A stretch of DNA of 41,183 bases from positions 1 through 41,183 of IMG/VR virus record IMGVR_UViG_3300032322_000877; one strand, written 5' to 3'. This document shows, in pieces, positions 1 to 41,183 of the stretch. The translations under genes and the position numbers were made by a program. This stretch comes from a virus. The notes under the pieces were generated by a model. That model saw nothing but the letters and a program-made list of their open reading frames with translations, was not told the origin of the DNA and did no database searches. The stretch's first letter is position 1. Each line of letters starts with the position of its first letter.

Positions 1-1646
1 AGGTCGGGGTTTTTCTTTAGCGCATCGCTTGCGTTGATGACGTCTCCGACCAAGGTGTTAGCCCGTGCTATTTCCTCATCGGACAGAACACCAAGAAGGT
101 CTTCCTGAATTGAGCGCATACGAGTGTATTTCTGCTCCACCAGGCTCTTGATTTTTTCATCAATCGCCTTCCGCTCAGGGCGGCCCTCTTCGATTCGACT
201 ACGGCGAAGGTCGCTTATCTGGTCATCAAGATTCGCAATCTCAGCGTTGTTTACGGCAAATGTGAGGTTACGGATTTCAGCAAGACGCTTTTGGTCTTGC
301 TCCGATGCAAACTGCGCATACTGGCGCTCGGCCTCCGTAGGAGCCTTCTCCTTGATGATGTTGTATGCAGTGGATAGACCAGGCGTAAGAACCTCCGAAA
401 AGGCCTCAAGAGCGATTTCTCGAGGTTTGATTTCTTCTCCTGCAACAACCTGTCCAGACAGCTCTCCAGCCGCACCGAGGCCGGCTTGAATGCCTGCCTC
501 TTTGGCTGCTACTTTCGCTACCTGCTTAGCGGTAGCTCCTGCCAAAGCGGGAGCTATCAGCTTACCACCTACCATTCCGGCAATGGCATCAAATGCGGCA
601 ACTGGGATAGCTCGGCGAAGACCCATTTCTTTGGCCTTGGCCATCAGTTCTTCGTCGGCGAATGCTTTGGTTAGCTGTTCTTCGTTTGTAACGTCTACTC
701 CGTTCTCGGCCAATACTTCATTTATCTTGCTGCCGTACTCAATAGCCGCAGAGGTCGCTGCCGAAAATCCGCCAAGGGCGCCAAGAGTGGCGCCTCCAGC
801 TGCGGTTACACCAGCAAGCGGACCTCCAGCTGCACCAAGCGCAGCACCAGTTCCAGCTCCGGCACCCGCGCCAGCAACAGCTCCAGCGATACCGACTGGA
901 GATGCGGCGAACTGAGAGATAAGGCTCTCTGCTGAGCTACGAATAGCATCAAGAAGGAATGCAGGAGCTCCAACGAATGTTCCGGGTGCAGCAGCAAGCC
1001 AGTCTCCTTTACGAGGAGCGTCACGTTGCTCAATGTAGTTTAGGTACGCAAGGTCTTCAATGCGATTTCCGGGGCGAGAAACCCCTGTTGCAATCTGTCC
1101 GCGTAGTCCTCGCGCAACCGAGCGGTTGTAAAGACGCTGAAGCTCATTAGGAGATTCATCTACGATAAGCTTATCAGGTGCAGCAAATTCCGCTTTGCCC
1201 TCAACAGCAGCCTCTAGGCCGGCAAGCGGCTTCTCTTCCTTGAACGACGGGAAAAATCCGCTAGCATCTTCTTTTTCCTTCTTCTCCCCATGGAAGAACG
1301 GATACGTGAACTTCTCGTCTGCTTTGAAAGACGTAGCTCCGTAAGCCGTAGATGGAGACTTCCTAAGCTCGCTTAGGCTACCAAATATCTTTGGAACGTC
1401 ACTTTTGGGAGTCTCATAGAGGTCTCTCCACGAAAAAGCCGCAGGAGAAGTTTCCAACTGTGATGGAAATTCGCCAGTGCTTTTTTTTTTAACCTCTTCC
1501 GCTACTGCCGGCTGAGCATACTTCTGAGTGAAGTCTTTAGTAACGAAATCAATTGCAGACTCTGGGGCACCCTTCTCCCGCATCTTATTCAAGACGTTGG
1601 AAAGCTTAGCCTGGTCTGCCGGGGAGAGAATCAATTCGTCTTCCAT
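1..1646 (-). CDS. Internal/ejected virion protein, C-terminus beyond window
   Basis: The frame is open from an ATG at 1646 to the left edge (about 548 codons) and its stop lies outside the window. The N-terminal ~210 residues are polar and acidic. From about residue 240 comes a Gly/Ala-rich stretch with hydrophobic segments (for example AGAGAGTGAALGAAGG), then a second Ala/Gly-rich helical part. The region near the cut edge is charged and probably coiled coil. It starts 4 nt after the stop of the upstream 472-residue gene, so it ends a tail/internal-protein operon. Large proteins with amphipathic Ala/Gly segments at this place in podovirus operons are usually cargo or ejected proteins that cross the cell envelope with the DNA. 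I recognise no enzymatic domain, so the role is inferred from position and composition. Confidence 0.75.
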   Translation of the reverse strand, partial: MEDELILSPADQAKLSNVLNKMREKGAPESAIDFVTKDFTQKYAQPAVAEEVKKKSTGEFPSQLETSPAAFSWRDLYETPKSDVPKIFGSLSELRKSPSTAYGATSFKADEKFTYPFFHGEKKEKEDASGFFPSFKEEKPLAGLEAAVEGKAEFAAPDKLIVDESPNELQRLYNRSVARGLRGQIATGVSRPGNRIEDLAYLNYIEQRDAPRKGDWLAAAPGTFVGAPAFLLDAIRSSAESLISQFAASPVGIAGAVAGAGAGAGTGAALGAAGGPLAGVTAAGGATLGALGGFSAATSAAIEYGSKINEVLAENGVDVTNEEQLTKAFADEELMAKAKEMGLRRAIPVAAFDAIAGMVGGKLIAPALAGATAKQVAKVAAKEAGIQAGLGAAGELSGQVVAGEEIKPREIALEAFSEVLTPGLSTAYNIIKEKAPTEAERQYAQFASEQDQKRLAEIRNLTFAVNNAEIANLDDQISDLRRSRIEEGRPERKAIDEKIKSLVEQKYTRMRSIQEDLLGVLSDEEIARANTLVGDVINASDALKKNPD

Positions 1647-1650
1647 ATAC

Positions 1651-3069
1651 TTAGTAGTCGATACCGTAAAGGTTTTTGTATGTCTGAGCTAAAATGGGGT
1701 CGGTAAGTGCATTGGTAGCCGGAACACCGATAGAGCCAAGGGCTCCTGGAGTTGCTGGCATTTGTCCAAGCATTTGCATCAACGATGCCTGACCCGCTGG
1801 GGTTGAGGCAAGTTCATTGTATGTAGCGTTTAGCTGTTGTATCGCAGCAGCAATTGCCTGAGATTGCTTTACGTTGCTCAATGATGACAGAATTTCTTGA
1901 GTTACTGGAATCAACTCACTCACGACTTCTGTATCCTTGTTCGCCAATTTTAGGCTCCGAGTTCCCACAAGCATTGGCCTTCCATCACTAGTAACACCAG
2001 CGTTTGTAATGGTGAACTTCGTATTAGTTCTGGGGTCAACGAAAGAAGGCTTATCTCCTGGGACCGTATAGTGAAATACAAAATTTGCATCACCAGACGA
2101 AGTTGATATAGGATTGCCCTTCTTGTCTCGCTTGTCAACCTGAACCAATGGAACGCTTCCAGTAAATAGGTTAAAGGTGGGCATTTGAGTCCCCGATTGC
2201 TTCATTGACTGCTCAATCTTTGCTTTTGCTCGATATATCGCAATCTGGCGAGCGTCCTCTTCTTTCTCTGTAGTAATGTCGTTTGCAACCAAAGTGTTTA
2301 GGGCGTTAAGGAGGTTCTCTCCAAACATACCCAGATACTCTTTCCTCTTGTCAGAAGATAGGTTTTGCAAGTTTCCAAACTGCTCAATGCCCACTCCAAG
2401 GTCTTGAGCGACAGATGCAATTGCCTGGTCTTCTTCTTCTTGGGTGAGCTGATTGATGTCAAAGTATGCGTTCACCGTACGGGCAAGAGCCTCGCGGTTT
2501 ATCTTGCCAGTATTCGGGTCGTAGACATTGCTAAGACCACCGCCCTGCTTCAGCGAGGAAAGAAGGCCTTCTGCGGCCTTCACTGGAGACATCTCCCGCA
2601 TTTTGTAGCGGTAAAAGGTGCCCAACTGGGGAAGGCTAGATATTTCAGACTGAATGATGTCAGCAGGAATGTATCTGTTTCTATCAGCATCAATTTGCTT
2701 GATAAGTTCAGCTGGGTTGTTGAACTTCTCTGGCTCAGCTAAGATGCTAGCCTCTCGCTCGTCAAGCTCTTTGGTCCAGTCAAGGTAGTTTGCGCCGATA
2801 TCCTGATAGGCGCTGAGCAATTGCTGACGCTTCTTCTTTGCCTCAAAAGACATATCGCCAGAATCAAGGCTCTGCTGGATTTCATTCCAGTACTTCTCAA
2901 GCTCTGGCAAAACCCCTGGCGCAATCTGTCCTCGGACTTTCTTGAACTGGCTTAGGTACTCTAGCTTCCGTAATTCAGCTTCTTCACGTCGAGCCTTAGC
3001 TGCCTCATACTTGGCGCCAAGGTCGACCATTGGAATCTGGCCAACGGGTATGTAATCTGCGTTGCGCAT
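1651..3069 (-). CDS. Putative internal virion (cargo) protein, 472 aa
   Basis: Complete ORF. Its ATG overlaps the upstream stop as TAATG, so translation is probably coupled. The N-terminal ~150 residues are charged and predicted helical or coiled coil (motif GAKYEAAKARREEAELRKLE). The middle is mixed helical and the last 60 residues are Ala/Gln/Gly-rich. There is no signal peptide and no membrane segment. It sits between two other large Ala-rich proteins downstream of the tail muzzle gene, the place where crAss-like and P22-like phages carry internal or ejected proteins. The function is inferred from context only, because I do not recognise a named family. Confidence 0.7.
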   Translation of the reverse strand: MRNADYIPVGQIPMVDLGAKYEAAKARREEAELRKLEYLSQFKKVRGQIAPGVLPELEKYWNEIQQSLDSGDMSFEAKKKRQQLLSAYQDIGANYLDWTKELDEREASILAEPEKFNNPAELIKQIDADRNRYIPADIIQSEISSLPQLGTFYRYKMREMSPVKAAEGLLSSLKQGGGLSNVYDPNTGKINREALARTVNAYFDINQLTQEEEDQAIASVAQDLGVGIEQFGNLQNLSSDKRKEYLGMFGENLLNALNTLVANDITTEKEEDARQIAIYRAKAKIEQSMKQSGTQMPTFNLFTGSVPLVQVDKRDKKGNPISTSSGDANFVFHYTVPGDKPSFVDPRTNTKFTITNAGVTSDGRPMLVGTRSLKLANKDTEVVSELIPVTQEILSSLSNVKQSQAIAAAIQQLNATYNELASTPAGQASLMQMLGQMPATPGALGSIGVPATNALTDPILAQTYKNLYGIDY

Positions 3070-3992
3070 TATTTGAACTGACGTTTGCTCAGCAAGTCAC
3101 GAACGAACTTATGGAGCGCAGAGTTTCCTTGCTTGGAAAGGCTTCGCATTTGTTCGGACTGCTTGGGGTTAAAGATATACTCGCCACCAGTCATTTCAGC
3201 AATCTTCTTTCCGTCTTTCATGACATCAATAGGATTGGTTTTGTGAGAGAATGCACCAGGTGTCTTGACTGCTTTTCCTCCTTGGGCTTGAATGCGCGGT
3301 GTTACTGACACCTCATCAAGAACGATATTTCCAGCTGGAGACTCGTACTCTTCTGTTGCAGTAGCTCCGAATAGAGGAGCTGGCTTTTTCACGTTCGGGA
3401 AATTGAGTTGAGTTCCCAAGCTACGAGTCCCCAAGTTGCTTTCCGTTTCCTGAGTCTTATCCTTCTTGCCCAGTTTGGGAAGACTTCCGAGCGTTTCTGC
3501 GAATCCACCGGCAGCCATTCCCAATCCAGAAACCATGTTCTGGGTTGCTGCGTCGGCGGCTGCCCTTAGGGCGCCGCGCTCCTGTCCAATGCGGCTACGG
3601 CTTATGTTCAGCAAGTCAGAATCCTGCTGTTGGCTCATCTGTGCGCCGTATGACCCAAACGCTTGAAGCGCACGAGCAGTAGCCTCTTCTTGTGCACGAG
3701 CAACAGAAGGGTTGATTGCACTAACGGCACGAGAGCCGCCGGCCTCTTGGGCCGCGGCTAGTGAAGATGCCGAAGAGCGGGCTGCTTGGTCAAGAGCCAT
3801 CTGTGCGTCGGTCTCTTGACGAGCAACACGACGGCGAGCAGCTTCTGACATCACAATGCCTTGCTCTGACTGGTCGAGCTGAGCCATCTGGCGAAGAGCT
3901 TTCTGACGCTGAGCATACGAAGCTCCAGCAGTGGCGAGACCATAGCCGAGGTTCAACAGACCTCCTACAACAAATTTCTTGGGTTTAGCCAT
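3069..3992 (-). CDS. Putative internal virion protein with C-terminal TGGEYIFNP motif, 307 aa
   Basis: The protein starts with a short basic segment and a hydrophobic Gly-rich stretch (GGLLNLGYGLATAGASYA, ~10-27). It continues as a long Ala/Gln/Arg-rich helical region to about 180, then a low-complexity linker. The C-terminal module (~250-307) carries IDVMKDGKKIAEMTGGEYIFNPKQ split over two strands. Similar 'E-x-TGGEY-x-x-NP' tails occur at the ends of long internal or tape-measure-like proteins of Bacteroidota phages, as I recall; I could not check this. The ATG lies only 4 nt after a TACTTTTG promoter box, so the mRNA leader may be very short. Probably an ejected or capsid cargo protein. 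Confidence 0.7.
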   Translation of the reverse strand: MAKPKKFVVGGLLNLGYGLATAGASYAQRQKALRQMAQLDQSEQGIVMSEAARRRVARQETDAQMALDQAARSSASSLAAAQEAGGSRAVSAINPSVARAQEEATARALQAFGSYGAQMSQQQDSDLLNISRSRIGQERGALRAAADAATQNMVSGLGMAAGGFAETLGSLPKLGKKDKTQETESNLGTRSLGTQLNFPNVKKPAPLFGATATEEYESPAGNIVLDEVSVTPRIQAQGGKAVKTPGAFSHKTNPIDVMKDGKKIAEMTGGEYIFNPKQSEQMRSLSKQGNSALHKFVRDLLSKRQFK

Positions 3993-3996
3993 ATTA

Positions 3997-4004
3997 CAAA
4001 AGTA
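3997..4004 (-). promoter_or_regulatory. -7 element TACTTTTG before the 307-aa gene
   Basis: Minus-strand TACTTTTG matches the Bacteroidota -7 consensus TAnnTTTG. It is separated from the ATG by only TAAT. No clear -33 TTTG lies at the usual distance. The 5' leader would be nearly absent. Confidence 0.5.
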
Positions 4005-4011
4005 GCGTTTT

Positions 4012-7000
4012 TTACTGACCTTGCTGGTTATGTAGATTAGACTTAGAGTATATCAAATTGATAGCGTACAACTCGTGCGCAGTGGTGACAGAGTTTGTGA
4101 AAGTCAACTGCAAGTAGTAGTCGCGCACGGGGTCTCCTTCAATAGATGGCGTGGCCACAAGGACTACTACGTCATTCTGGACAAGTCCAGAGGCCGTCGC
4201 ATTGCAAGTAATTTGCTTTTCCCCACTCTTGCTGTTGGCGCGATATCCAAGTGGCTCAAGACGGCTTGATGCTACGTTGAGCTTGTACAGTGCCGTAGTG
4301 CTACCAACTGGGAACGGAATGTTGTTGATTGCGTTCTTGAAGTTGATGACGCTACCAGACGCAGAGTTTACTACACCCAAAGAGAAAAACTGAGACGTTC
4401 CATCTACCGACGTGATGTTAGCTGTCGAGGTGGTGGAGACGGCTCCCATCGTCGAATCCTGATGGATTGGCGCATAGTAGAAACCTTCCTTGTCTTGCCA
4501 GATTGTGCTTGCAATCGAAGATGTCTGAGATGAGTTGTTCATCGTACAAGACCATGCTGGACTATTGCCTTCCAGACTAACCGCTTCGTAGACCTTAATC
4601 ATGGATGGATTGAAGTTTGAAATCACTTCAACGATACTTGGAGAAGTAACGCCATAAAATGTATTGCGAGCAACACTAGGATTATGTTCGTAAATGATTC
4701 CGTTCTTGAAGGTGTAGAGCGCATCAGATAGTGATACAATTTGCTCAGGTATGTACGAATACCTCGTGCTCCAGTAGTTTTCACGGATGTCGTAGGCTAT
4801 AGTAAACGCAGGAAGTGTTTGGACTGTATTGGTAATTGTACCCGTAGACTCAGCAGAATCGGTCAGCGTAAGCTGGGTGGTCTGTTGGCTGAAGGTAGAA
4901 AGCATGAAGGCGTTAAACGAAGAGCTCGTAACAGCAACTGGTACGGCTGCAGTAAGGGCGCCATTTTGGTACGCCGGGGAATAGCTCTCTGCCAGGGCTA
5001 CAATTGGCTGATTGGTAAGCTGGTTTGTAATAATCAAACCAGCTCCAGAAGTTCCAAAGTTATCCTGGTTAACGTCAAAGTCGCGAGGGTCAGACTCAAA
5101 GTTGAACGTGAGAGTATCGTCGTAAACTGGGACTGCATTGATTAGCGATGACGCACTATTGGTAGAGCCAAATCCAATTGCAGCATTTCCTGTTAGCGTG
5201 TCATCAACCGTAATCTCTGACGTATACAGGGCCTCAGCGCTAATGATATACTCAGTATTCTCCTTGTCCACCCCACCGATGTACCGACGGTTTGTGGCTG
5301 TCGTTTGCGTAGAGTACAGATTGCTTTCAAAGAATGCATCAACAAGCTGTTCGCTGATTACCTCGATTCCACTCTCAAATCCTATGCGACAAACCTTAGC
5401 TGCGATGGCATCAATGAAGAACACATATCCACGGTATGAAGCGACGGACTCGGGATTGTTGTTGATTCCGAACTCGCCAGTGTAGTACTTGACCGGACCA
5501 AGAATCAAATTAGAAGCAACCAGAGATTCTCCAGTATCTGCAGTTATGATGTTTCGTCCTACTGGGATTACACCAGTCCTACGCTCATGCAATACATACA
5601 TGAGCTCATTGTATGGCACAAGACTTCTGATTGAACCATAGTCGTAGGCAAGGTCCTTATAGTTAATCTTCGTAAGGTTAAACGAAGAAAGTCCAAGCGT
5701 AGTGTTCTCGTTGTTGAATGGGTCTGACCAAGTAAGCGAGCCAATGCGCTTGTATGTTCTGGCATCTGGAAGAAACGGGAACGTGCGACCAAGTGATTGA
5801 TAATCAGAAATGTAAAAGTCACTAACTCGGTAGTCTTCCACAAAGTCAACGATATTGTTCTGCGCAAATGCAATCCGAGTATTGCTAACGATATTCTGAT
5901 TCGTAGCTCCGGCCCCGGTCAGGAGCGTGCGAAGACGATAGTATGAATCACCGTTATTTAGAAGCAGAACAGCATCTGGGTTTGTCACAGTGAAGTTTGC
6001 TGTGGACGGTATACTGAAGTTTGCGTCAGTAGTTCCGTAGAATAGGTAGTTGAATCCAGATTCTGCAGTGCTTGGCGTTACGTTACCTACAGTTATCTTC
6101 TTTCCGGAGCCATCTTGAATGATGTCTCCTTTGTATATCTGAGCAACGGTATATCCGCTTACCTGATTGCTAGATTGAGAAGTGAGCTTAACGCTGGTGG
6201 TAAGCGTAGTACGTTCTGAGCCGTGAACTCCAGCGGTGATTGGTAGGTTGGTGCCTATCTCGTAGTAGAGCGTGGTATCAAACGCTTTGTTCTCTCGATA
6301 TATCTCAATAACGCAATCGTCATTCCAATTTGTGTCATTATCAAGAATGCTCTTTGAGTTGAAGCCATCAGCTAGAGAGTTGTCCTCAATTACAAGAAAC
6401 GTACCGGTGGTATTTTGAATAGCAGCCATCGAGCTTCTGTCCAATAGAGGATTCAACAAGGAATCATCTATGAGGTTTACCGTCTTGACTACCTTGAATA
6501 CGTACTGAACCTTTTGATTGTTTCCATATCTTACGATACGCACCTTGTCTCCAATAGCGAATCCATATTCAATAATTGCTCCGAACTGATTTGTGTAAGA
6601 ATTCTCTTTACCCTGAAGAGTATTCAGGGATAGATAGATGCTTTGGTTTGCACCAAAAGAACCCTGGTTTGACATATCGTTGAATGCAAGATATGCACCG
6701 CCTACACTGTACTGAACCTTGTTGATGATTGAACCTCTTCCAACGTATACCGGAGCGTATCTCTTGGCCCATACTGGCGGATTGTGCTTGATACGCATAA
6801 CCACATTAGCAAAGCCATCTAAGCCGTTCTGAGTGCTTCTGTTGTTGGTATGAAGGATATCAGCTGCTCCAACCTTTTGAACGCCTCCAGCTCGACCTCG
6901 GTCGTCAAAATAGATGACTCCAAGCTGGTGCATGGAGCCGGATTTGAAACATGGGGTGCCATTCATTTTTGCGCTTGCAATCATGAAGCATCCAGCCTGA

Positions 7001-9060
7001 GTCACAGAGGCATTGGTCCGCAATACTTGCCCATCCCTAGCGTCCGTTTGACCCCTGAAATCATTTAGCTTAACACGCTGTCCGCGCCCATTGCTTACAA
7101 AATCAGGGATGCGAATTCTATTATTTTGACCGAATGAGTTGCGAGCTCCCTCAATGAAATCAAATTGGGCTGTTGGCGACTCTGGGTCTATTACGTCTGC
7201 CTGCTTCGTTCCAAATACAAACTTGTCAACTGAAATAGTAAGAGAGTCAATCAAGACTTTGTACATTTTCAGAGTTGAAGTCCCTCCGTTTGCCTCTGGC
7301 AATACACGAGCATATCCTTTTCCTTTGAATGCAGCAGATTCAGTAGTGCTTGGAGTATCTCCTCCCGTTGTAAATCGGCTAAATCCACCATTACCAGGCT
7401 GGGAATTGGCCAGAAAGGGGTAGCGTTTGCAGATAGCACGCTCTACTAAAGCAATAGTGCTTGCTCGAGAAGTTCCAGATGGAATATCTACACGTTCACG
7501 AACTTGTATCCCACTAGTTAGAAGTTTGATTCCGCCAATGATATGATTGATTGGAATTTGCGTGTCTTCAGTTTCGCTCGTGTCTTTTTGCTTAATGAAG
7601 TGAATAGTCGGAGGACAGTTCAACGGACCATTTGCATTTGGTCCAGGAGTCAAACCACTTCCATCTGCAGGTATCCGCATGCCAGAAATGGCCTCAAGTT
7701 GATTTGATGCTCCTGACACATTTGGAGAAACATTGATTGCCGAACTTCCGTTTCCCGCGAAGAAGCTGTAGTTGTCGTTATCGCCAAGTCTATTTTTCAG
7801 TACTACAAAACCATCATCAAACGCAAATGATAAGAACAACGATGAGTCCTCAGTAACAGTAGCAGGAAGACCCGAGTAATCAATAGAGAAGTATCTGTTC
7901 TGAAGAGTTTCATCATTAGTATAGAAAGACCCAGGATTCGAAACAAACGCAACAGATAGGTCATATACCGTTGGCTTCTCGTTATAGTTTGGAGTAACCG
8001 ACGTTCCCTCTACTGAAAGGTTTGGATATCCCTCGGTGTAGCCGCCATAGAAGAGGCGGCTACTGCAGATAGCTTGTGAGTCAGCAACCTGTGGAACGTT
8101 GTCGTATCGCTTGTCCTGTACTTCGGCTGCTAGCGGAATATAGCTCTGGTCATCACGAAATTGAAGTACCTGAGTTCCTATAGTGGTGTTGTTTAGCAGC
8201 GTTCCAATCAGGAAGAAAGGAGCATCTCGGTCGCCGCGACGAGCGTATATCTTGATTTTGTTTACGTCTCCTTTGCTGTTGGTTACAGAGATATTTATCT
8301 GGTTGAGCGTATACCTGTCTGCGTTGTTGATGAATCCATCCTTCAGCTGAAACTCCGTAACGCTCAGCTCCGAATACGGGCTGAGCGCAGACTGCTCACC
8401 ATCCATATACTCATACTGATAAGCGAACTGAAAGTTCTTCTCAAATATGTCGTTCTGAGGGTAGTTTGGATTGTTTGTGAAAGATATGGTTGGGGGCTCC
8501 AAAGGAGGCTGCTTAGCAACAGTGATGTAGAGCAGCTTTTCCGCATCTGTCCCAGTAGAAAATGGAGCGGGGTATCCACCGATTCCAGTGAAGCTCTGCT
8601 CTGCCTTAGTTGCGTTAATCTTTTTGGGCGGAGTAAGTCCATCGTTGAGGTACAGCAAGATGTCAGTGTTCGAGTTGCGAACGACAGACATCTGCACAAA
8701 TGAGTTCTGCGAGAACTGCAGCACAGAGTCCTGGTACACCTTGTATGCCTTCTTTCCATTACCATCGTAACGGATGATTAGGTGCGCGTCGTTGCTGTTG
8801 TATACAGCGAAGTAGATTTGATTGGTCGTGTCGTCAGTAACAGAGCCAATAGTCTTGTTGGTTCCGGCAGGCATTGAGCCATTCTGAAGCGTGCTAGACC
8901 GTGCTACGTTTCCGTAAGCATTTTTGATTACAAGCGCATCTCGCTCAACGTCAACTGACACGCGCAGGTTTTGCGCATCAGTCATTTCTACGTTCTTTAC
9001 GAGGCGCTCATCATCATCGGTGTTGAGATAGCGCGGTATGAGCTTATCAATAGACGGCAT
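4012..9060 (-). CDS. Giant tail muzzle / stabilisation-type protein, 1682 aa
   Basis: This is the largest protein in the window and is predicted to be almost entirely beta-strand, rich in Asn, Thr, Ser and Tyr, with no membrane segment. The N-terminus (MPSIDKLIPRYLNTDDDERL) and the first ~120 residues look like the opening of the long tail 'stabilisation' proteins (P22 gp10 class) that form the distal muzzle of crAss-like tails. The order ring/adaptor proteins, then this gene, then internal proteins supports the assignment. It would close the tail tube and form the distal nozzle. The size is at the high end for the class, so extra receptor-binding domains are possible. The ATG at 9060 is 3 nt from the upstream stop. 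Assignment is by size, fold type and gene order. Confidence 0.75.
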   Translation of the reverse strand: MPSIDKLIPRYLNTDDDERLVKNVEMTDAQNLRVSVDVERDALVIKNAYGNVARSSTLQNGSMPAGTNKTIGSVTDDTTNQIYFAVYNSNDAHLIIRYDGNGKKAYKVYQDSVLQFSQNSFVQMSVVRNSNTDILLYLNDGLTPPKKINATKAEQSFTGIGGYPAPFSTGTDAEKLLYITVAKQPPLEPPTISFTNNPNYPQNDIFEKNFQFAYQYEYMDGEQSALSPYSELSVTEFQLKDGFINNADRYTLNQINISVTNSKGDVNKIKIYARRGDRDAPFFLIGTLLNNTTIGTQVLQFRDDQSYIPLAAEVQDKRYDNVPQVADSQAICSSRLFYGGYTEGYPNLSVEGTSVTPNYNEKPTVYDLSVAFVSNPGSFYTNDETLQNRYFSIDYSGLPATVTEDSSLFLSFAFDDGFVVLKNRLGDNDNYSFFAGNGSSAINVSPNVSGASNQLEAISGMRIPADGSGLTPGPNANGPLNCPPTIHFIKQKDTSETEDTQIPINHIIGGIKLLTSGIQVRERVDIPSGTSRASTIALVERAICKRYPFLANSQPGNGGFSRFTTGGDTPSTTESAAFKGKGYARVLPEANGGTSTLKMYKVLIDSLTISVDKFVFGTKQADVIDPESPTAQFDFIEGARNSFGQNNRIRIPDFVSNGRGQRVKLNDFRGQTDARDGQVLRTNASVTQAGCFMIASAKMNGTPCFKSGSMHQLGVIYFDDRGRAGGVQKVGAADILHTNNRSTQNGLDGFANVVMRIKHNPPVWAKRYAPVYVGRGSIINKVQYSVGGAYLAFNDMSNQGSFGANQSIYLSLNTLQGKENSYTNQFGAIIEYGFAIGDKVRIVRYGNNQKVQYVFKVVKTVNLIDDSLLNPLLDRSSMAAIQNTTGTFLVIEDNSLADGFNSKSILDNDTNWNDDCVIEIYRENKAFDTTLYYEIGTNLPITAGVHGSERTTLTTSVKLTSQSSNQVSGYTVAQIYKGDIIQDGSGKKITVGNVTPSTAESGFNYLFYGTTDANFSIPSTANFTVTNPDAVLLLNNGDSYYRLRTLLTGAGATNQNIVSNTRIAFAQNNIVDFVEDYRVSDFYISDYQSLGRTFPFLPDARTYKRIGSLTWSDPFNNENTTLGLSSFNLTKINYKDLAYDYGSIRSLVPYNELMYVLHERRTGVIPVGRNIITADTGESLVASNLILGPVKYYTGEFGINNNPESVASYRGYVFFIDAIAAKVCRIGFESGIEVISEQLVDAFFESNLYSTQTTATNRRYIGGVDKENTEYIISAEALYTSEITVDDTLTGNAAIGFGSTNSASSLINAVPVYDDTLTFNFESDPRDFDVNQDNFGTSGAGLIITNQLTNQPIVALAESYSPAYQNGALTAAVPVAVTSSSFNAFMLSTFSQQTTQLTLTDSAESTGTITNTVQTLPAFTIAYDIRENYWSTRYSYIPEQIVSLSDALYTFKNGIIYEHNPSVARNTFYGVTSPSIVEVISNFNPSMIKVYEAVSLEGNSPAWSCTMNNSSQTSSIASTIWQDKEGFYYAPIHQDSTMGAVSTTSTANITSVDGTSQFFSLGVVNSASGSVINFKNAINNIPFPVGSTTALYKLNVASSRLEPLGYRANSKSGEKQITCNATASGLVQNDVVVLVATPSIEGDPVRDYYLQLTFTNSVTTAHELYAINLIYSKSNLHNQQGQ

Positions 9061-9063
9061 AGA

Positions 9064-9813
9064 TTATGCTTTAGGACTGAGACGGTAGTTGCGGCGGATG
9101 ATTTGCAGAGCATCATCCTTGCTGAACGACTTCAGACGGGAGTTCGCCAGACGGAGCTGGTTGTAGTATTCGGCACGTGCACGCTGCTTTTCCCCCATCG
9201 GTACGCTGGACTTTCGCTCCAGCGTCTTGAAGTATATGTATGCCCTCAGGGCTTCTTCTGCAGCGGTCGGTACACATGGGTTTTCGCATTTAGCTTCATC
9301 GGTGATGTACTCAATAACTACTTGAGTAGTATCGGACAGCATGGAAATCTCAATGCGATTCTCTGCCCAGTTCATGCGGTATTCGCCAGCGCCCTGTCCA
9401 CCACCCATACCGTACAAACGGCCAACAGTAGACTCAAAGATGAAATTGCGAAAGACGTAAGAATCAAAACCAAGAAGGTAATCTGGTACGTCTTCAGCCG
9501 GCTGATTCTTGAGAAGGTTCATGTTTTTGTTTTCGGCAAAAACATATACCAGACCGTCGGCACCTAACTGTCCGATTTTGGTCAGGGCAAGAAGGTCACT
9601 TGGAATCTCAACGTATCCATATTGCTCGTTAACCGTAAGCTGCGTGCTCTTGATATTCGCAGAGATGTCCATCCCGAACTCACGAATACCACGAAGAGCG
9701 TATTGGCGGATTTGGTAGTCAGATACATTGGACGCGTAATCGTCCTCCTGCATCGCAATGATGTAGTCGTTGATTACCTGGTCTAATGGAATGAATGCGT
9801 ATGATGTGGCCAT
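9064..9813 (-). CDS. Tail tubular / ring adaptor protein (P22 gp4-like), 249 aa
   Basis: The N-terminal ~70 residues (FIPLDQVINDYIIAMQ, then a helical YQIRQYALRGIREFGMD) resemble head-tail adaptor proteins of the P22 gp4 / T7 gp11 type. A beta-rich middle contains VEIPSDLLALTKIGQLGADG. The C-terminal helix is long and charged (ARAEYYNQLRLANSRLKSF). Such proteins form a 12-fold ring below the portal and receive the distal tail protein. Its start overlaps the upstream stop (TAATG), and the muzzle gene follows within 3 nt, consistent with tail assembly. Confidence 0.75.
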   Translation of the reverse strand: MATSYAFIPLDQVINDYIIAMQEDDYASNVSDYQIRQYALRGIREFGMDISANIKSTQLTVNEQYGYVEIPSDLLALTKIGQLGADGLVYVFAENKNMNLLKNQPAEDVPDYLLGFDSYVFRNFIFESTVGRLYGMGGGQGAGEYRMNWAENRIEISMLSDTTQVVIEYITDEAKCENPCVPTAAEEALRAYIYFKTLERKSSVPMGEKQRARAEYYNQLRLANSRLKSFSKDDALQIIRRNYRLSPKA

Positions 9814-10565
9814 TATTGAGCTTCGTCTTTAGCGGTTTCACTTGCTGCGTAGTTGTATACGTCGTTGTCCCTGAGGTTCACTCCAACAAGCATCAAAATC
9901 TCCGTAACAATCTCAGTGAAATACTGCTCTGGAAGCTCAAAGTCAACGCTGTTTGCTGCAGAGTATAGCTCAACACCAGGAACTACCGAAGTATATCCAT
10001 ACGTTGGCGCAGCGGTTGTCTTCGCTCCAGTAGTAGGAACGATTCCCTGAGGCAGCTTGTAATAGCGAAGCACAATAGAAGTGACACTCGTATTTACGTT
10101 TGGAAAGACCTCAATCTGATTTCCAATCAGCGCAACTGGTGCAGTGCTCGTCGGCTTAGATAAGTCGCTGTTTAGGATTCTGTCGATGTGCTCCGTGTTG
10201 TACACAATCTGGACTTGGTACTGCTGGTATTGGCCAAGCACGTATCGTCCCGGTGTCGTTATGGAAATGACACGAGCAAAGTCTGCCGGCTTATCAACAA
10301 CTCCAGAAGCCAGGTTCAAAGTGGCTTTCTTTGAAAACGTGGAAAGGTCTTCTTCAACCTTTTTTGCCTTAGCGAACTGACGCTGAGCATCTGTGCCAGC
10401 GCGACGCATTCGCACAGCAAGGCTCATCTCGTCAAACAAACGGTTGAATACGTTCATCTGAGCGATGCCTGCGAACTCGTTGAAGATGGCCGGCGTAATG
10501 AATCCACGCTGGTCTTTGTTCGCTATGTCCTTTACTGCACGGTATACTCTTTCTACACTTGCCAT
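9813..10565 (-). CDS. Tail ring / connector protein, 250 aa
   Basis: I chose the ATG at 10565 (MASVERVYRAVKDIANKDQRG). The open frame extends further upstream, but that extension runs through a terminator hairpin and a promoter. The N-terminal half is helical (FNEFAGIAQMNVFNRLFDEM). The rest is mostly beta, including ALIGNQIEVFPNVNTSVTSIVLRYYKLP, here described in two parts of one strand pair. The C-terminus is helical. The pattern matches small ring proteins next to the portal adaptor in crAss-like phages, and it sits between the capsid-associated protein and the gp4-like adaptor. It is preceded by a TATATTTG promoter, so the tail operon can be transcribed separately from the capsid genes. 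Confidence 0.7.
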   Translation of the reverse strand: MASVERVYRAVKDIANKDQRGFITPAIFNEFAGIAQMNVFNRLFDEMSLAVRMRRAGTDAQRQFAKAKKVEEDLSTFSKKATLNLASGVVDKPADFARVISITTPGRYVLGQYQQYQVQIVYNTEHIDRILNSDLSKPTSTAPVALIGNQIEVFPNVNTSVTSIVLRYYKLPQGIVPTTGAKTTAAPTYGYTSVVPGVELYSAANSVDFELPEQYFTEIVTEILMLVGVNLRDNDVYNYAASETAKDEAQ

Positions 10566-10582
10566 AGTCTTTGGCTTTGAAG

Positions 10583-10590
10583 CAAATATA
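10583..10590 (-). promoter_or_regulatory. -7 element TATATTTG of the tail operon
   Basis: TATATTTG on the minus strand is an exact TAnnTTTG match, 17 nt upstream of the ATG at 10565 and immediately after a terminator T-tract. No convincing -33 element is visible because the hairpin occupies that place. Confidence 0.6.
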
Positions 10591-10618
10591 CAAAAAGAAA
10601 AAGGGGGCCTAAGCCCCC
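10591..10618 (-). terminator. Rho-independent terminator GGGGGC-CTAA-GCCCCC
   Basis: A six-pair G/C stem with a four-base loop (10603-10618) is followed on the minus strand by TTTTTCTTTTTG. It ends transcription of the 273-aa gene and lies directly before the tail promoter. Confidence 0.8.
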
Positions 10619-10677
10619 AGTTTGTCAGACCATGGATACCAACCAGAATGGTCTGACGCTTGATGTGTGAAACAAAT

Positions 10678-11499
10678 CTACGACAATTTCTCGAGTCGTG
10701 AAACAAGTTCCTCATATACAGACGCTCCCTTTTCTGTCAAGCAGAAACGAACCATGATATCTGTCGGGTCTTGACCAGCAGGAACAGACAGAATCAAGCG
10801 ACCGCTATCAAACCAGTATACCCCATCAGGACGAAGTGAAATGATTTGAAAATCATTTGATTGGATTACCGCAGAACGGCACTTGACACGGGGGTCGTCA
10901 AACATCTTCATGAATGCCTCCGGATTCGCCTTAGCTTCTGTGAGAAGCTCACGGCGAATTTCAATGGTCTTCTGCTGGATGTTGATGCCAAGAGCTACGG
11001 CAACAGCAAGTAGCTCGTCGAGCTCCTTGTTGCGAACGAGAGCAACAGCATCATGCAGCAAGAACTCGCGGTCAACCTGAGCCTGTACGTTACGGCTACG
11101 CTCTACGAGTTGAAATAATTCACCACCATTAGCACGGTTCTGTGGGTGCAGGTCAAGGAACTGAGCCAGGTTCGGCTTGTTCTCAGGGACAATCAGCATT
11201 CCATTACGGAAGACAATGTGCTCACGGCGTGCGCTGTAGCTTTGCTCATCCATGTATACGCTTGGCTCGTTAGGGCAGTAACGAATTCCTCGTACTTGGC
11301 GAGTCTCCTTATCGTATACGGTTGATTCAGATTTGATTTTGCAAACAATACCTCCTCCGTAAGGAATCTCATAGATTTTTTGAAGGTCTGGTGTTTGCTC
11401 CCGCTTTACAACGGGTACTCCACGCGGAGCTGTTGGAGTGGGTGCCTCGATGACACGGGGTCCGCGCTTGGCGGGTGCTGGGGTTTGTTCAGTGCTCAT
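10678..11499 (-). CDS. Capsid-associated conserved protein, 273 aa
   Basis: The N-terminal ~35 residues are Pro/Ala/Arg-rich and disordered. A beta-rich domain follows (YEIPYGGGIVCKIKSESTVYD to FRNGMLIVPENKPNLAQFLDLHP). The centre is strongly helical (LLHDAVALVRNKELDELLAVAVALGI). The C-terminal domain is small and resembles a winged helix or beta sandwich (VRFCLTEKGASVYEELVSRL). It is flanked on both sides by terminators, so it forms a unit with its own regulation between major capsid protein and tail genes. That position suits an auxiliary capsid or head-completion protein. I do not recognise a named family. Confidence 0.65.
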   Translation of the reverse strand: MSTEQTPAPAKRGPRVIEAPTPTAPRGVPVVKREQTPDLQKIYEIPYGGGIVCKIKSESTVYDKETRQVRGIRYCPNEPSVYMDEQSYSARREHIVFRNGMLIVPENKPNLAQFLDLHPQNRANGGELFQLVERSRNVQAQVDREFLLHDAVALVRNKELDELLAVAVALGINIQQKTIEIRRELLTEAKANPEAFMKMFDDPRVKCRSAVIQSNDFQIISLRPDGVYWFDSGRLILSVPAGQDPTDIMVRFCLTEKGASVYEELVSRLEKLS

Positions 11500-11521
11500 T
11501 ACTAAATGAAATTAAGAGAAA

Positions 11522-11549
11522 GAAAAAGAGGAGGGGGCCGAAGCCCCCT
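11522..11549 (-). terminator. Terminator after major capsid gene
   Basis: The hairpin GGGGGC-CGAA-GCCCCC (11533-11548) lies just downstream of the major capsid stop on the minus strand and is followed by a T/C-rich stretch (TTTTTCTTT). It is nearly identical to the hairpins at 10603 and 32466. Confidence 0.75.
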
Positions 11550-11566
11550 TCCTCAGATTTCAAGGT

Positions 11567-12961
11567 TTAGGCCTTGATAAGGATGTGCTGGTTGGCGGCA
11601 CGCGTAACCAGAGCGCACTCCGAACGGTAGTTGAACTGCAGTGAGTCCTCGTTCGTGTTAGCAACGCCCAGGATAGAACCGGTCATCCAGTGCTCCATTT
11701 CGCGGCTGTAACCATTCGTGTCCTTGTAGTTAAGCTCCAAGGCGGCGGCGCGGTTGCCAGTCTTGGGGTCAACAACAGTGGTCATAGGAATCATTACGCC
11801 GAGGTACTTCGAACCAGACAACAAGGTCGGGTCGTTGAGAAGCTTCCAAGAGTGCTTGTGGAACGTGTAAGAACCACGAGAGAACGACTTGAAGCCCAGC
11901 ATTGCAGCTTCGTTCACTTTACCACCGAATGCGTTAACACCGATAGTAGCGCTTCCGAATCCAGCAGCACCGTTCAACGTAGCAACCATATCGTCAAGCT
12001 TTAGGTCTTGAGCCGTATTGACGTACATAGCGTACTCAGGAGCAGCGCCTTGCTTGTCAAGTTCAGCAACCAAAAGGTCGAACTCGGTGAAGTCATCAAT
12101 CTGGCCAGCTTGTACGATACCGCGGTTCTCGATGGCAGAGAAGTAACCTTCGCCAGCCGTAGGAAGACCTTGGATGTTCGTGGTGGTCAGAGAGCTAGTG
12201 ATGCTTTGGCCGAGCAACAGCATCATTTCACGCTTGTCGAGGAAGCGAGCACGGGTGTCCATTTCGCCCTTAACGTACCAGCGGTAGTCGCCGTTGCCGA
12301 CGTTAATCCAGCCGATGTTCGTTGCTTGCGAACCGGTAACCTTGAATACTTCCTTGATGATGCTGTAAGGATTCGTACGCTTGATAACGTTAGATTCCAA
12401 GTAGCCAGTGTTCTGGTCGGTGCCTTGAGCAAACAGGTTACCAATAACCGGAAGGTTGATGGAAGCCGTGCTTACAGAGGCGGTCAGGCCAGTGCTAGAA
12501 AGAGCTTGGAAGGTGTAGTTAGCGGTAGCGGTGTTTGAAACTTCACCGGTCGGGCTGATAGCCGTAACGATGAAGCGGTCTTGACCACCAACAAGAACTA
12601 CGTCATTCAAGCGAAGGACAGAAGCGTCGCTGGTTGCCTTTAGGCCTACGAACGTAGTAGCAGCAGCAGCGGCAGAAGCCGTAGGAGCTACAGTTGCGTA
12701 AGAGTGCAGGCGAGTTTCTTCCCAGTATTGAACCTCATCGGCGGTACCGTTTCCGCGTACGGCGCCTGTAAGGTTTAGAAACCCCGTAAGACCGCCACTG
12801 ATTTGCTGGTAACCATAGGTTTTAACCAATTGGTCACGGTTGTCAGGAGCGTTTACTTCGTCGATGTAGTCGCCCAAGGAGCTGTACTTGGTCGGGTCAA
12901 GGCGGCGGAATACTGCTGCCTTGTTGTCGTTATAAACAGGAGGTGAGCTAGTTAAAGACAT
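11567..12961 (-). CDS. Major capsid protein, 464 aa
   Basis: Identified by length, position immediately downstream of an acidic scaffold-like gene, and capsid-like sequence. There is a short N-arm, then a helix and loop (DYIDEVNAPDNRDQLVKTYG). A Thr/Ala-rich beta insertion spans about 90-180 (TATANYTFQALSSTG). The P-domain-like helix and A-domain follow (ARFLDKREMMLLLGQ; DDFTEFDLLVAELDKQGAAP; KYLGVMIPMTTVVDPKTGN). This agrees with HK97-fold capsid proteins of crAss-like phages, which carry an insertion domain in the first half. It should form the icosahedral shell. Codon use is well biased and the gene has its own strong terminator, fitting high expression. Recognition is by pattern, not by search. 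Confidence 0.85.
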   Translation of the reverse strand: MSLTSSPPVYNDNKAAVFRRLDPTKYSSLGDYIDEVNAPDNRDQLVKTYGYQQISGGLTGFLNLTGAVRGNGTADEVQYWEETRLHSYATVAPTASAAAAATTFVGLKATSDASVLRLNDVVLVGGQDRFIVTAISPTGEVSNTATANYTFQALSSTGLTASVSTASINLPVIGNLFAQGTDQNTGYLESNVIKRTNPYSIIKEVFKVTGSQATNIGWINVGNGDYRWYVKGEMDTRARFLDKREMMLLLGQSITSSLTTTNIQGLPTAGEGYFSAIENRGIVQAGQIDDFTEFDLLVAELDKQGAAPEYAMYVNTAQDLKLDDMVATLNGAAGFGSATIGVNAFGGKVNEAAMLGFKSFSRGSYTFHKHSWKLLNDPTLLSGSKYLGVMIPMTTVVDPKTGNRAAALELNYKDTNGYSREMEHWMTGSILGVANTNEDSLQFNYRSECALVTRAANQHILIKA

Positions 12962-12969
12962 GACTTATG

Positions 12970-14076
12970 CTAGATTTTGAATGTTAAGGTTTGTTGCCGT
13001 CCGAGCGCATCTAAGATTTGCTCGGCTAAGGCGCTTTTTTGATTTTGTACTGGTGCGACTGGAGTAGATGCGTCCACGTTGGCAGCGCGTTCAACGATTG
13101 CTCGTTGTCCATCGCTAAGCCCCTGCTGGTAGATGTTCTGCAAGATGTTCGGAAGATTGTCCGTTACCGTGCGGTGCATATTCCATAGGTCGTGGTCCCA
13201 GTTGCCCTGGTCGTCCATGTACTTATCGAAGAACTTTTCCATCTGCACATTCTCCTGAAACAATTCGTTTCGGTAAGATTCGGGGATGCCGTAGTTGAAC
13301 TCTTTTCCGTTGGGCAGGTCAAATGAAATCTGTCCAAGTTCACCGAGCGACTGGTGCATTCCGCGCATCCAACCCTCATCGAACGGATTCTCAAATGAGT
13401 CAAATGTTTGCTGTTCTTCAAACTCAGGCATTTGGAATTGCTCACGGAGCGTTTCCATTTGCGTACGAGCTTTTGTAGCATCAAGCTTTAGCTGCAGGCT
13501 ACCGAGGCGAAGGTCATCTTCGCTGTAAATCGAGTCGTCCAGTTTGTATTTGCTGGACAGCAGCAGATTTACCTCTTCGTTAGAAAGGTTAGGATATTCA
13601 CTTGCGATATTGATTCGCACCGCGGTCAAATCATCCATTTCGGATGGGTCTAGAGCTTGGTAGCGGAACCAATCTTCAGGAGAACGTCCTGTCTTGGCAA
13701 CGAAGTCTGCGATAACTTGAATGCGAGGGTCAAGTTGAGCATACAAATCGGAGAACTCATCATCACTCATTCCCGAGAATGCGTCATCGGTAGGCGTTTC
13801 GCCAAAGATGTCATCTGGGAATGGCATGAATTGTTCCCCGGTAAGGGGTTCTGTCAAAGAACTCGGCTCACTTTCCGGTTGCCCCTGAGCTTGTGGCTCA
13901 GGTGCCGCCGCAGGCTGAGTCGATTCCTGCGCTTGCGGAGCTGCTTCGGTTTGCACCGGAGCTGGCTCCGTAAATTGTCCTGGGGCATCATTCATTAGAA
14001 ATGCGGGTGGTGTATCCGACACCGTAAATCCCGCACTAGTGAGTGCCTCCGCCATTTGTGATTCTGCTGAATTCAT
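12970..14076 (-). CDS. Scaffolding protein, 368 aa
   Basis: The protein is very acidic. The first ~110 residues are low-complexity Pro/Ala/Gln/Glu-rich and disordered (PAAAPEPQAQGQPESEPSS), followed by helices with many Asp, Glu and Gln and a Gln-rich C-terminus. It contains no Cys and no recognisable enzyme motif. Acidic helical proteins directly before the major capsid gene are typically internal scaffolds that guide shell assembly and are later released. A TACATTTG promoter box lies 23 nt upstream of the ATG, so scaffold and capsid protein can be made as a late two-gene unit; the capsid gene starts 8 nt after this stop. Confidence 0.75.
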   Translation of the reverse strand: MNSAESQMAEALTSAGFTVSDTPPAFLMNDAPGQFTEPAPVQTEAAPQAQESTQPAAAPEPQAQGQPESEPSSLTEPLTGEQFMPFPDDIFGETPTDDAFSGMSDDEFSDLYAQLDPRIQVIADFVAKTGRSPEDWFRYQALDPSEMDDLTAVRINIASEYPNLSNEEVNLLLSSKYKLDDSIYSEDDLRLGSLQLKLDATKARTQMETLREQFQMPEFEEQQTFDSFENPFDEGWMRGMHQSLGELGQISFDLPNGKEFNYGIPESYRNELFQENVQMEKFFDKYMDDQGNWDHDLWNMHRTVTDNLPNILQNIYQQGLSDGQRAIVERAANVDASTPVAPVQNQKSALAEQILDALGRQQTLTFKI

Positions 14077-14099
14077 GAAAATTTATTTAATGGTTTATG

Positions 14100-14107
14100 C
14101 AAATGTA
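14100..14107 (-). promoter_or_regulatory. -7 element TACATTTG of scaffold-capsid unit
   Basis: Exact TAnnTTTG match on the minus strand, 23 nt upstream of the scaffold ATG, in the only gap between the DUF5872-type gene and the scaffold gene. The -33 region is not well conserved. Confidence 0.6.
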
Positions 14108-14137
14108 TAGATATGACCACTTTGCATTTTGCGTGAG

Positions 14138-14527
14138 TTAAGAACGAAACTTCTTGACCTTCTTTGCTATTGATTTTGGCTGAGCAACGAACTGCTTCCC
14201 CTTGGCTGTTCCCTCTCTCTTTGCTCGGCTTGTTGCAGCGTATTCGGCTGAAGACAAGGACTTTATGGCTTTCTCTGGCAGGTAACGTTCGCCCGTTTCA
14301 GATGAAGGCTTACCGCTTTTTGTACGCCAGTTCTGCTGGGTCCACTTTGAGAGAGAAGTCGAGCGCTTGGGCCCCCCGTAAGAGCCTCCGGCTTTCTTGT
14401 ATAACGAAACTGCTAATTGCGCTTTCCTCGCACTCCACTCCCCGGGGTCCCCACCCTTGCTGCCAGACTTCACCTGGGAGACTATTCGTTTCCAAAGCGC
14501 TGGGTTCTTTTTGGTAGCTGTTGCCAT
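14138..14527 (-). CDS. DUF5872-type basic protein, 129 aa
   Basis: Small, strongly basic protein with the pattern WKRIVSQVKSGSKGGDPGEW, then SARKAQLAVSLYKKAGGSY, then a W-T-x-x-x-W segment and RYLP. I recognise this as DUF5872, found in phages and large DNA viruses, usually in or near virion genes. It may bind nucleic acid or be packaged, but no function is established. Its ATG overlaps the upstream stop (TGATG), so it is coupled to the next basic protein. Confidence 0.65.
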   Translation of the reverse strand: MATATKKNPALWKRIVSQVKSGSKGGDPGEWSARKAQLAVSLYKKAGGSYGGPKRSTSLSKWTQQNWRTKSGKPSSETGERYLPEKAIKSLSSAEYAATSRAKREGTAKGKQFVAQPKSIAKKVKKFRS

Positions 14528-14847
14528 CAGATTCCACGGGTATATTTTTGAGACTTTGGTGGCATCTTCTTATCGGCGCTTGGACCACCCCAGAAAAACT
14601 TATTAGCCCAGTAGGCTGCACTGCTCGGACCCTTAGCAATGTTCTTTGCATGGCGGGTTTTGAAAGCTTTGCGGGCCTCTGGGCTATAGTTGTGACCCAT
14701 ATTCTGGTCACCAAATCGTATGATTCTGGGCTTGCCGTCTATCTTGACGGCAACAATGCCCTTCTTCGTAGGATGAGATGGAGTCTTCTTTGGCTTGCTG
14801 AAGCCTGAAAGACCATACCTCTTGAGAAAGTTTGCATCATTTGCCAT
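14527..14847 (-). CDS. Conserved basic phage protein (FGDQNM / AYWANKFFW), 106 aa
   Basis: Basic protein with a conserved core: PRIIRFGDQNMGHNYSPEAR, then F-K-x-R-H, then SSAAYWANKFFWGG. Proteins with this FGD-x-x-M and YW-x-x-K-x-W arrangement are common as small proteins near viral structural or packaging genes; the function is unknown. It forms a translationally coupled pair with the DUF5872-type gene and starts 18 nt after the stop of the prolyl-hydroxylase-like gene. A substrate or assembly role with the neighbouring oxygenases is possible but not shown. Confidence 0.6.
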   Translation of the reverse strand: MANDANFLKRYGLSGFSKPKKTPSHPTKKGIVAVKIDGKPRIIRFGDQNMGHNYSPEARKAFKTRHAKNIAKGPSSAAYWANKFFWGGPSADKKMPPKSQKYTRGI

Positions 14848-14865
14848 AAAGGCAAAGATAGCAAA

Positions 14866-15465
14866 CTACCGATAGTGTTCTCCCCCCGCCCAAAGCACGA
14901 GAGACTCTCGCAATCCGGATGTTACAGGTGTTACTCGGTGTAACAAATATGATGGGAAAATCGTCACGGTTCCAATGGTCTTAGAGGCACTGCTTATTCC
15001 GCCGCCGCTACGAATCTCAAGGTCTCCTCCATTGTAAGCAGTTGGGTCGGACAGCTGTACAACCAACGATACCTTTCGGTACGATAACTCGTTAGGTCCC
15101 GTATCCAAATGCCAGTCGTAAAAACCCTTCTCCGTGCCATCATACTGGGTGTACTGAATAGAGTCTAATACGCTGTAGAGGTCAAATCCCCACATATTTT
15201 CATTTGCTATGGTGATGTAGTTCATCAGTCGCTCGTAAACCCAAGCGAAAGCCTTATCCTTCGGTAGCCACTTGATGTTTGACCTGCGGACAACACTAAG
15301 GGCCTCGCCAGTTGCATGACTGGCGATTCCCGCCTTTGAGAAACTCACCTTCTCAATTTCCTCTTTGATTTTAGCAATTTCCTCACGAGAGAAAGCTGCC
15401 TCAAAGAAATACCACCCCGTCATATCGCGGGGCTTTCCTGGTTCAAATATCAGATTTAGATTCAT
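14866..15465 (-). CDS. PKHD-type 2OG-Fe(II) oxygenase, prolyl-4-hydroxylase-like, 199 aa
   Basis: A complete small 2-oxoglutarate/Fe(II) dioxygenase. The double-stranded beta-helix shows the metal triad H119-x-D121 (YDWHLDTGP) and H176 (SYLLHRVTPV), with R186 (GLRESLVLW) as the 2-oxoglutarate ligand. The segment YRKVSLVVQLSDP...YNGGDLEI is typical of the PKHD / phage prolyl-hydroxylase family. Length is normal for the single-domain form. The family hydroxylates peptidyl proline or related residues. Its ATG overlaps the stop of the glycosyltransferase-lysyl hydroxylase gene (ATGA), and the cassette follows a collagen gene, so collagen or another virion protein is the likely substrate. The collagen has few Y-position prolines, so the exact substrate is open. 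Confidence 0.9.
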   Translation of the reverse strand: MNLNLIFEPGKPRDMTGWYFFEAAFSREEIAKIKEEIEKVSFSKAGIASHATGEALSVVRRSNIKWLPKDKAFAWVYERLMNYITIANENMWGFDLYSVLDSIQYTQYDGTEKGFYDWHLDTGPNELSYRKVSLVVQLSDPTAYNGGDLEIRSGGGISSASKTIGTVTIFPSYLLHRVTPVTSGLRESLVLWAGGEHYR

Positions 15466-17792
15466 TTTTTGGGTTTGTTACAAAATGAGACAAGTACAAA
15501 GCGCTTTCCTTTCGTAACAGCGCGAGCACCATGTCGGTGGGTGATTACAGATGGGTGAATTGAGATGTGTCCAGTCTTGCCCTTGTGGAGCTGCTTCTGA
15601 CGCCAGAAGTAGGTTCCTCCGCCTTCATAGTCATCATTCAAAGCAAGGACCATTGAGATGTCTGCGCTATCGTGATGCAGCGCAAGATGACCCTGCACAG
15701 ACTCATCGTACTTGATGATGAAGTTTTCGCTTGAAAGCACGGGCCACTCTTTTCCTTCTAGTGCCCACTTTTGAATGGCCACCGGATAGACGAATTCCTC
15801 AAGGATTCGCTGGTAGTAATCTTGAAGTCCTAGCTCGTTGATTAGCATATCACAAGTCGGATAGAAGTAGTGTCGGTTCCTGGTCCACTTCTGAGATTCT
15901 TCCGCTTGCTCTATTAGCAAGCTGCAGAACTCTTCGGTAAACAGAGGGAAAACGAATACGTCATTGATTGGCTCATCAACAATGAGCTCCCATTCTTTCG
16001 TCCGAGCAGAGTATGTCACAAAGCGCTGCACAAACTCTTCGTAGCTATAGTTATTTAGATTCATTCTAGATAAGGCTGGTTGGTTTTCTGTTGTAGATGT
16101 CTCTTTCGTACTGCTCTGCCCAAAGAAAGCTGGAACTGTTGCGAGCGCCTTGCTGTCCTTCCAAATCCATGACAGGTCTTTTCTTGGATGGTCGCAAAAG
16201 GTAGCACTCAGAAACTCATCAAGAGGGATGATTGAGCTTAAGAAGTTCTGCTCAAGGAGAAGACGACAGCCGTCATAGGTAAGCATATACGCGTGTGTCG
16301 TATATGTATATCCAGGCTGAACAAGATTTGCAGTTACGGTCCTAACTGGCTGATTCACGAAGCTGTGACCGAGATACATAATGGTCCAGTCTTCAGATGT
16401 ATTAACCGCCTCTCTGTTGAATGGTAGAATGACGGTAAAGTCCTCCTCAAGGATGAGAATTTTGCTATGACGATGCGAATGTGCATCATTCCATATCCGC
16501 CAATGTGATACAGCACACCCAATTTCTCCAGGAAGCACGTCACGATTCCACCAGCTGTTATCGCTATTGATTTTCCAATCCTTCCAAACTTTTGTGTCTG
16601 GCGGAATCAGATTCCTTGTATAGCCGTTACTTGCATCAAAGACAACTACTTGTTTTGAGCTTATGCCAGAAGACGAGAACCGATTCAATAGCTCGGCCTT
16701 CTTTTCCTCTGTTGGGTAAAGGCAGATGATGTATGTCTTTTCTACATCATACGGCGCTGTTCTTGAGGCTGCCGGGATGAACTCGACACTATCTACCTCT
16801 AAATCATATATCTTCATACTTGATTGGTTTTGAATTTGATAAAATAACAATTCCCATTCGCTTACGACATTGCTCCAGAACCTTGTCTTGACGTAATCGT
16901 CAACACAATTCCAGCAATCAATACTATAAGCAAATTCATTTAGCGTATCCGCGAGTCCTGCAATTGGATTTACCATTGGAATCACATGATGCGCAAGCAT
17001 TTCAATAGCTGTTATGCAATAGGTTTCGTTGTACTGGGTGGGATAATACCAGTATTGCATTTGGCTAAGCAATCCATAGAGCTCTTCTTGAGAAAGAGCT
17101 CCATGGTATATGATGTTCGGATTCTTAGATATCCTGTCTAAAAACCATGACTCAAGATATTCAATACCATACCTAGGAGTACATATATGCAGTTCTCCAG
17201 ATATGACTCCGGTTTCAAAATCGTCAAGAACCTTAGAAAGGCCACGCTCTGCGTGGGACGTATAAATGTATGAATCCGCCCTCTTTTTGCCCCTTCTCCT
17301 AATTTTCTTTGCGTCAATCCCATTTCCTATGATGGAAACCTTACCATCGTGTAACCCATATCTTGAGATGAAGTCATTCTTGTGCCATCTAGTTAGGCAG
17401 ATGATTCTGTCGGTTGAATCAAACGCATGATGAATTTCGTCATCTGACATCCTGACTCCATTGTACCAGAAGTATGGCTCTTCATTGTGGAGCCAGAACA
17501 GCCTATTTTCAACCCTATGCTCACTAAATGGCTTAAGGTAATGTAGGTATCCAACACCTATTAGAAAGTCTATCTCTTGCGGGATTAACGCATTTTCAAA
17601 TGAGCAATAGGTTACGCTACCAATTGGATAGTCCGTATGCATTGGATTGACCTCTCCAAATACGTATACGGAGTGCCCAAGCTTTGCAAGCTCGTCAGAA
17701 AGACTAATCACGCACTGTTCAGTGCCACCTGGACCGCCTGTCTTTGCGTTCCATGGTTTTGAAAAGTAACCTACGTGAAATACTATGTTCAC
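15462..17792 (-). CDS. Trimodular collagen-modifying enzyme: GT4-like + GT25 + lysyl hydroxylase, 776 aa
   Basis: Three domains. Residues ~1-320 are a GT-B glycosyltransferase of GT4 type (GGPGGTEQCVISLSDELAKL; E256-x7-E264 in NETYCITAIEML). Residues ~350-565 match GT25 / collagen galactosyltransferase (GEIGCAVSHWRIW; acidic LILEED at 446-451; PLDEFLSATF with D525). Residues ~600-776 match the catalytic domain of animal PLOD lysyl hydroxylases: DVFVFPLFTEE, H706-H-D708, DYEGGGTYFW, H754, and R764 ten residues later, the spacing seen in PLOD3. The expected chemistry is hydroxylation of X-Lys-Gly lysine followed by addition of one or two sugars. The start is GTG, overlapping the upstream stop as GTGA. 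Mimivirus L230 and animal PLOD3 pair hydroxylase and transferase domains, but the three-part order here is unusual. Confidence 0.9.
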   Translation of the reverse strand: MNIVFHVGYFSKPWNAKTGGPGGTEQCVISLSDELAKLGHSVYVFGEVNPMHTDYPIGSVTYCSFENALIPQEIDFLIGVGYLHYLKPFSEHRVENRLFWLHNEEPYFWYNGVRMSDDEIHHAFDSTDRIICLTRWHKNDFISRYGLHDGKVSIIGNGIDAKKIRRRGKKRADSYIYTSHAERGLSKVLDDFETGVISGELHICTPRYGIEYLESWFLDRISKNPNIIYHGALSQEELYGLLSQMQYWYYPTQYNETYCITAIEMLAHHVIPMVNPIAGLADTLNEFAYSIDCWNCVDDYVKTRFWSNVVSEWELLFYQIQNQSSMKIYDLEVDSVEFIPAASRTAPYDVEKTYIICLYPTEEKKAELLNRFSSSGISSKQVVVFDASNGYTRNLIPPDTKVWKDWKINSDNSWWNRDVLPGEIGCAVSHWRIWNDAHSHRHSKILILEEDFTVILPFNREAVNTSEDWTIMYLGHSFVNQPVRTVTANLVQPGYTYTTHAYMLTYDGCRLLLEQNFLSSIIPLDEFLSATFCDHPRKDLSWIWKDSKALATVPAFFGQSSTKETSTTENQPALSRMNLNNYSYEEFVQRFVTYSARTKEWELIVDEPINDVFVFPLFTEEFCSLLIEQAEESQKWTRNRHYFYPTCDMLINELGLQDYYQRILEEFVYPVAIQKWALEGKEWPVLSSENFIIKYDESVQGHLALHHDSADISMVLALNDDYEGGGTYFWRQKQLHKGKTGHISIHPSVITHRHGARAVTKGKRFVLVSFCNKPKK

Positions 17793-18343
17793 CGCTCAGT
17801 AGAGAAGAAGAAGGTTTGGAACAGTCTGCCATTTTCTAAGCTGTTGCCAAAGTAGTCAAGAGATGAATGAAACTGCTTGCCTCGGTACAGTATCAATCGG
17901 TTGTACATATTCCCGACAGATGAAGTAAGCTCCCACTTTGTCATGTCCTGAGAATCATCATTCCAGTCTCCCTTTCCATCGGAAGACCAAGTGAGTCCAG
18001 AAGCCTTGTGCTTGAAGAATCCAGTTCCGCTAGATAGGGGTGCGTTTGGAGTAAGATAGACTACTCCAGCCCACTTTGTTCCGTTGTCTGCGTGTATCCA
18101 AGAGCGGTCACTGGCTGTTGTTATTTGGTAAGCCCCGTTGTAGTCTTCTGGAAAATAGTTGATTTTCCCAGCGTGGGGACCAACTATTGATTGGAGCACA
18201 CTGAATACGCTATCATTGTTGAAGCTTTTGGTGCGAGCCCCGGGGAAGTTGCCAGTTACGCTGAAATCTTGGACTAGAGCAAATGCACGAACCTCATCTG
18301 GATTGTCGTAGAAGCCATCTACAATAAAGGCATTTAGCATCAT
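17789..18343 (-). CDS. DUF6445-type 2OG-Fe(II) oxygenase, 184 aa
   Basis: Second small dioxygenase of the cassette and its first gene. The iron ligands are H84 and D86 (SWIHADNGTKWAGVVYL) and H159 (YRGKQFHSSLDYFG); R173 (NGRLFQTFFF) is the likely 2-oxoglutarate ligand. The short N-terminus FIVDGFYDNPDEVRAFAL is typical of DUF6445 proteins, which are predicted prolyl-hydroxylase-like enzymes of unproven substrate. Two ATGs stand in tandem at the start. A consensus promoter begins about 20 nt upstream, and the 3' end overlaps the next gene by 4 nt. It probably hydroxylates the adjacent collagen or a tail protein, but this is inference. Confidence 0.8.
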   Translation of the reverse strand: MMLNAFIVDGFYDNPDEVRAFALVQDFSVTGNFPGARTKSFNNDSVFSVLQSIVGPHAGKINYFPEDYNGAYQITTASDRSWIHADNGTKWAGVVYLTPNAPLSSGTGFFKHKASGLTWSSDGKGDWNDDSQDMTKWELTSSVGNMYNRLILYRGKQFHSSLDYFGNSLENGRLFQTFFFSTER

Positions 18344-18362
18344 GTGAATTCAATTTGATGCT

Positions 18363-18394
18363 CAAATGTAGTCAATTAGATGTCAAAAAACAAA
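18363..18394 (-). promoter_or_regulatory. Consensus Bacteroidota promoter TTTG-N20-TACATTTG for the modification cassette
   Basis: On the minus strand TTTG (18394-18391) is followed after exactly 20 nt by TACATTTG (18370-18363), both exact matches to the -33/-7 consensus. It drives the DUF6445-type gene and the two genes overlapping it. The -33 box lies inside the T-tract of the collagen terminator, so collagen and its modifying enzymes are separate but adjacent transcription units. Confidence 0.8.
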
Positions 18395-18415
18395 CAGGGC
18401 GCCTTTTGGGCGCCC
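18385..18415 (-). terminator. Terminator of the collagen gene
   Basis: A seven-pair stem GGGCGCC/GGCGCCC (18397-18415) with a five-base loop is followed on the minus strand by TGTTTGTTTTTT. It lies 23 nt after the collagen stop codon. Confidence 0.85.
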
Positions 18416-18437
18416 ATGTTTTTCACTATTGTGGTTC

Positions 18438-21400
18438 TTAGTTGTATTGCTGCCATGCTGGAACAAAATAGTCATTTCCAGATACACCAAATTTCAGCCA
18501 TCCAACTGGATAGTATTCTGTATCGTCTGGAGCACTGTTGAATCCACAGCTGTTACACGCTGAACCTGATGAAACGAAATTCGCACTTCCTCCATCGGCA
18601 CCCTTTTGACCCTTGGGACCCTGAGCTCCAGTTGGACCCGTAGGACCAGCAGGGCCTTGTGGACCAGTAGCTCCCTGAGGACCAGTAGGGCCTTGTGGAC
18701 CAGTAGCTCCAGTATTACCCTTTTGACCCTTTGGACCCGTAGGACCAGTAGAGCCAATGTCTCCCTGAGGACCAATGTCTCCCTTGCGGCCCTTTAGGCC
18801 CTGCGGACCCTGCGGACCAGTAGGTCCAGCGGGACCTTGAGGACCTAATGGCCCAGTAGGACCGGTTGGACCCTGAGCTCCCTGTGCTCCAGTGTTACCC
18901 TTAGCTCCCTGTGGTCCAGTAGGTCCAGCGGGACCCTGCGGGCCAAGAGGTCCAACAGGACCGGTTGGACCCTGAGCTCCCTGGGCACCAGTATTACCCT
19001 TAGCCCCCTGAGGACCAGTAGGTCCAGCGGGTCCCTGAGGCCCAAGAGGTCCAGTGGGTCCAGTGGGTCCCGCAGGACCTTGGGCTCCAGTATTTCCTTT
19101 TGCCCCTTGGGCACCTTGAGGACCAGTAGGACCAGTAGGACCTGTTGCACCTTGGGCTCCAGTTGCACCTTTCTGCCCTTGAGCACCCTGTGGTCCAGTT
19201 GGACCTGTAGGGCCAGTAGGACCAGTCGCACCAGTGTTACCTTTTGCACCCTGAGCACCAGTTGCTCCTTGAGGTCCAATTGGTCCAATGGGTCCGGTGG
19301 GGCCAACATCACCTTTTGGTCCTTGTGCTCCTGTCGGCCCGGTAGGTCCGGTTGGACCGATAGGTCCTTGAGCTCCGGTATTACCCTTTGCACCCTGAGG
19401 TCCAGTTGGGCCGGTTGGTCCAGTTGGTCCAATATCGCCCTTAGGACCTTGAGCTCCCTGAGCACCCTGCGGTCCAGTAGGGCCAGTAGGGCCAGTTGCG
19501 CCCTGGGCACCTTTCTGACCTTGAGCACCCTGCGGTCCAGTTGGACCAATAGGTCCTTGAGCTCCAGTTGCACCTTTTTGACCCTGAGGCCCAGTAGGAC
19601 CAGGAGCACCCTTAGCACCATCTTGACCAGGTTCACCTTGAGGACCGACTTGTCCTTTTTGTCCTTGAGGGCCTAGTCCGCCTTGAGAACCAGTAGAACC
19701 CTTTTGACCCTTAGCACCTTGGGGACCCGTAGGACCCTGAGCGCCTTGAGCACCTTTGGCTCCCGTTGGACCAATTGGGCCTTGAGGACCTAATGGACCA
19801 GTTGGACCGATAGGACCTTGAGCACCAGTATTGCCTTTGTTGCCTTGAGGACCCGTATCACCTTGAGGACCTAATGGACCGACTGGACCCGTAGGGCCTT
19901 GTGGACCAGTAGCACCTTGAGGACCTAAGTCACCTTTGGGACCTTGAGCACCTTGAGCACCTTTCGCTCCCGTAGGACCAGTAGCACCTTTTTGACCCTG
20001 AGCACCCTGTGGGCCAGTAGCTCCAGTTGGACCCTGGGGACCAGTAGGTCCTTGAGCACCAGTATTTCCTTTTGCACCTTGAGGCCCAGTAGGCCCTGTT
20101 GGTCCAGTTGGCCCCTGATTGCCCTGAGGGCCTTGAGGGCCTTCTTCGCCCTTGCGTCCTTTTTCTCCAATCTCTCCCTGAGCTCCAGTATTACCCTTGG
20201 GTCCTTGAGCCCCTGTTGGTCCCGTAGGTCCAGTAGGTCCAATAGGACCTTGAGGGCCTAAGTCACCTTTTGGACCCTGGTTACCCTGTGGGCCTTGCGG
20301 TCCGTCATCTCCTTTGCGTCCCTTTTCTCCAGGGCCACCAGTATCACCTTTTGGTCCAGTTGCTCCGGTAGGGCCTTGAGCACCTGTGCTTCCCTTGGCA
20401 CCCTGTGGTCCAGTAGGTCCAGTAGGGCCTACGGGGCCTCCAGGGCCCGTACGGCCCTCTTCACCTTTCTGACCTTGGTCACCTTTTTGTCCCTGAGGGC
20501 CGGTTGGACCTTGAGGACCAATGGGTCCCTGTGCTCCAGTATTCCCCTTTGTTCCTTGAGGTCCGGTAGGCCCAGTTGGACCCTGTGGACCAAGGTCACC
20601 TTTCGGGCCCTGAGCACCCTTGTTACCATCACGACCTTTTTGACCTTTGTCTCCAAGCTCTCCTTTGCTGCCCTTGTCGCCGGTAGGACCAGTATTTCCC
20701 TGGGAACCTTTTGGACCTTGGTCACCTTTAGGACCCTGGTCTCCCTTGGGGCCTTGAGCACCAGTATCACCTTTGGGTCCTAGCTGTCCGTCTCGGCCCT
20801 TTTCGCCTTTCTGGCCTTCAATGCCTTGTGGACCCTGGTCGCCTTTTGGTCCTTGCGGGCCTAGAGGACCGGTTGGTCCTATCGGGCCAGTGGCGCCAGT
20901 TGAGCCCTTGTCTCCCTGGCTTCCTTTGGGTCCAATATCTCCCTGAGGACCAAGGTCTCCCTTGGGCCCTTGGTCACCTTTAGGACCTTGGTCCCCTTTC
21001 GGGCCAACCTCTCCTTTAGGCCCAACTTCACCTTTGGGTCCTTGAGCGCCCTTATTGCCGTCGCGACCCTTGTCACCTTTGTCGCCAAAGTCTCCCTTGT
21101 TCCCTTTGTCTCCAGTAGGACCAGTGTTACCTTGAGAACCTTTAGGTCCTTGGTCTCCCTTAGGTCCTTGGTCGCCCTTTGGTCCCTGGTCTCCCTTTGG
21201 TCCCTGGTCTCCCTTAGGACCTTGAGCTCCTTTATTGCCATCACGACCCTTGTCGCCCTTATCGCCAAAGTCACCCTTGTTTCCTTTATCTCCAGTTGGG
21301 CCAGTGTTGCCCTGTGAGCCTTTTGCGCCAGTGTCACCCTTTGGTCCGACTTCACCTTTTGGACCAACCTCTCCCTTGGGCCCAACCTCTCCTTTCGGAC

Positions 21401-22799
21401 CTTGGGCGCCCTTGTTGCCATCACGACCCTTGTTACCCTTCGTTCCAAGGTCTCCTTTAGTTCCTTTATCGCCAGTTGGACCTGTATTTCCCTGAGGGCC
21501 CTTGGTTCCCTGGTCACCTTTTGGACCAACCTCTCCTTTTGGACCTAGTTGTCCGTCTCGGCCCTTTTGACCTTTCTCTCCAATTCCTTTTTCACCCTTG
21601 TCTCCTTGGGCTCCAGTGCTTCCTTTAGGCCCTACTTCTCCCTTGGGACCTTGGTCACCTTTGGGTCCTTGAGCGCCTTTGTTTCCGTCACGGCCCTTAT
21701 CTCCTTTGGTTCCAAGCTCACCTTTGTTTCCTTTGTCTCCAGTAGGGCCAGTGTTTCCCTGGGAACCTTTTGGACCTTGGTCGCCTTTAGGTCCTACTTC
21801 TCCCTTGGGTCCTAGTTGTCCGTCTCGGCCCTTTTGACCTTTTTCTCCGATGCCCTTTTCTCCTTTGTCGCCTTGGGCTCCCGTACTTCCTTTAGGTCCT
21901 ACTTCTCCCTTAGGCCCTTGTTCGCCTTTAGGGCCCTGAGCTCCTTTATTTCCGGTACGACCTTTTTCTCCTTTTTCTCCGAAACCTTTTTCTCCTTTTT
22001 GGCCAAATTCTCCTTGAGCTCCTTTTGGTCCTTGGTCGCCTTTAGGGCCTGGAGAGCCATCACGGCCCTTGGCTCCCTTTGTGCCAAGTTCACCCTTGTT
22101 TCCCTTGTCGCCATTGGTTCCAGCAGTTCCTTTTGGTCCTTGGTCACCTTTGGGACCGGGAGAACCATCACGACCCTTATCACCTTTTGTGCCAAGTTCG
22201 CCTTTGTTTCCTTTATCACCATTGGTGCCTGCAGTTCCCTTAGGACCCTGGTCACCCTTAGGGCCGGCAGAGCCATCGCGTCCTTTTTGTCCTTTGTTTC
22301 CTAATTCTCCTTTACTTCCTTTGTCTCCGTTAGTACCAGCGGCACCCTTTGGGCCAACTTCTCCTTTAGGTCCGGCAGAACCGTCACGTCCTTTTTGTCC
22401 TTTATCTCCTAGTCCTTTTTGTCCTTTGTCTCCAGCAGGGCCTTGAGCTCCCTTGGGTCCTTGGTCTCCCTTAGGTCCAGCTGCACCATCAGAACCCTTT
22501 GGTCCAGTAGGACCAGTTGGGCCCTCAGCTCCAGTATCGCCTTTAGGGCCGGTAGGGCCAGTAGGACCAGTAGGACCATCAGAGCCTTTTGGTCCAGTTG
22601 CACCAGTGGGACCAGTGGCTCCCTGAGGTCCAGCAGGACCAGTAGCACCAGTATTTCCTTTGTCTCCCTTTGCGGCCGCACCACCAGAAGCACCTTTAGC
22701 TCCCTTGGTTCCTTTTGAACCAGGGAGCTGTTGAACTCCATTGTTAGTAATCTCTACAACGAGAGGCCCAGGTAGGGTAATATCAACTTCTCCAGCCAT
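18438..22799 (-). CDS. Giant collagen-like virion fibre protein, 1453 aa
   Basis: I chose the ATG at 22799 ([20 protein letters not shown]), one nt after the upstream stop. The open frame extends to a TTG but overlaps the previous gene. Residues 1-26 form a short attachment segment. Residues ~27-1403 are Gly-X-Y repeats, and the last 50 residues are a non-collagen tail with a Cys pair (SACNSCGF) and many aromatics. The first half is charged, full of GPK, GDK, GEK and GDQ, with well over 100 X-Lys-Gly triplets. The second half is GPT/GPQ/GAQ-rich. Four single-residue breaks (G-L-G, G-F-G, G-I-G twice) interrupt the charged half. At 0.286 nm per residue a straight triple helix would be about 390 nm. 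It is probably a head or tail fibre, and the hydroxylase/glycosyltransferase cassette immediately downstream is its likely modifier. Confidence 0.92.
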
Positions 22800-22800
22800 G

Positions 22801-23184
22801 TTAGTTTGCAGCAATATCTTGAGTTACAGTGAATTGACCATACAAGTATGTAGTCACGGTATCTGGGTTAGGTGTTGGGTTTGTAGCTTGAATTTCATAG
22901 ACGTAAGTTCCTGCGTTTACAAGCATATTCGTAGAACTAATGGTGACGGTAAGAACACCAAGACTTGTTCCAGTAACGGTGATGTTTGAACTAGTAATAA
23001 CTAGCGGGCCATTGTCGTATTCTCGCACCTCCATTTTCCAAGTGTAAACACTCAGGTCAACAGCGTTACCATTTGAATCAGCAATGGTAGCAGTAAGCAC
23101 AAATGTGTCACCTCGCCAACATACAATGTCAACTCTAGTTGCTATGCTTACAACTGCAGTAGGAGTTACGGTACAACAGGACAT
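22801..23184 (-). CDS. BppU N-terminal-like / Ig-like virion protein, 127 aa
   Basis: An all-beta protein whose central pattern ([20 protein letters not shown], then [15 protein letters not shown], then [20 protein letters not shown] and [10 protein letters not shown]) resembles the N-terminal connector domain of baseplate upper protein BppU. In several phages such domains anchor fibres to the virion. It precedes the collagen gene by one nt, so it is probably the collar or anchor on which the collagen fibre is mounted. The N-terminus contains a Cys pair (MSCCTVTP). A TAAATTTG box lies 5 nt upstream of the ATG, within the end of the portal gene. Confidence 0.65.
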
Positions 23185-23188
23185 ATTG

Positions 23189-23196
23189 CAAATTTA
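23189..23196 (-). promoter_or_regulatory. -7 element TAAATTTG before the BppU-like/collagen operon
   Basis: Exact TAnnTTTG match on the minus strand, overlapping the portal stop codon and only 4 nt from the ATG at 23184. No clear -33 box. If used, the transcript would be nearly leaderless. Confidence 0.45.
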
Positions 23197-25629
23197 TTGA
23201 TTAGTTAGAGCATCCATTAGGCTGGGCTGAAACGACGGAGCCTCTCCTTGGCGCTGAGAAATCAACTTAGATTGGGCCTCTGCTTGCTTATTGATTCGGG
23301 CATCTTTACGGTTTTCCTTCATCATGTCAGTAGTCTCTTGAACCTGACCACGCACGACCTGAGAGCCCACAACAGCCTCGTTCTTGAGGCGCTGTAGCTC
23401 CATATCGTATGTGTGCTGAAGTCCCATAAGTTCAGCCTTTGATTGCGTCTCCAACTGAATCTTCTGAGCTTCAAGCTGAGCTTTTATCTGCTCTGCTTGA
23501 ATCTCTGCTTGAGAGGCTACTTGGGCAGCCTGAGCATTGGAATCAGCCTGAAGCTGGGCTTGCTGAGCTGCCTCATCCATGCGCTGACGCATACGCTTCT
23601 TACGGCGTACGACAAGCAAGCGCTCTGCTTGCTCTGGGTCTCTTAGCTGTCGGATAGCGATTGCATCTTCAAGGTCAATCTCCTTCTGAGAAAGGGCCAT
23701 GTTGATGTTCTGCTCAAGATAAATCTTAGCGCGGTCGTCCATCTCCCCCATCACGATGACACCAAAGTTGTACATCGACAGATTGTCAAACGACGTAAGG
23801 ACAGCCATGTTGGTTTCTCCTATCGCATTGGTGTAGGACTTGTAGATGATGCTCTTCGGCGGAATCACCTGAAGGCACTTAACGATGTCCTCGCATACCT
23901 TCTTGTATAGTACCTGGGCAGCATGAGTGATGTCGTAGGTAGCATTGTTAGAAGCAGCAATAGCCTGCTCGCGAACACCAACAAGAGCGTCTGCTTTAGG
24001 CGTGCTTGCGTCAACAACTTCATTGATTCCCGTAGCATCGCGAATCATGCGCAAGTAGTGGTTGTAGATTCCAACCAGTTGCTCAATGTTCCGGATGGAG
24101 TTTCCGATTTCGCGGACAGGCGGGTTTTGGAACCCGCCCTCTGGATTCTTTGAGCGGTAGTAGAATACACCAGTCTGCTCGTAGATATCTTGAATCTCCA
24201 GAGGTTGCAGTTCACCACCGCGTCCGAGTTGTACGTTCTCAAGTCCTTCGATGTCAATGATGAGACCATCAGGCTTAGCCTTAGCGATTGACTGCTGAAT
24301 CTTCAAGTGAGTGATTTGCAGCATATCGCCAAAGCCGATGATGCTTGACACCATAGACTTTGGAATCATGCCACGTAGGTTTGTGGCTACGCAAGAGTAT
24401 GAAAGGCGAGCACGAGAGATATCGTGTACGTTTTTCGGGATGTTCTTCTGAACTCCGTAGTTGAACATCAGTTCAGTTCCAATAACGAATATGCCTCCGT
24501 ATACGGTGGCATTCCTCATGTATACTGCCTCACGGTCAAATACTGATTGCTGCGGGGCATTGTACTCATGACCCTTGTAGTAGAATCCAATGTTTCCAAA
24601 CTTGGACTCTTTCTTTTCAAAGATGATATCGTCAACAGACATGAACTCAAAGTCCATGATTTGCACCTTGTACTCGTCGTATCCGTAGCGATATCGGTTG
24701 TTGATGGTTTCGTAGTTGTACCCCTGAGTAGCGTAGCGCAACGGGTCATTCCCGTAGCGATTCATAACCGTCTGAGCAATCTGCTGGTACTGCTCTTCGG
24801 TGAACTGGTTTCCAGCCAATCGCTTGAGCTCCATGATGGTGACCGTACGGAAGTGACCAGCGTAGGTCAGCTCCGTCATGTTGGGGTCATCCGTGTAGTT
24901 ATGAATGAAGTATGCGGGGTCTACGTATTGCTCACGAATTCCGTAGTTAGGGTCGTTGGTACGCTTGGTAACAGCCATGCCACAGTTAACCAAATCCTCA
25001 ACGCAGCGACGGTAGATAGCGTCGTCAAAGTCATTCCACGTAAGAGTCATCTCCGTGGCTAACTGTGCGGCGATTTCTGCGTCAGTCTTTACGTTGGTAT
25101 CCAAGAAGATTTCCGTTTCTTCTGGAGTATCTGGAAGCGCATCCGGGTCTACTTTAACGGGGAGACCAAGGGCTTTTGCCTCTTGAAGAATATCCTTGTT
25201 TTCAATGTGCAGAATAGCAACATTCTTTTTCTTGTCCTTCTCGCTACGAGAAAGGGGGTCAACGGCCTGAACCTGAGGGTACGGCTTGCGCGACAGAATC
25301 TTGTTTACTACAATGCGAACGAACTTCGGGATGATGGGGACTGGAGTGTAGTCCAGCGTAAGCATCGTTCCGTCTCCGTTGTTTGCATCCAAGGAGCTGA
25401 GAATCTGTCGGTAGATTGACGTATCCTGAGTTCCTTGTGCATAGTCTCGGTTGTTCTGCATTTCATTGAACCGACGACCGTATAGTGAGTTGTTGTAGTC
25501 AACACCAATCCACTGTGCGTACATGGCCTTTGCATACTGAAGGCCATAGCTTTGTGACATTTTTTCTTCCGTACTCGCTAGCGGGTCGGGAAAGGTAGAT
25601 TGGCCTTTTGCTGTATAATCTCTTTGCAT
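23194..25629 (-). CDS. Portal protein, 811 aa
   Basis: The ATG at 25629 (MQRDYTAKGQ) is preferred over a GTG two codons upstream. The N-terminal domain contains DYTPVPIIPKFVRIVVNKIL, typical of crAss-like portal proteins, then a long beta/alpha wing and stem. After ~650 comes a long Gln/Ala-rich coiled coil (RMDEAAQQAQLQADSNAQAA), followed by a charged tail, as in large podovirus portals with a barrel domain. It forms the dodecameric DNA entry ring. It starts 38 nt after the TerL stop, the classical packaging order. A TATATTTG box lies upstream. Confidence 0.85.
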   Translation of the reverse strand: MQRDYTAKGQSTFPDPLASTEEKMSQSYGLQYAKAMYAQWIGVDYNNSLYGRRFNEMQNNRDYAQGTQDTSIYRQILSSLDANNGDGTMLTLDYTPVPIIPKFVRIVVNKILSRKPYPQVQAVDPLSRSEKDKKKNVAILHIENKDILQEAKALGLPVKVDPDALPDTPEETEIFLDTNVKTDAEIAAQLATEMTLTWNDFDDAIYRRCVEDLVNCGMAVTKRTNDPNYGIREQYVDPAYFIHNYTDDPNMTELTYAGHFRTVTIMELKRLAGNQFTEEQYQQIAQTVMNRYGNDPLRYATQGYNYETINNRYRYGYDEYKVQIMDFEFMSVDDIIFEKKESKFGNIGFYYKGHEYNAPQQSVFDREAVYMRNATVYGGIFVIGTELMFNYGVQKNIPKNVHDISRARLSYSCVATNLRGMIPKSMVSSIIGFGDMLQITHLKIQQSIAKAKPDGLIIDIEGLENVQLGRGGELQPLEIQDIYEQTGVFYYRSKNPEGGFQNPPVREIGNSIRNIEQLVGIYNHYLRMIRDATGINEVVDASTPKADALVGVREQAIAASNNATYDITHAAQVLYKKVCEDIVKCLQVIPPKSIIYKSYTNAIGETNMAVLTSFDNLSMYNFGVIVMGEMDDRAKIYLEQNINMALSQKEIDLEDAIAIRQLRDPEQAERLLVVRRKKRMRQRMDEAAQQAQLQADSNAQAAQVASQAEIQAEQIKAQLEAQKIQLETQSKAELMGLQHTYDMELQRLKNEAVVGSQVVRGQVQETTDMMKENRKDARINKQAEAQSKLISQRQGEAPSFQPSLMDALTNQ

Positions 25630-25649
25630 ATCCACTGCGGGCTAATATG

Positions 25650-25657
25650 CAAATATA
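25650..25657 (-). promoter_or_regulatory. -7 element TATATTTG of the portal gene
   Basis: Exact TAnnTTTG match on the minus strand, 20 nt upstream of the portal ATG, in the short gap after TerL. The -33 element is not obvious. Confidence 0.5.
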
Positions 25658-25667
25658 CTTATTTGAT

Positions 25668-27764
25668 TCAGCGTATGATGACCCGACCAGGCCTGAAGAA
25701 TTTCTTGAGATTGAAGTCAGCCTTTTCCTTTTTGACCGTAGCTCCCTGCGCAGCCAACAGAGCTAAGCCACTGGAAATGGACAAGTCAAATGCAGTACGG
25801 TCATCTACCTTGAAGTTAATCCAATCCTCGAGGGTTCTTTCAAAGTACATCTTTCCGAATTCTAAGCTTTCTTCATTTAGGCCAACGTGCGAATGGATGA
25901 ACGCCTCGATAGCCTGGGCGTGAGCCTGGATAATGTCCTGCGAGTTTGAAGGAATTCCCTTTGTCTTTGTGCCTCCGCCATATCCAGAACCCAAGTGTTC
26001 TGGCCTGTTCATCAGATAGTTATCGTATCCTCGCTGCTCAAAGTAGCGAGCGATACCGTACTTGTTGTTCTCTATCAGCAAACTATATCCGTAAAACTTG
26101 GCCGCCATCAGCACGTCCTCATAGAAGATTTTAGCAAGCGGTGGACGGGAAGCATACTCCGCAACAAACATATTTGCGGGGTACTGAAGATTGAATTTGT
26201 TGTACAGATGGCACGCGCCCTTAGAGCCGCGGCCATCTATGGTAGCGTCAATGTCATAGGAGTCAACTCCGCCGACTCCGAGCCAATCGTTCTGGGGCCC
26301 CGGCTTGTTTCGAAGCTCAAATGGTGGCATCCACGTAACTCGCCACCTTCCATTTGCGTCAGGCTTGAAATATACCTCTGTGTCCTGCTTTCCGTCTTTC
26401 CATACGAAGTTTCCAACAAGCACTGGGTTTGGATACAGCTCCTGATTGTATTGGATTTGCTCGTATATTTTCTGGACGTTGAAGACCGACGACTTTGCGC
26501 TGTCACGGAAGGCCTCTGCAGTGGTGAACGGAAACTGACGGATGACTTCGTTAAGCTCATAGCTGTCGCTGGCCAGGGCCTTTCTCTCGTTCTTCAAAAA
26601 CGTCTTGGCTCCTATGCTTATTGGCTCTCCCTCTATGCCAAAAATTGGCGTTTCTGGGTCTTCCACTATGGGATATCCGTACTTGTCAAAGAAGCCTTCC
26701 ATGGCTTCGTAAGCCGGGATAAAGATTGAGTAAAGTCCGCTCTTTGTGCGTCCGTTTTCGTTGCGCTCCTTTGGATTGCTGGAGTCATATAGGTCACGAA
26801 ACTGGCGGCCACCCCTATCAAGTGGGTTTACCGTGGAGCCGACTATGGCTTTGCCCACGATTTTACGACCAACAAGCAGACAGGTGCGGTGAATGCGCCA
26901 AGATTCCCTGATATCGGTCGGTTTTTCCCACTTTCCAGCCTCATCAAGGTACAAGATGTGCAGTTTTTCACCGTCATAGGCGTTGTTGGTGGTGTTTTTC
27001 CAGTTGATTACCGTATTCAGTGCGTCTCCGCGCTGCGATGTCTTGTTGTTCTTGGTGATTCGCTTGGATGGCTCACGGAAAGCAAGCTCCATCCGTGGAT
27101 TTGTGGTACCATCCTGGATAGGCTTGAAGAAAAAAGGCAGCGACTTGTAGATTGGCAGCACCTTCTTCATGAAGATGTTCTCCTGAGCGTCACCTCCTGT
27201 CTTGGACATGATACCCAACAGCCTTTCTTTCACCTGGGTAGCCTCATTGATGAGGGTTGAAGCGCTCATATTGGTATACCCAGAGCGTCGACACTTCACG
27301 TACACCTGCCCAAGTGAGCGAGGGTCTACGTTGCAGGCCTCTAGGTGTATGAATAGCTGACGTTGAAACTCAAGGTAAGATGGGTACCCCACGTCAATCT
27401 TGGCCCACTGCAGAAAAAAGTAATGGTTTCCGGTGATGTAAGTAGGTACTCCGTTGTTGAAGAACCAAACTCCACTTCTTCGTCTTTCATATTCCTGGGC
27501 AATGTAAGGTGTGTACTTCTTTCTAAAGGTTTCTGGCATCGTCATCCACTCCTCCATGGAGTTCACCTTCCTGAGCTCTTCAGGGAGCTCAGTGCGCTCC
27601 CACATCTGCTGCTCCTTAGGAAGGTCGTGGAATAGAATGTCTTGCTTTTTGGGCTTCTTGGGAAGCTGAATGGCCAGGTCTCCATAGACAACAATGTCCC
27701 CAGCCGTTCCTTGGGAACAAATGTTGACGATTACCTCGTCTTCTATTTCGACTAATCCGGCCAT
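25668..27764 (-). CDS. terL: Terminase large subunit, crAss-like, 698 aa
   Basis: ATP-driven DNA packaging motor. The N-terminal region contains YITGNHYFFLQWAKIDVGYP, a segment I associate with crAss-like and related Bacteroidota phage terminases. A deviant Walker A (KCRRSGYTNMSAS, ~158-170) and Walker B with catalytic Glu (LHILYLDEAGKW, ~268-279) form the ATPase. The C-terminal nuclease shows acidic positions in GVDSYDIDATIDGRGS and FVAEYASRPP. Length is normal. It lies 30 nt after the small coiled-coil gene and 38 nt before the portal gene. No inteins or breaks are seen. Confidence 0.9.
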   Translation of the reverse strand: MAGLVEIEDEVIVNICSQGTAGDIVVYGDLAIQLPKKPKKQDILFHDLPKEQQMWERTELPEELRKVNSMEEWMTMPETFRKKYTPYIAQEYERRRSGVWFFNNGVPTYITGNHYFFLQWAKIDVGYPSYLEFQRQLFIHLEACNVDPRSLGQVYVKCRRSGYTNMSASTLINEATQVKERLLGIMSKTGGDAQENIFMKKVLPIYKSLPFFFKPIQDGTTNPRMELAFREPSKRITKNNKTSQRGDALNTVINWKNTTNNAYDGEKLHILYLDEAGKWEKPTDIRESWRIHRTCLLVGRKIVGKAIVGSTVNPLDRGGRQFRDLYDSSNPKERNENGRTKSGLYSIFIPAYEAMEGFFDKYGYPIVEDPETPIFGIEGEPISIGAKTFLKNERKALASDSYELNEVIRQFPFTTAEAFRDSAKSSVFNVQKIYEQIQYNQELYPNPVLVGNFVWKDGKQDTEVYFKPDANGRWRVTWMPPFELRNKPGPQNDWLGVGGVDSYDIDATIDGRGSKGACHLYNKFNLQYPANMFVAEYASRPPLAKIFYEDVLMAAKFYGYSLLIENNKYGIARYFEQRGYDNYLMNRPEHLGSGYGGGTKTKGIPSNSQDIIQAHAQAIEAFIHSHVGLNEESLEFGKMYFERTLEDWINFKVDDRTAFDLSISSGLALLAAQGATVKKEKADFNLKKFFRPGRVIIR

Positions 27765-27794
27765 CAGCTATCCCAGTAGATAAATACCCAGTCG

Positions 27795-28091
27795 CTATTT
27801 TGAGAATTGTTCTGCGAATCCTCCTGAGTAGTCTCGCTCTTCTTTGATTTCTCCACTATCGTGCAGCTGTCTTATGAGAAGCTGTAGCTTCTCGCGTTCA
27901 ACAATCAGTTCTTTAGCGTCAATTGCAGTTTGCTTGATAGCCTGTAGCTCTGCCTTTCTCTGAGAGCCAGACAGTTCTTGGTCCACGGGCTTTTGTATCT
28001 CCTGAATCATGTTCTCAATGGCAATCTCCATTGCAGACATAAGACGGCTTGCCGTTCCTACGTTGTCAAAGCTATTCTTGGACCTGGGCAT
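27795..28091 (-). CDS. Small coiled-coil protein, possible small terminase, 98 aa
   Basis: A short helical protein (SRLMSAMEIAIENMIQEIQK and ELQAIKQTAIDAKELIVER), probably a coiled coil, with polar ends. It overlaps the end of the GroES-like gene by 20 nt and sits directly before TerL, where many phages encode the small terminase subunit. No clear helix-turn-helix is visible, so TerS is a guess from position; it could equally be an assembly factor. Confidence 0.6.
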   Translation of the reverse strand: MPRSKNSFDNVGTASRLMSAMEIAIENMIQEIQKPVDQELSGSQRKAELQAIKQTAIDAKELIVEREKLQLLIRQLHDSGEIKEERDYSGGFAEQFSK

Positions 28092-28710
28092 AGATGTGAG
28101 ATAGCATTACCCGATACAGACGCTCTCCGTCTACTTCCATTTCGTAGTCAGCATTCTTTTGAATGAATACCTTGTCGCCCGGCTTGAGGCCGAGCTCCTC
28201 CAGCATCTGTGATGGATAACGGATGTATCCGTACTGGTTGTATGACTTCTTTGATTGAACTAGTTCAAGTGTCTCACTCTTTAGCTCATAGTCCTGCTCT
28301 GCTGGACTAAGGAATATCCACGGACCAAGAAGACGAACTTCTCCGGTCTCTTTGCTCTTGTATGCGTACGCTTGACAGCTGTGCGGGTCGTTACCGCCAT
28401 CCCACCACACATAGTACAGGCTATCGTCTTCAAATACAAACTGTCCTCGGCGATGCTTTGCCTCATCAAACTTCTGGTTTCCGTATACAAGGTGATTTCC
28501 CCCAAGCAAAACGTGGTGATGAAAGTACAATGTATCTCCAACAGACACATCGGTCTTGTATCGCTGAGGCACTCCAATGACTTCGCCCTCTACTGCGCGG
28601 TGAGCAAACTCATTGAACTTGGTATCCAAGTACATCTCTTTGCCCGCAATCTCTATAGTGTCTTTTACGGGCTTTGGTACTCGTACTATGAAGTATCTAA
28701 TTGGTTTCAT
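28072..28710 (-). CDS. GroES-like co-chaperonin-fold protein, 212 aa
   Basis: The ATG at 28710, which overlaps the upstream stop as TAATG, is preferred over a TTG four codons earlier. The N-terminal part has the Cpn10 order: a strand (RYFIVRVPKPV), a region like the mobile loop, then EGEVIGVPQRY and VSVGDTLYFHHH. The C-terminal part repeats it with GLKPGDKVFIQKNADYEMEV and a closing strand LYRVMLSHIYAQV, like the GroES end motif. A ~90-residue insertion separates the halves. It may be a phage co-chaperonin (compare T4 gp31 and cyanophage GroES-like proteins) helping capsid or fibre folding with host GroEL. It sits beside TerL. Confidence 0.6.
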   Translation of the reverse strand: MKPIRYFIVRVPKPVKDTIEIAGKEMYLDTKFNEFAHRAVEGEVIGVPQRYKTDVSVGDTLYFHHHVLLGGNHLVYGNQKFDEAKHRRGQFVFEDDSLYYVWWDGGNDPHSCQAYAYKSKETGEVRLLGPWIFLSPAEQDYELKSETLELVQSKKSYNQYGYIRYPSQMLEELGLKPGDKVFIQKNADYEMEVDGERLYRVMLSHIYAQVQE

Positions 28711-28946
28711 TAGAAGTCGCAATCGTGTTCAATTAAACAGGGCATATCGTCTATGGTTTTCCAGAGCATGGTGCCCTTTTCGGAATTGTAAATGTAGACA
28801 AGATATCGACGAATCCCATACACTGATAGGGCTCGTTCGTCCTGAATGATTGAATCGACTACGGCATCGCCAGTCCGTTGACCGACGAAGTACGCCATGG
28901 CGTCCTTGGGGTTTTGCCCCACGATGATTTTTCTGATAAGTTCCAT
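28710..28946 (-). CDS. Hypothetical protein, 78 aa
   Basis: Small alpha/beta protein (IIVGQNPKDAMAYFVGQRTG; RRYLVYIYNSEKGTMLWKTI) ending in an acidic Cys-containing tail (CLIEHDCDF). It is part of the tight minus-strand run and coupled by TAATG to the GroES-like gene. I do not recognise it. Confidence 0.6.
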   Translation of the reverse strand: MELIRKIIVGQNPKDAMAYFVGQRTGDAVVDSIIQDERALSVYGIRRYLVYIYNSEKGTMLWKTIDDMPCLIEHDCDF

Positions 28947-28956
28947 TTGAATTTCA

Positions 28957-29265
28957 TTATTTCTTCAACCAGTATTCAATTGAGTTGGTTGGTTCGTCGT
29001 CGTCGTCATCTTCGTCCTGCTCTGCCGCAAAGCTATGGGCCATAACATTGAACATGATATTCAACTCCTCACCACCGTCCACGCTGTATCCAGCTAGGAA
29101 TTCGTAGCTCTCTGGACTGTCTTCGTTATCGTCGTCGCAGGCTAGACCGAAGCAGTATGTCGCCATGAACTCTGGTCCAGCATTATTGTCTTTGATAATG
29201 TCGGCAATCTCATCCATCTTCTCTCTTACGAGGATGAACATTTCGATTCGCTTTTCTCTGGTCAT
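28957..29265 (-). CDS. Acidic hypothetical protein, 102 aa
   Basis: Very acidic protein with Asp/Glu clusters (CDDDNEDSPE and EQDEDDDDDEPTN). The N-terminal helix is basic (MTREKRIEMFILVREKMDEI) and a short beta region follows. It starts 6 nt after the stop of the fibre gene. Function unknown; the charge suggests a DNA-mimic or packing-related role, but nothing specific is visible. Confidence 0.6.
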   Translation of the reverse strand: MTREKRIEMFILVREKMDEIADIIKDNNAGPEFMATYCFGLACDDDNEDSPESYEFLAGYSVDGGEELNIMFNVMAHSFAAEQDEDDDDDEPTNSIEYWLKK

Positions 29266-29271
29266 AGGGCG

Positions 29272-30234
29272 TTATACTACGTCCCCTAATTTAGTAACGC
29301 TAAACGAAGATTGAAGGCCGAGGGTTGCGGCTGTTGTAGAAGATACTCTGACGCCAACGTCATACGGCACTCCTGAGTCAGCGTAAAAGTAATACACCAT
29401 TGTCACTGAGTGTTTACCAACAGTGGCATTAGTCTGTGTCTCTTCTATAAGCACCGCACTTCCAGCTCCATCGTTTAGATATATCTGAACAGTAGTGTTT
29501 GGCGTTCCTGCGGCAACAATAATCTCAGTAGTAGACTCAAGTCTATACATTCCCTGAGTGCTAATCCTAATGTTGTTTCGGGAACCGCCACCAAAGTCAA
29601 CAAGCGAAACAGCTGATAAGACACCACCAAGGGCCACACAGGAAGTAGCTGGGTCGGTAGCTCCGGTTGCTGGCTGATTTGCAATTTCTGCAAATGCAAT
29701 GAATGCGCTTGCCGTACTAAGCGCCGTGGTCGCTTGAGGCTTAGCAATGAACATTGCAGGGATTGCAGTTGCTCCACTGTTGATTACATAGTCAGCCAAG
29801 TTGACGGCATCTATGTACTTGTAGGAACTAGACGACTCGTCCCAAATCAAGAACTTGTCTATGGTTGCCGTCTGCTGTGAGGTCAATTGCACAAGGGAAC
29901 TTGCAGGAAGCACTCCAATAGTGCTTCCGGTAGCACCAAGTGGAGAGTTCGCAGTGACAGACGTAGTTCCGATTGGATTGGTGCTGAGGTTGCGCTTCAC
30001 AAACACACCCGTTGAACTAAGCATAAGTGCTTGAACATCAGTAGTAGATGTGGTCATCGTGCCAGTGCACTTGAAGTCACCAGTTGACTCAACCGTGTCT
30101 GTGGAGAGCTTTAGGGCCGTATTGTTTCCCTCGCCGTCTTGTACGACTTGCTCAGACGCAGACACCGTAGAGGTGGCCATCTTCAGCAACAGGCCAAAGG
30201 TGTCTTTAATTTTAGTTCCGCTAAGACTTCCCAT
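29272..30234 (-). CDS. Virion fibre/receptor-binding protein with C1q-like C-terminus, 320 aa
   Basis: The N-terminal segment (MGSLSGTKIKDTFGLLLKMA, then QDGEGNNTALKLSTDTVEST) resembles the short virion-anchor start of many environmental phage fibre proteins. A Ser/Thr-rich shaft follows. The C-terminal ~130 residues (IRISTQGMYRLESTTEIIVA, TVQIYLNDGAG, GKHSVTMVYYFYAD) look like a C1q/TNF-type jelly roll, often a trimeric receptor-binding head. It is the first gene of an operon running down to TerL, driven by a TATCTTTG box 17 nt upstream. Assigned from fold pattern. Confidence 0.7.
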   Translation of the reverse strand: MGSLSGTKIKDTFGLLLKMATSTVSASEQVVQDGEGNNTALKLSTDTVESTGDFKCTGTMTTSTTDVQALMLSSTGVFVKRNLSTNPIGTTSVTANSPLGATGSTIGVLPASSLVQLTSQQTATIDKFLIWDESSSSYKYIDAVNLADYVINSGATAIPAMFIAKPQATTALSTASAFIAFAEIANQPATGATDPATSCVALGGVLSAVSLVDFGGGSRNNIRISTQGMYRLESTTEIIVAAGTPNTTVQIYLNDGAGSAVLIEETQTNATVGKHSVTMVYYFYADSGVPYDVGVRVSSTTAATLGLQSSFSVTKLGDVV

Positions 30235-30239
30235 AATAG

Positions 30240-30258
30240 TACTTTTGAAACAAAGATA
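30240..30258. promoter_or_regulatory. Divergent overlapping -7 elements TACTTTTG (+) and TATCTTTG (-)
   Basis: On the plus strand TACTTTTG (30240-30247) lies 16 nt before the ATG at 30264. On the minus strand TATCTTTG (30258-30251) lies 16 nt before the ATG at 30234. Both are exact TAnnTTTG matches and are only 3 nt apart, so the two polymerases would compete for the same DNA. Confidence 0.65.
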
Positions 30259-30263
30259 CTGAT

Positions 30264-30731
30264 ATGCCCAAGACTACTGTCAGCCGAAAGAAGCTGTTCA
30301 GGGAATTTTCCAAAATTGACCCTAAGTTCATCCAGAGAAACGACCTGAAGTACTTGACGTTTCTATACCGAGACATGAAAGAGAACTACGGCCTTGGCGC
30401 AGCAGAGGTTGAGCTTCTTCTGTTTGCTTATGACCTTGAGTTCTGGACCATTGAGTACCTAGCCAAGGGCATGATGCGCAGCGAAACACAGCTGAGGAAA
30501 AAGCAAATCTATAAGATGGTTAACGATGGCCTGATATATGCACACTTTGACAAACTCACTCCAAACAACAAGGAGATAGCTGCAGCTTTCTTCAGGGAGG
30601 AGAACAAGTTCAACTACAGGGTGCGGTATGCGCTTACGCAAAAGGCGCGCCTGCTTGTGGCCCGTATGTATCGTAAGCTTTACGGAGAAGAGCCCCTTAA
30701 GGTTTCTTCAACCGTACCAGAGCCCCAATAG
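30264..30731 (+). CDS. Winged-helix-like DNA-binding protein, 155 aa
   Basis: A plus-strand gene inside the minus-strand virion block. The sequence is mostly helical with a basic N-terminus (PKTTVSRKKLFREFSKIDPK). A likely helix-turn-helix region is YLAKGMMRSETQLRKKQIYKMV, and a winged segment follows (GLIYAHFDKL to YALTQKARLLVARMYRKLYG), as in MarR/PadR-like proteins. It is transcribed divergently from the fibre-TerL operon through overlapping promoters, so it could repress or activate the late genes. A packaging role (TerS) is an alternative. Its end overlaps the convergent 75-aa gene by 35 nt. Confidence 0.65.
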   Translation: MPKTTVSRKKLFREFSKIDPKFIQRNDLKYLTFLYRDMKENYGLGAAEVELLLFAYDLEFWTIEYLAKGMMRSETQLRKKQIYKMVNDGLIYAHFDKLTPNNKEIAAAFFREENKFNYRVRYALTQKARLLVARMYRKLYGEEPLKVSSTVPEPQ

Positions 30732-30924
30732 CCATCTTCTCTTTGGCCGTTCCAGGCTTGTCATGAGAGACAAGTCGGAACGGGGCCTCAAGGCTGGCTC
30801 CAGGATGCTTGACAAACTTTCCAGAATGCTTCATAAGGTAGAAGCGACCCTTTCCGTCGTTCATCCAGTGATAGCCCTCTGGGGCCTTCACCATCACGTT
30901 CTTGTTGAGCTTCTTTAGGTTCAT
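30697..30924 (-). CDS. Hypothetical basic protein, 75 aa
   Basis: Small basic beta-rich protein (VMVKAPEGYHWMNDGKGRFY, LMKHSGKFVKHPGASLEAPF). Its ATG overlaps the stop of the methyltransferase gene (ATGA). Short proteins with an 'EGYHWM' start are common near virion genes, but no function is known. It ends by overlapping the convergent winged-helix gene. Confidence 0.6.
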   Translation of the reverse strand: MNLKKLNKNVMVKAPEGYHWMNDGKGRFYLMKHSGKFVKHPGASLEAPFRLVSHDKPGTAKEKMAIGALVRLKKP

Positions 30925-31556
30925 TTCCTGGTGACTTCAAAAATCATATCGTCAGAACGATTCTTGTTCTTTCGGAAATCAAATCTACGGCATTCGGCAG
31001 GTATGCCAGAGAGCTCAACTTCTTTCTCTAGCTTCTCAAACCATTTGCAATCCTGGATGTCTTCGATAACTAGTTTTCCTCCAGGCTTAACCTTAGGAAG
31101 CCAACGGTGGATAGCAATCACCATGCTTGCAAGACTATGAGGGCCGTCGTCAATAACGTAGTCATAGAAGTCGTTTTCGTGCTCGGCGATAACCGGCTCT
31201 GCATATCCGTCTTGTATGCGTATCTCCACATTTGGAAACTCGCGGTCTCCTCGCATCTCATCGTAGTGCTGAGGCACGCCCTCATAGATATCAAGTCCAA
31301 TGACCTTAGCATTTGGAAACCATGAGCTCCAGAGCATCAGGCTTCCTCCCCACTGCACGCCAAGCTCGAGCACGTTTGATACGCTCTCTCGCTTTCCTTC
31401 GAACTCTGCTGCATAGTAGGAGTCGATGTAGTCGTGGTCTGCTCCTTTGTCAGAAGTGTAGAATCCCGGCCGGCCTGGGTATGCACAGACCGAACGATAC
31501 ATCTCACCTAGTTTGGTATTAGCTGCCACAAGCTTCGCAATCTTCGGGGTTCTCAA
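30921..31556 (-). CDS. Class I SAM-dependent methyltransferase, 211 aa
   Basis: Rossmann-fold methyltransferase related to the cephalosporin-hydroxylase/CmcI-like and macrocin O-methyltransferase group. Motif I is VLELGVQWGGSLMLW, motif II ends in AKVIGLDIYEG, and the acidic motif is YDYVIDDGPHSLASM followed by KPGGKLVIEDIQD. The conserved SDKGADHDYIDSYY precedes motif I. The start is unsure: TTG at 31556 gives the full frame, and GTG at 31529 is an alternative. The target may be a virion surface sugar or protein, given the neighbouring virion genes and the phage's other modifying enzymes. Confidence 0.75.
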   Translation of the reverse strand: MRTPKIAKLVAANTKLGEMYRSVCAYPGRPGFYTSDKGADHDYIDSYYAAEFEGKRESVSNVLELGVQWGGSLMLWSSWFPNAKVIGLDIYEGVPQHYDEMRGDREFPNVEIRIQDGYAEPVIAEHENDFYDYVIDDGPHSLASMVIAIHRWLPKVKPGGKLVIEDIQDCKWFEKLEKEVELSGIPAECRRFDFRKNKNRSDDMIFEVTRK

Positions 31557-31623
31557 TGTTGCAGGTAGGCTGCTTGGCTTCTTCTAGCTGTTCCAGCCAG
31601 TCCTCAAATTCTACTCCGGTCAT
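31519..31623 (-). CDS. Possible tiny Cys-containing protein, 34 aa
   Basis: ATG at 31623, 12 nt after the previous stop, with a frame of 34 codons: acidic start (MTGVEFEDWLEQLEEAKQ), then a Cys-rich end with three Cys (CNIENPEDCEACGS). It overlaps the start of the methyltransferase gene by 38 nt and could couple its translation from the weak TTG/GTG start. It might bind a metal. It may be only a leader ORF; evidence is position and codon structure. Confidence 0.4.
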   Translation of the reverse strand: MTGVEFEDWLEQLEEAKQPTCNIENPEDCEACGS

Positions 31624-31634
31624 TTTGTTTGGTG

Positions 31635-31853
31635 TTATTTTTTTGCTCGGTTGCGTGATGATGAAATCATGCGGCGCTCGTCATGGTCGTAGTCCTTATC
31701 GTCCCCATTTCCGTAGGTGCCCGCGTCGCGGTTCTTCTTATTTAGGTACGCACGGTATTTCTTGCGCTCTTTGGTTGAGTGATACTCGGTATCGTACTCA
31801 GCCTTCTTGGCGCGAGCTTTTGCATTACTGGCGTAATACTTACTTGTCTTCAC
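31635..31853 (-). CDS. Basic hypothetical protein, 72 aa
   Basis: Lys/Arg/Tyr-rich protein (KARAKKAEYDTEYHSTKERK, KKNRDAGTYGNGDDKDYDHD) ending in ERRMISSSRNRAKK. It starts at GTG, overlapping the upstream gene by 14 nt. The D-H and S-x-x-x-NR ending is shared with many small phage proteins of unknown role that may bind DNA, as I recall. No catalytic motif is complete. Confidence 0.55.
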   Translation of the reverse strand: MKTSKYYASNAKARAKKAEYDTEYHSTKERKKYRAYLNKKNRDAGTYGNGDDKDYDHDERRMISSSRNRAKK

Positions 31854-32031
31854 CTTCTTCGGAGGAGTAGGAAGCCTTGATTTTGTAGTACGCTGGAGCC
31901 ATACCTGTGGCCTTGACAGATGCTTGAATCTGCTTTACGGCCATCATCAGGTCGGGGTTCATGACCTCGATTTCCTGCTCTGACTCCATATATCCGCCCT
32001 CATTGTAGGCTTTGGTTCGGTACTTCTTCAT
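31840..32031 (-). CDS. Small MKKYR...GG protein, 63 aa
   Basis: Begins MKKYRTKAYNEGGYM, then a helical part (NPDLMMAVKQIQASVKATGM) and an acidic end. The start resembles that of the 126-aa protein at 32486-32866, suggesting a shared N-terminal recognition motif. A TAAATTTG promoter box lies 34 nt upstream of the ATG. Function unknown; probably a minor virion protein. Confidence 0.6.
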   Translation of the reverse strand: MKKYRTKAYNEGGYMESEQEIEVMNPDLMMAVKQIQASVKATGMAPAYYKIKASYSSEEGEDK

Positions 32032-32065
32032 TTTTCTTTCTTTAGAAAGGGGTACGACATAAGAG

Positions 32066-32073
32066 CAAATTTA
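32066..32073 (-). promoter_or_regulatory. -7 element TAAATTTG before the 63-aa gene
   Basis: Exact TAnnTTTG match on the minus strand, 34 nt upstream of the ATG at 32031, in the divergent gap shared with the plus-strand secreted-protein gene. Confidence 0.5.
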
Positions 32074-32094
32074 GACATTTTTCACCCTGGGGTA

Positions 32095-32125
32095 TTGACT
32101 GACGTTTTTTGATTTCGTAGTATTG
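32095..32125 (+). promoter_or_regulatory. Promoter TTG-N20-TAGTATTG of the secreted-protein gene
   Basis: TTG (32095-32097, in TATTGAC) is followed after 20 nt by TAGTATTG (32118-32125), one mismatch from TAnnTTTG. The ATG of the 108-aa gene lies 23 nt downstream. Confidence 0.6.
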
Positions 32126-32148
32126 CAGTCAACTTCAATTTACCAACC

Positions 32149-32475
32149 ATGAAAACTACACTTCTTTCAACCCTGCTGGTCGCCAGCCTCTCTCTTTTCT
32201 CTCAGCAGCCTCCCAAGTCTCTTGACGGCATCTACATGACGCAAGTAGAACAAGGCGTGTACGACTTCACCATCAACGATGATTTCGTATCACACAGCCT
32301 TGCGGTGTCATTAGCCGATGAATGCGACAGCTTCACCGAGATTCCAAAAGATGTCCTTGGCAAGGATGCGGTGGTAGGGTACTTCTTCCACTTCCAGGAC
32401 TACGATGTCCTATACATCCTCGTGCGAGGCGGCACTCTAAAGGGTAGCCTTGTAGAAAAGAAGAAGGGGGCCTAA
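32149..32475 (+). CDS. Secreted/periplasmic small protein, 108 aa
   Basis: The N-terminus is a clear signal peptide (MKTTLLSTLLVASLSLFSQQ, hydrophobic core ~4-17, probable cleavage near FSQ). The mature part is a small acidic beta-rich domain. It is a lone plus-strand gene with its own promoter and terminator inside the minus-strand virion region, which marks it as a moron-type or lysogenic-conversion-like gene, perhaps superinfection exclusion. No named family recognised. Confidence 0.65.
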   Translation: MKTTLLSTLLVASLSLFSQQPPKSLDGIYMTQVEQGVYDFTINDDFVSHSLAVSLADECDSFTEIPKDVLGKDAVVGYFFHFQDYDVLYILVRGGTLKGSLVEKKKGA

Positions 32476-32487
32476 GCCCCCTTTTTT
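32466..32487 (+). terminator. Terminator GGGGGC-CTAA-GCCCCC-TTTTTT
   Basis: A six-pair G/C stem with CTAA loop followed by six T. It overlaps the stop codon of the plus-strand 108-aa gene and lies right at the end of the convergent 126-aa gene. The 16-nt core is identical to the hairpin at 10603-10618. Confidence 0.8.
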
Positions 32488-32866
32488 ATTTGCGGCCCAT
32501 CCGAGCTCGTGCAATCTTCTCTTCTTCTGGAGTCAGTCGACGACCGGTGTCTTTGAGCATCATTCCGGGTTGGCGAATTCCTTCCTTGGTGAGCTGTGCG
32601 CGAACCTCGTCCTGCATCATTTTACGCTCTACTTCCGGAATGGTCTTGCTTACGCTAGGATTCTTCTTCAGGTAAGCCTGTGCCTTCTGGGTCATCAGCT
32701 CTTCACGGCGCTTATTGTAGTCAGCGGTTCCGTAGGTCTGCATTTTGACTCCTCCTCCTTTGGGTGCAGTAACGGTAGCGCCTGCTACTACTACTGGCTT
32801 CTTCTTTTCGTCAACCGGGGGCTTTCCTCCGTTTGCATACTTCTTGGTGGTGCGGTACTTTTTCAT
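32486..32866 (-). CDS. Small MKKYR...GG protein, 126 aa
   Basis: The ATG at 32866 (MKKYRTTKKYANGGKPP) is preferred to the preceding GTG. A Lys-rich disordered N-terminus is followed by a helical region (EELMTQKAQAYLKKN; PEVERKMMQDEVRAQLTKEG) and an Arg-rich end. The N-terminal motif recurs in the 63-aa protein nearby and inside the 351-aa protein. A TATATTTG promoter box lies upstream. Probably a minor virion or assembly protein; no family recognised. Confidence 0.55.
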   Translation of the reverse strand: MKKYRTTKKYANGGKPPVDEKKKPVVVAGATVTAPKGGGVKMQTYGTADYNKRREELMTQKAQAYLKKNPSVSKTIPEVERKMMQDEVRAQLTKEGIRQPGMMLKDTGRRLTPEEEKIARARMGRK

Positions 32867-32883
32867 CACTTTGTTTTGTCTTA

Positions 32884-32891
32884 CAAATATA
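32884..32891 (-). promoter_or_regulatory. -7 element TATATTTG before the 126-aa gene
   Basis: Exact TAnnTTTG match on the minus strand, 17 nt upstream of the ATG at 32866, in the short gap after the 61-aa gene. Confidence 0.5.
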
Positions 32892-32898
32892 TGGATTG

Positions 32899-33084
32899 TT
32901 ATTTCTTGTTGAAGCTGCGTAGCGTCATTGCCAGATTTGCCATCTTTGCCACCTTGCCTTTGGATGCTGCTGCAGCCTTCAGCTTGGCTAATGGAATCTT
33001 CTCGCCTTTCTTAACCCCGAGCGCTTTGTGAAGCGCTCCGGGCTTATGGTCGGCCAGGGCCTTTTGAATCCACTGCTTTGCCAT
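32899..33084 (-). CDS. Conserved small basic protein (KPGALHKALGV), 61 aa
   Basis: Basic, helical protein with the conserved core KPGALHKALGVKKGEKIPLA. As I recall, similar short proteins with K-x-GAL-K-x-LGV occur in many Bacteroidota and environmental phages near virion genes, with no known function. It starts 2 nt after the stop of the 351-aa gene. Confidence 0.65.
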   Translation of the reverse strand: MAKQWIQKALADHKPGALHKALGVKKGEKIPLAKLKAAAASKGKVAKMANLAMTLRSFNKK

Positions 33085-33086
33085 TG

Positions 33087-34142
33087 TTACTTATTCTTGG
33101 GGCTTACGCCGGTGAAGTACATCATGGCTTGACGAAGAGCTTGCATTTGCTTCTTCGTTGAGGGGCTCATGTCAACAGCGTTAGAGATGAAGCTGTTGTT
33201 GTCCTTGGTGGGGTTCAGGGGGTTCGGAGCTCCTGCCTTCTTGAGCATACCGCCTTGGGCCATCTTCTTGACGGGCTTCTTGGCAACCATCATGCCCTTA
33301 GCCTTGAGGCTGCGGTCAAATGCTGCCAGTGCGTCCGGGTCAGACTTCTTCAATGCGTTGCGCATCTCGGTCAGGTTCTCCATCTCACGAGCCTTTGCGT
33401 TTGCGTTGAACTTCTGGTCGGCGGTCTTTCCTCCGTTTTGGTACATCATGCCCAGCTTACCGCCGCCCATCATGTAGCCCATCTTGTTGCGAACCTCGGT
33501 GGGCAACTTCGCGAGGCCTTTCTTCTCTGAGGGGACGGGCTTAAGGGCGCCTCCCGTAGCGTACTTCTTGGATTTCATAACTGTTACTTCGTCGAGTTGA
33601 GTTGTTGGGGTTTGTTCTTCTACACCTATTCCGATAGCGCCAGTGCGTCCGGTATTGGCTGGGTCTAATTTACGGTCTATTTTACGCACCAGGGACTTTG
33701 CTTTGTCCATTGGTGTAACCTTTTGGTACTGGCGAGCAATCTCGTCGCGTACCATTTGCTGTTGGCGGGGGGTGAGCTTACCAACTTCCTGCAGCACGCT
33801 TTTGTCTTTCTCGGCATATCGGCGTGCCATGTCGGCAATCTCTTTGCTGTTGACTGGGCGTACTTGTCCACGCAGTCCTAGGTTGTCACGTAGGCCTCCT
33901 GCGAACTCCATGAACTTGCGCATTTCCTGAGGCACTTGCTTCTCGAATTCACGCTGCGGTCCAGATGTAGCCATAGCGCGTCCTATGGCTGCCAGGCCGG
34001 CTCGACCGGCCATGGCGCCCACCATCGGATTGACCGACTTAATAGCCTGGTTCTTCCCGAATTTGGCGAACTCAGCACGAAGCTTCTTCTCCATTTCTGG
34101 GGTCATTCCCGCTGGGCGCTTGGGTGGTTTGCTGTTTCTCAT
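33087..34142 (-). CDS. Lys/Gly-rich virion-associated protein with repeated GG motifs, 351 aa
   Basis: First gene of the minus-strand block. The N-terminal half is basic and helical (GMTPEMEKKLRAEFAKFGKN). The middle has a conserved-looking segment KKGLAKLPTEVRNKMGYMMG. The motif Lys/Met-x-Gly-Gly appears several times: KKYATGGALK, MMYQNGGK and KKMAQGGMLKK. The C-terminus ends in a short helix. Similar motifs occur in the small neighbours. It is likely a virion or assembly protein. A good TAACTTTG promoter box precedes it. Confidence 0.65.
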   Translation of the reverse strand: MRNSKPPKRPAGMTPEMEKKLRAEFAKFGKNQAIKSVNPMVGAMAGRAGLAAIGRAMATSGPQREFEKQVPQEMRKFMEFAGGLRDNLGLRGQVRPVNSKEIADMARRYAEKDKSVLQEVGKLTPRQQQMVRDEIARQYQKVTPMDKAKSLVRKIDRKLDPANTGRTGAIGIGVEEQTPTTQLDEVTVMKSKKYATGGALKPVPSEKKGLAKLPTEVRNKMGYMMGGGKLGMMYQNGGKTADQKFNANAKAREMENLTEMRNALKKSDPDALAAFDRSLKAKGMMVAKKPVKKMAQGGMLKKAGAPNPLNPTKDNNSFISNAVDMSPSTKKQMQALRQAMMYFTGVSPKNK

Positions 34143-34158
34143 AACCTAGTAAGTGAGA

Positions 34159-34188
34159 CAAAGTTAGTAGATTTACACTTTAACAAAA
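34159..34188 (-). promoter_or_regulatory. Promoter TTTTG-N17-TAACTTTG at the head of the virion block
   Basis: On the minus strand TTTTG (34188-34184) is followed after 17 nt by TAACTTTG (34166-34159), an exact -7 match, with the ATG 16 nt further on. It lies back to back with the plus-strand lysis genes. Confidence 0.65.
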
Positions 34189-34198
34189 TACGTGAACG

Positions 34199-34339
34199 AT
34201 GGCTGGTAAGGGCAGTAAGGTATTGACTGTTGCGAAATTCATAAGCAAGAGTAGGAAACGCGGGAAGCACTCCAAGAAGGCTTCCAATAACAAGTCATCT
34301 AAGAACTACTCCAAGCCATATAACGCACAAGGACGATGA
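34199..34339 (+). CDS. Tiny basic protein before the endolysin, 46 aa
   Basis: A 46-codon frame from ATG at 34199 whose stop overlaps the endolysin ATG (ATGA). The product is extremely basic (AGKGSKVLTVAKFISKSRKR, GKHSKKASNNKSSKNYSKPY) and ends NAQGR. Small Lys/Ser/Asn-rich proteins of this kind are, as I recall, found in other Bacteroidota phages. It may bind nucleic acid. The tight overlap and clean codon structure argue that it is real. Confidence 0.7.
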   Translation: MAGKGSKVLTVAKFISKSRKRGKHSKKASNNKSSKNYSKPYNAQGR

Positions 34340-34950
34340 GCTTAAAGAATTTACAGGAAGCTATCGGTGTAAAAGCTGATGGCGAGTTTGGTCCTGCCAC
34401 GTTGCGTGCAGCAGCGAAGCACTATGGTATGTCACCGGAGCGCGCAGCACACTTCTTCGGACAGACGGCTCATGAGACGGGTGGCTTCAGATTGTTCTCT
34501 GAGAACCTCAACTACTCTTCTGAGGGCCTTATGAAGATTTTCAAGAAGTACTTCCCCACGAAGACATTGGCTGACAAGTACGCACGTAATGCTGTTGGCA
34601 TTGCCTCTAGGGTATATGCTTCGCGTATGGGCAACGGTGACGAGGCTACGTTTGATGGATGGAAGTACCGTGGTCGTGGTGCACTGCAGTTGACGGGCAA
34701 GTCAAACTACGAGGCGTTTGCTAAGTGGCTGAAGAAACCAGAGCTGTTGGAGAAGCCAGATGCTGTTGCTACTGAGCACGCATTCGACAGCGCTCGCTTC
34801 TTCTTTGACCGTAACAAGTTGTGGGACATCTGCGACAAGGGCGTCAGCGACGAGACCATCCTATTGCTTACTCGGAAGATAAATGGCGGCACGCACGGTC
34901 TTGAGGACCGCGCTAGCCGCACCAAGCAGTACTACAGTTGGTTGAAATAA
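34336..34950 (+). CDS. GH19 chitinase-like endolysin, 204 aa
   Basis: Peptidoglycan-degrading lysozyme of glycoside hydrolase family 19. The first ~35 residues look like half a peptidoglycan-binding domain (LQEAIGVKADGEFGPATLRA). The catalytic core shows FFGQTAHETGGFRLFSENLN (catalytic Glu in HETGG), then YRGRGALQLTGKSNYEAFAK, and RKINGG followed by an Arg-rich end. There is no signal peptide, so a holin or other export route is needed; none is obvious nearby. Translation is coupled to the basic 46-aa gene. Its role is host cell lysis. Confidence 0.9.
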   Translation: MSLKNLQEAIGVKADGEFGPATLRAAAKHYGMSPERAAHFFGQTAHETGGFRLFSENLNYSSEGLMKIFKKYFPTKTLADKYARNAVGIASRVYASRMGNGDEATFDGWKYRGRGALQLTGKSNYEAFAKWLKKPELLEKPDAVATEHAFDSARFFFDRNKLWDICDKGVSDETILLLTRKINGGTHGLEDRASRTKQYYSWLK

Positions 34951-34985
34951 GTTTTTGCAAATATTGCAAATTCATGCTTCAGCTA

Positions 34986-35016
34986 TTGACTTTACGAAAA
35001 ATATGAACTAACTTCG
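34986..35016 (+). promoter_or_regulatory. Promoter TTG-N20-TAACTTCG in gene-free region
   Basis: TTG (34986-34988, in TATTGAC) is followed after 20 nt by TAACTTCG (35009-35016), one mismatch from TAnnTTTG. It has the same layout as the promoter at 32095. No ORF begins shortly after it. Confidence 0.5.
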
Positions 35017-35017
35017 C

Positions 35018-35231
35018 TCCAGTCGAAGGACACCGCGGTAGCACACCCGACATCGCCGACGCACTAGCGTCGCCCCTGTCTCAAAACAGGGGCAGAGCAA
35101 CGGAGAGCAAAACGAACGCAGGACACTGGCACCACTACGCCACACCAACCCAGCGACACACCGCCGCAGAACCACCGAAGTACAAACAATACAGGCGCAC
35201 TATGCTCTGACGTGAGCAGCCTATTTTTTTT
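35018..35231 (+). ncRNA. Candidate structured small RNA, ~210 nt
   Basis: The 326-nt gap between endolysin and the next gene holds a promoter-like element, two adjacent hairpins (CGACGC-ACTA-GCGTCG at 35057-35072 and an eight-pair GCCCCTGT/ACAGGGGC at 35072-35093), and a terminator at the far end. No ORF with a plausible start covers it. It is GC-richer than its surroundings. The layout suggests a stand-alone RNA, but the promoter is imperfect and no known family is recognised. Confidence 0.4.
35203..35231 (+). terminator. Terminator TGCTC-TGACGT-GAGCA then T8
   Basis: A five-pair stem with a six-base loop (35203-35218), then GCCTA and eight T (35224-35231). It would end transcripts coming from the endolysin or from the candidate RNA. 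The stem is short, so strength is uncertain. Confidence 0.55.
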
Positions 35232-35276
35232 GTACATCATTGCACCAATGCGGTCAATGACAGCTATATTTATAGC

Positions 35277-35906
35277 ATGAACGTGAACATACCGCCGATA
35301 GAGTGCTACATACGAAAAGAGTACCTATGCAACCTTGAATCAGGACACGGTGAACTAGTAGAGGGTACCGCATTTGCAATCAAAAGCCTACAAAACACGG
35401 CAATGCTCTTTCTTGTAATGACAGACATAGGTGCCATATATGACAAGATACCAATCTCAGCACTAGTACCGTTCAACAAACCAGAAGCACCAGCTCTTCC
35501 ATTTCACGTACTACAGCTTTGGGACTGCTTTTCATACAGCCCACACGTAACACAGTTCATGTTCCTGAAAGGGAAACGATGCCAGGTAATGATGAAAGAC
35601 GGAACGAAACGAGAAGGTATATACCGATTCACAGTAGACTGGGATGCAGATATGTCAAAAGGAATATCAACCTCCTTCTCAGAAGAACCATCACAGCACA
35701 AAGCAGCACACATCATAGAACTCCTAGACGGATACTTTTGTGCATACCCCAACAATAGAATACTATGGGCTGAACCAAGCATGGTGTCAGAACCATTTGC
35801 TAAAAAGCCAGACTACAAATTGAATATGCAGAAGTATCACTGTGAAAGCCACGACAAATGGGCTACAAGCGACGATGACAACTTCTTCTATGACATCACC
35901 CAATAA
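35277..35906 (+). CDS. Conserved hypothetical protein, 209 aa
   Basis: Mixed alpha/beta soluble protein starting MNVNIPPIECYIRKEYLCNL. Parts include EGTAFAIKSLQNTAMLFLVM, MFLKGKRCQVMMKDGTKREG, and an acidic aromatic C-terminus (HDKWATSDDDNFFYDITQ). There is no signal peptide and no membrane segment. I do not recognise a named family. It begins 4 nt after a TATATTTA box (one mismatch from TAnnTTTG) and its end overlaps the HNH gene, so the two are probably co-transcribed. Confidence 0.7.
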   Translation: MNVNIPPIECYIRKEYLCNLESGHGELVEGTAFAIKSLQNTAMLFLVMTDIGAIYDKIPISALVPFNKPEAPALPFHVLQLWDCFSYSPHVTQFMFLKGKRCQVMMKDGTKREGIYRFTVDWDADMSKGISTSFSEEPSQHKAAHIIELLDGYFCAYPNNRILWAEPSMVSEPFAKKPDYKLNMQKYHCESHDKWATSDDDNFFYDITQ

Positions 35907-36324
35907 CAGCAACAAACGCTGTCCTGGCTGCGATACCATAAAGCCACTCACAGAGTTCTCCAAGAACAAACGCAAATCAGACGGCCTACAGTCGTCATGC
36001 AAAAGCTGTTCTGCGCGCAGGTCAGCCTCGTGGTACTCCTCCAACAGCCATACTCGCGTAGCACAGAACAAATCACAACGTGACCGCAACAGAGCATTCG
36101 TAGACCGATACAAACGCCGCTACGGCAAATGCACAGACTGCGGCATAACAGACCCACGCGTCCTTCAGTTCGACCACCTGTCCGACAAAAAGAACGACGT
36201 CTCCTCCATGATTTACTGCGGAAATTCCATCAAGGTCATCAAAGCCGAAATACGCAAATGCCAAATCCGCTGCGCCAACTGTCATACGATAGTAACTGCC
36301 GAACGACGCTGCGACGCCAGCTGA
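35890..36324 (+). CDS. HNH-type endonuclease with zinc ribbon, 144 aa
   Basis: I chose ATG 35890 (MTSPNNSNKRCPGC), overlapping the previous gene by 17 nt; ATG 35875 is possible. The N-terminal zinc ribbon is CPGC...CKSC, followed by a basic region. The HNH-like core begins with CTDCGITDPRVLQFDHL (first His), and has EIRKCQIRCANCHTIVTAER at the end (C-x-x-C-H). The order fits small phage HNH nucleases related to homing enzymes. It may nick DNA for packaging or replication, or be a homing gene. The predicted Zn ligands are complete. Confidence 0.75.
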   Translation: MTSPNNSNKRCPGCDTIKPLTEFSKNKRKSDGLQSSCKSCSARRSASWYSSNSHTRVAQNKSQRDRNRAFVDRYKRRYGKCTDCGITDPRVLQFDHLSDKKNDVSSMIYCGNSIKVIKAEIRKCQIRCANCHTIVTAERRCDAS

Positions 36325-36371
36325 AGCAAGCGTCTCGCGCCACACCATCATCACAGCCCAAAGACGCACTA

Positions 36372-36388
36372 TTTAGAACGGTTCTAAA
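36372..36388. promoter_or_regulatory. Perfect palindrome, candidate operator
   Basis: TTTAGAAC-G-GTTCTAAA is a perfect dyad of 8 bp arms about a single base, 48 nt after the HNH stop. It is a plausible binding site for a dimeric regulator. No regulator is assigned. Confidence 0.4.
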
Positions 36389-36736
36389 CAACGAAAATAC
36401 CGGGAAAAATTTTTGAGTCATGTGGAGGTTGGGGAGAACATACACATAGGGACGTGGGCACGCACGCACCCAAACGCGCAGCGCGCATACACGGGGGTGC
36501 GCATAATGCGTAAACGCACACACATTCTGGCGTTTGCACGTTGTGCGCCCGGGATGCACGCAGGTGGGCGCCTGACAGCCGCACGATTCCGCGCGCCATA
36601 CGTACAGAGGGGGCGAACACACCCCACCCACAAAATCACCCACACAAAAAAATCCACGCAGAAGCCCCGAAAGGGGCACGCATAGGGCAGAGTCCCACAC
36701 AAGGGCAGAAAGTGCCGCAGAAGCCAAAAAAAGGGC

Positions 36737-36761
36737 AAAAAAAAAGCCGCCCGAAGGCGGC
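36737..36761 (-). terminator. Terminator GCCGCC-CGAA-GGCGGC with T9
   Basis: A six-pair stem (36746-36761) with a four-base loop, followed on the minus strand by nine T (36745-36737). It lies 22 nt after the stop of the minus-strand 132-aa gene. Confidence 0.85.
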
Positions 36762-36782
36762 CTAAAGGTCGGCGGTGGTGGT

Positions 36783-37181
36783 TCACGCTATACCCGCTAT
36801 GTGCGCTATGTGGTCAAGCAGGCAGTTGTATGCGCAGTGTCCGAAGTAGTCGTGTAGTCGGTCGTAGCCCTTCTCGTAGATACCTTCCTCGTACAGCATT
36901 TCGCCGATGTAGTACAAGTGCTCCACGAGTTCAGAGTGCCGCTCCACGTTAGCAATTGCAGATTCTTCGCTCTCGTATCCGCACTCCTCGCAAGTGTGCG
37001 TGGTTCCGCACCCAAGCGCATCGCACCCCTCGTGGTCGGGCGCAAATCGCTCGTACACGCTCACGGCAAGGGCGGCCGCTTGCTCGCACGCTGTGCGCTT
37101 GTCGCCGCCTTGTGCATACGCCTTAAGAATTTCGGCGGACTTCAATGTTACCTCAATGTTAAATTTTTGCTCGTTGGTCAT
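36783..37181 (-). CDS. Hypothetical Cys/His-rich protein, 132 aa
   Basis: A lone minus-strand gene in the right part, with its own promoter box and strong terminator. The N-terminal half is helical (VTLKSAEILKAYAQGGDKRT). A likely metal-binding region has CDALGCGTTHTCEECGYESE (four Cys and one His), followed by an acidic helical region and a C-terminal HCAYNCLLDHIAHIAGIA. Function unknown; perhaps an early protein or a small regulator. Codon use is normal for the window, so the ORF is real. Confidence 0.7.
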   Translation of the reverse strand: MTNEQKFNIEVTLKSAEILKAYAQGGDKRTACEQAAALAVSVYERFAPDHEGCDALGCGTTHTCEECGYESEESAIANVERHSELVEHLYYIGEMLYEEGIYEKGYDRLHDYFGHCAYNCLLDHIAHIAGIA

Positions 37182-37209
37182 GGTTTCTGTGGGGTTTTGA
37201 TTAGTTCAG

Positions 37210-37217
37210 CAAACCTA
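37210..37217 (-). promoter_or_regulatory. -7 element TAGGTTTG of the 132-aa gene
   Basis: Exact TAnnTTTG match on the minus strand, 28 nt upstream of the ATG at 37181, with a TTG 17 nt upstream of it. Confidence 0.5.
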
Positions 37218-37327
37218 CGCGCCCAATGTTATCCCAACGTTAACCAATGTTATCTTTTCGTTAAATCTTCCCTACGTGTGTGCGTGTGTGTGCCTACGTG
37301 TGTGTGCGTGTGTGCCTACGCGCGCCC

Positions 37328-37367
37328 ACTCGCGCCTGCGCGCACTCGCGCCTGCGCGCACTCGCGC
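37328..37367. repeat. Tandem 16-nt repeat, ~2.5 copies
   Basis: The unit ACTCGCGCCTGCGCGC occurs at 37328-37343 and 37344-37359, with a partial third copy from 37360. It lies within a longer alternating purine-pyrimidine tract. Confidence 0.7.
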
Positions 37368-37644
37368 ACGTGCGTACGCGCTCGCCTACGTACGCGCTCG
37401 CCTGCATACGTACGCGCTGCGTGCGCTCGGTAGGGTAAGATAAGATAATAGGGGGTGGGTATCACCCACCCTGTGCGCGTGCGCCCGGGCGGGTGTGCGC
37501 CTGGGTGTGTGCGCCCGTGTGTGCCCGCACGCCTTACGTGAGATTCGTGTTCCAACATCTGTGTTCCAACAGCCTTTCCAATGTTACCAAATCGTTAAGG
37601 TTTCGTTATCTTTTTGGTTTCGGTTTGGATATGTCAATTTTTTT

Positions 37645-37690
37645 TAGTTTATTACCCTCCTTTCCGTAGGGAAGGAGGGATACTAAACTA
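37645..37690. repeat. Long interrupted inverted repeat
   Basis: Outer arms TAGTTTA (37645-37651) and TAAACTA (37684-37690); inner arms CCCTCCTTTCC (37655-37665) and GGGAAGGAGGG (37669-37679) with one wobble pair and a three-base loop. Eight T precede it on the plus strand. It could be a terminator in either direction or an origin hairpin. Confidence 0.6.
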
Positions 37691-38031
37691 TTTTCTCGTG
37701 GTGGGCTGTATGGTCGGCTCAAAACCACCCCAACCGGCGGCAAACGGCCTAAAAACGGCCTCAAATCAAGCCTGCATTTCGTAACCTTCGCTTAACATTG
37801 CCTTCGGCAATCAAGGCGCGTGCGCGTGGACACGCTTGCGCTTTCGCAGCCTATGGCTGCTCAACGCGCGAGGGGCTTTCGGCTCGGTTGCCGTGTTCCT
37901 GCGTGAGCGGCGGGGCGCACGCATACGTAAGCTACATACGTACGCGCTACACGCGCGCAGTTGAAATCTTACGAATGTAAGATTTAACGTAAAGATAACG
38001 TATCCTTAACGCCCACTTAACATTGGCGTTA

Positions 38032-38039
38032 TACGTTTG
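38032..38039 (+). promoter_or_regulatory. -7 element TACGTTTG of the right-hand operon
   Basis: Exact TAnnTTTG match on the plus strand, 35 nt upstream of the ATG at 38075, just after several TTAAC/AACGT motifs. No -33 TTTG at the usual distance. Confidence 0.5.
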
Positions 38040-38074
38040 CATTGTTCAACCGACTAACCAAAAACCGACCGACC

Positions 38075-38329
38075 ATGAACAAGAAAATCGCAACCGCCCT
38101 TTCAGCCCTTGAGCGCAGCATGGGCATTGACTTCGTGCTTGACTTGTACGATGACTTCCTCGCCACCGACGCCTTCGCATCTTACGCCGGGTTCCGCGAC
38201 CGCCTCACTGCCGCCTATGCAGACGGCTCACCCGAATGGGCAGACATCATCCGAGGCCAGGCAGACGTGTACTGCAACCGCGCCGCCCAAAAGGCGGCCC
38301 TCGTTGACCTCAACACCTTTGAGCAATGA
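38075..38329 (+). CDS. Hypothetical protein, 84 aa
   Basis: Start ATG at 38075 (MNKKIATALSALERSMGIDF); the frame is open further but begins with TTG. Mostly helical, Ala-rich, acidic in the middle (FVLDLYDDFLATDAFASYAG), ending AALVDLNTFEQ. First gene of a plus-strand group after a TACGTTTG box. Its stop overlaps the next ATG (ATGA). A GCCGCC-CAAAA-GGCGGC hairpin near its end may attenuate. I do not recognise it. Confidence 0.65.
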   Translation: MNKKIATALSALERSMGIDFVLDLYDDFLATDAFASYAGFRDRLTAAYADGSPEWADIIRGQADVYCNRAAQKAALVDLNTFEQ

Positions 38330-38559
38330 GCCGGTACACCACCCACTCCGACCCCTCACGCTACGGCACCGAGTGCGTAGTCCGTGTGCAAAGTGCGCCG
38401 TCGCTTGACGGCGGCACTTCACTTCGCCGAACCGAGCGCAAAGTGCGTGGTAAGCGCAAAGCAGATGCTGTTGAGCTGTTCGTAGCAGGTCGCATAGACC
38501 GCCGCGAGGAGCGCAGGGTTGAGCAGTTACACGACCGACGAGCCAAGCGCAGACGTTAG
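38326..38559 (+). CDS. Arg-rich hypothetical protein, 77 aa
   Basis: Basic protein with a Ser/Thr/Tyr-rich start (SRYTTHSDPSRYGTECVVRV) and an Arg/Lys-rich C-terminal half (KVRGKRKADAVELF; RREERRVEQLHDRRAKRRR). Likely nucleic-acid binding, but no motif is specific. Coupled to the preceding gene by ATGA overlap. Confidence 0.6.
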   Translation: MSRYTTHSDPSRYGTECVVRVQSAPSLDGGTSLRRTERKVRGKRKADAVELFVAGRIDRREERRVEQLHDRRAKRRR

Positions 38560-38737
38560 GCTCACACACTTACGGGATATGTGGCGACCACACGTAAAAC
38601 GGACACGAAGGGGATACCTATGCCCCTACGTATGGGGTGTGCAGCGTGCCTACGCCGTGTTCGCAACACGGACACCCACAACGCCCAAGTGTGCAGGGCG
38701 CGAGATGCACACACATATACACATAACACACCAACAC

Positions 38738-38899
38738 ATGGCCGTGAACGAGATACAGCGCATACGTATGGCTACCCATGCCTATATGTATGCAGACGAG
38801 AGAAGCGAAGCGTTTAAGGACGCTCAAGCGTACCTAAACCAAGTACGCAAAAAGTACGGAACGATTGACCCTAACGTAATAGCCGACCTAATCAAGTAG
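38738..38899 (+). CDS. Small helical protein, 53 aa
   Basis: I use the ATG at 38738 (MAVNEIQRIRMATHAYMYAD). The longer open frame upstream is Thr/Arg/His-rich, lacks a good start and looks non-coding. The chosen part is a charged helical protein (RSEAFKDAQAYLNQVRKKYG) ending NVIADLIK. Function unknown. It follows 178 nt of A/C-rich sequence with ACACACATATACAC repeats. Confidence 0.5.
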   Translation: MAVNEIQRIRMATHAYMYADERSEAFKDAQAYLNQVRKKYGTIDPNVIADLIK

Positions 38900-38904
38900 A
38901 AACC

Positions 38905-39021
38905 ATGAACGATATTCTTTTAGCTGTCGGGGCGTCTGACCTCGGCATCGGAATTGCAGGCGCGTTGCTTGTGATTCTTTTTTGTTATGTAATTGCTCTG
39001 GTAACGGAGCCCAAAATCTAA
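38905..39021 (+). CDS. Single-pass membrane peptide, 38 aa
   Basis: A short gene starting 5 nt after the previous stop: MNDILLAVGASDLGIGIAGA, then LLVILFCYVIALV (membrane segment ~16-33) and a short polar end TEPKI. It follows and precedes other small genes in a plus-strand run. It could be a holin-like or regulatory membrane peptide, but nothing specific is visible. Confidence 0.55.
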   Translation: MNDILLAVGASDLGIGIAGALLVILFCYVIALVTEPKI

Positions 39022-39026
39022 TTGCT

Positions 39027-39245
39027 ATGAAAACTGAAATAGAATCACTAAAGCACCGACTTGCTATGGTGAAAGATGACCTTGACATAATCCGAAAGTT
39101 CATCTACGAAGAACAACTTGAAAAGCATTTTGAACGCCCAAGCGAAACGTCGGATGAATGTTGGACTAACTTAAACAACATTGAGATTGCTTGCGATTTG
39201 ACAAGCGATGAATCTCTTGGTTGGAATAAATACAAAACAAGCTGA
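39027..39245 (+). CDS. Hypothetical acidic protein, 72 aa
   Basis: ATG at 39027 preferred over the open extension. The N-terminal half is a likely coiled coil (MKTEIESLKHRLAMVKDDLD, IIRKFIYEEQLEKHF), the rest acidic with two Cys and W residues. Starts 5 nt after the membrane peptide gene. Unknown function. Confidence 0.6.
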   Translation: MKTEIESLKHRLAMVKDDLDIIRKFIYEEQLEKHFERPSETSDECWTNLNNIEIACDLTSDESLGWNKYKTS

Positions 39246-39248
39246 ACT

Positions 39249-39581
39249 ATGAAAACGATTGCAGAAATTGCGGCACGAATAAAAGAACTTGAACTTGAGT
39301 ACCAACAAGTTCGCGGCGGCAGAGGCACAAGCGAGCTAACGAACGATGAGCGCAACAAAATAATTGCGATTTTGGAATGGATTGAGAATGATGAGGAAGA
39401 AATGTACAAAATCTTCAGCACCAAGGGCAGAGTCATACTATACGCAAGAAGCACGTGTGTTTTCATGTTGGACGACGGCAAAGACAAGTATATGGCTACG
39501 CTAAATGATGAGTTCGGAACGATAATTAGCTACCGAACAATCACTAACGAGCAATACAACGCTTTTGTAAGTAACGTATAA
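39249..39581 (+). CDS. Hypothetical protein, 110 aa
   Basis: The N-terminal half is helical and charged (MKTIAEIAARIKELELEYQQ; DERNKIIAILEWIENDEEEM), followed by a small beta domain (GRVILYARSTCVFMLDDGKD; FGTIISYRTITNEQYNAF). It starts 3 nt after the previous stop, the last small gene before a structured intergenic region. No family recognised. Confidence 0.65.
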   Translation: MKTIAEIAARIKELELEYQQVRGGRGTSELTNDERNKIIAILEWIENDEEEMYKIFSTKGRVILYARSTCVFMLDDGKDKYMATLNDEFGTIISYRTITNEQYNAFVSNV

Positions 39582-39586
39582 CGTAA

Positions 39587-39732
39587 GGGTTGCCCACTGC
39601 TCAAACTTTTTGTGTTTGTTTTGATTGAGTGAGTGCGTTGGTTCATGACCAAGCAACCCCCAAAGCCTAATCGTGCAAGGCTTGATGATGCACGAAACAC
39701 CTATGCCCACGAGGTGCAATACGTGGGCAAAA
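39587..39732 (+). ncRNA. Candidate structured leader of the amidoligase-like gene
   Basis: Three folded elements stand in a row. A closing stem GGGTTGC/GCAACCC (39587-39593 with 39653-39659) encloses two hairpins: CACT-CTCAA/TTGAG-AGTG, and TTGGT-TCATG-ACCAA stacked next to the closing stem. Then comes AAGCCT/AGGCTT (39664-39683) and TGCCCACG/CGTGGGCA (39703-39729) followed by AAAAATT. No ORF uses it well. It could be a regulatory leader or a decayed tRNA-like RNA. Confidence 0.35.
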
Positions 39733-39746
39733 ATTCTTGATGTGAA

Positions 39747-41183
39747 ATGAGCACTTTTAATATCGGCGACGTAGTTCGCCTTGACCTCAACGCGCCTTAC
39801 CACGGCGCGTGTAACATTGCTGAACCCATGCGTGAGTTCCAGGGACGCGAAGGCGTAATCCTTAACTCCTTCAAGGGGACTGACGACGCTCCGCGATACT
39901 CAATTCGTGGTATGGAGGGGTGGGTATATGTGGATGAGTGGCTTACGCTTGTAAGCGCCGCCACTCCTGCGCAAGATGAAACATTAACACCAAACGAAAC
40001 GAATATGGTTACTACCTACGACGACAGAGAATTACCAGAATCGGAATGCCGTATGCTCACCGAGCCAAGCGAGTTTGCAGGACAATGGGCGCGACGCGTT
40101 GACACCACGACTGCGTTAGTGCGAAATGGGCGCGGACACCGTGCATCAGTAGAGCGAGTTGTCCTACTTGACGACGAGTGGTCAGACCTTGTAATAGAAA
40201 TCGGTGGCGACCTGTACCTACACGAGTCCGTTGACGAGGATGACTACGTGCTTTGCGGTGGGGGGAGCTGCTACGGCGAGTACATCTGGCAGGAAGATTC
40301 CATCTATGCCGCAGACGTACAAGAATACTACCACGAAAGTGATGCGGGTGAGTACGTATTCTGGCACGAAGGCATTGATGAGTACCGCACCGATGAGCCT
40401 GCGAATGACAACCACGAGTACCATGGCGGCCCGCGCGAGGACTTCAGCACTTCGGACACCTTGTTCACCATTGGGTTTGAGGTTGAGAAAGAGGACTCCG
40501 ATATGTTCAGCGAGTACGACTTGAGTGAGGTAGACCGCACTCGTTGGTCGCGTGAACACGACGGCTCACTTGACAGCGACACGGGCTTTGAACTTGTGTC
40601 ACCCGTGTACGACCTATTTAGTTCCAAACTTGACGACGATATTGCGAACAGCCAACTTTTGCGCGACCACATCAACGCCACATCCTCAACGAATTGCGGT
40701 GGGCATATCAACTTCGGCAAGCGCGGCACTTCAGGCAGCGACCTGTTCAAGCAGTACGCCGCTTTTATGCCGCTGTTCGTGGCATTGTACCGCAAGCGTG
40801 CTACATCGCGGTGGTCGCGTGCCTACGCCAAGTCAGACAAGTACCTTGCCCGTGATGAGCGATACGTGGCCTTCAATATCAAGTACGAGTACATTGAGTT
40901 CCGCATCATCTCACGAGTGCATGACGTAGACACTTTGCTATGGCGTCGGGACTTGTTCCGCATTATGACCAAGTTCCCCAACGCTACGGCGGCGGATGTT
41001 CAGCGTATGATGCTTAACAAGCGCAGTGCATTGCACAAGCACCTGGCCAAGCAGTACGATGAGGAGAAGCTGTTGCGCCTTGTGTGCTGGTACTCGCAGT
41101 TCGCTGACGCTATGTACGACACCTTGCAGTTCAGCAAGACCGGGCAGGGCGTGATGATGGAGTTCTTCATCAGCAGCCTCAAG
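39747..41183 (+). CDS. Amidoligase-like (COOH-NH2 ligase) protein, C-terminus beyond window
   Basis: The frame is open from ATG 39747 to the right edge (479 codons) with no stop. The first ~215 residues are acidic repeats of beta segments with Asp-Glu and Tyr (YGEYIWQEDSIYAADVQEYY). From ~235 the sequence matches the putative amidoligase pattern: FTIGFEVEKED, then WSREHDGSLDSDTGFELVSP, then NCGGHINFGKRGTSG, and KYEYIEFRIISRVHDVDTL. Such ATP-grasp-related or glutamine-synthetase-like enzymes join carboxyl and amino groups. The substrate is unknown. It follows a folded leader. Confidence 0.7.
   Translation, partial: MSTFNIGDVVRLDLNAPYHGACNIAEPMREFQGREGVILNSFKGTDDAPRYSIRGMEGWVYVDEWLTLVSAATPAQDETLTPNETNMVTTYDDRELPESECRMLTEPSEFAGQWARRVDTTTALVRNGRGHRASVERVVLLDDEWSDLVIEIGGDLYLHESVDEDDYVLCGGGSCYGEYIWQEDSIYAADVQEYYHESDAGEYVFWHEGIDEYRTDEPANDNHEYHGGPREDFSTSDTLFTIGFEVEKEDSDMFSEYDLSEVDRTRWSREHDGSLDSDTGFELVSPVYDLFSSKLDDDIANSQLLRDHINATSSTNCGGHINFGKRGTSGSDLFKQYAAFMPLFVALYRKRATSRWSRAYAKSDKYLARDERYVAFNIKYEYIEFRIISRVHDVDTLLWRRDLFRIMTKFPNATAADVQRMMLNKRSALHKHLAKQYDEEKLLRLVCWYSQFADAMYDTLQFSKTGQGVMMEFFISSLK

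What the first reader, a model, noticed from the sequence alone, without database searches (positions are those of the whole stretch)
14866..22799. Phage collagen plus dedicated hydroxylation/glycosylation cassette
A 1453-aa collagen-like gene is followed by three overlapping genes: DUF6445-type oxygenase, GT4+GT25+lysyl hydroxylase, and PKHD-type oxygenase. The sequence shows complete iron and 2-oxoglutarate ligands in all three oxygenases. Animal collagen is modified by lysyl hydroxylase, GT25 galactosyltransferase and a glucosyltransferase; here counterparts of all three steps lie beside a lysine-rich collagen inside a phage virion operon. I infer that the phage makes hydroxylysine-linked glycans on its fibre. 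Phage collagens and single viral modifiers are known, but I do not know of this full set described in a phage.
Basis: partly seen in the sequence, partly recalled or inferred. Interest (0 to 1): 0.95.

Follow-up and report, generated by a model that had tools for sequence, protein, structure and literature searches.

The report
Phage collagen fibre with sugar-adding enzymes
This bacterial virus carries a very long collagen fibre gene next to an enzyme that looks able to hydroxylate the collagen's lysines and attach sugars to them, a modification best known from animals and from giant viruses of amoebae.

Summary
A 1453-aa collagen gene (455 Gly-X-Y triplets) is followed by three genes overlapping by 4 bp: a DUF6445 oxygenase, a 776-aa GT4-GT25-lysyl hydroxylase (LH) fusion and a PKHD-type oxygenase, each with HxD...H...R. 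The LH domain matches human LH3 (4e-21) and mimivirus L230 (1e-20; model rmsd 2.0 A). GT25 matches the catalytic half of human COLGALT1 (4e-16).

Evidence beyond homology: 146 of the collagen's 147 lysines are in X-Lys-Gly, the LH site. Y-position Lys is frequent in phage collagens of records with LH (median 0.31, 36 records) and near zero without (0.00, 77 records, 10 exceptions). None of 15 portal-relative records without collagen has LH. Cultured phages (Synechococcus S-CAM9, S-PRM1, S-8S55; Roseobacter CRP-6) carry GT25 + PLOD-glucosyltransferase + LH in one protein near a collagen-bearing fibre, so the idea is testable now.

Weak points: the window's second transferase is a GT4, an analogue and not a homologue of the animal glucosyltransferase; DUF6445 and PKHD are optional; no activity is shown. 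Nine searches of an open-licence paper library found no account of this in phages.

The parts
18438..22799 (-). Collagen-like fibre gene, 1453 aa from the ATG; 455 Gly-X-Y triplets in five runs, N-terminal head ([27 protein letters not shown]) that is similar in relatives, short C-terminal tip; 146 of 147 Lys in X-Lys-Gly
17789..18343 (-). DUF6445 / phrog_1644 protein with HxD...H...R (H84, D86, H159, R173); probable 2OG-Fe(II) oxygenase, substrate unknown
15462..17792 (-). 776-aa fusion GT4 - GT25 - lysyl hydroxylase
16776..17792 (-). GT4 domain of the fusion (about residues 1-339; E256-x7-E264 and R183 invariant in 36 of 36)
16086..16754 (-). GT25 domain (about residues 347-569), matched to the catalytic C-terminal half of COLGALT1; E449 and D451 invariant in 36 of 36
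15474..16058 (-). Lysyl hydroxylase domain (about residues 579-773), Fe ligands H706/D708/H754, 2OG residue R764
14866..15465 (-). PKHD-type (YbiX/PiuC-like) 2OG-Fe(II) oxygenase, 199 aa, H119/D121/H176/R186; substrate unknown
22801..23184 (-). 127-aa gene (phrog_1084) between portal and fibre; marks the fibre slot
23194..25635 (-). Portal protein; its relatives were used to find phages with other fibres in the same slot

Best explanation
The phage builds a very long collagen triple-helix fibre and carries its own modification enzyme for it. The C-terminal LH domain hydroxylates lysines at the Y position of X-Lys-Gly in the nascent, unfolded collagen chain, using Fe(II), 2-oxoglutarate and O2. 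The adjacent GT25 domain then transfers a first sugar (galactose or another hexose) to the new hydroxyl, as COLGALT1 does. The N-terminal GT4 domain, a retaining-type transferase, adds a second sugar, taking the place that the PLOD glucosyltransferase domain has in animals and in the cyanophage version. The small PKHD and DUF6445 oxygenases are accessory and may hydroxylate other positions of the fibre. Shown here: the genes, domain homology, intact catalytic residues, purifying selection, linkage to collagen, and covariation of X-Lys-Gly content with the enzyme. Inferred: that the reactions occur, which sugars are used, the order of the steps, and that the modified collagen is on the virion. 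The likely benefit (inference) is a hydrated, protease-resistant, stiff or sugar-coated fibre.
For: LH domain to human LH3 3.7e-21 and mimivirus L230 1.2e-20; GT25 to COLGALT1 about 4e-16. Fe and 2OG residues as in LH3 and L230. Model pLDDT 86.8: LH part to 6ax7_A Z 24.0, rmsd 2.0, 185 residues; GT4 part to GT4-type enzymes, rmsd about 3.3-3.6 in the best rows; Foldseek top hits LH3, then COLGALT1. Lys: 142 at Y, 0 at X, 146 of 147 in XKG. Y-Lys fraction: LH+ median 0.313 (36 records) vs LH- 0.000 (77), AUC 0.945, p 2e-15, records not phylogenetically independent; at Y, Lys:Arg is 3110:53 with LH and 188:88 without. Collagen ORF in the fetched stretch for 42 of 80 LH loci, ending a median 646 bp before the enzyme gene; 25 of the other 38 are cut within 3 kb upstream. 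Of 24 portal-relative records searched, 15 have no collagen and none of these has LH; the 3 with LH all have collagen. Cultured phages with GT25-GT_PLOD-LH near a collagen-bearing fibre. dN/dS 0.02-0.10. Xaa-Lys-Gly is the main LH site and X-position Lys is not hydroxylated (PMC11012932, passage).
Against: No biochemistry or proteomics. LH3 Cys691 (2OG pocket) is Thr727 here. COLGALT1 Arg351 (UDP site) is not conserved, its DxD at 461-463 is not kept, and its N-terminal GT domain, whose DxD 166-168 is also needed in GLT25D1, has no counterpart, so donor or acceptor may differ. GT4 is no homologue of the PLOD glucosyltransferase. Some phages keep GT4-LH without GT25 (10 of 80 loci). 10 of 77 LH-negative records have Y-Lys of 0.13 or more, and one LH+ record (L392) has 0.01; seven short contigs outside that test also have high Y-Lys and no LH on the contig. 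Six portal-relative records have collagen without LH, the collagen lying at or near a contig end. Single-domain LH relatives occur in Thiothrix and kin with no collagen in the fetched stretch, though 6 of 6 such genomes searched have collagen elsewhere. Of 13 LH loci with at least 3 kb upstream and no collagen in the fetched stretch, 7 records (14-28 kb fragments) show none even in the whole record.
Confidence: 0.74

Rival explanations
1. The LH domain hydroxylates the collagen lysines, but the fused glycosyltransferases act elsewhere (host surface sugars, phage or host glycans) or on other residues such as Y-position Thr, so the fibre carries hydroxylysine without Hyl-linked sugars.
For: GT25 and GT4 families are broad; Pfam's GT25 is named for LPS biosynthesis. 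Thr is 104 of 455 Y residues. The COLGALT1 UDP-site Arg351 is not conserved. In L419 the GT4 is a separate gene.
Against: GT25 and LH are in one chain in 69 of 80 LH loci, and some glycosyltransferase is fused to LH in 79 of 80. The cyanophage version fuses GT25 and the collagen-specific PLOD glucosyltransferase domain to LH. Thr-rich collagens are common in records without LH; whether those records carry separate glycosyltransferases was not searched.
Confidence: 0.14
2. The oxygenases and glycosyltransferases are general cargo that modify nucleic acids, host proteins or glycans; the collagen neighbour is an accident of the fibre-gene region.
For: DUF6445 relatives are common in cyanophages (38 records) with no known collagen link. 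PHROGs labels such as 'minor coat protein' and 'DNA endonuclease' are attached to these families. Single-domain LH relatives exist in bacteria with no collagen in the fetched stretch.
Against: Linkage to collagen across unrelated phage types (podophages, large contigs of 86-168 kb, cyanomyophages, CRP-6) and the covariation of X-Lys-Gly with LH are not expected. Best solved-structure matches are the collagen enzymes.
Confidence: 0.09
3. High Y-position Lys reflects triple-helix stability only (Lys-Gly-Asp/Glu ionic pairs), and the correlation with LH is shared ancestry of a few phage lineages.
For: KGD/KGE is frequent (36 and 23 of the Lys contexts). LH-negative collagens of the KGD type exist (10 of 77). 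The records are not phylogenetically independent.
Against: Arg at Y, another stabilising residue (recalled), is 53 against 3110 Lys with LH and 88 against 188 without. The pattern recurs in unrelated phages (cyanophages, CRP-6, L244). It does not explain why LH is there at all.
Confidence: 0.1

Closest known systems
Mimivirus L230 (LH + glucosyltransferase), R699 (Gal-Hyl glucosyltransferase), R655 (GT25-like), with viral collagen L71
   Same: Viral collagen plus viral lysyl hydroxylase fused to a glycosyltransferase; LH domains 29-32% identical with rmsd about 2 A; a GT25-like protein in the set (PMC9546862, passages).
   Different: Eukaryotic giant virus. L230's own transferase puts glucose on Hyl; R699 and R655 are separate genes. 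Here one bacteriophage protein holds GT4 + GT25 + LH close behind the fibre gene.
Animal PLOD3/LH3 and COLGALT1 (GLT25D1)
   Same: LH and GT25 domains homologous with most of the same catalytic residues; LH3 order is GT - GT-like accessory domain - LH, the phage order GT4 - GT25 - LH (accessory domain described in PMC6082870 and PMC13382579, passages).
   Different: The phage lacks the PLOD GT domain (a GT4 is there instead) and COLGALT1's inactive N-terminal GT domain, and fuses what animals keep in two proteins.
GT25-GT_PLOD-LH protein of Synechococcus phages S-CAM9, S-PRM1, S-8S53/55/56 and Roseobacter phage CRP-6 (annotated hypothetical or 2OG oxygenase)
   Same: Phage; fused LH + GT25 + a second transferase (GT_PLOD scanned in S-CAM9 and CRP-6). 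The gene lies downstream of a collagen-bearing fibre in the four genomes examined (S-CAM9, S-PRM1, S-8S55, CRP-6).
   Different: The second transferase is of the true PLOD type; the collagen is a 165-297 residue segment of a larger fibre.
Phage and prophage collagen-like fibres (e.g. E. coli O157 prophages, PMC3368898, search listing only)
   Same: Gly-X-Y repeats in a fibre gene.
   Different: Those in our LH-negative sample mostly have almost no Y-Lys and shorter tracts (median 60 against 268 triplets). By construction they have no LH; other enzymes were not searched for.

Membership tests
Collagen lysyl hydroxylase (PLOD/LH domain) | Significant sequence match to known LH domains | tested here: met
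   LH3 3.7e-21, L230 1.2e-20
Collagen lysyl hydroxylase (PLOD/LH domain) | Fe(II) triad HxD...H and 2OG-binding Arg | tested here: met
   H706/D708/H754 in 36 of 36, R764 in 35 of 35 rows that reach it; LH3 numbering from PMC6082870 passages
Collagen lysyl hydroxylase (PLOD/LH domain) | 2OG-pocket residues Tyr656 and Cys691 of LH3 | tested here: inconclusive
   Tyr kept (Y695), Cys replaced by Thr727 in the alignment; role of both from PMC6082870 passages
Collagen lysyl hydroxylase (PLOD/LH domain) | Fold of the LH domain | tested here: met
   6ax7_A Z 24.0, rmsd 2.0 over 185 residues
Collagen lysyl hydroxylase (PLOD/LH domain) | Hydroxylates Lys in X-Lys-Gly of collagen | not testable with these tools
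   A suitable substrate is next door (146 XKG); activity unknown
Collagen galactosyltransferase (COLGALT/GT25) | Match to the catalytic GalT-C domain with its metal core E435-D436-D437 | tested here: met
   Match 5.7e-17; E449 and D451 in 36 of 36, middle residue E 29 / D 7; core from PMC13382579 section 5
Collagen galactosyltransferase (COLGALT/GT25) | UDP-site Arg351, DxD 461-463 and the N-terminal GT domain with DxD 166-168 | tested here: not met
   Region not conserved, D-W-T instead of D-W-D; no such N-terminal domain, a GT4 instead. Hence filed as a GT25 domain that may work like COLGALT1, not as a COLGALT
PLOD-type galactosylhydroxylysine glucosyltransferase (GT_PLOD) | GT_PLOD domain (PF25342) | tested here: not met
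   Window protein: none, GT4 instead. Met in S-CAM9 (7.6e-47) and CRP-6 (4.5e-28)
GT4 retaining glycosyltransferase | Pfam GT4 domain over cut-off and E-x7-E motif (motif recalled) | tested here: met
   PF13439 4.4e-11; E256 and E264 in 36 of 36; fold match to GT4-type enzymes
Collagen (PF01391) | Long uninterrupted Gly-X-Y | tested here: met
   Longest run 333 triplets, 455 in all; Pfam over cut-off
DUF6445 | Pfam PF20043 over cut-off | tested here: met
   44.8 bits against 24

The most novel reading that the evidence does not exclude
Bacterial viruses carry a complete, self-contained hydroxylysine-O-glycosylation pathway for collagen fibres, in two forms (GT4-GT25-LH and GT25-GT_PLOD-LH), moved together with the collagen fibre as a module, and animal and giant-virus collagen modification enzymes share ancestry with these phage cassettes, i.e. 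the 'animal' collagen glycosylation set existed in prokaryotic viruses.
Probability: 0.4. Interest if true: 0.95.

Novelty: new variant of a known kind. Interest (0 to 1): 0.88.

Why it matters
Hydroxylysine glycosylation of collagen is treated as an animal (and amoebal giant-virus) trait; a review of prokaryotic collagens describes phage collagens as stretches of about 18 residues and names mimivirus for viral collagen modification (PMC8968730, passage). If right, a whole class of phage fibres is sugar-coated collagen, made in bacteria with phage enzymes. It offers bacterial-type enzymes for making modified recombinant collagen, a new kind of virion glycosylation relevant to adsorption and fibre stability, and a new angle on where PLOD and COLGALT came from. 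Cultured phages with hosts named in their records (S-PRM1 on Synechococcus WH 7803, S-8S53/55/56 on WH 8102, CRP-6 on FZCC0042) make it directly testable.

Tried and rejected
A first structure model from 8 close sequences was useless (pLDDT 42.5); a second from 36 diverse rows worked. Its inter-domain layout is not trusted (pTM 0.46), and rows against whole LH3 and COLGALT1 have rmsd 11-17, so only domain-level fits are used. DUF6445 against solved structures gave nothing. A tblastn of the GT4-LH variant in the phage collection gave nothing at E 1e-10. I considered that Y-Lys could be an artefact of choosing GPT-rich controls, so I added an unbiased Gly-X-Y pattern; the separation stayed but weakened (AUC 0.991 to 0.917). 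I considered a tree of LH domains with animal sequences and did not make it. The idea that DUF6445 or PKHD is part of the core was dropped, since collagen + fusion occurs without them.

Selections behind counts. The search for related loci kept 80 of 115 LH relatives. Both pattern scans stopped at 120 rows, of which 80 were listed. The 36 LH+ records were picked by hand to thin near-duplicates. Of the GPT scan I searched 47 of the 80 listed records whole, those whose contig is longer than the fetched stretch; 29 of the 46 without strong LH had measurable tracts. The unlisted GPT loci (L262-L301) were measured (Y-Lys 0.12 at most) but not searched whole and not used. Of the unbiased scan I searched 50 of 83 measurable loci whole, preferring longer contigs (48 without strong LH used). 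Two of the 77 'LH-negative' records (L204, L337) have weak hits to short proteins (8e-8, 5e-16) that I did not count as LH. Rows left out of the test although they speak against it or are open: short GPT-set contigs with Y-Lys of 0.13 or more and no strong LH on the contig (L187, L189, L197, L216, L220, L224, L228; L189 is a portal relative whose contig stops in the collagen region) and L410 (0.15, unbiased set, not searched whole). Collagen-positive, LH-negative portal-relative records (L124, L132, L139, L140, L147, L159) have the collagen at or near a contig end, so the slot behind it cannot be read.
Full report
What is there. The window is a whole IMG/VR virus record of 41,183 bp. A near-identical stretch in a longer record of 61,835 bp (L009, 99% in the fused enzyme; whether from the same sample is not known) agrees with the region. 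It is a fragment of a podovirus-like phage. The portal resembles those of Flavobacterium 'elemo' and Cellulophaga phages at about 28-30% identity, so a Bacteroidota host is likely but inferred. The order on the minus strand is terminase, portal, 127-aa gene, collagen, DUF6445, 776-aa fusion, PKHD, two small genes and one unassigned gene, then genes with virion-structural PHROGs labels. The last three of the cassette overlap by 4 bp each, which suggests translational coupling.

The collagen. It has 1453 aa from the ATG at 22799. Five runs give 455 Gly-X-Y triplets, the longest 333. Pro is at X (182) and hardly at Y (5). Lys is at Y 142 times and at X never, and 146 of the protein's 147 Lys are in X-Lys-Gly. 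Lys density falls along the long run from 10 to 2-4 per 20 triplets. Relatives have collagens of very different length (GXY coverage 1086 to 2071 aa in five near relatives whose collagen gene is complete) with a similar head.

The enzymes. Pfam assigns Glyco_transf_4, Glyco_transf_25 and an OGFOD2-like domain to the fusion. Against solved structures the C-terminal part matches human LH3 (3.7e-21) and mimivirus L230 (1.2e-20), and the middle part human COLGALT1 (about 4e-16). The COLGALT1 match covers GalT-C, the catalytic half, whose metal core is E435-D436-D437 (PMC13382579, section 5). The phage has E449-E/D450-D451, outer residues invariant in 36 of 36. The DxD at 461-463, needed in GLT25D1 together with one at 166-168 (PMC3244457, passages), is D-W-T in the window and variable in the family; the N-terminal domain with 166-168 is absent. 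The LH Fe ligands and 2OG Arg correspond to LH3 His667/Asp669/His719/Arg729 (PMC6082870, passages) and L230 H825/D827/H877/R887 (PMC5802723, passages). LH3 Tyr656 is kept (Y695), Cys691 is Thr727. The AlphaFold model (36 rows) has mean pLDDT 86.8. Its LH part fits L230 at rmsd 2.0 over 185 residues (Z 24.0), and its first 325 residues fit GT4-type enzymes at rmsd about 3.3-3.6 in the best rows. All three domains of the fusion are under purifying selection where dS could be estimated: dN/dS GT4 0.06-0.10, GT25 0.03-0.09, LH 0.02-0.03 in five pairwise comparisons, several with dS above 1.

The cassette recurs. A scan with the family found 21 loci. 16 show a collagen ORF with a run of 15 or more triplets; the other 5 have under 1.8 kb upstream of the enzyme gene. 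The Gly-X-Y tracts are short and broken in L021 and L022. DUF6445 and PKHD come and go. A scan with the LH domain alone found 115 relatives, best 80 kept: 65 GT4-GT25-LH, 10 GT4-LH, 4 GT25-LH (three of them cut at the contig edge), 1 LH fragment. A collagen ORF lies in the fetched stretch in 42 of 80, ending a median 646 bp before the enzyme gene. Of the 38 without, 25 are cut less than 3 kb upstream; the other 13 are a large-phage group, in which whole-record search found collagen in 6 (L087, L088, L089, L090, L097, L100) and none in 7 (L082, L083, L085, L092, L094, L096, L101; 14-28 kb fragments).

Module exchange. Phages found by the portal (69 loci) fall in two kinds. Of 39 loci with at least 1.5 kb behind the portal, 25 show collagen; 11 of these also show part or all of the enzyme gene, and in the 9 others whose coordinates were printed the collagen runs to the end of the stretch. 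The remaining 14, two with 90% identical portals over long stretches (L122, L137), show no collagen; those displayed have a different fibre in the same slot. Of 24 portal-relative records searched whole, 15 have no collagen and none of these has LH; 3 have both; 6 have collagen without LH, the collagen lying at or near a contig end. The two longest without collagen are 66 and 54 kb, the others short. Collagen and enzyme thus seem to come and go together.

Covariation with lysine. If LH acts on this collagen, lysine in X-Lys-Gly should track LH. Median Y-Lys is 0.313 in 36 LH+ records and 0.000 in 77 LH- records searched whole (Mann-Whitney p 2e-15, AUC 0.945; with the unbiased Gly-X-Y control alone AUC 0.917). 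35 of 36 LH+ and 10 of 77 LH- records reach 0.13. Pooled, LH+ collagens have 3110 Lys and 53 Arg at Y, LH- 188 and 88, so the need is for lysine rather than for charge. One LH+ record found inside the GPT control set (L244 in G077, LH 4e-59) has Y-Lys 0.22; one (L392) has 0.01, with four Y-Lys in each of its two main collagens. These records are related in part, tract lengths differ (median 268 against 60 triplets), and short contigs were left out (see Tried and rejected), so p is not to be taken literally. In animals Xaa-Lys-Gly dominates and Lys at X is not hydroxylated (PMC11012932, passage).

Cultured phages. tblastn with the window fusion gave only partial hits in 15 phage records, but they led to Synechococcus S-CAM9, S-PRM1, S-8S53/55/56 and Roseobacter CRP-6. 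Their protein (589-621 aa in the four measured) reads GT25 - GT_PLOD - LH: GT_PLOD 7.6e-47 in S-CAM9 and 4.5e-28 in CRP-6 (the others were not scanned but align over the full length). The S-CAM9 protein matches LH3 through its glucosyltransferase stretch (3e-24) and its LH stretch (2e-5), and mimivirus R699 at 4e-32; R699 is a shown Gal-Hyl glucosyltransferase (PMC9546862, passages). The gene lies about 1.5 kb behind a fibre with 165-177 aa of Gly-X-Y in S-CAM9, S-PRM1 and S-8S55, and about 0.4 kb behind one with 297 aa in CRP-6. 11 of 50,697 phage records hold the protein; I checked collagen in four of the genomes, all positive, and in an 8.4 kb single-virus fragment, negative. The genes are annotated hypothetical or 2OG oxygenase.

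How the window's version probably works. LH first, GT25 next, GT4 last. GT4 taking the second-sugar step is inferred from three points: it sits where LH3 has its glucosyltransferase domain, the cyanophage protein has a PLOD-type domain as second transferase, and both GT4 (recalled) and the LH3 glucosylation step (PMC11012932, passage) are retaining. Against it, GT4-LH proteins without GT25 exist in other phages (10 of 80 loci), in L075 beside a GT2 gene, so GT4 may in some phages add the first sugar.

Known or new. Nine searches of a CC-licensed PMC library (seven of them with phage terms) listed no paper whose title, or whose passages where I read them, describes lysyl hydroxylase or hydroxylysine glycans in bacteriophages; subscription papers and preprints are not covered and most listed papers were not opened. 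The nearest known system is mimivirus L230/R699/R655 with its collagens. I rate it a new variant of a known kind: known chemistry and domain families, a new domain combination, not found described in bacteriophages as far as searched.

Also in bacteria. A genome scan found 18 loci with LH relatives in Thiothrix, Leucothrix and other records, single-domain or with GT4 or GT25, none with a collagen ORF in the fetched stretch (at most 10 kb each side, often less). 6 of 6 such genomes searched, three of them Thiothrix, have collagen-like proteins elsewhere, against 2 of 14 unrelated control genomes in the same call. Their substrate is open.

Noticed in passing
L177 (KU686205.1 22593-48236), locus 4806-13665: Cultured cyanophage S-CAM9: collagen-bearing fibre, two small 2OG oxygenases and one GT25-GT_PLOD-LH protein annotated as hypothetical; a homologue-for-homologue set of the animal lysine pathway.
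   Followed up: partly
L075:8900-10612, 6984-8891: 168 kb phage contig: 570-aa GT4-LH without GT25, beside a GT2 gene, a PKHD oxygenase and two collagen genes; GT4-LH also in L069, L078-L080.
   Followed up: partly
L414, L420, L422 (Thiothrix), L417 (Leucothrix) and relatives: Single-domain LH proteins in filamentous sulfur bacteria, no collagen in the fetched stretch but collagen elsewhere in the three Thiothrix genomes searched; function unknown.
   Followed up: partly
L122:12452-17483, L144:12443-17256: Portal relatives (90% and 72% identity) with a quite different, non-collagen fibre set in the same slot; a natural fibre swap between related phages.
   Followed up: partly
L392 (G135, 170 kb): LH+ phage with three collagen-like genes, two of them GPQ/GPI-rich with four Y-Lys each and one GSSGSSGTSG-rich; the exception to the lysine rule.
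   Followed up: partly
L338, L361, L372, L375, L406: Phage Gly-X-Y tracts made almost only of Gly-Ser-Ser / Gly-Thr-Ser, nearly without Pro or Lys; unusual collagen-like fibres, no LH in the four records searched whole (L338, L361, L372, L375).
   Followed up: no
L419 (contig of a Flavobacteriaceae MAG): GT25-LH and GT4 encoded by two separate genes about 0.6 kb apart, as if the fusion were split; the contig may be phage.
   Followed up: no
window 18845-22741, several frames: Many long open frames in other frames and on the + strand inside the collagen gene are shadows of the 9-base repeat, not genes.
   Followed up: no
window 35000-39000: AT skew changes sign and no ORF longer than 209 aa covers this part, next to a 479-aa frame running off the right end; gene content unclear.
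   Followed up: no
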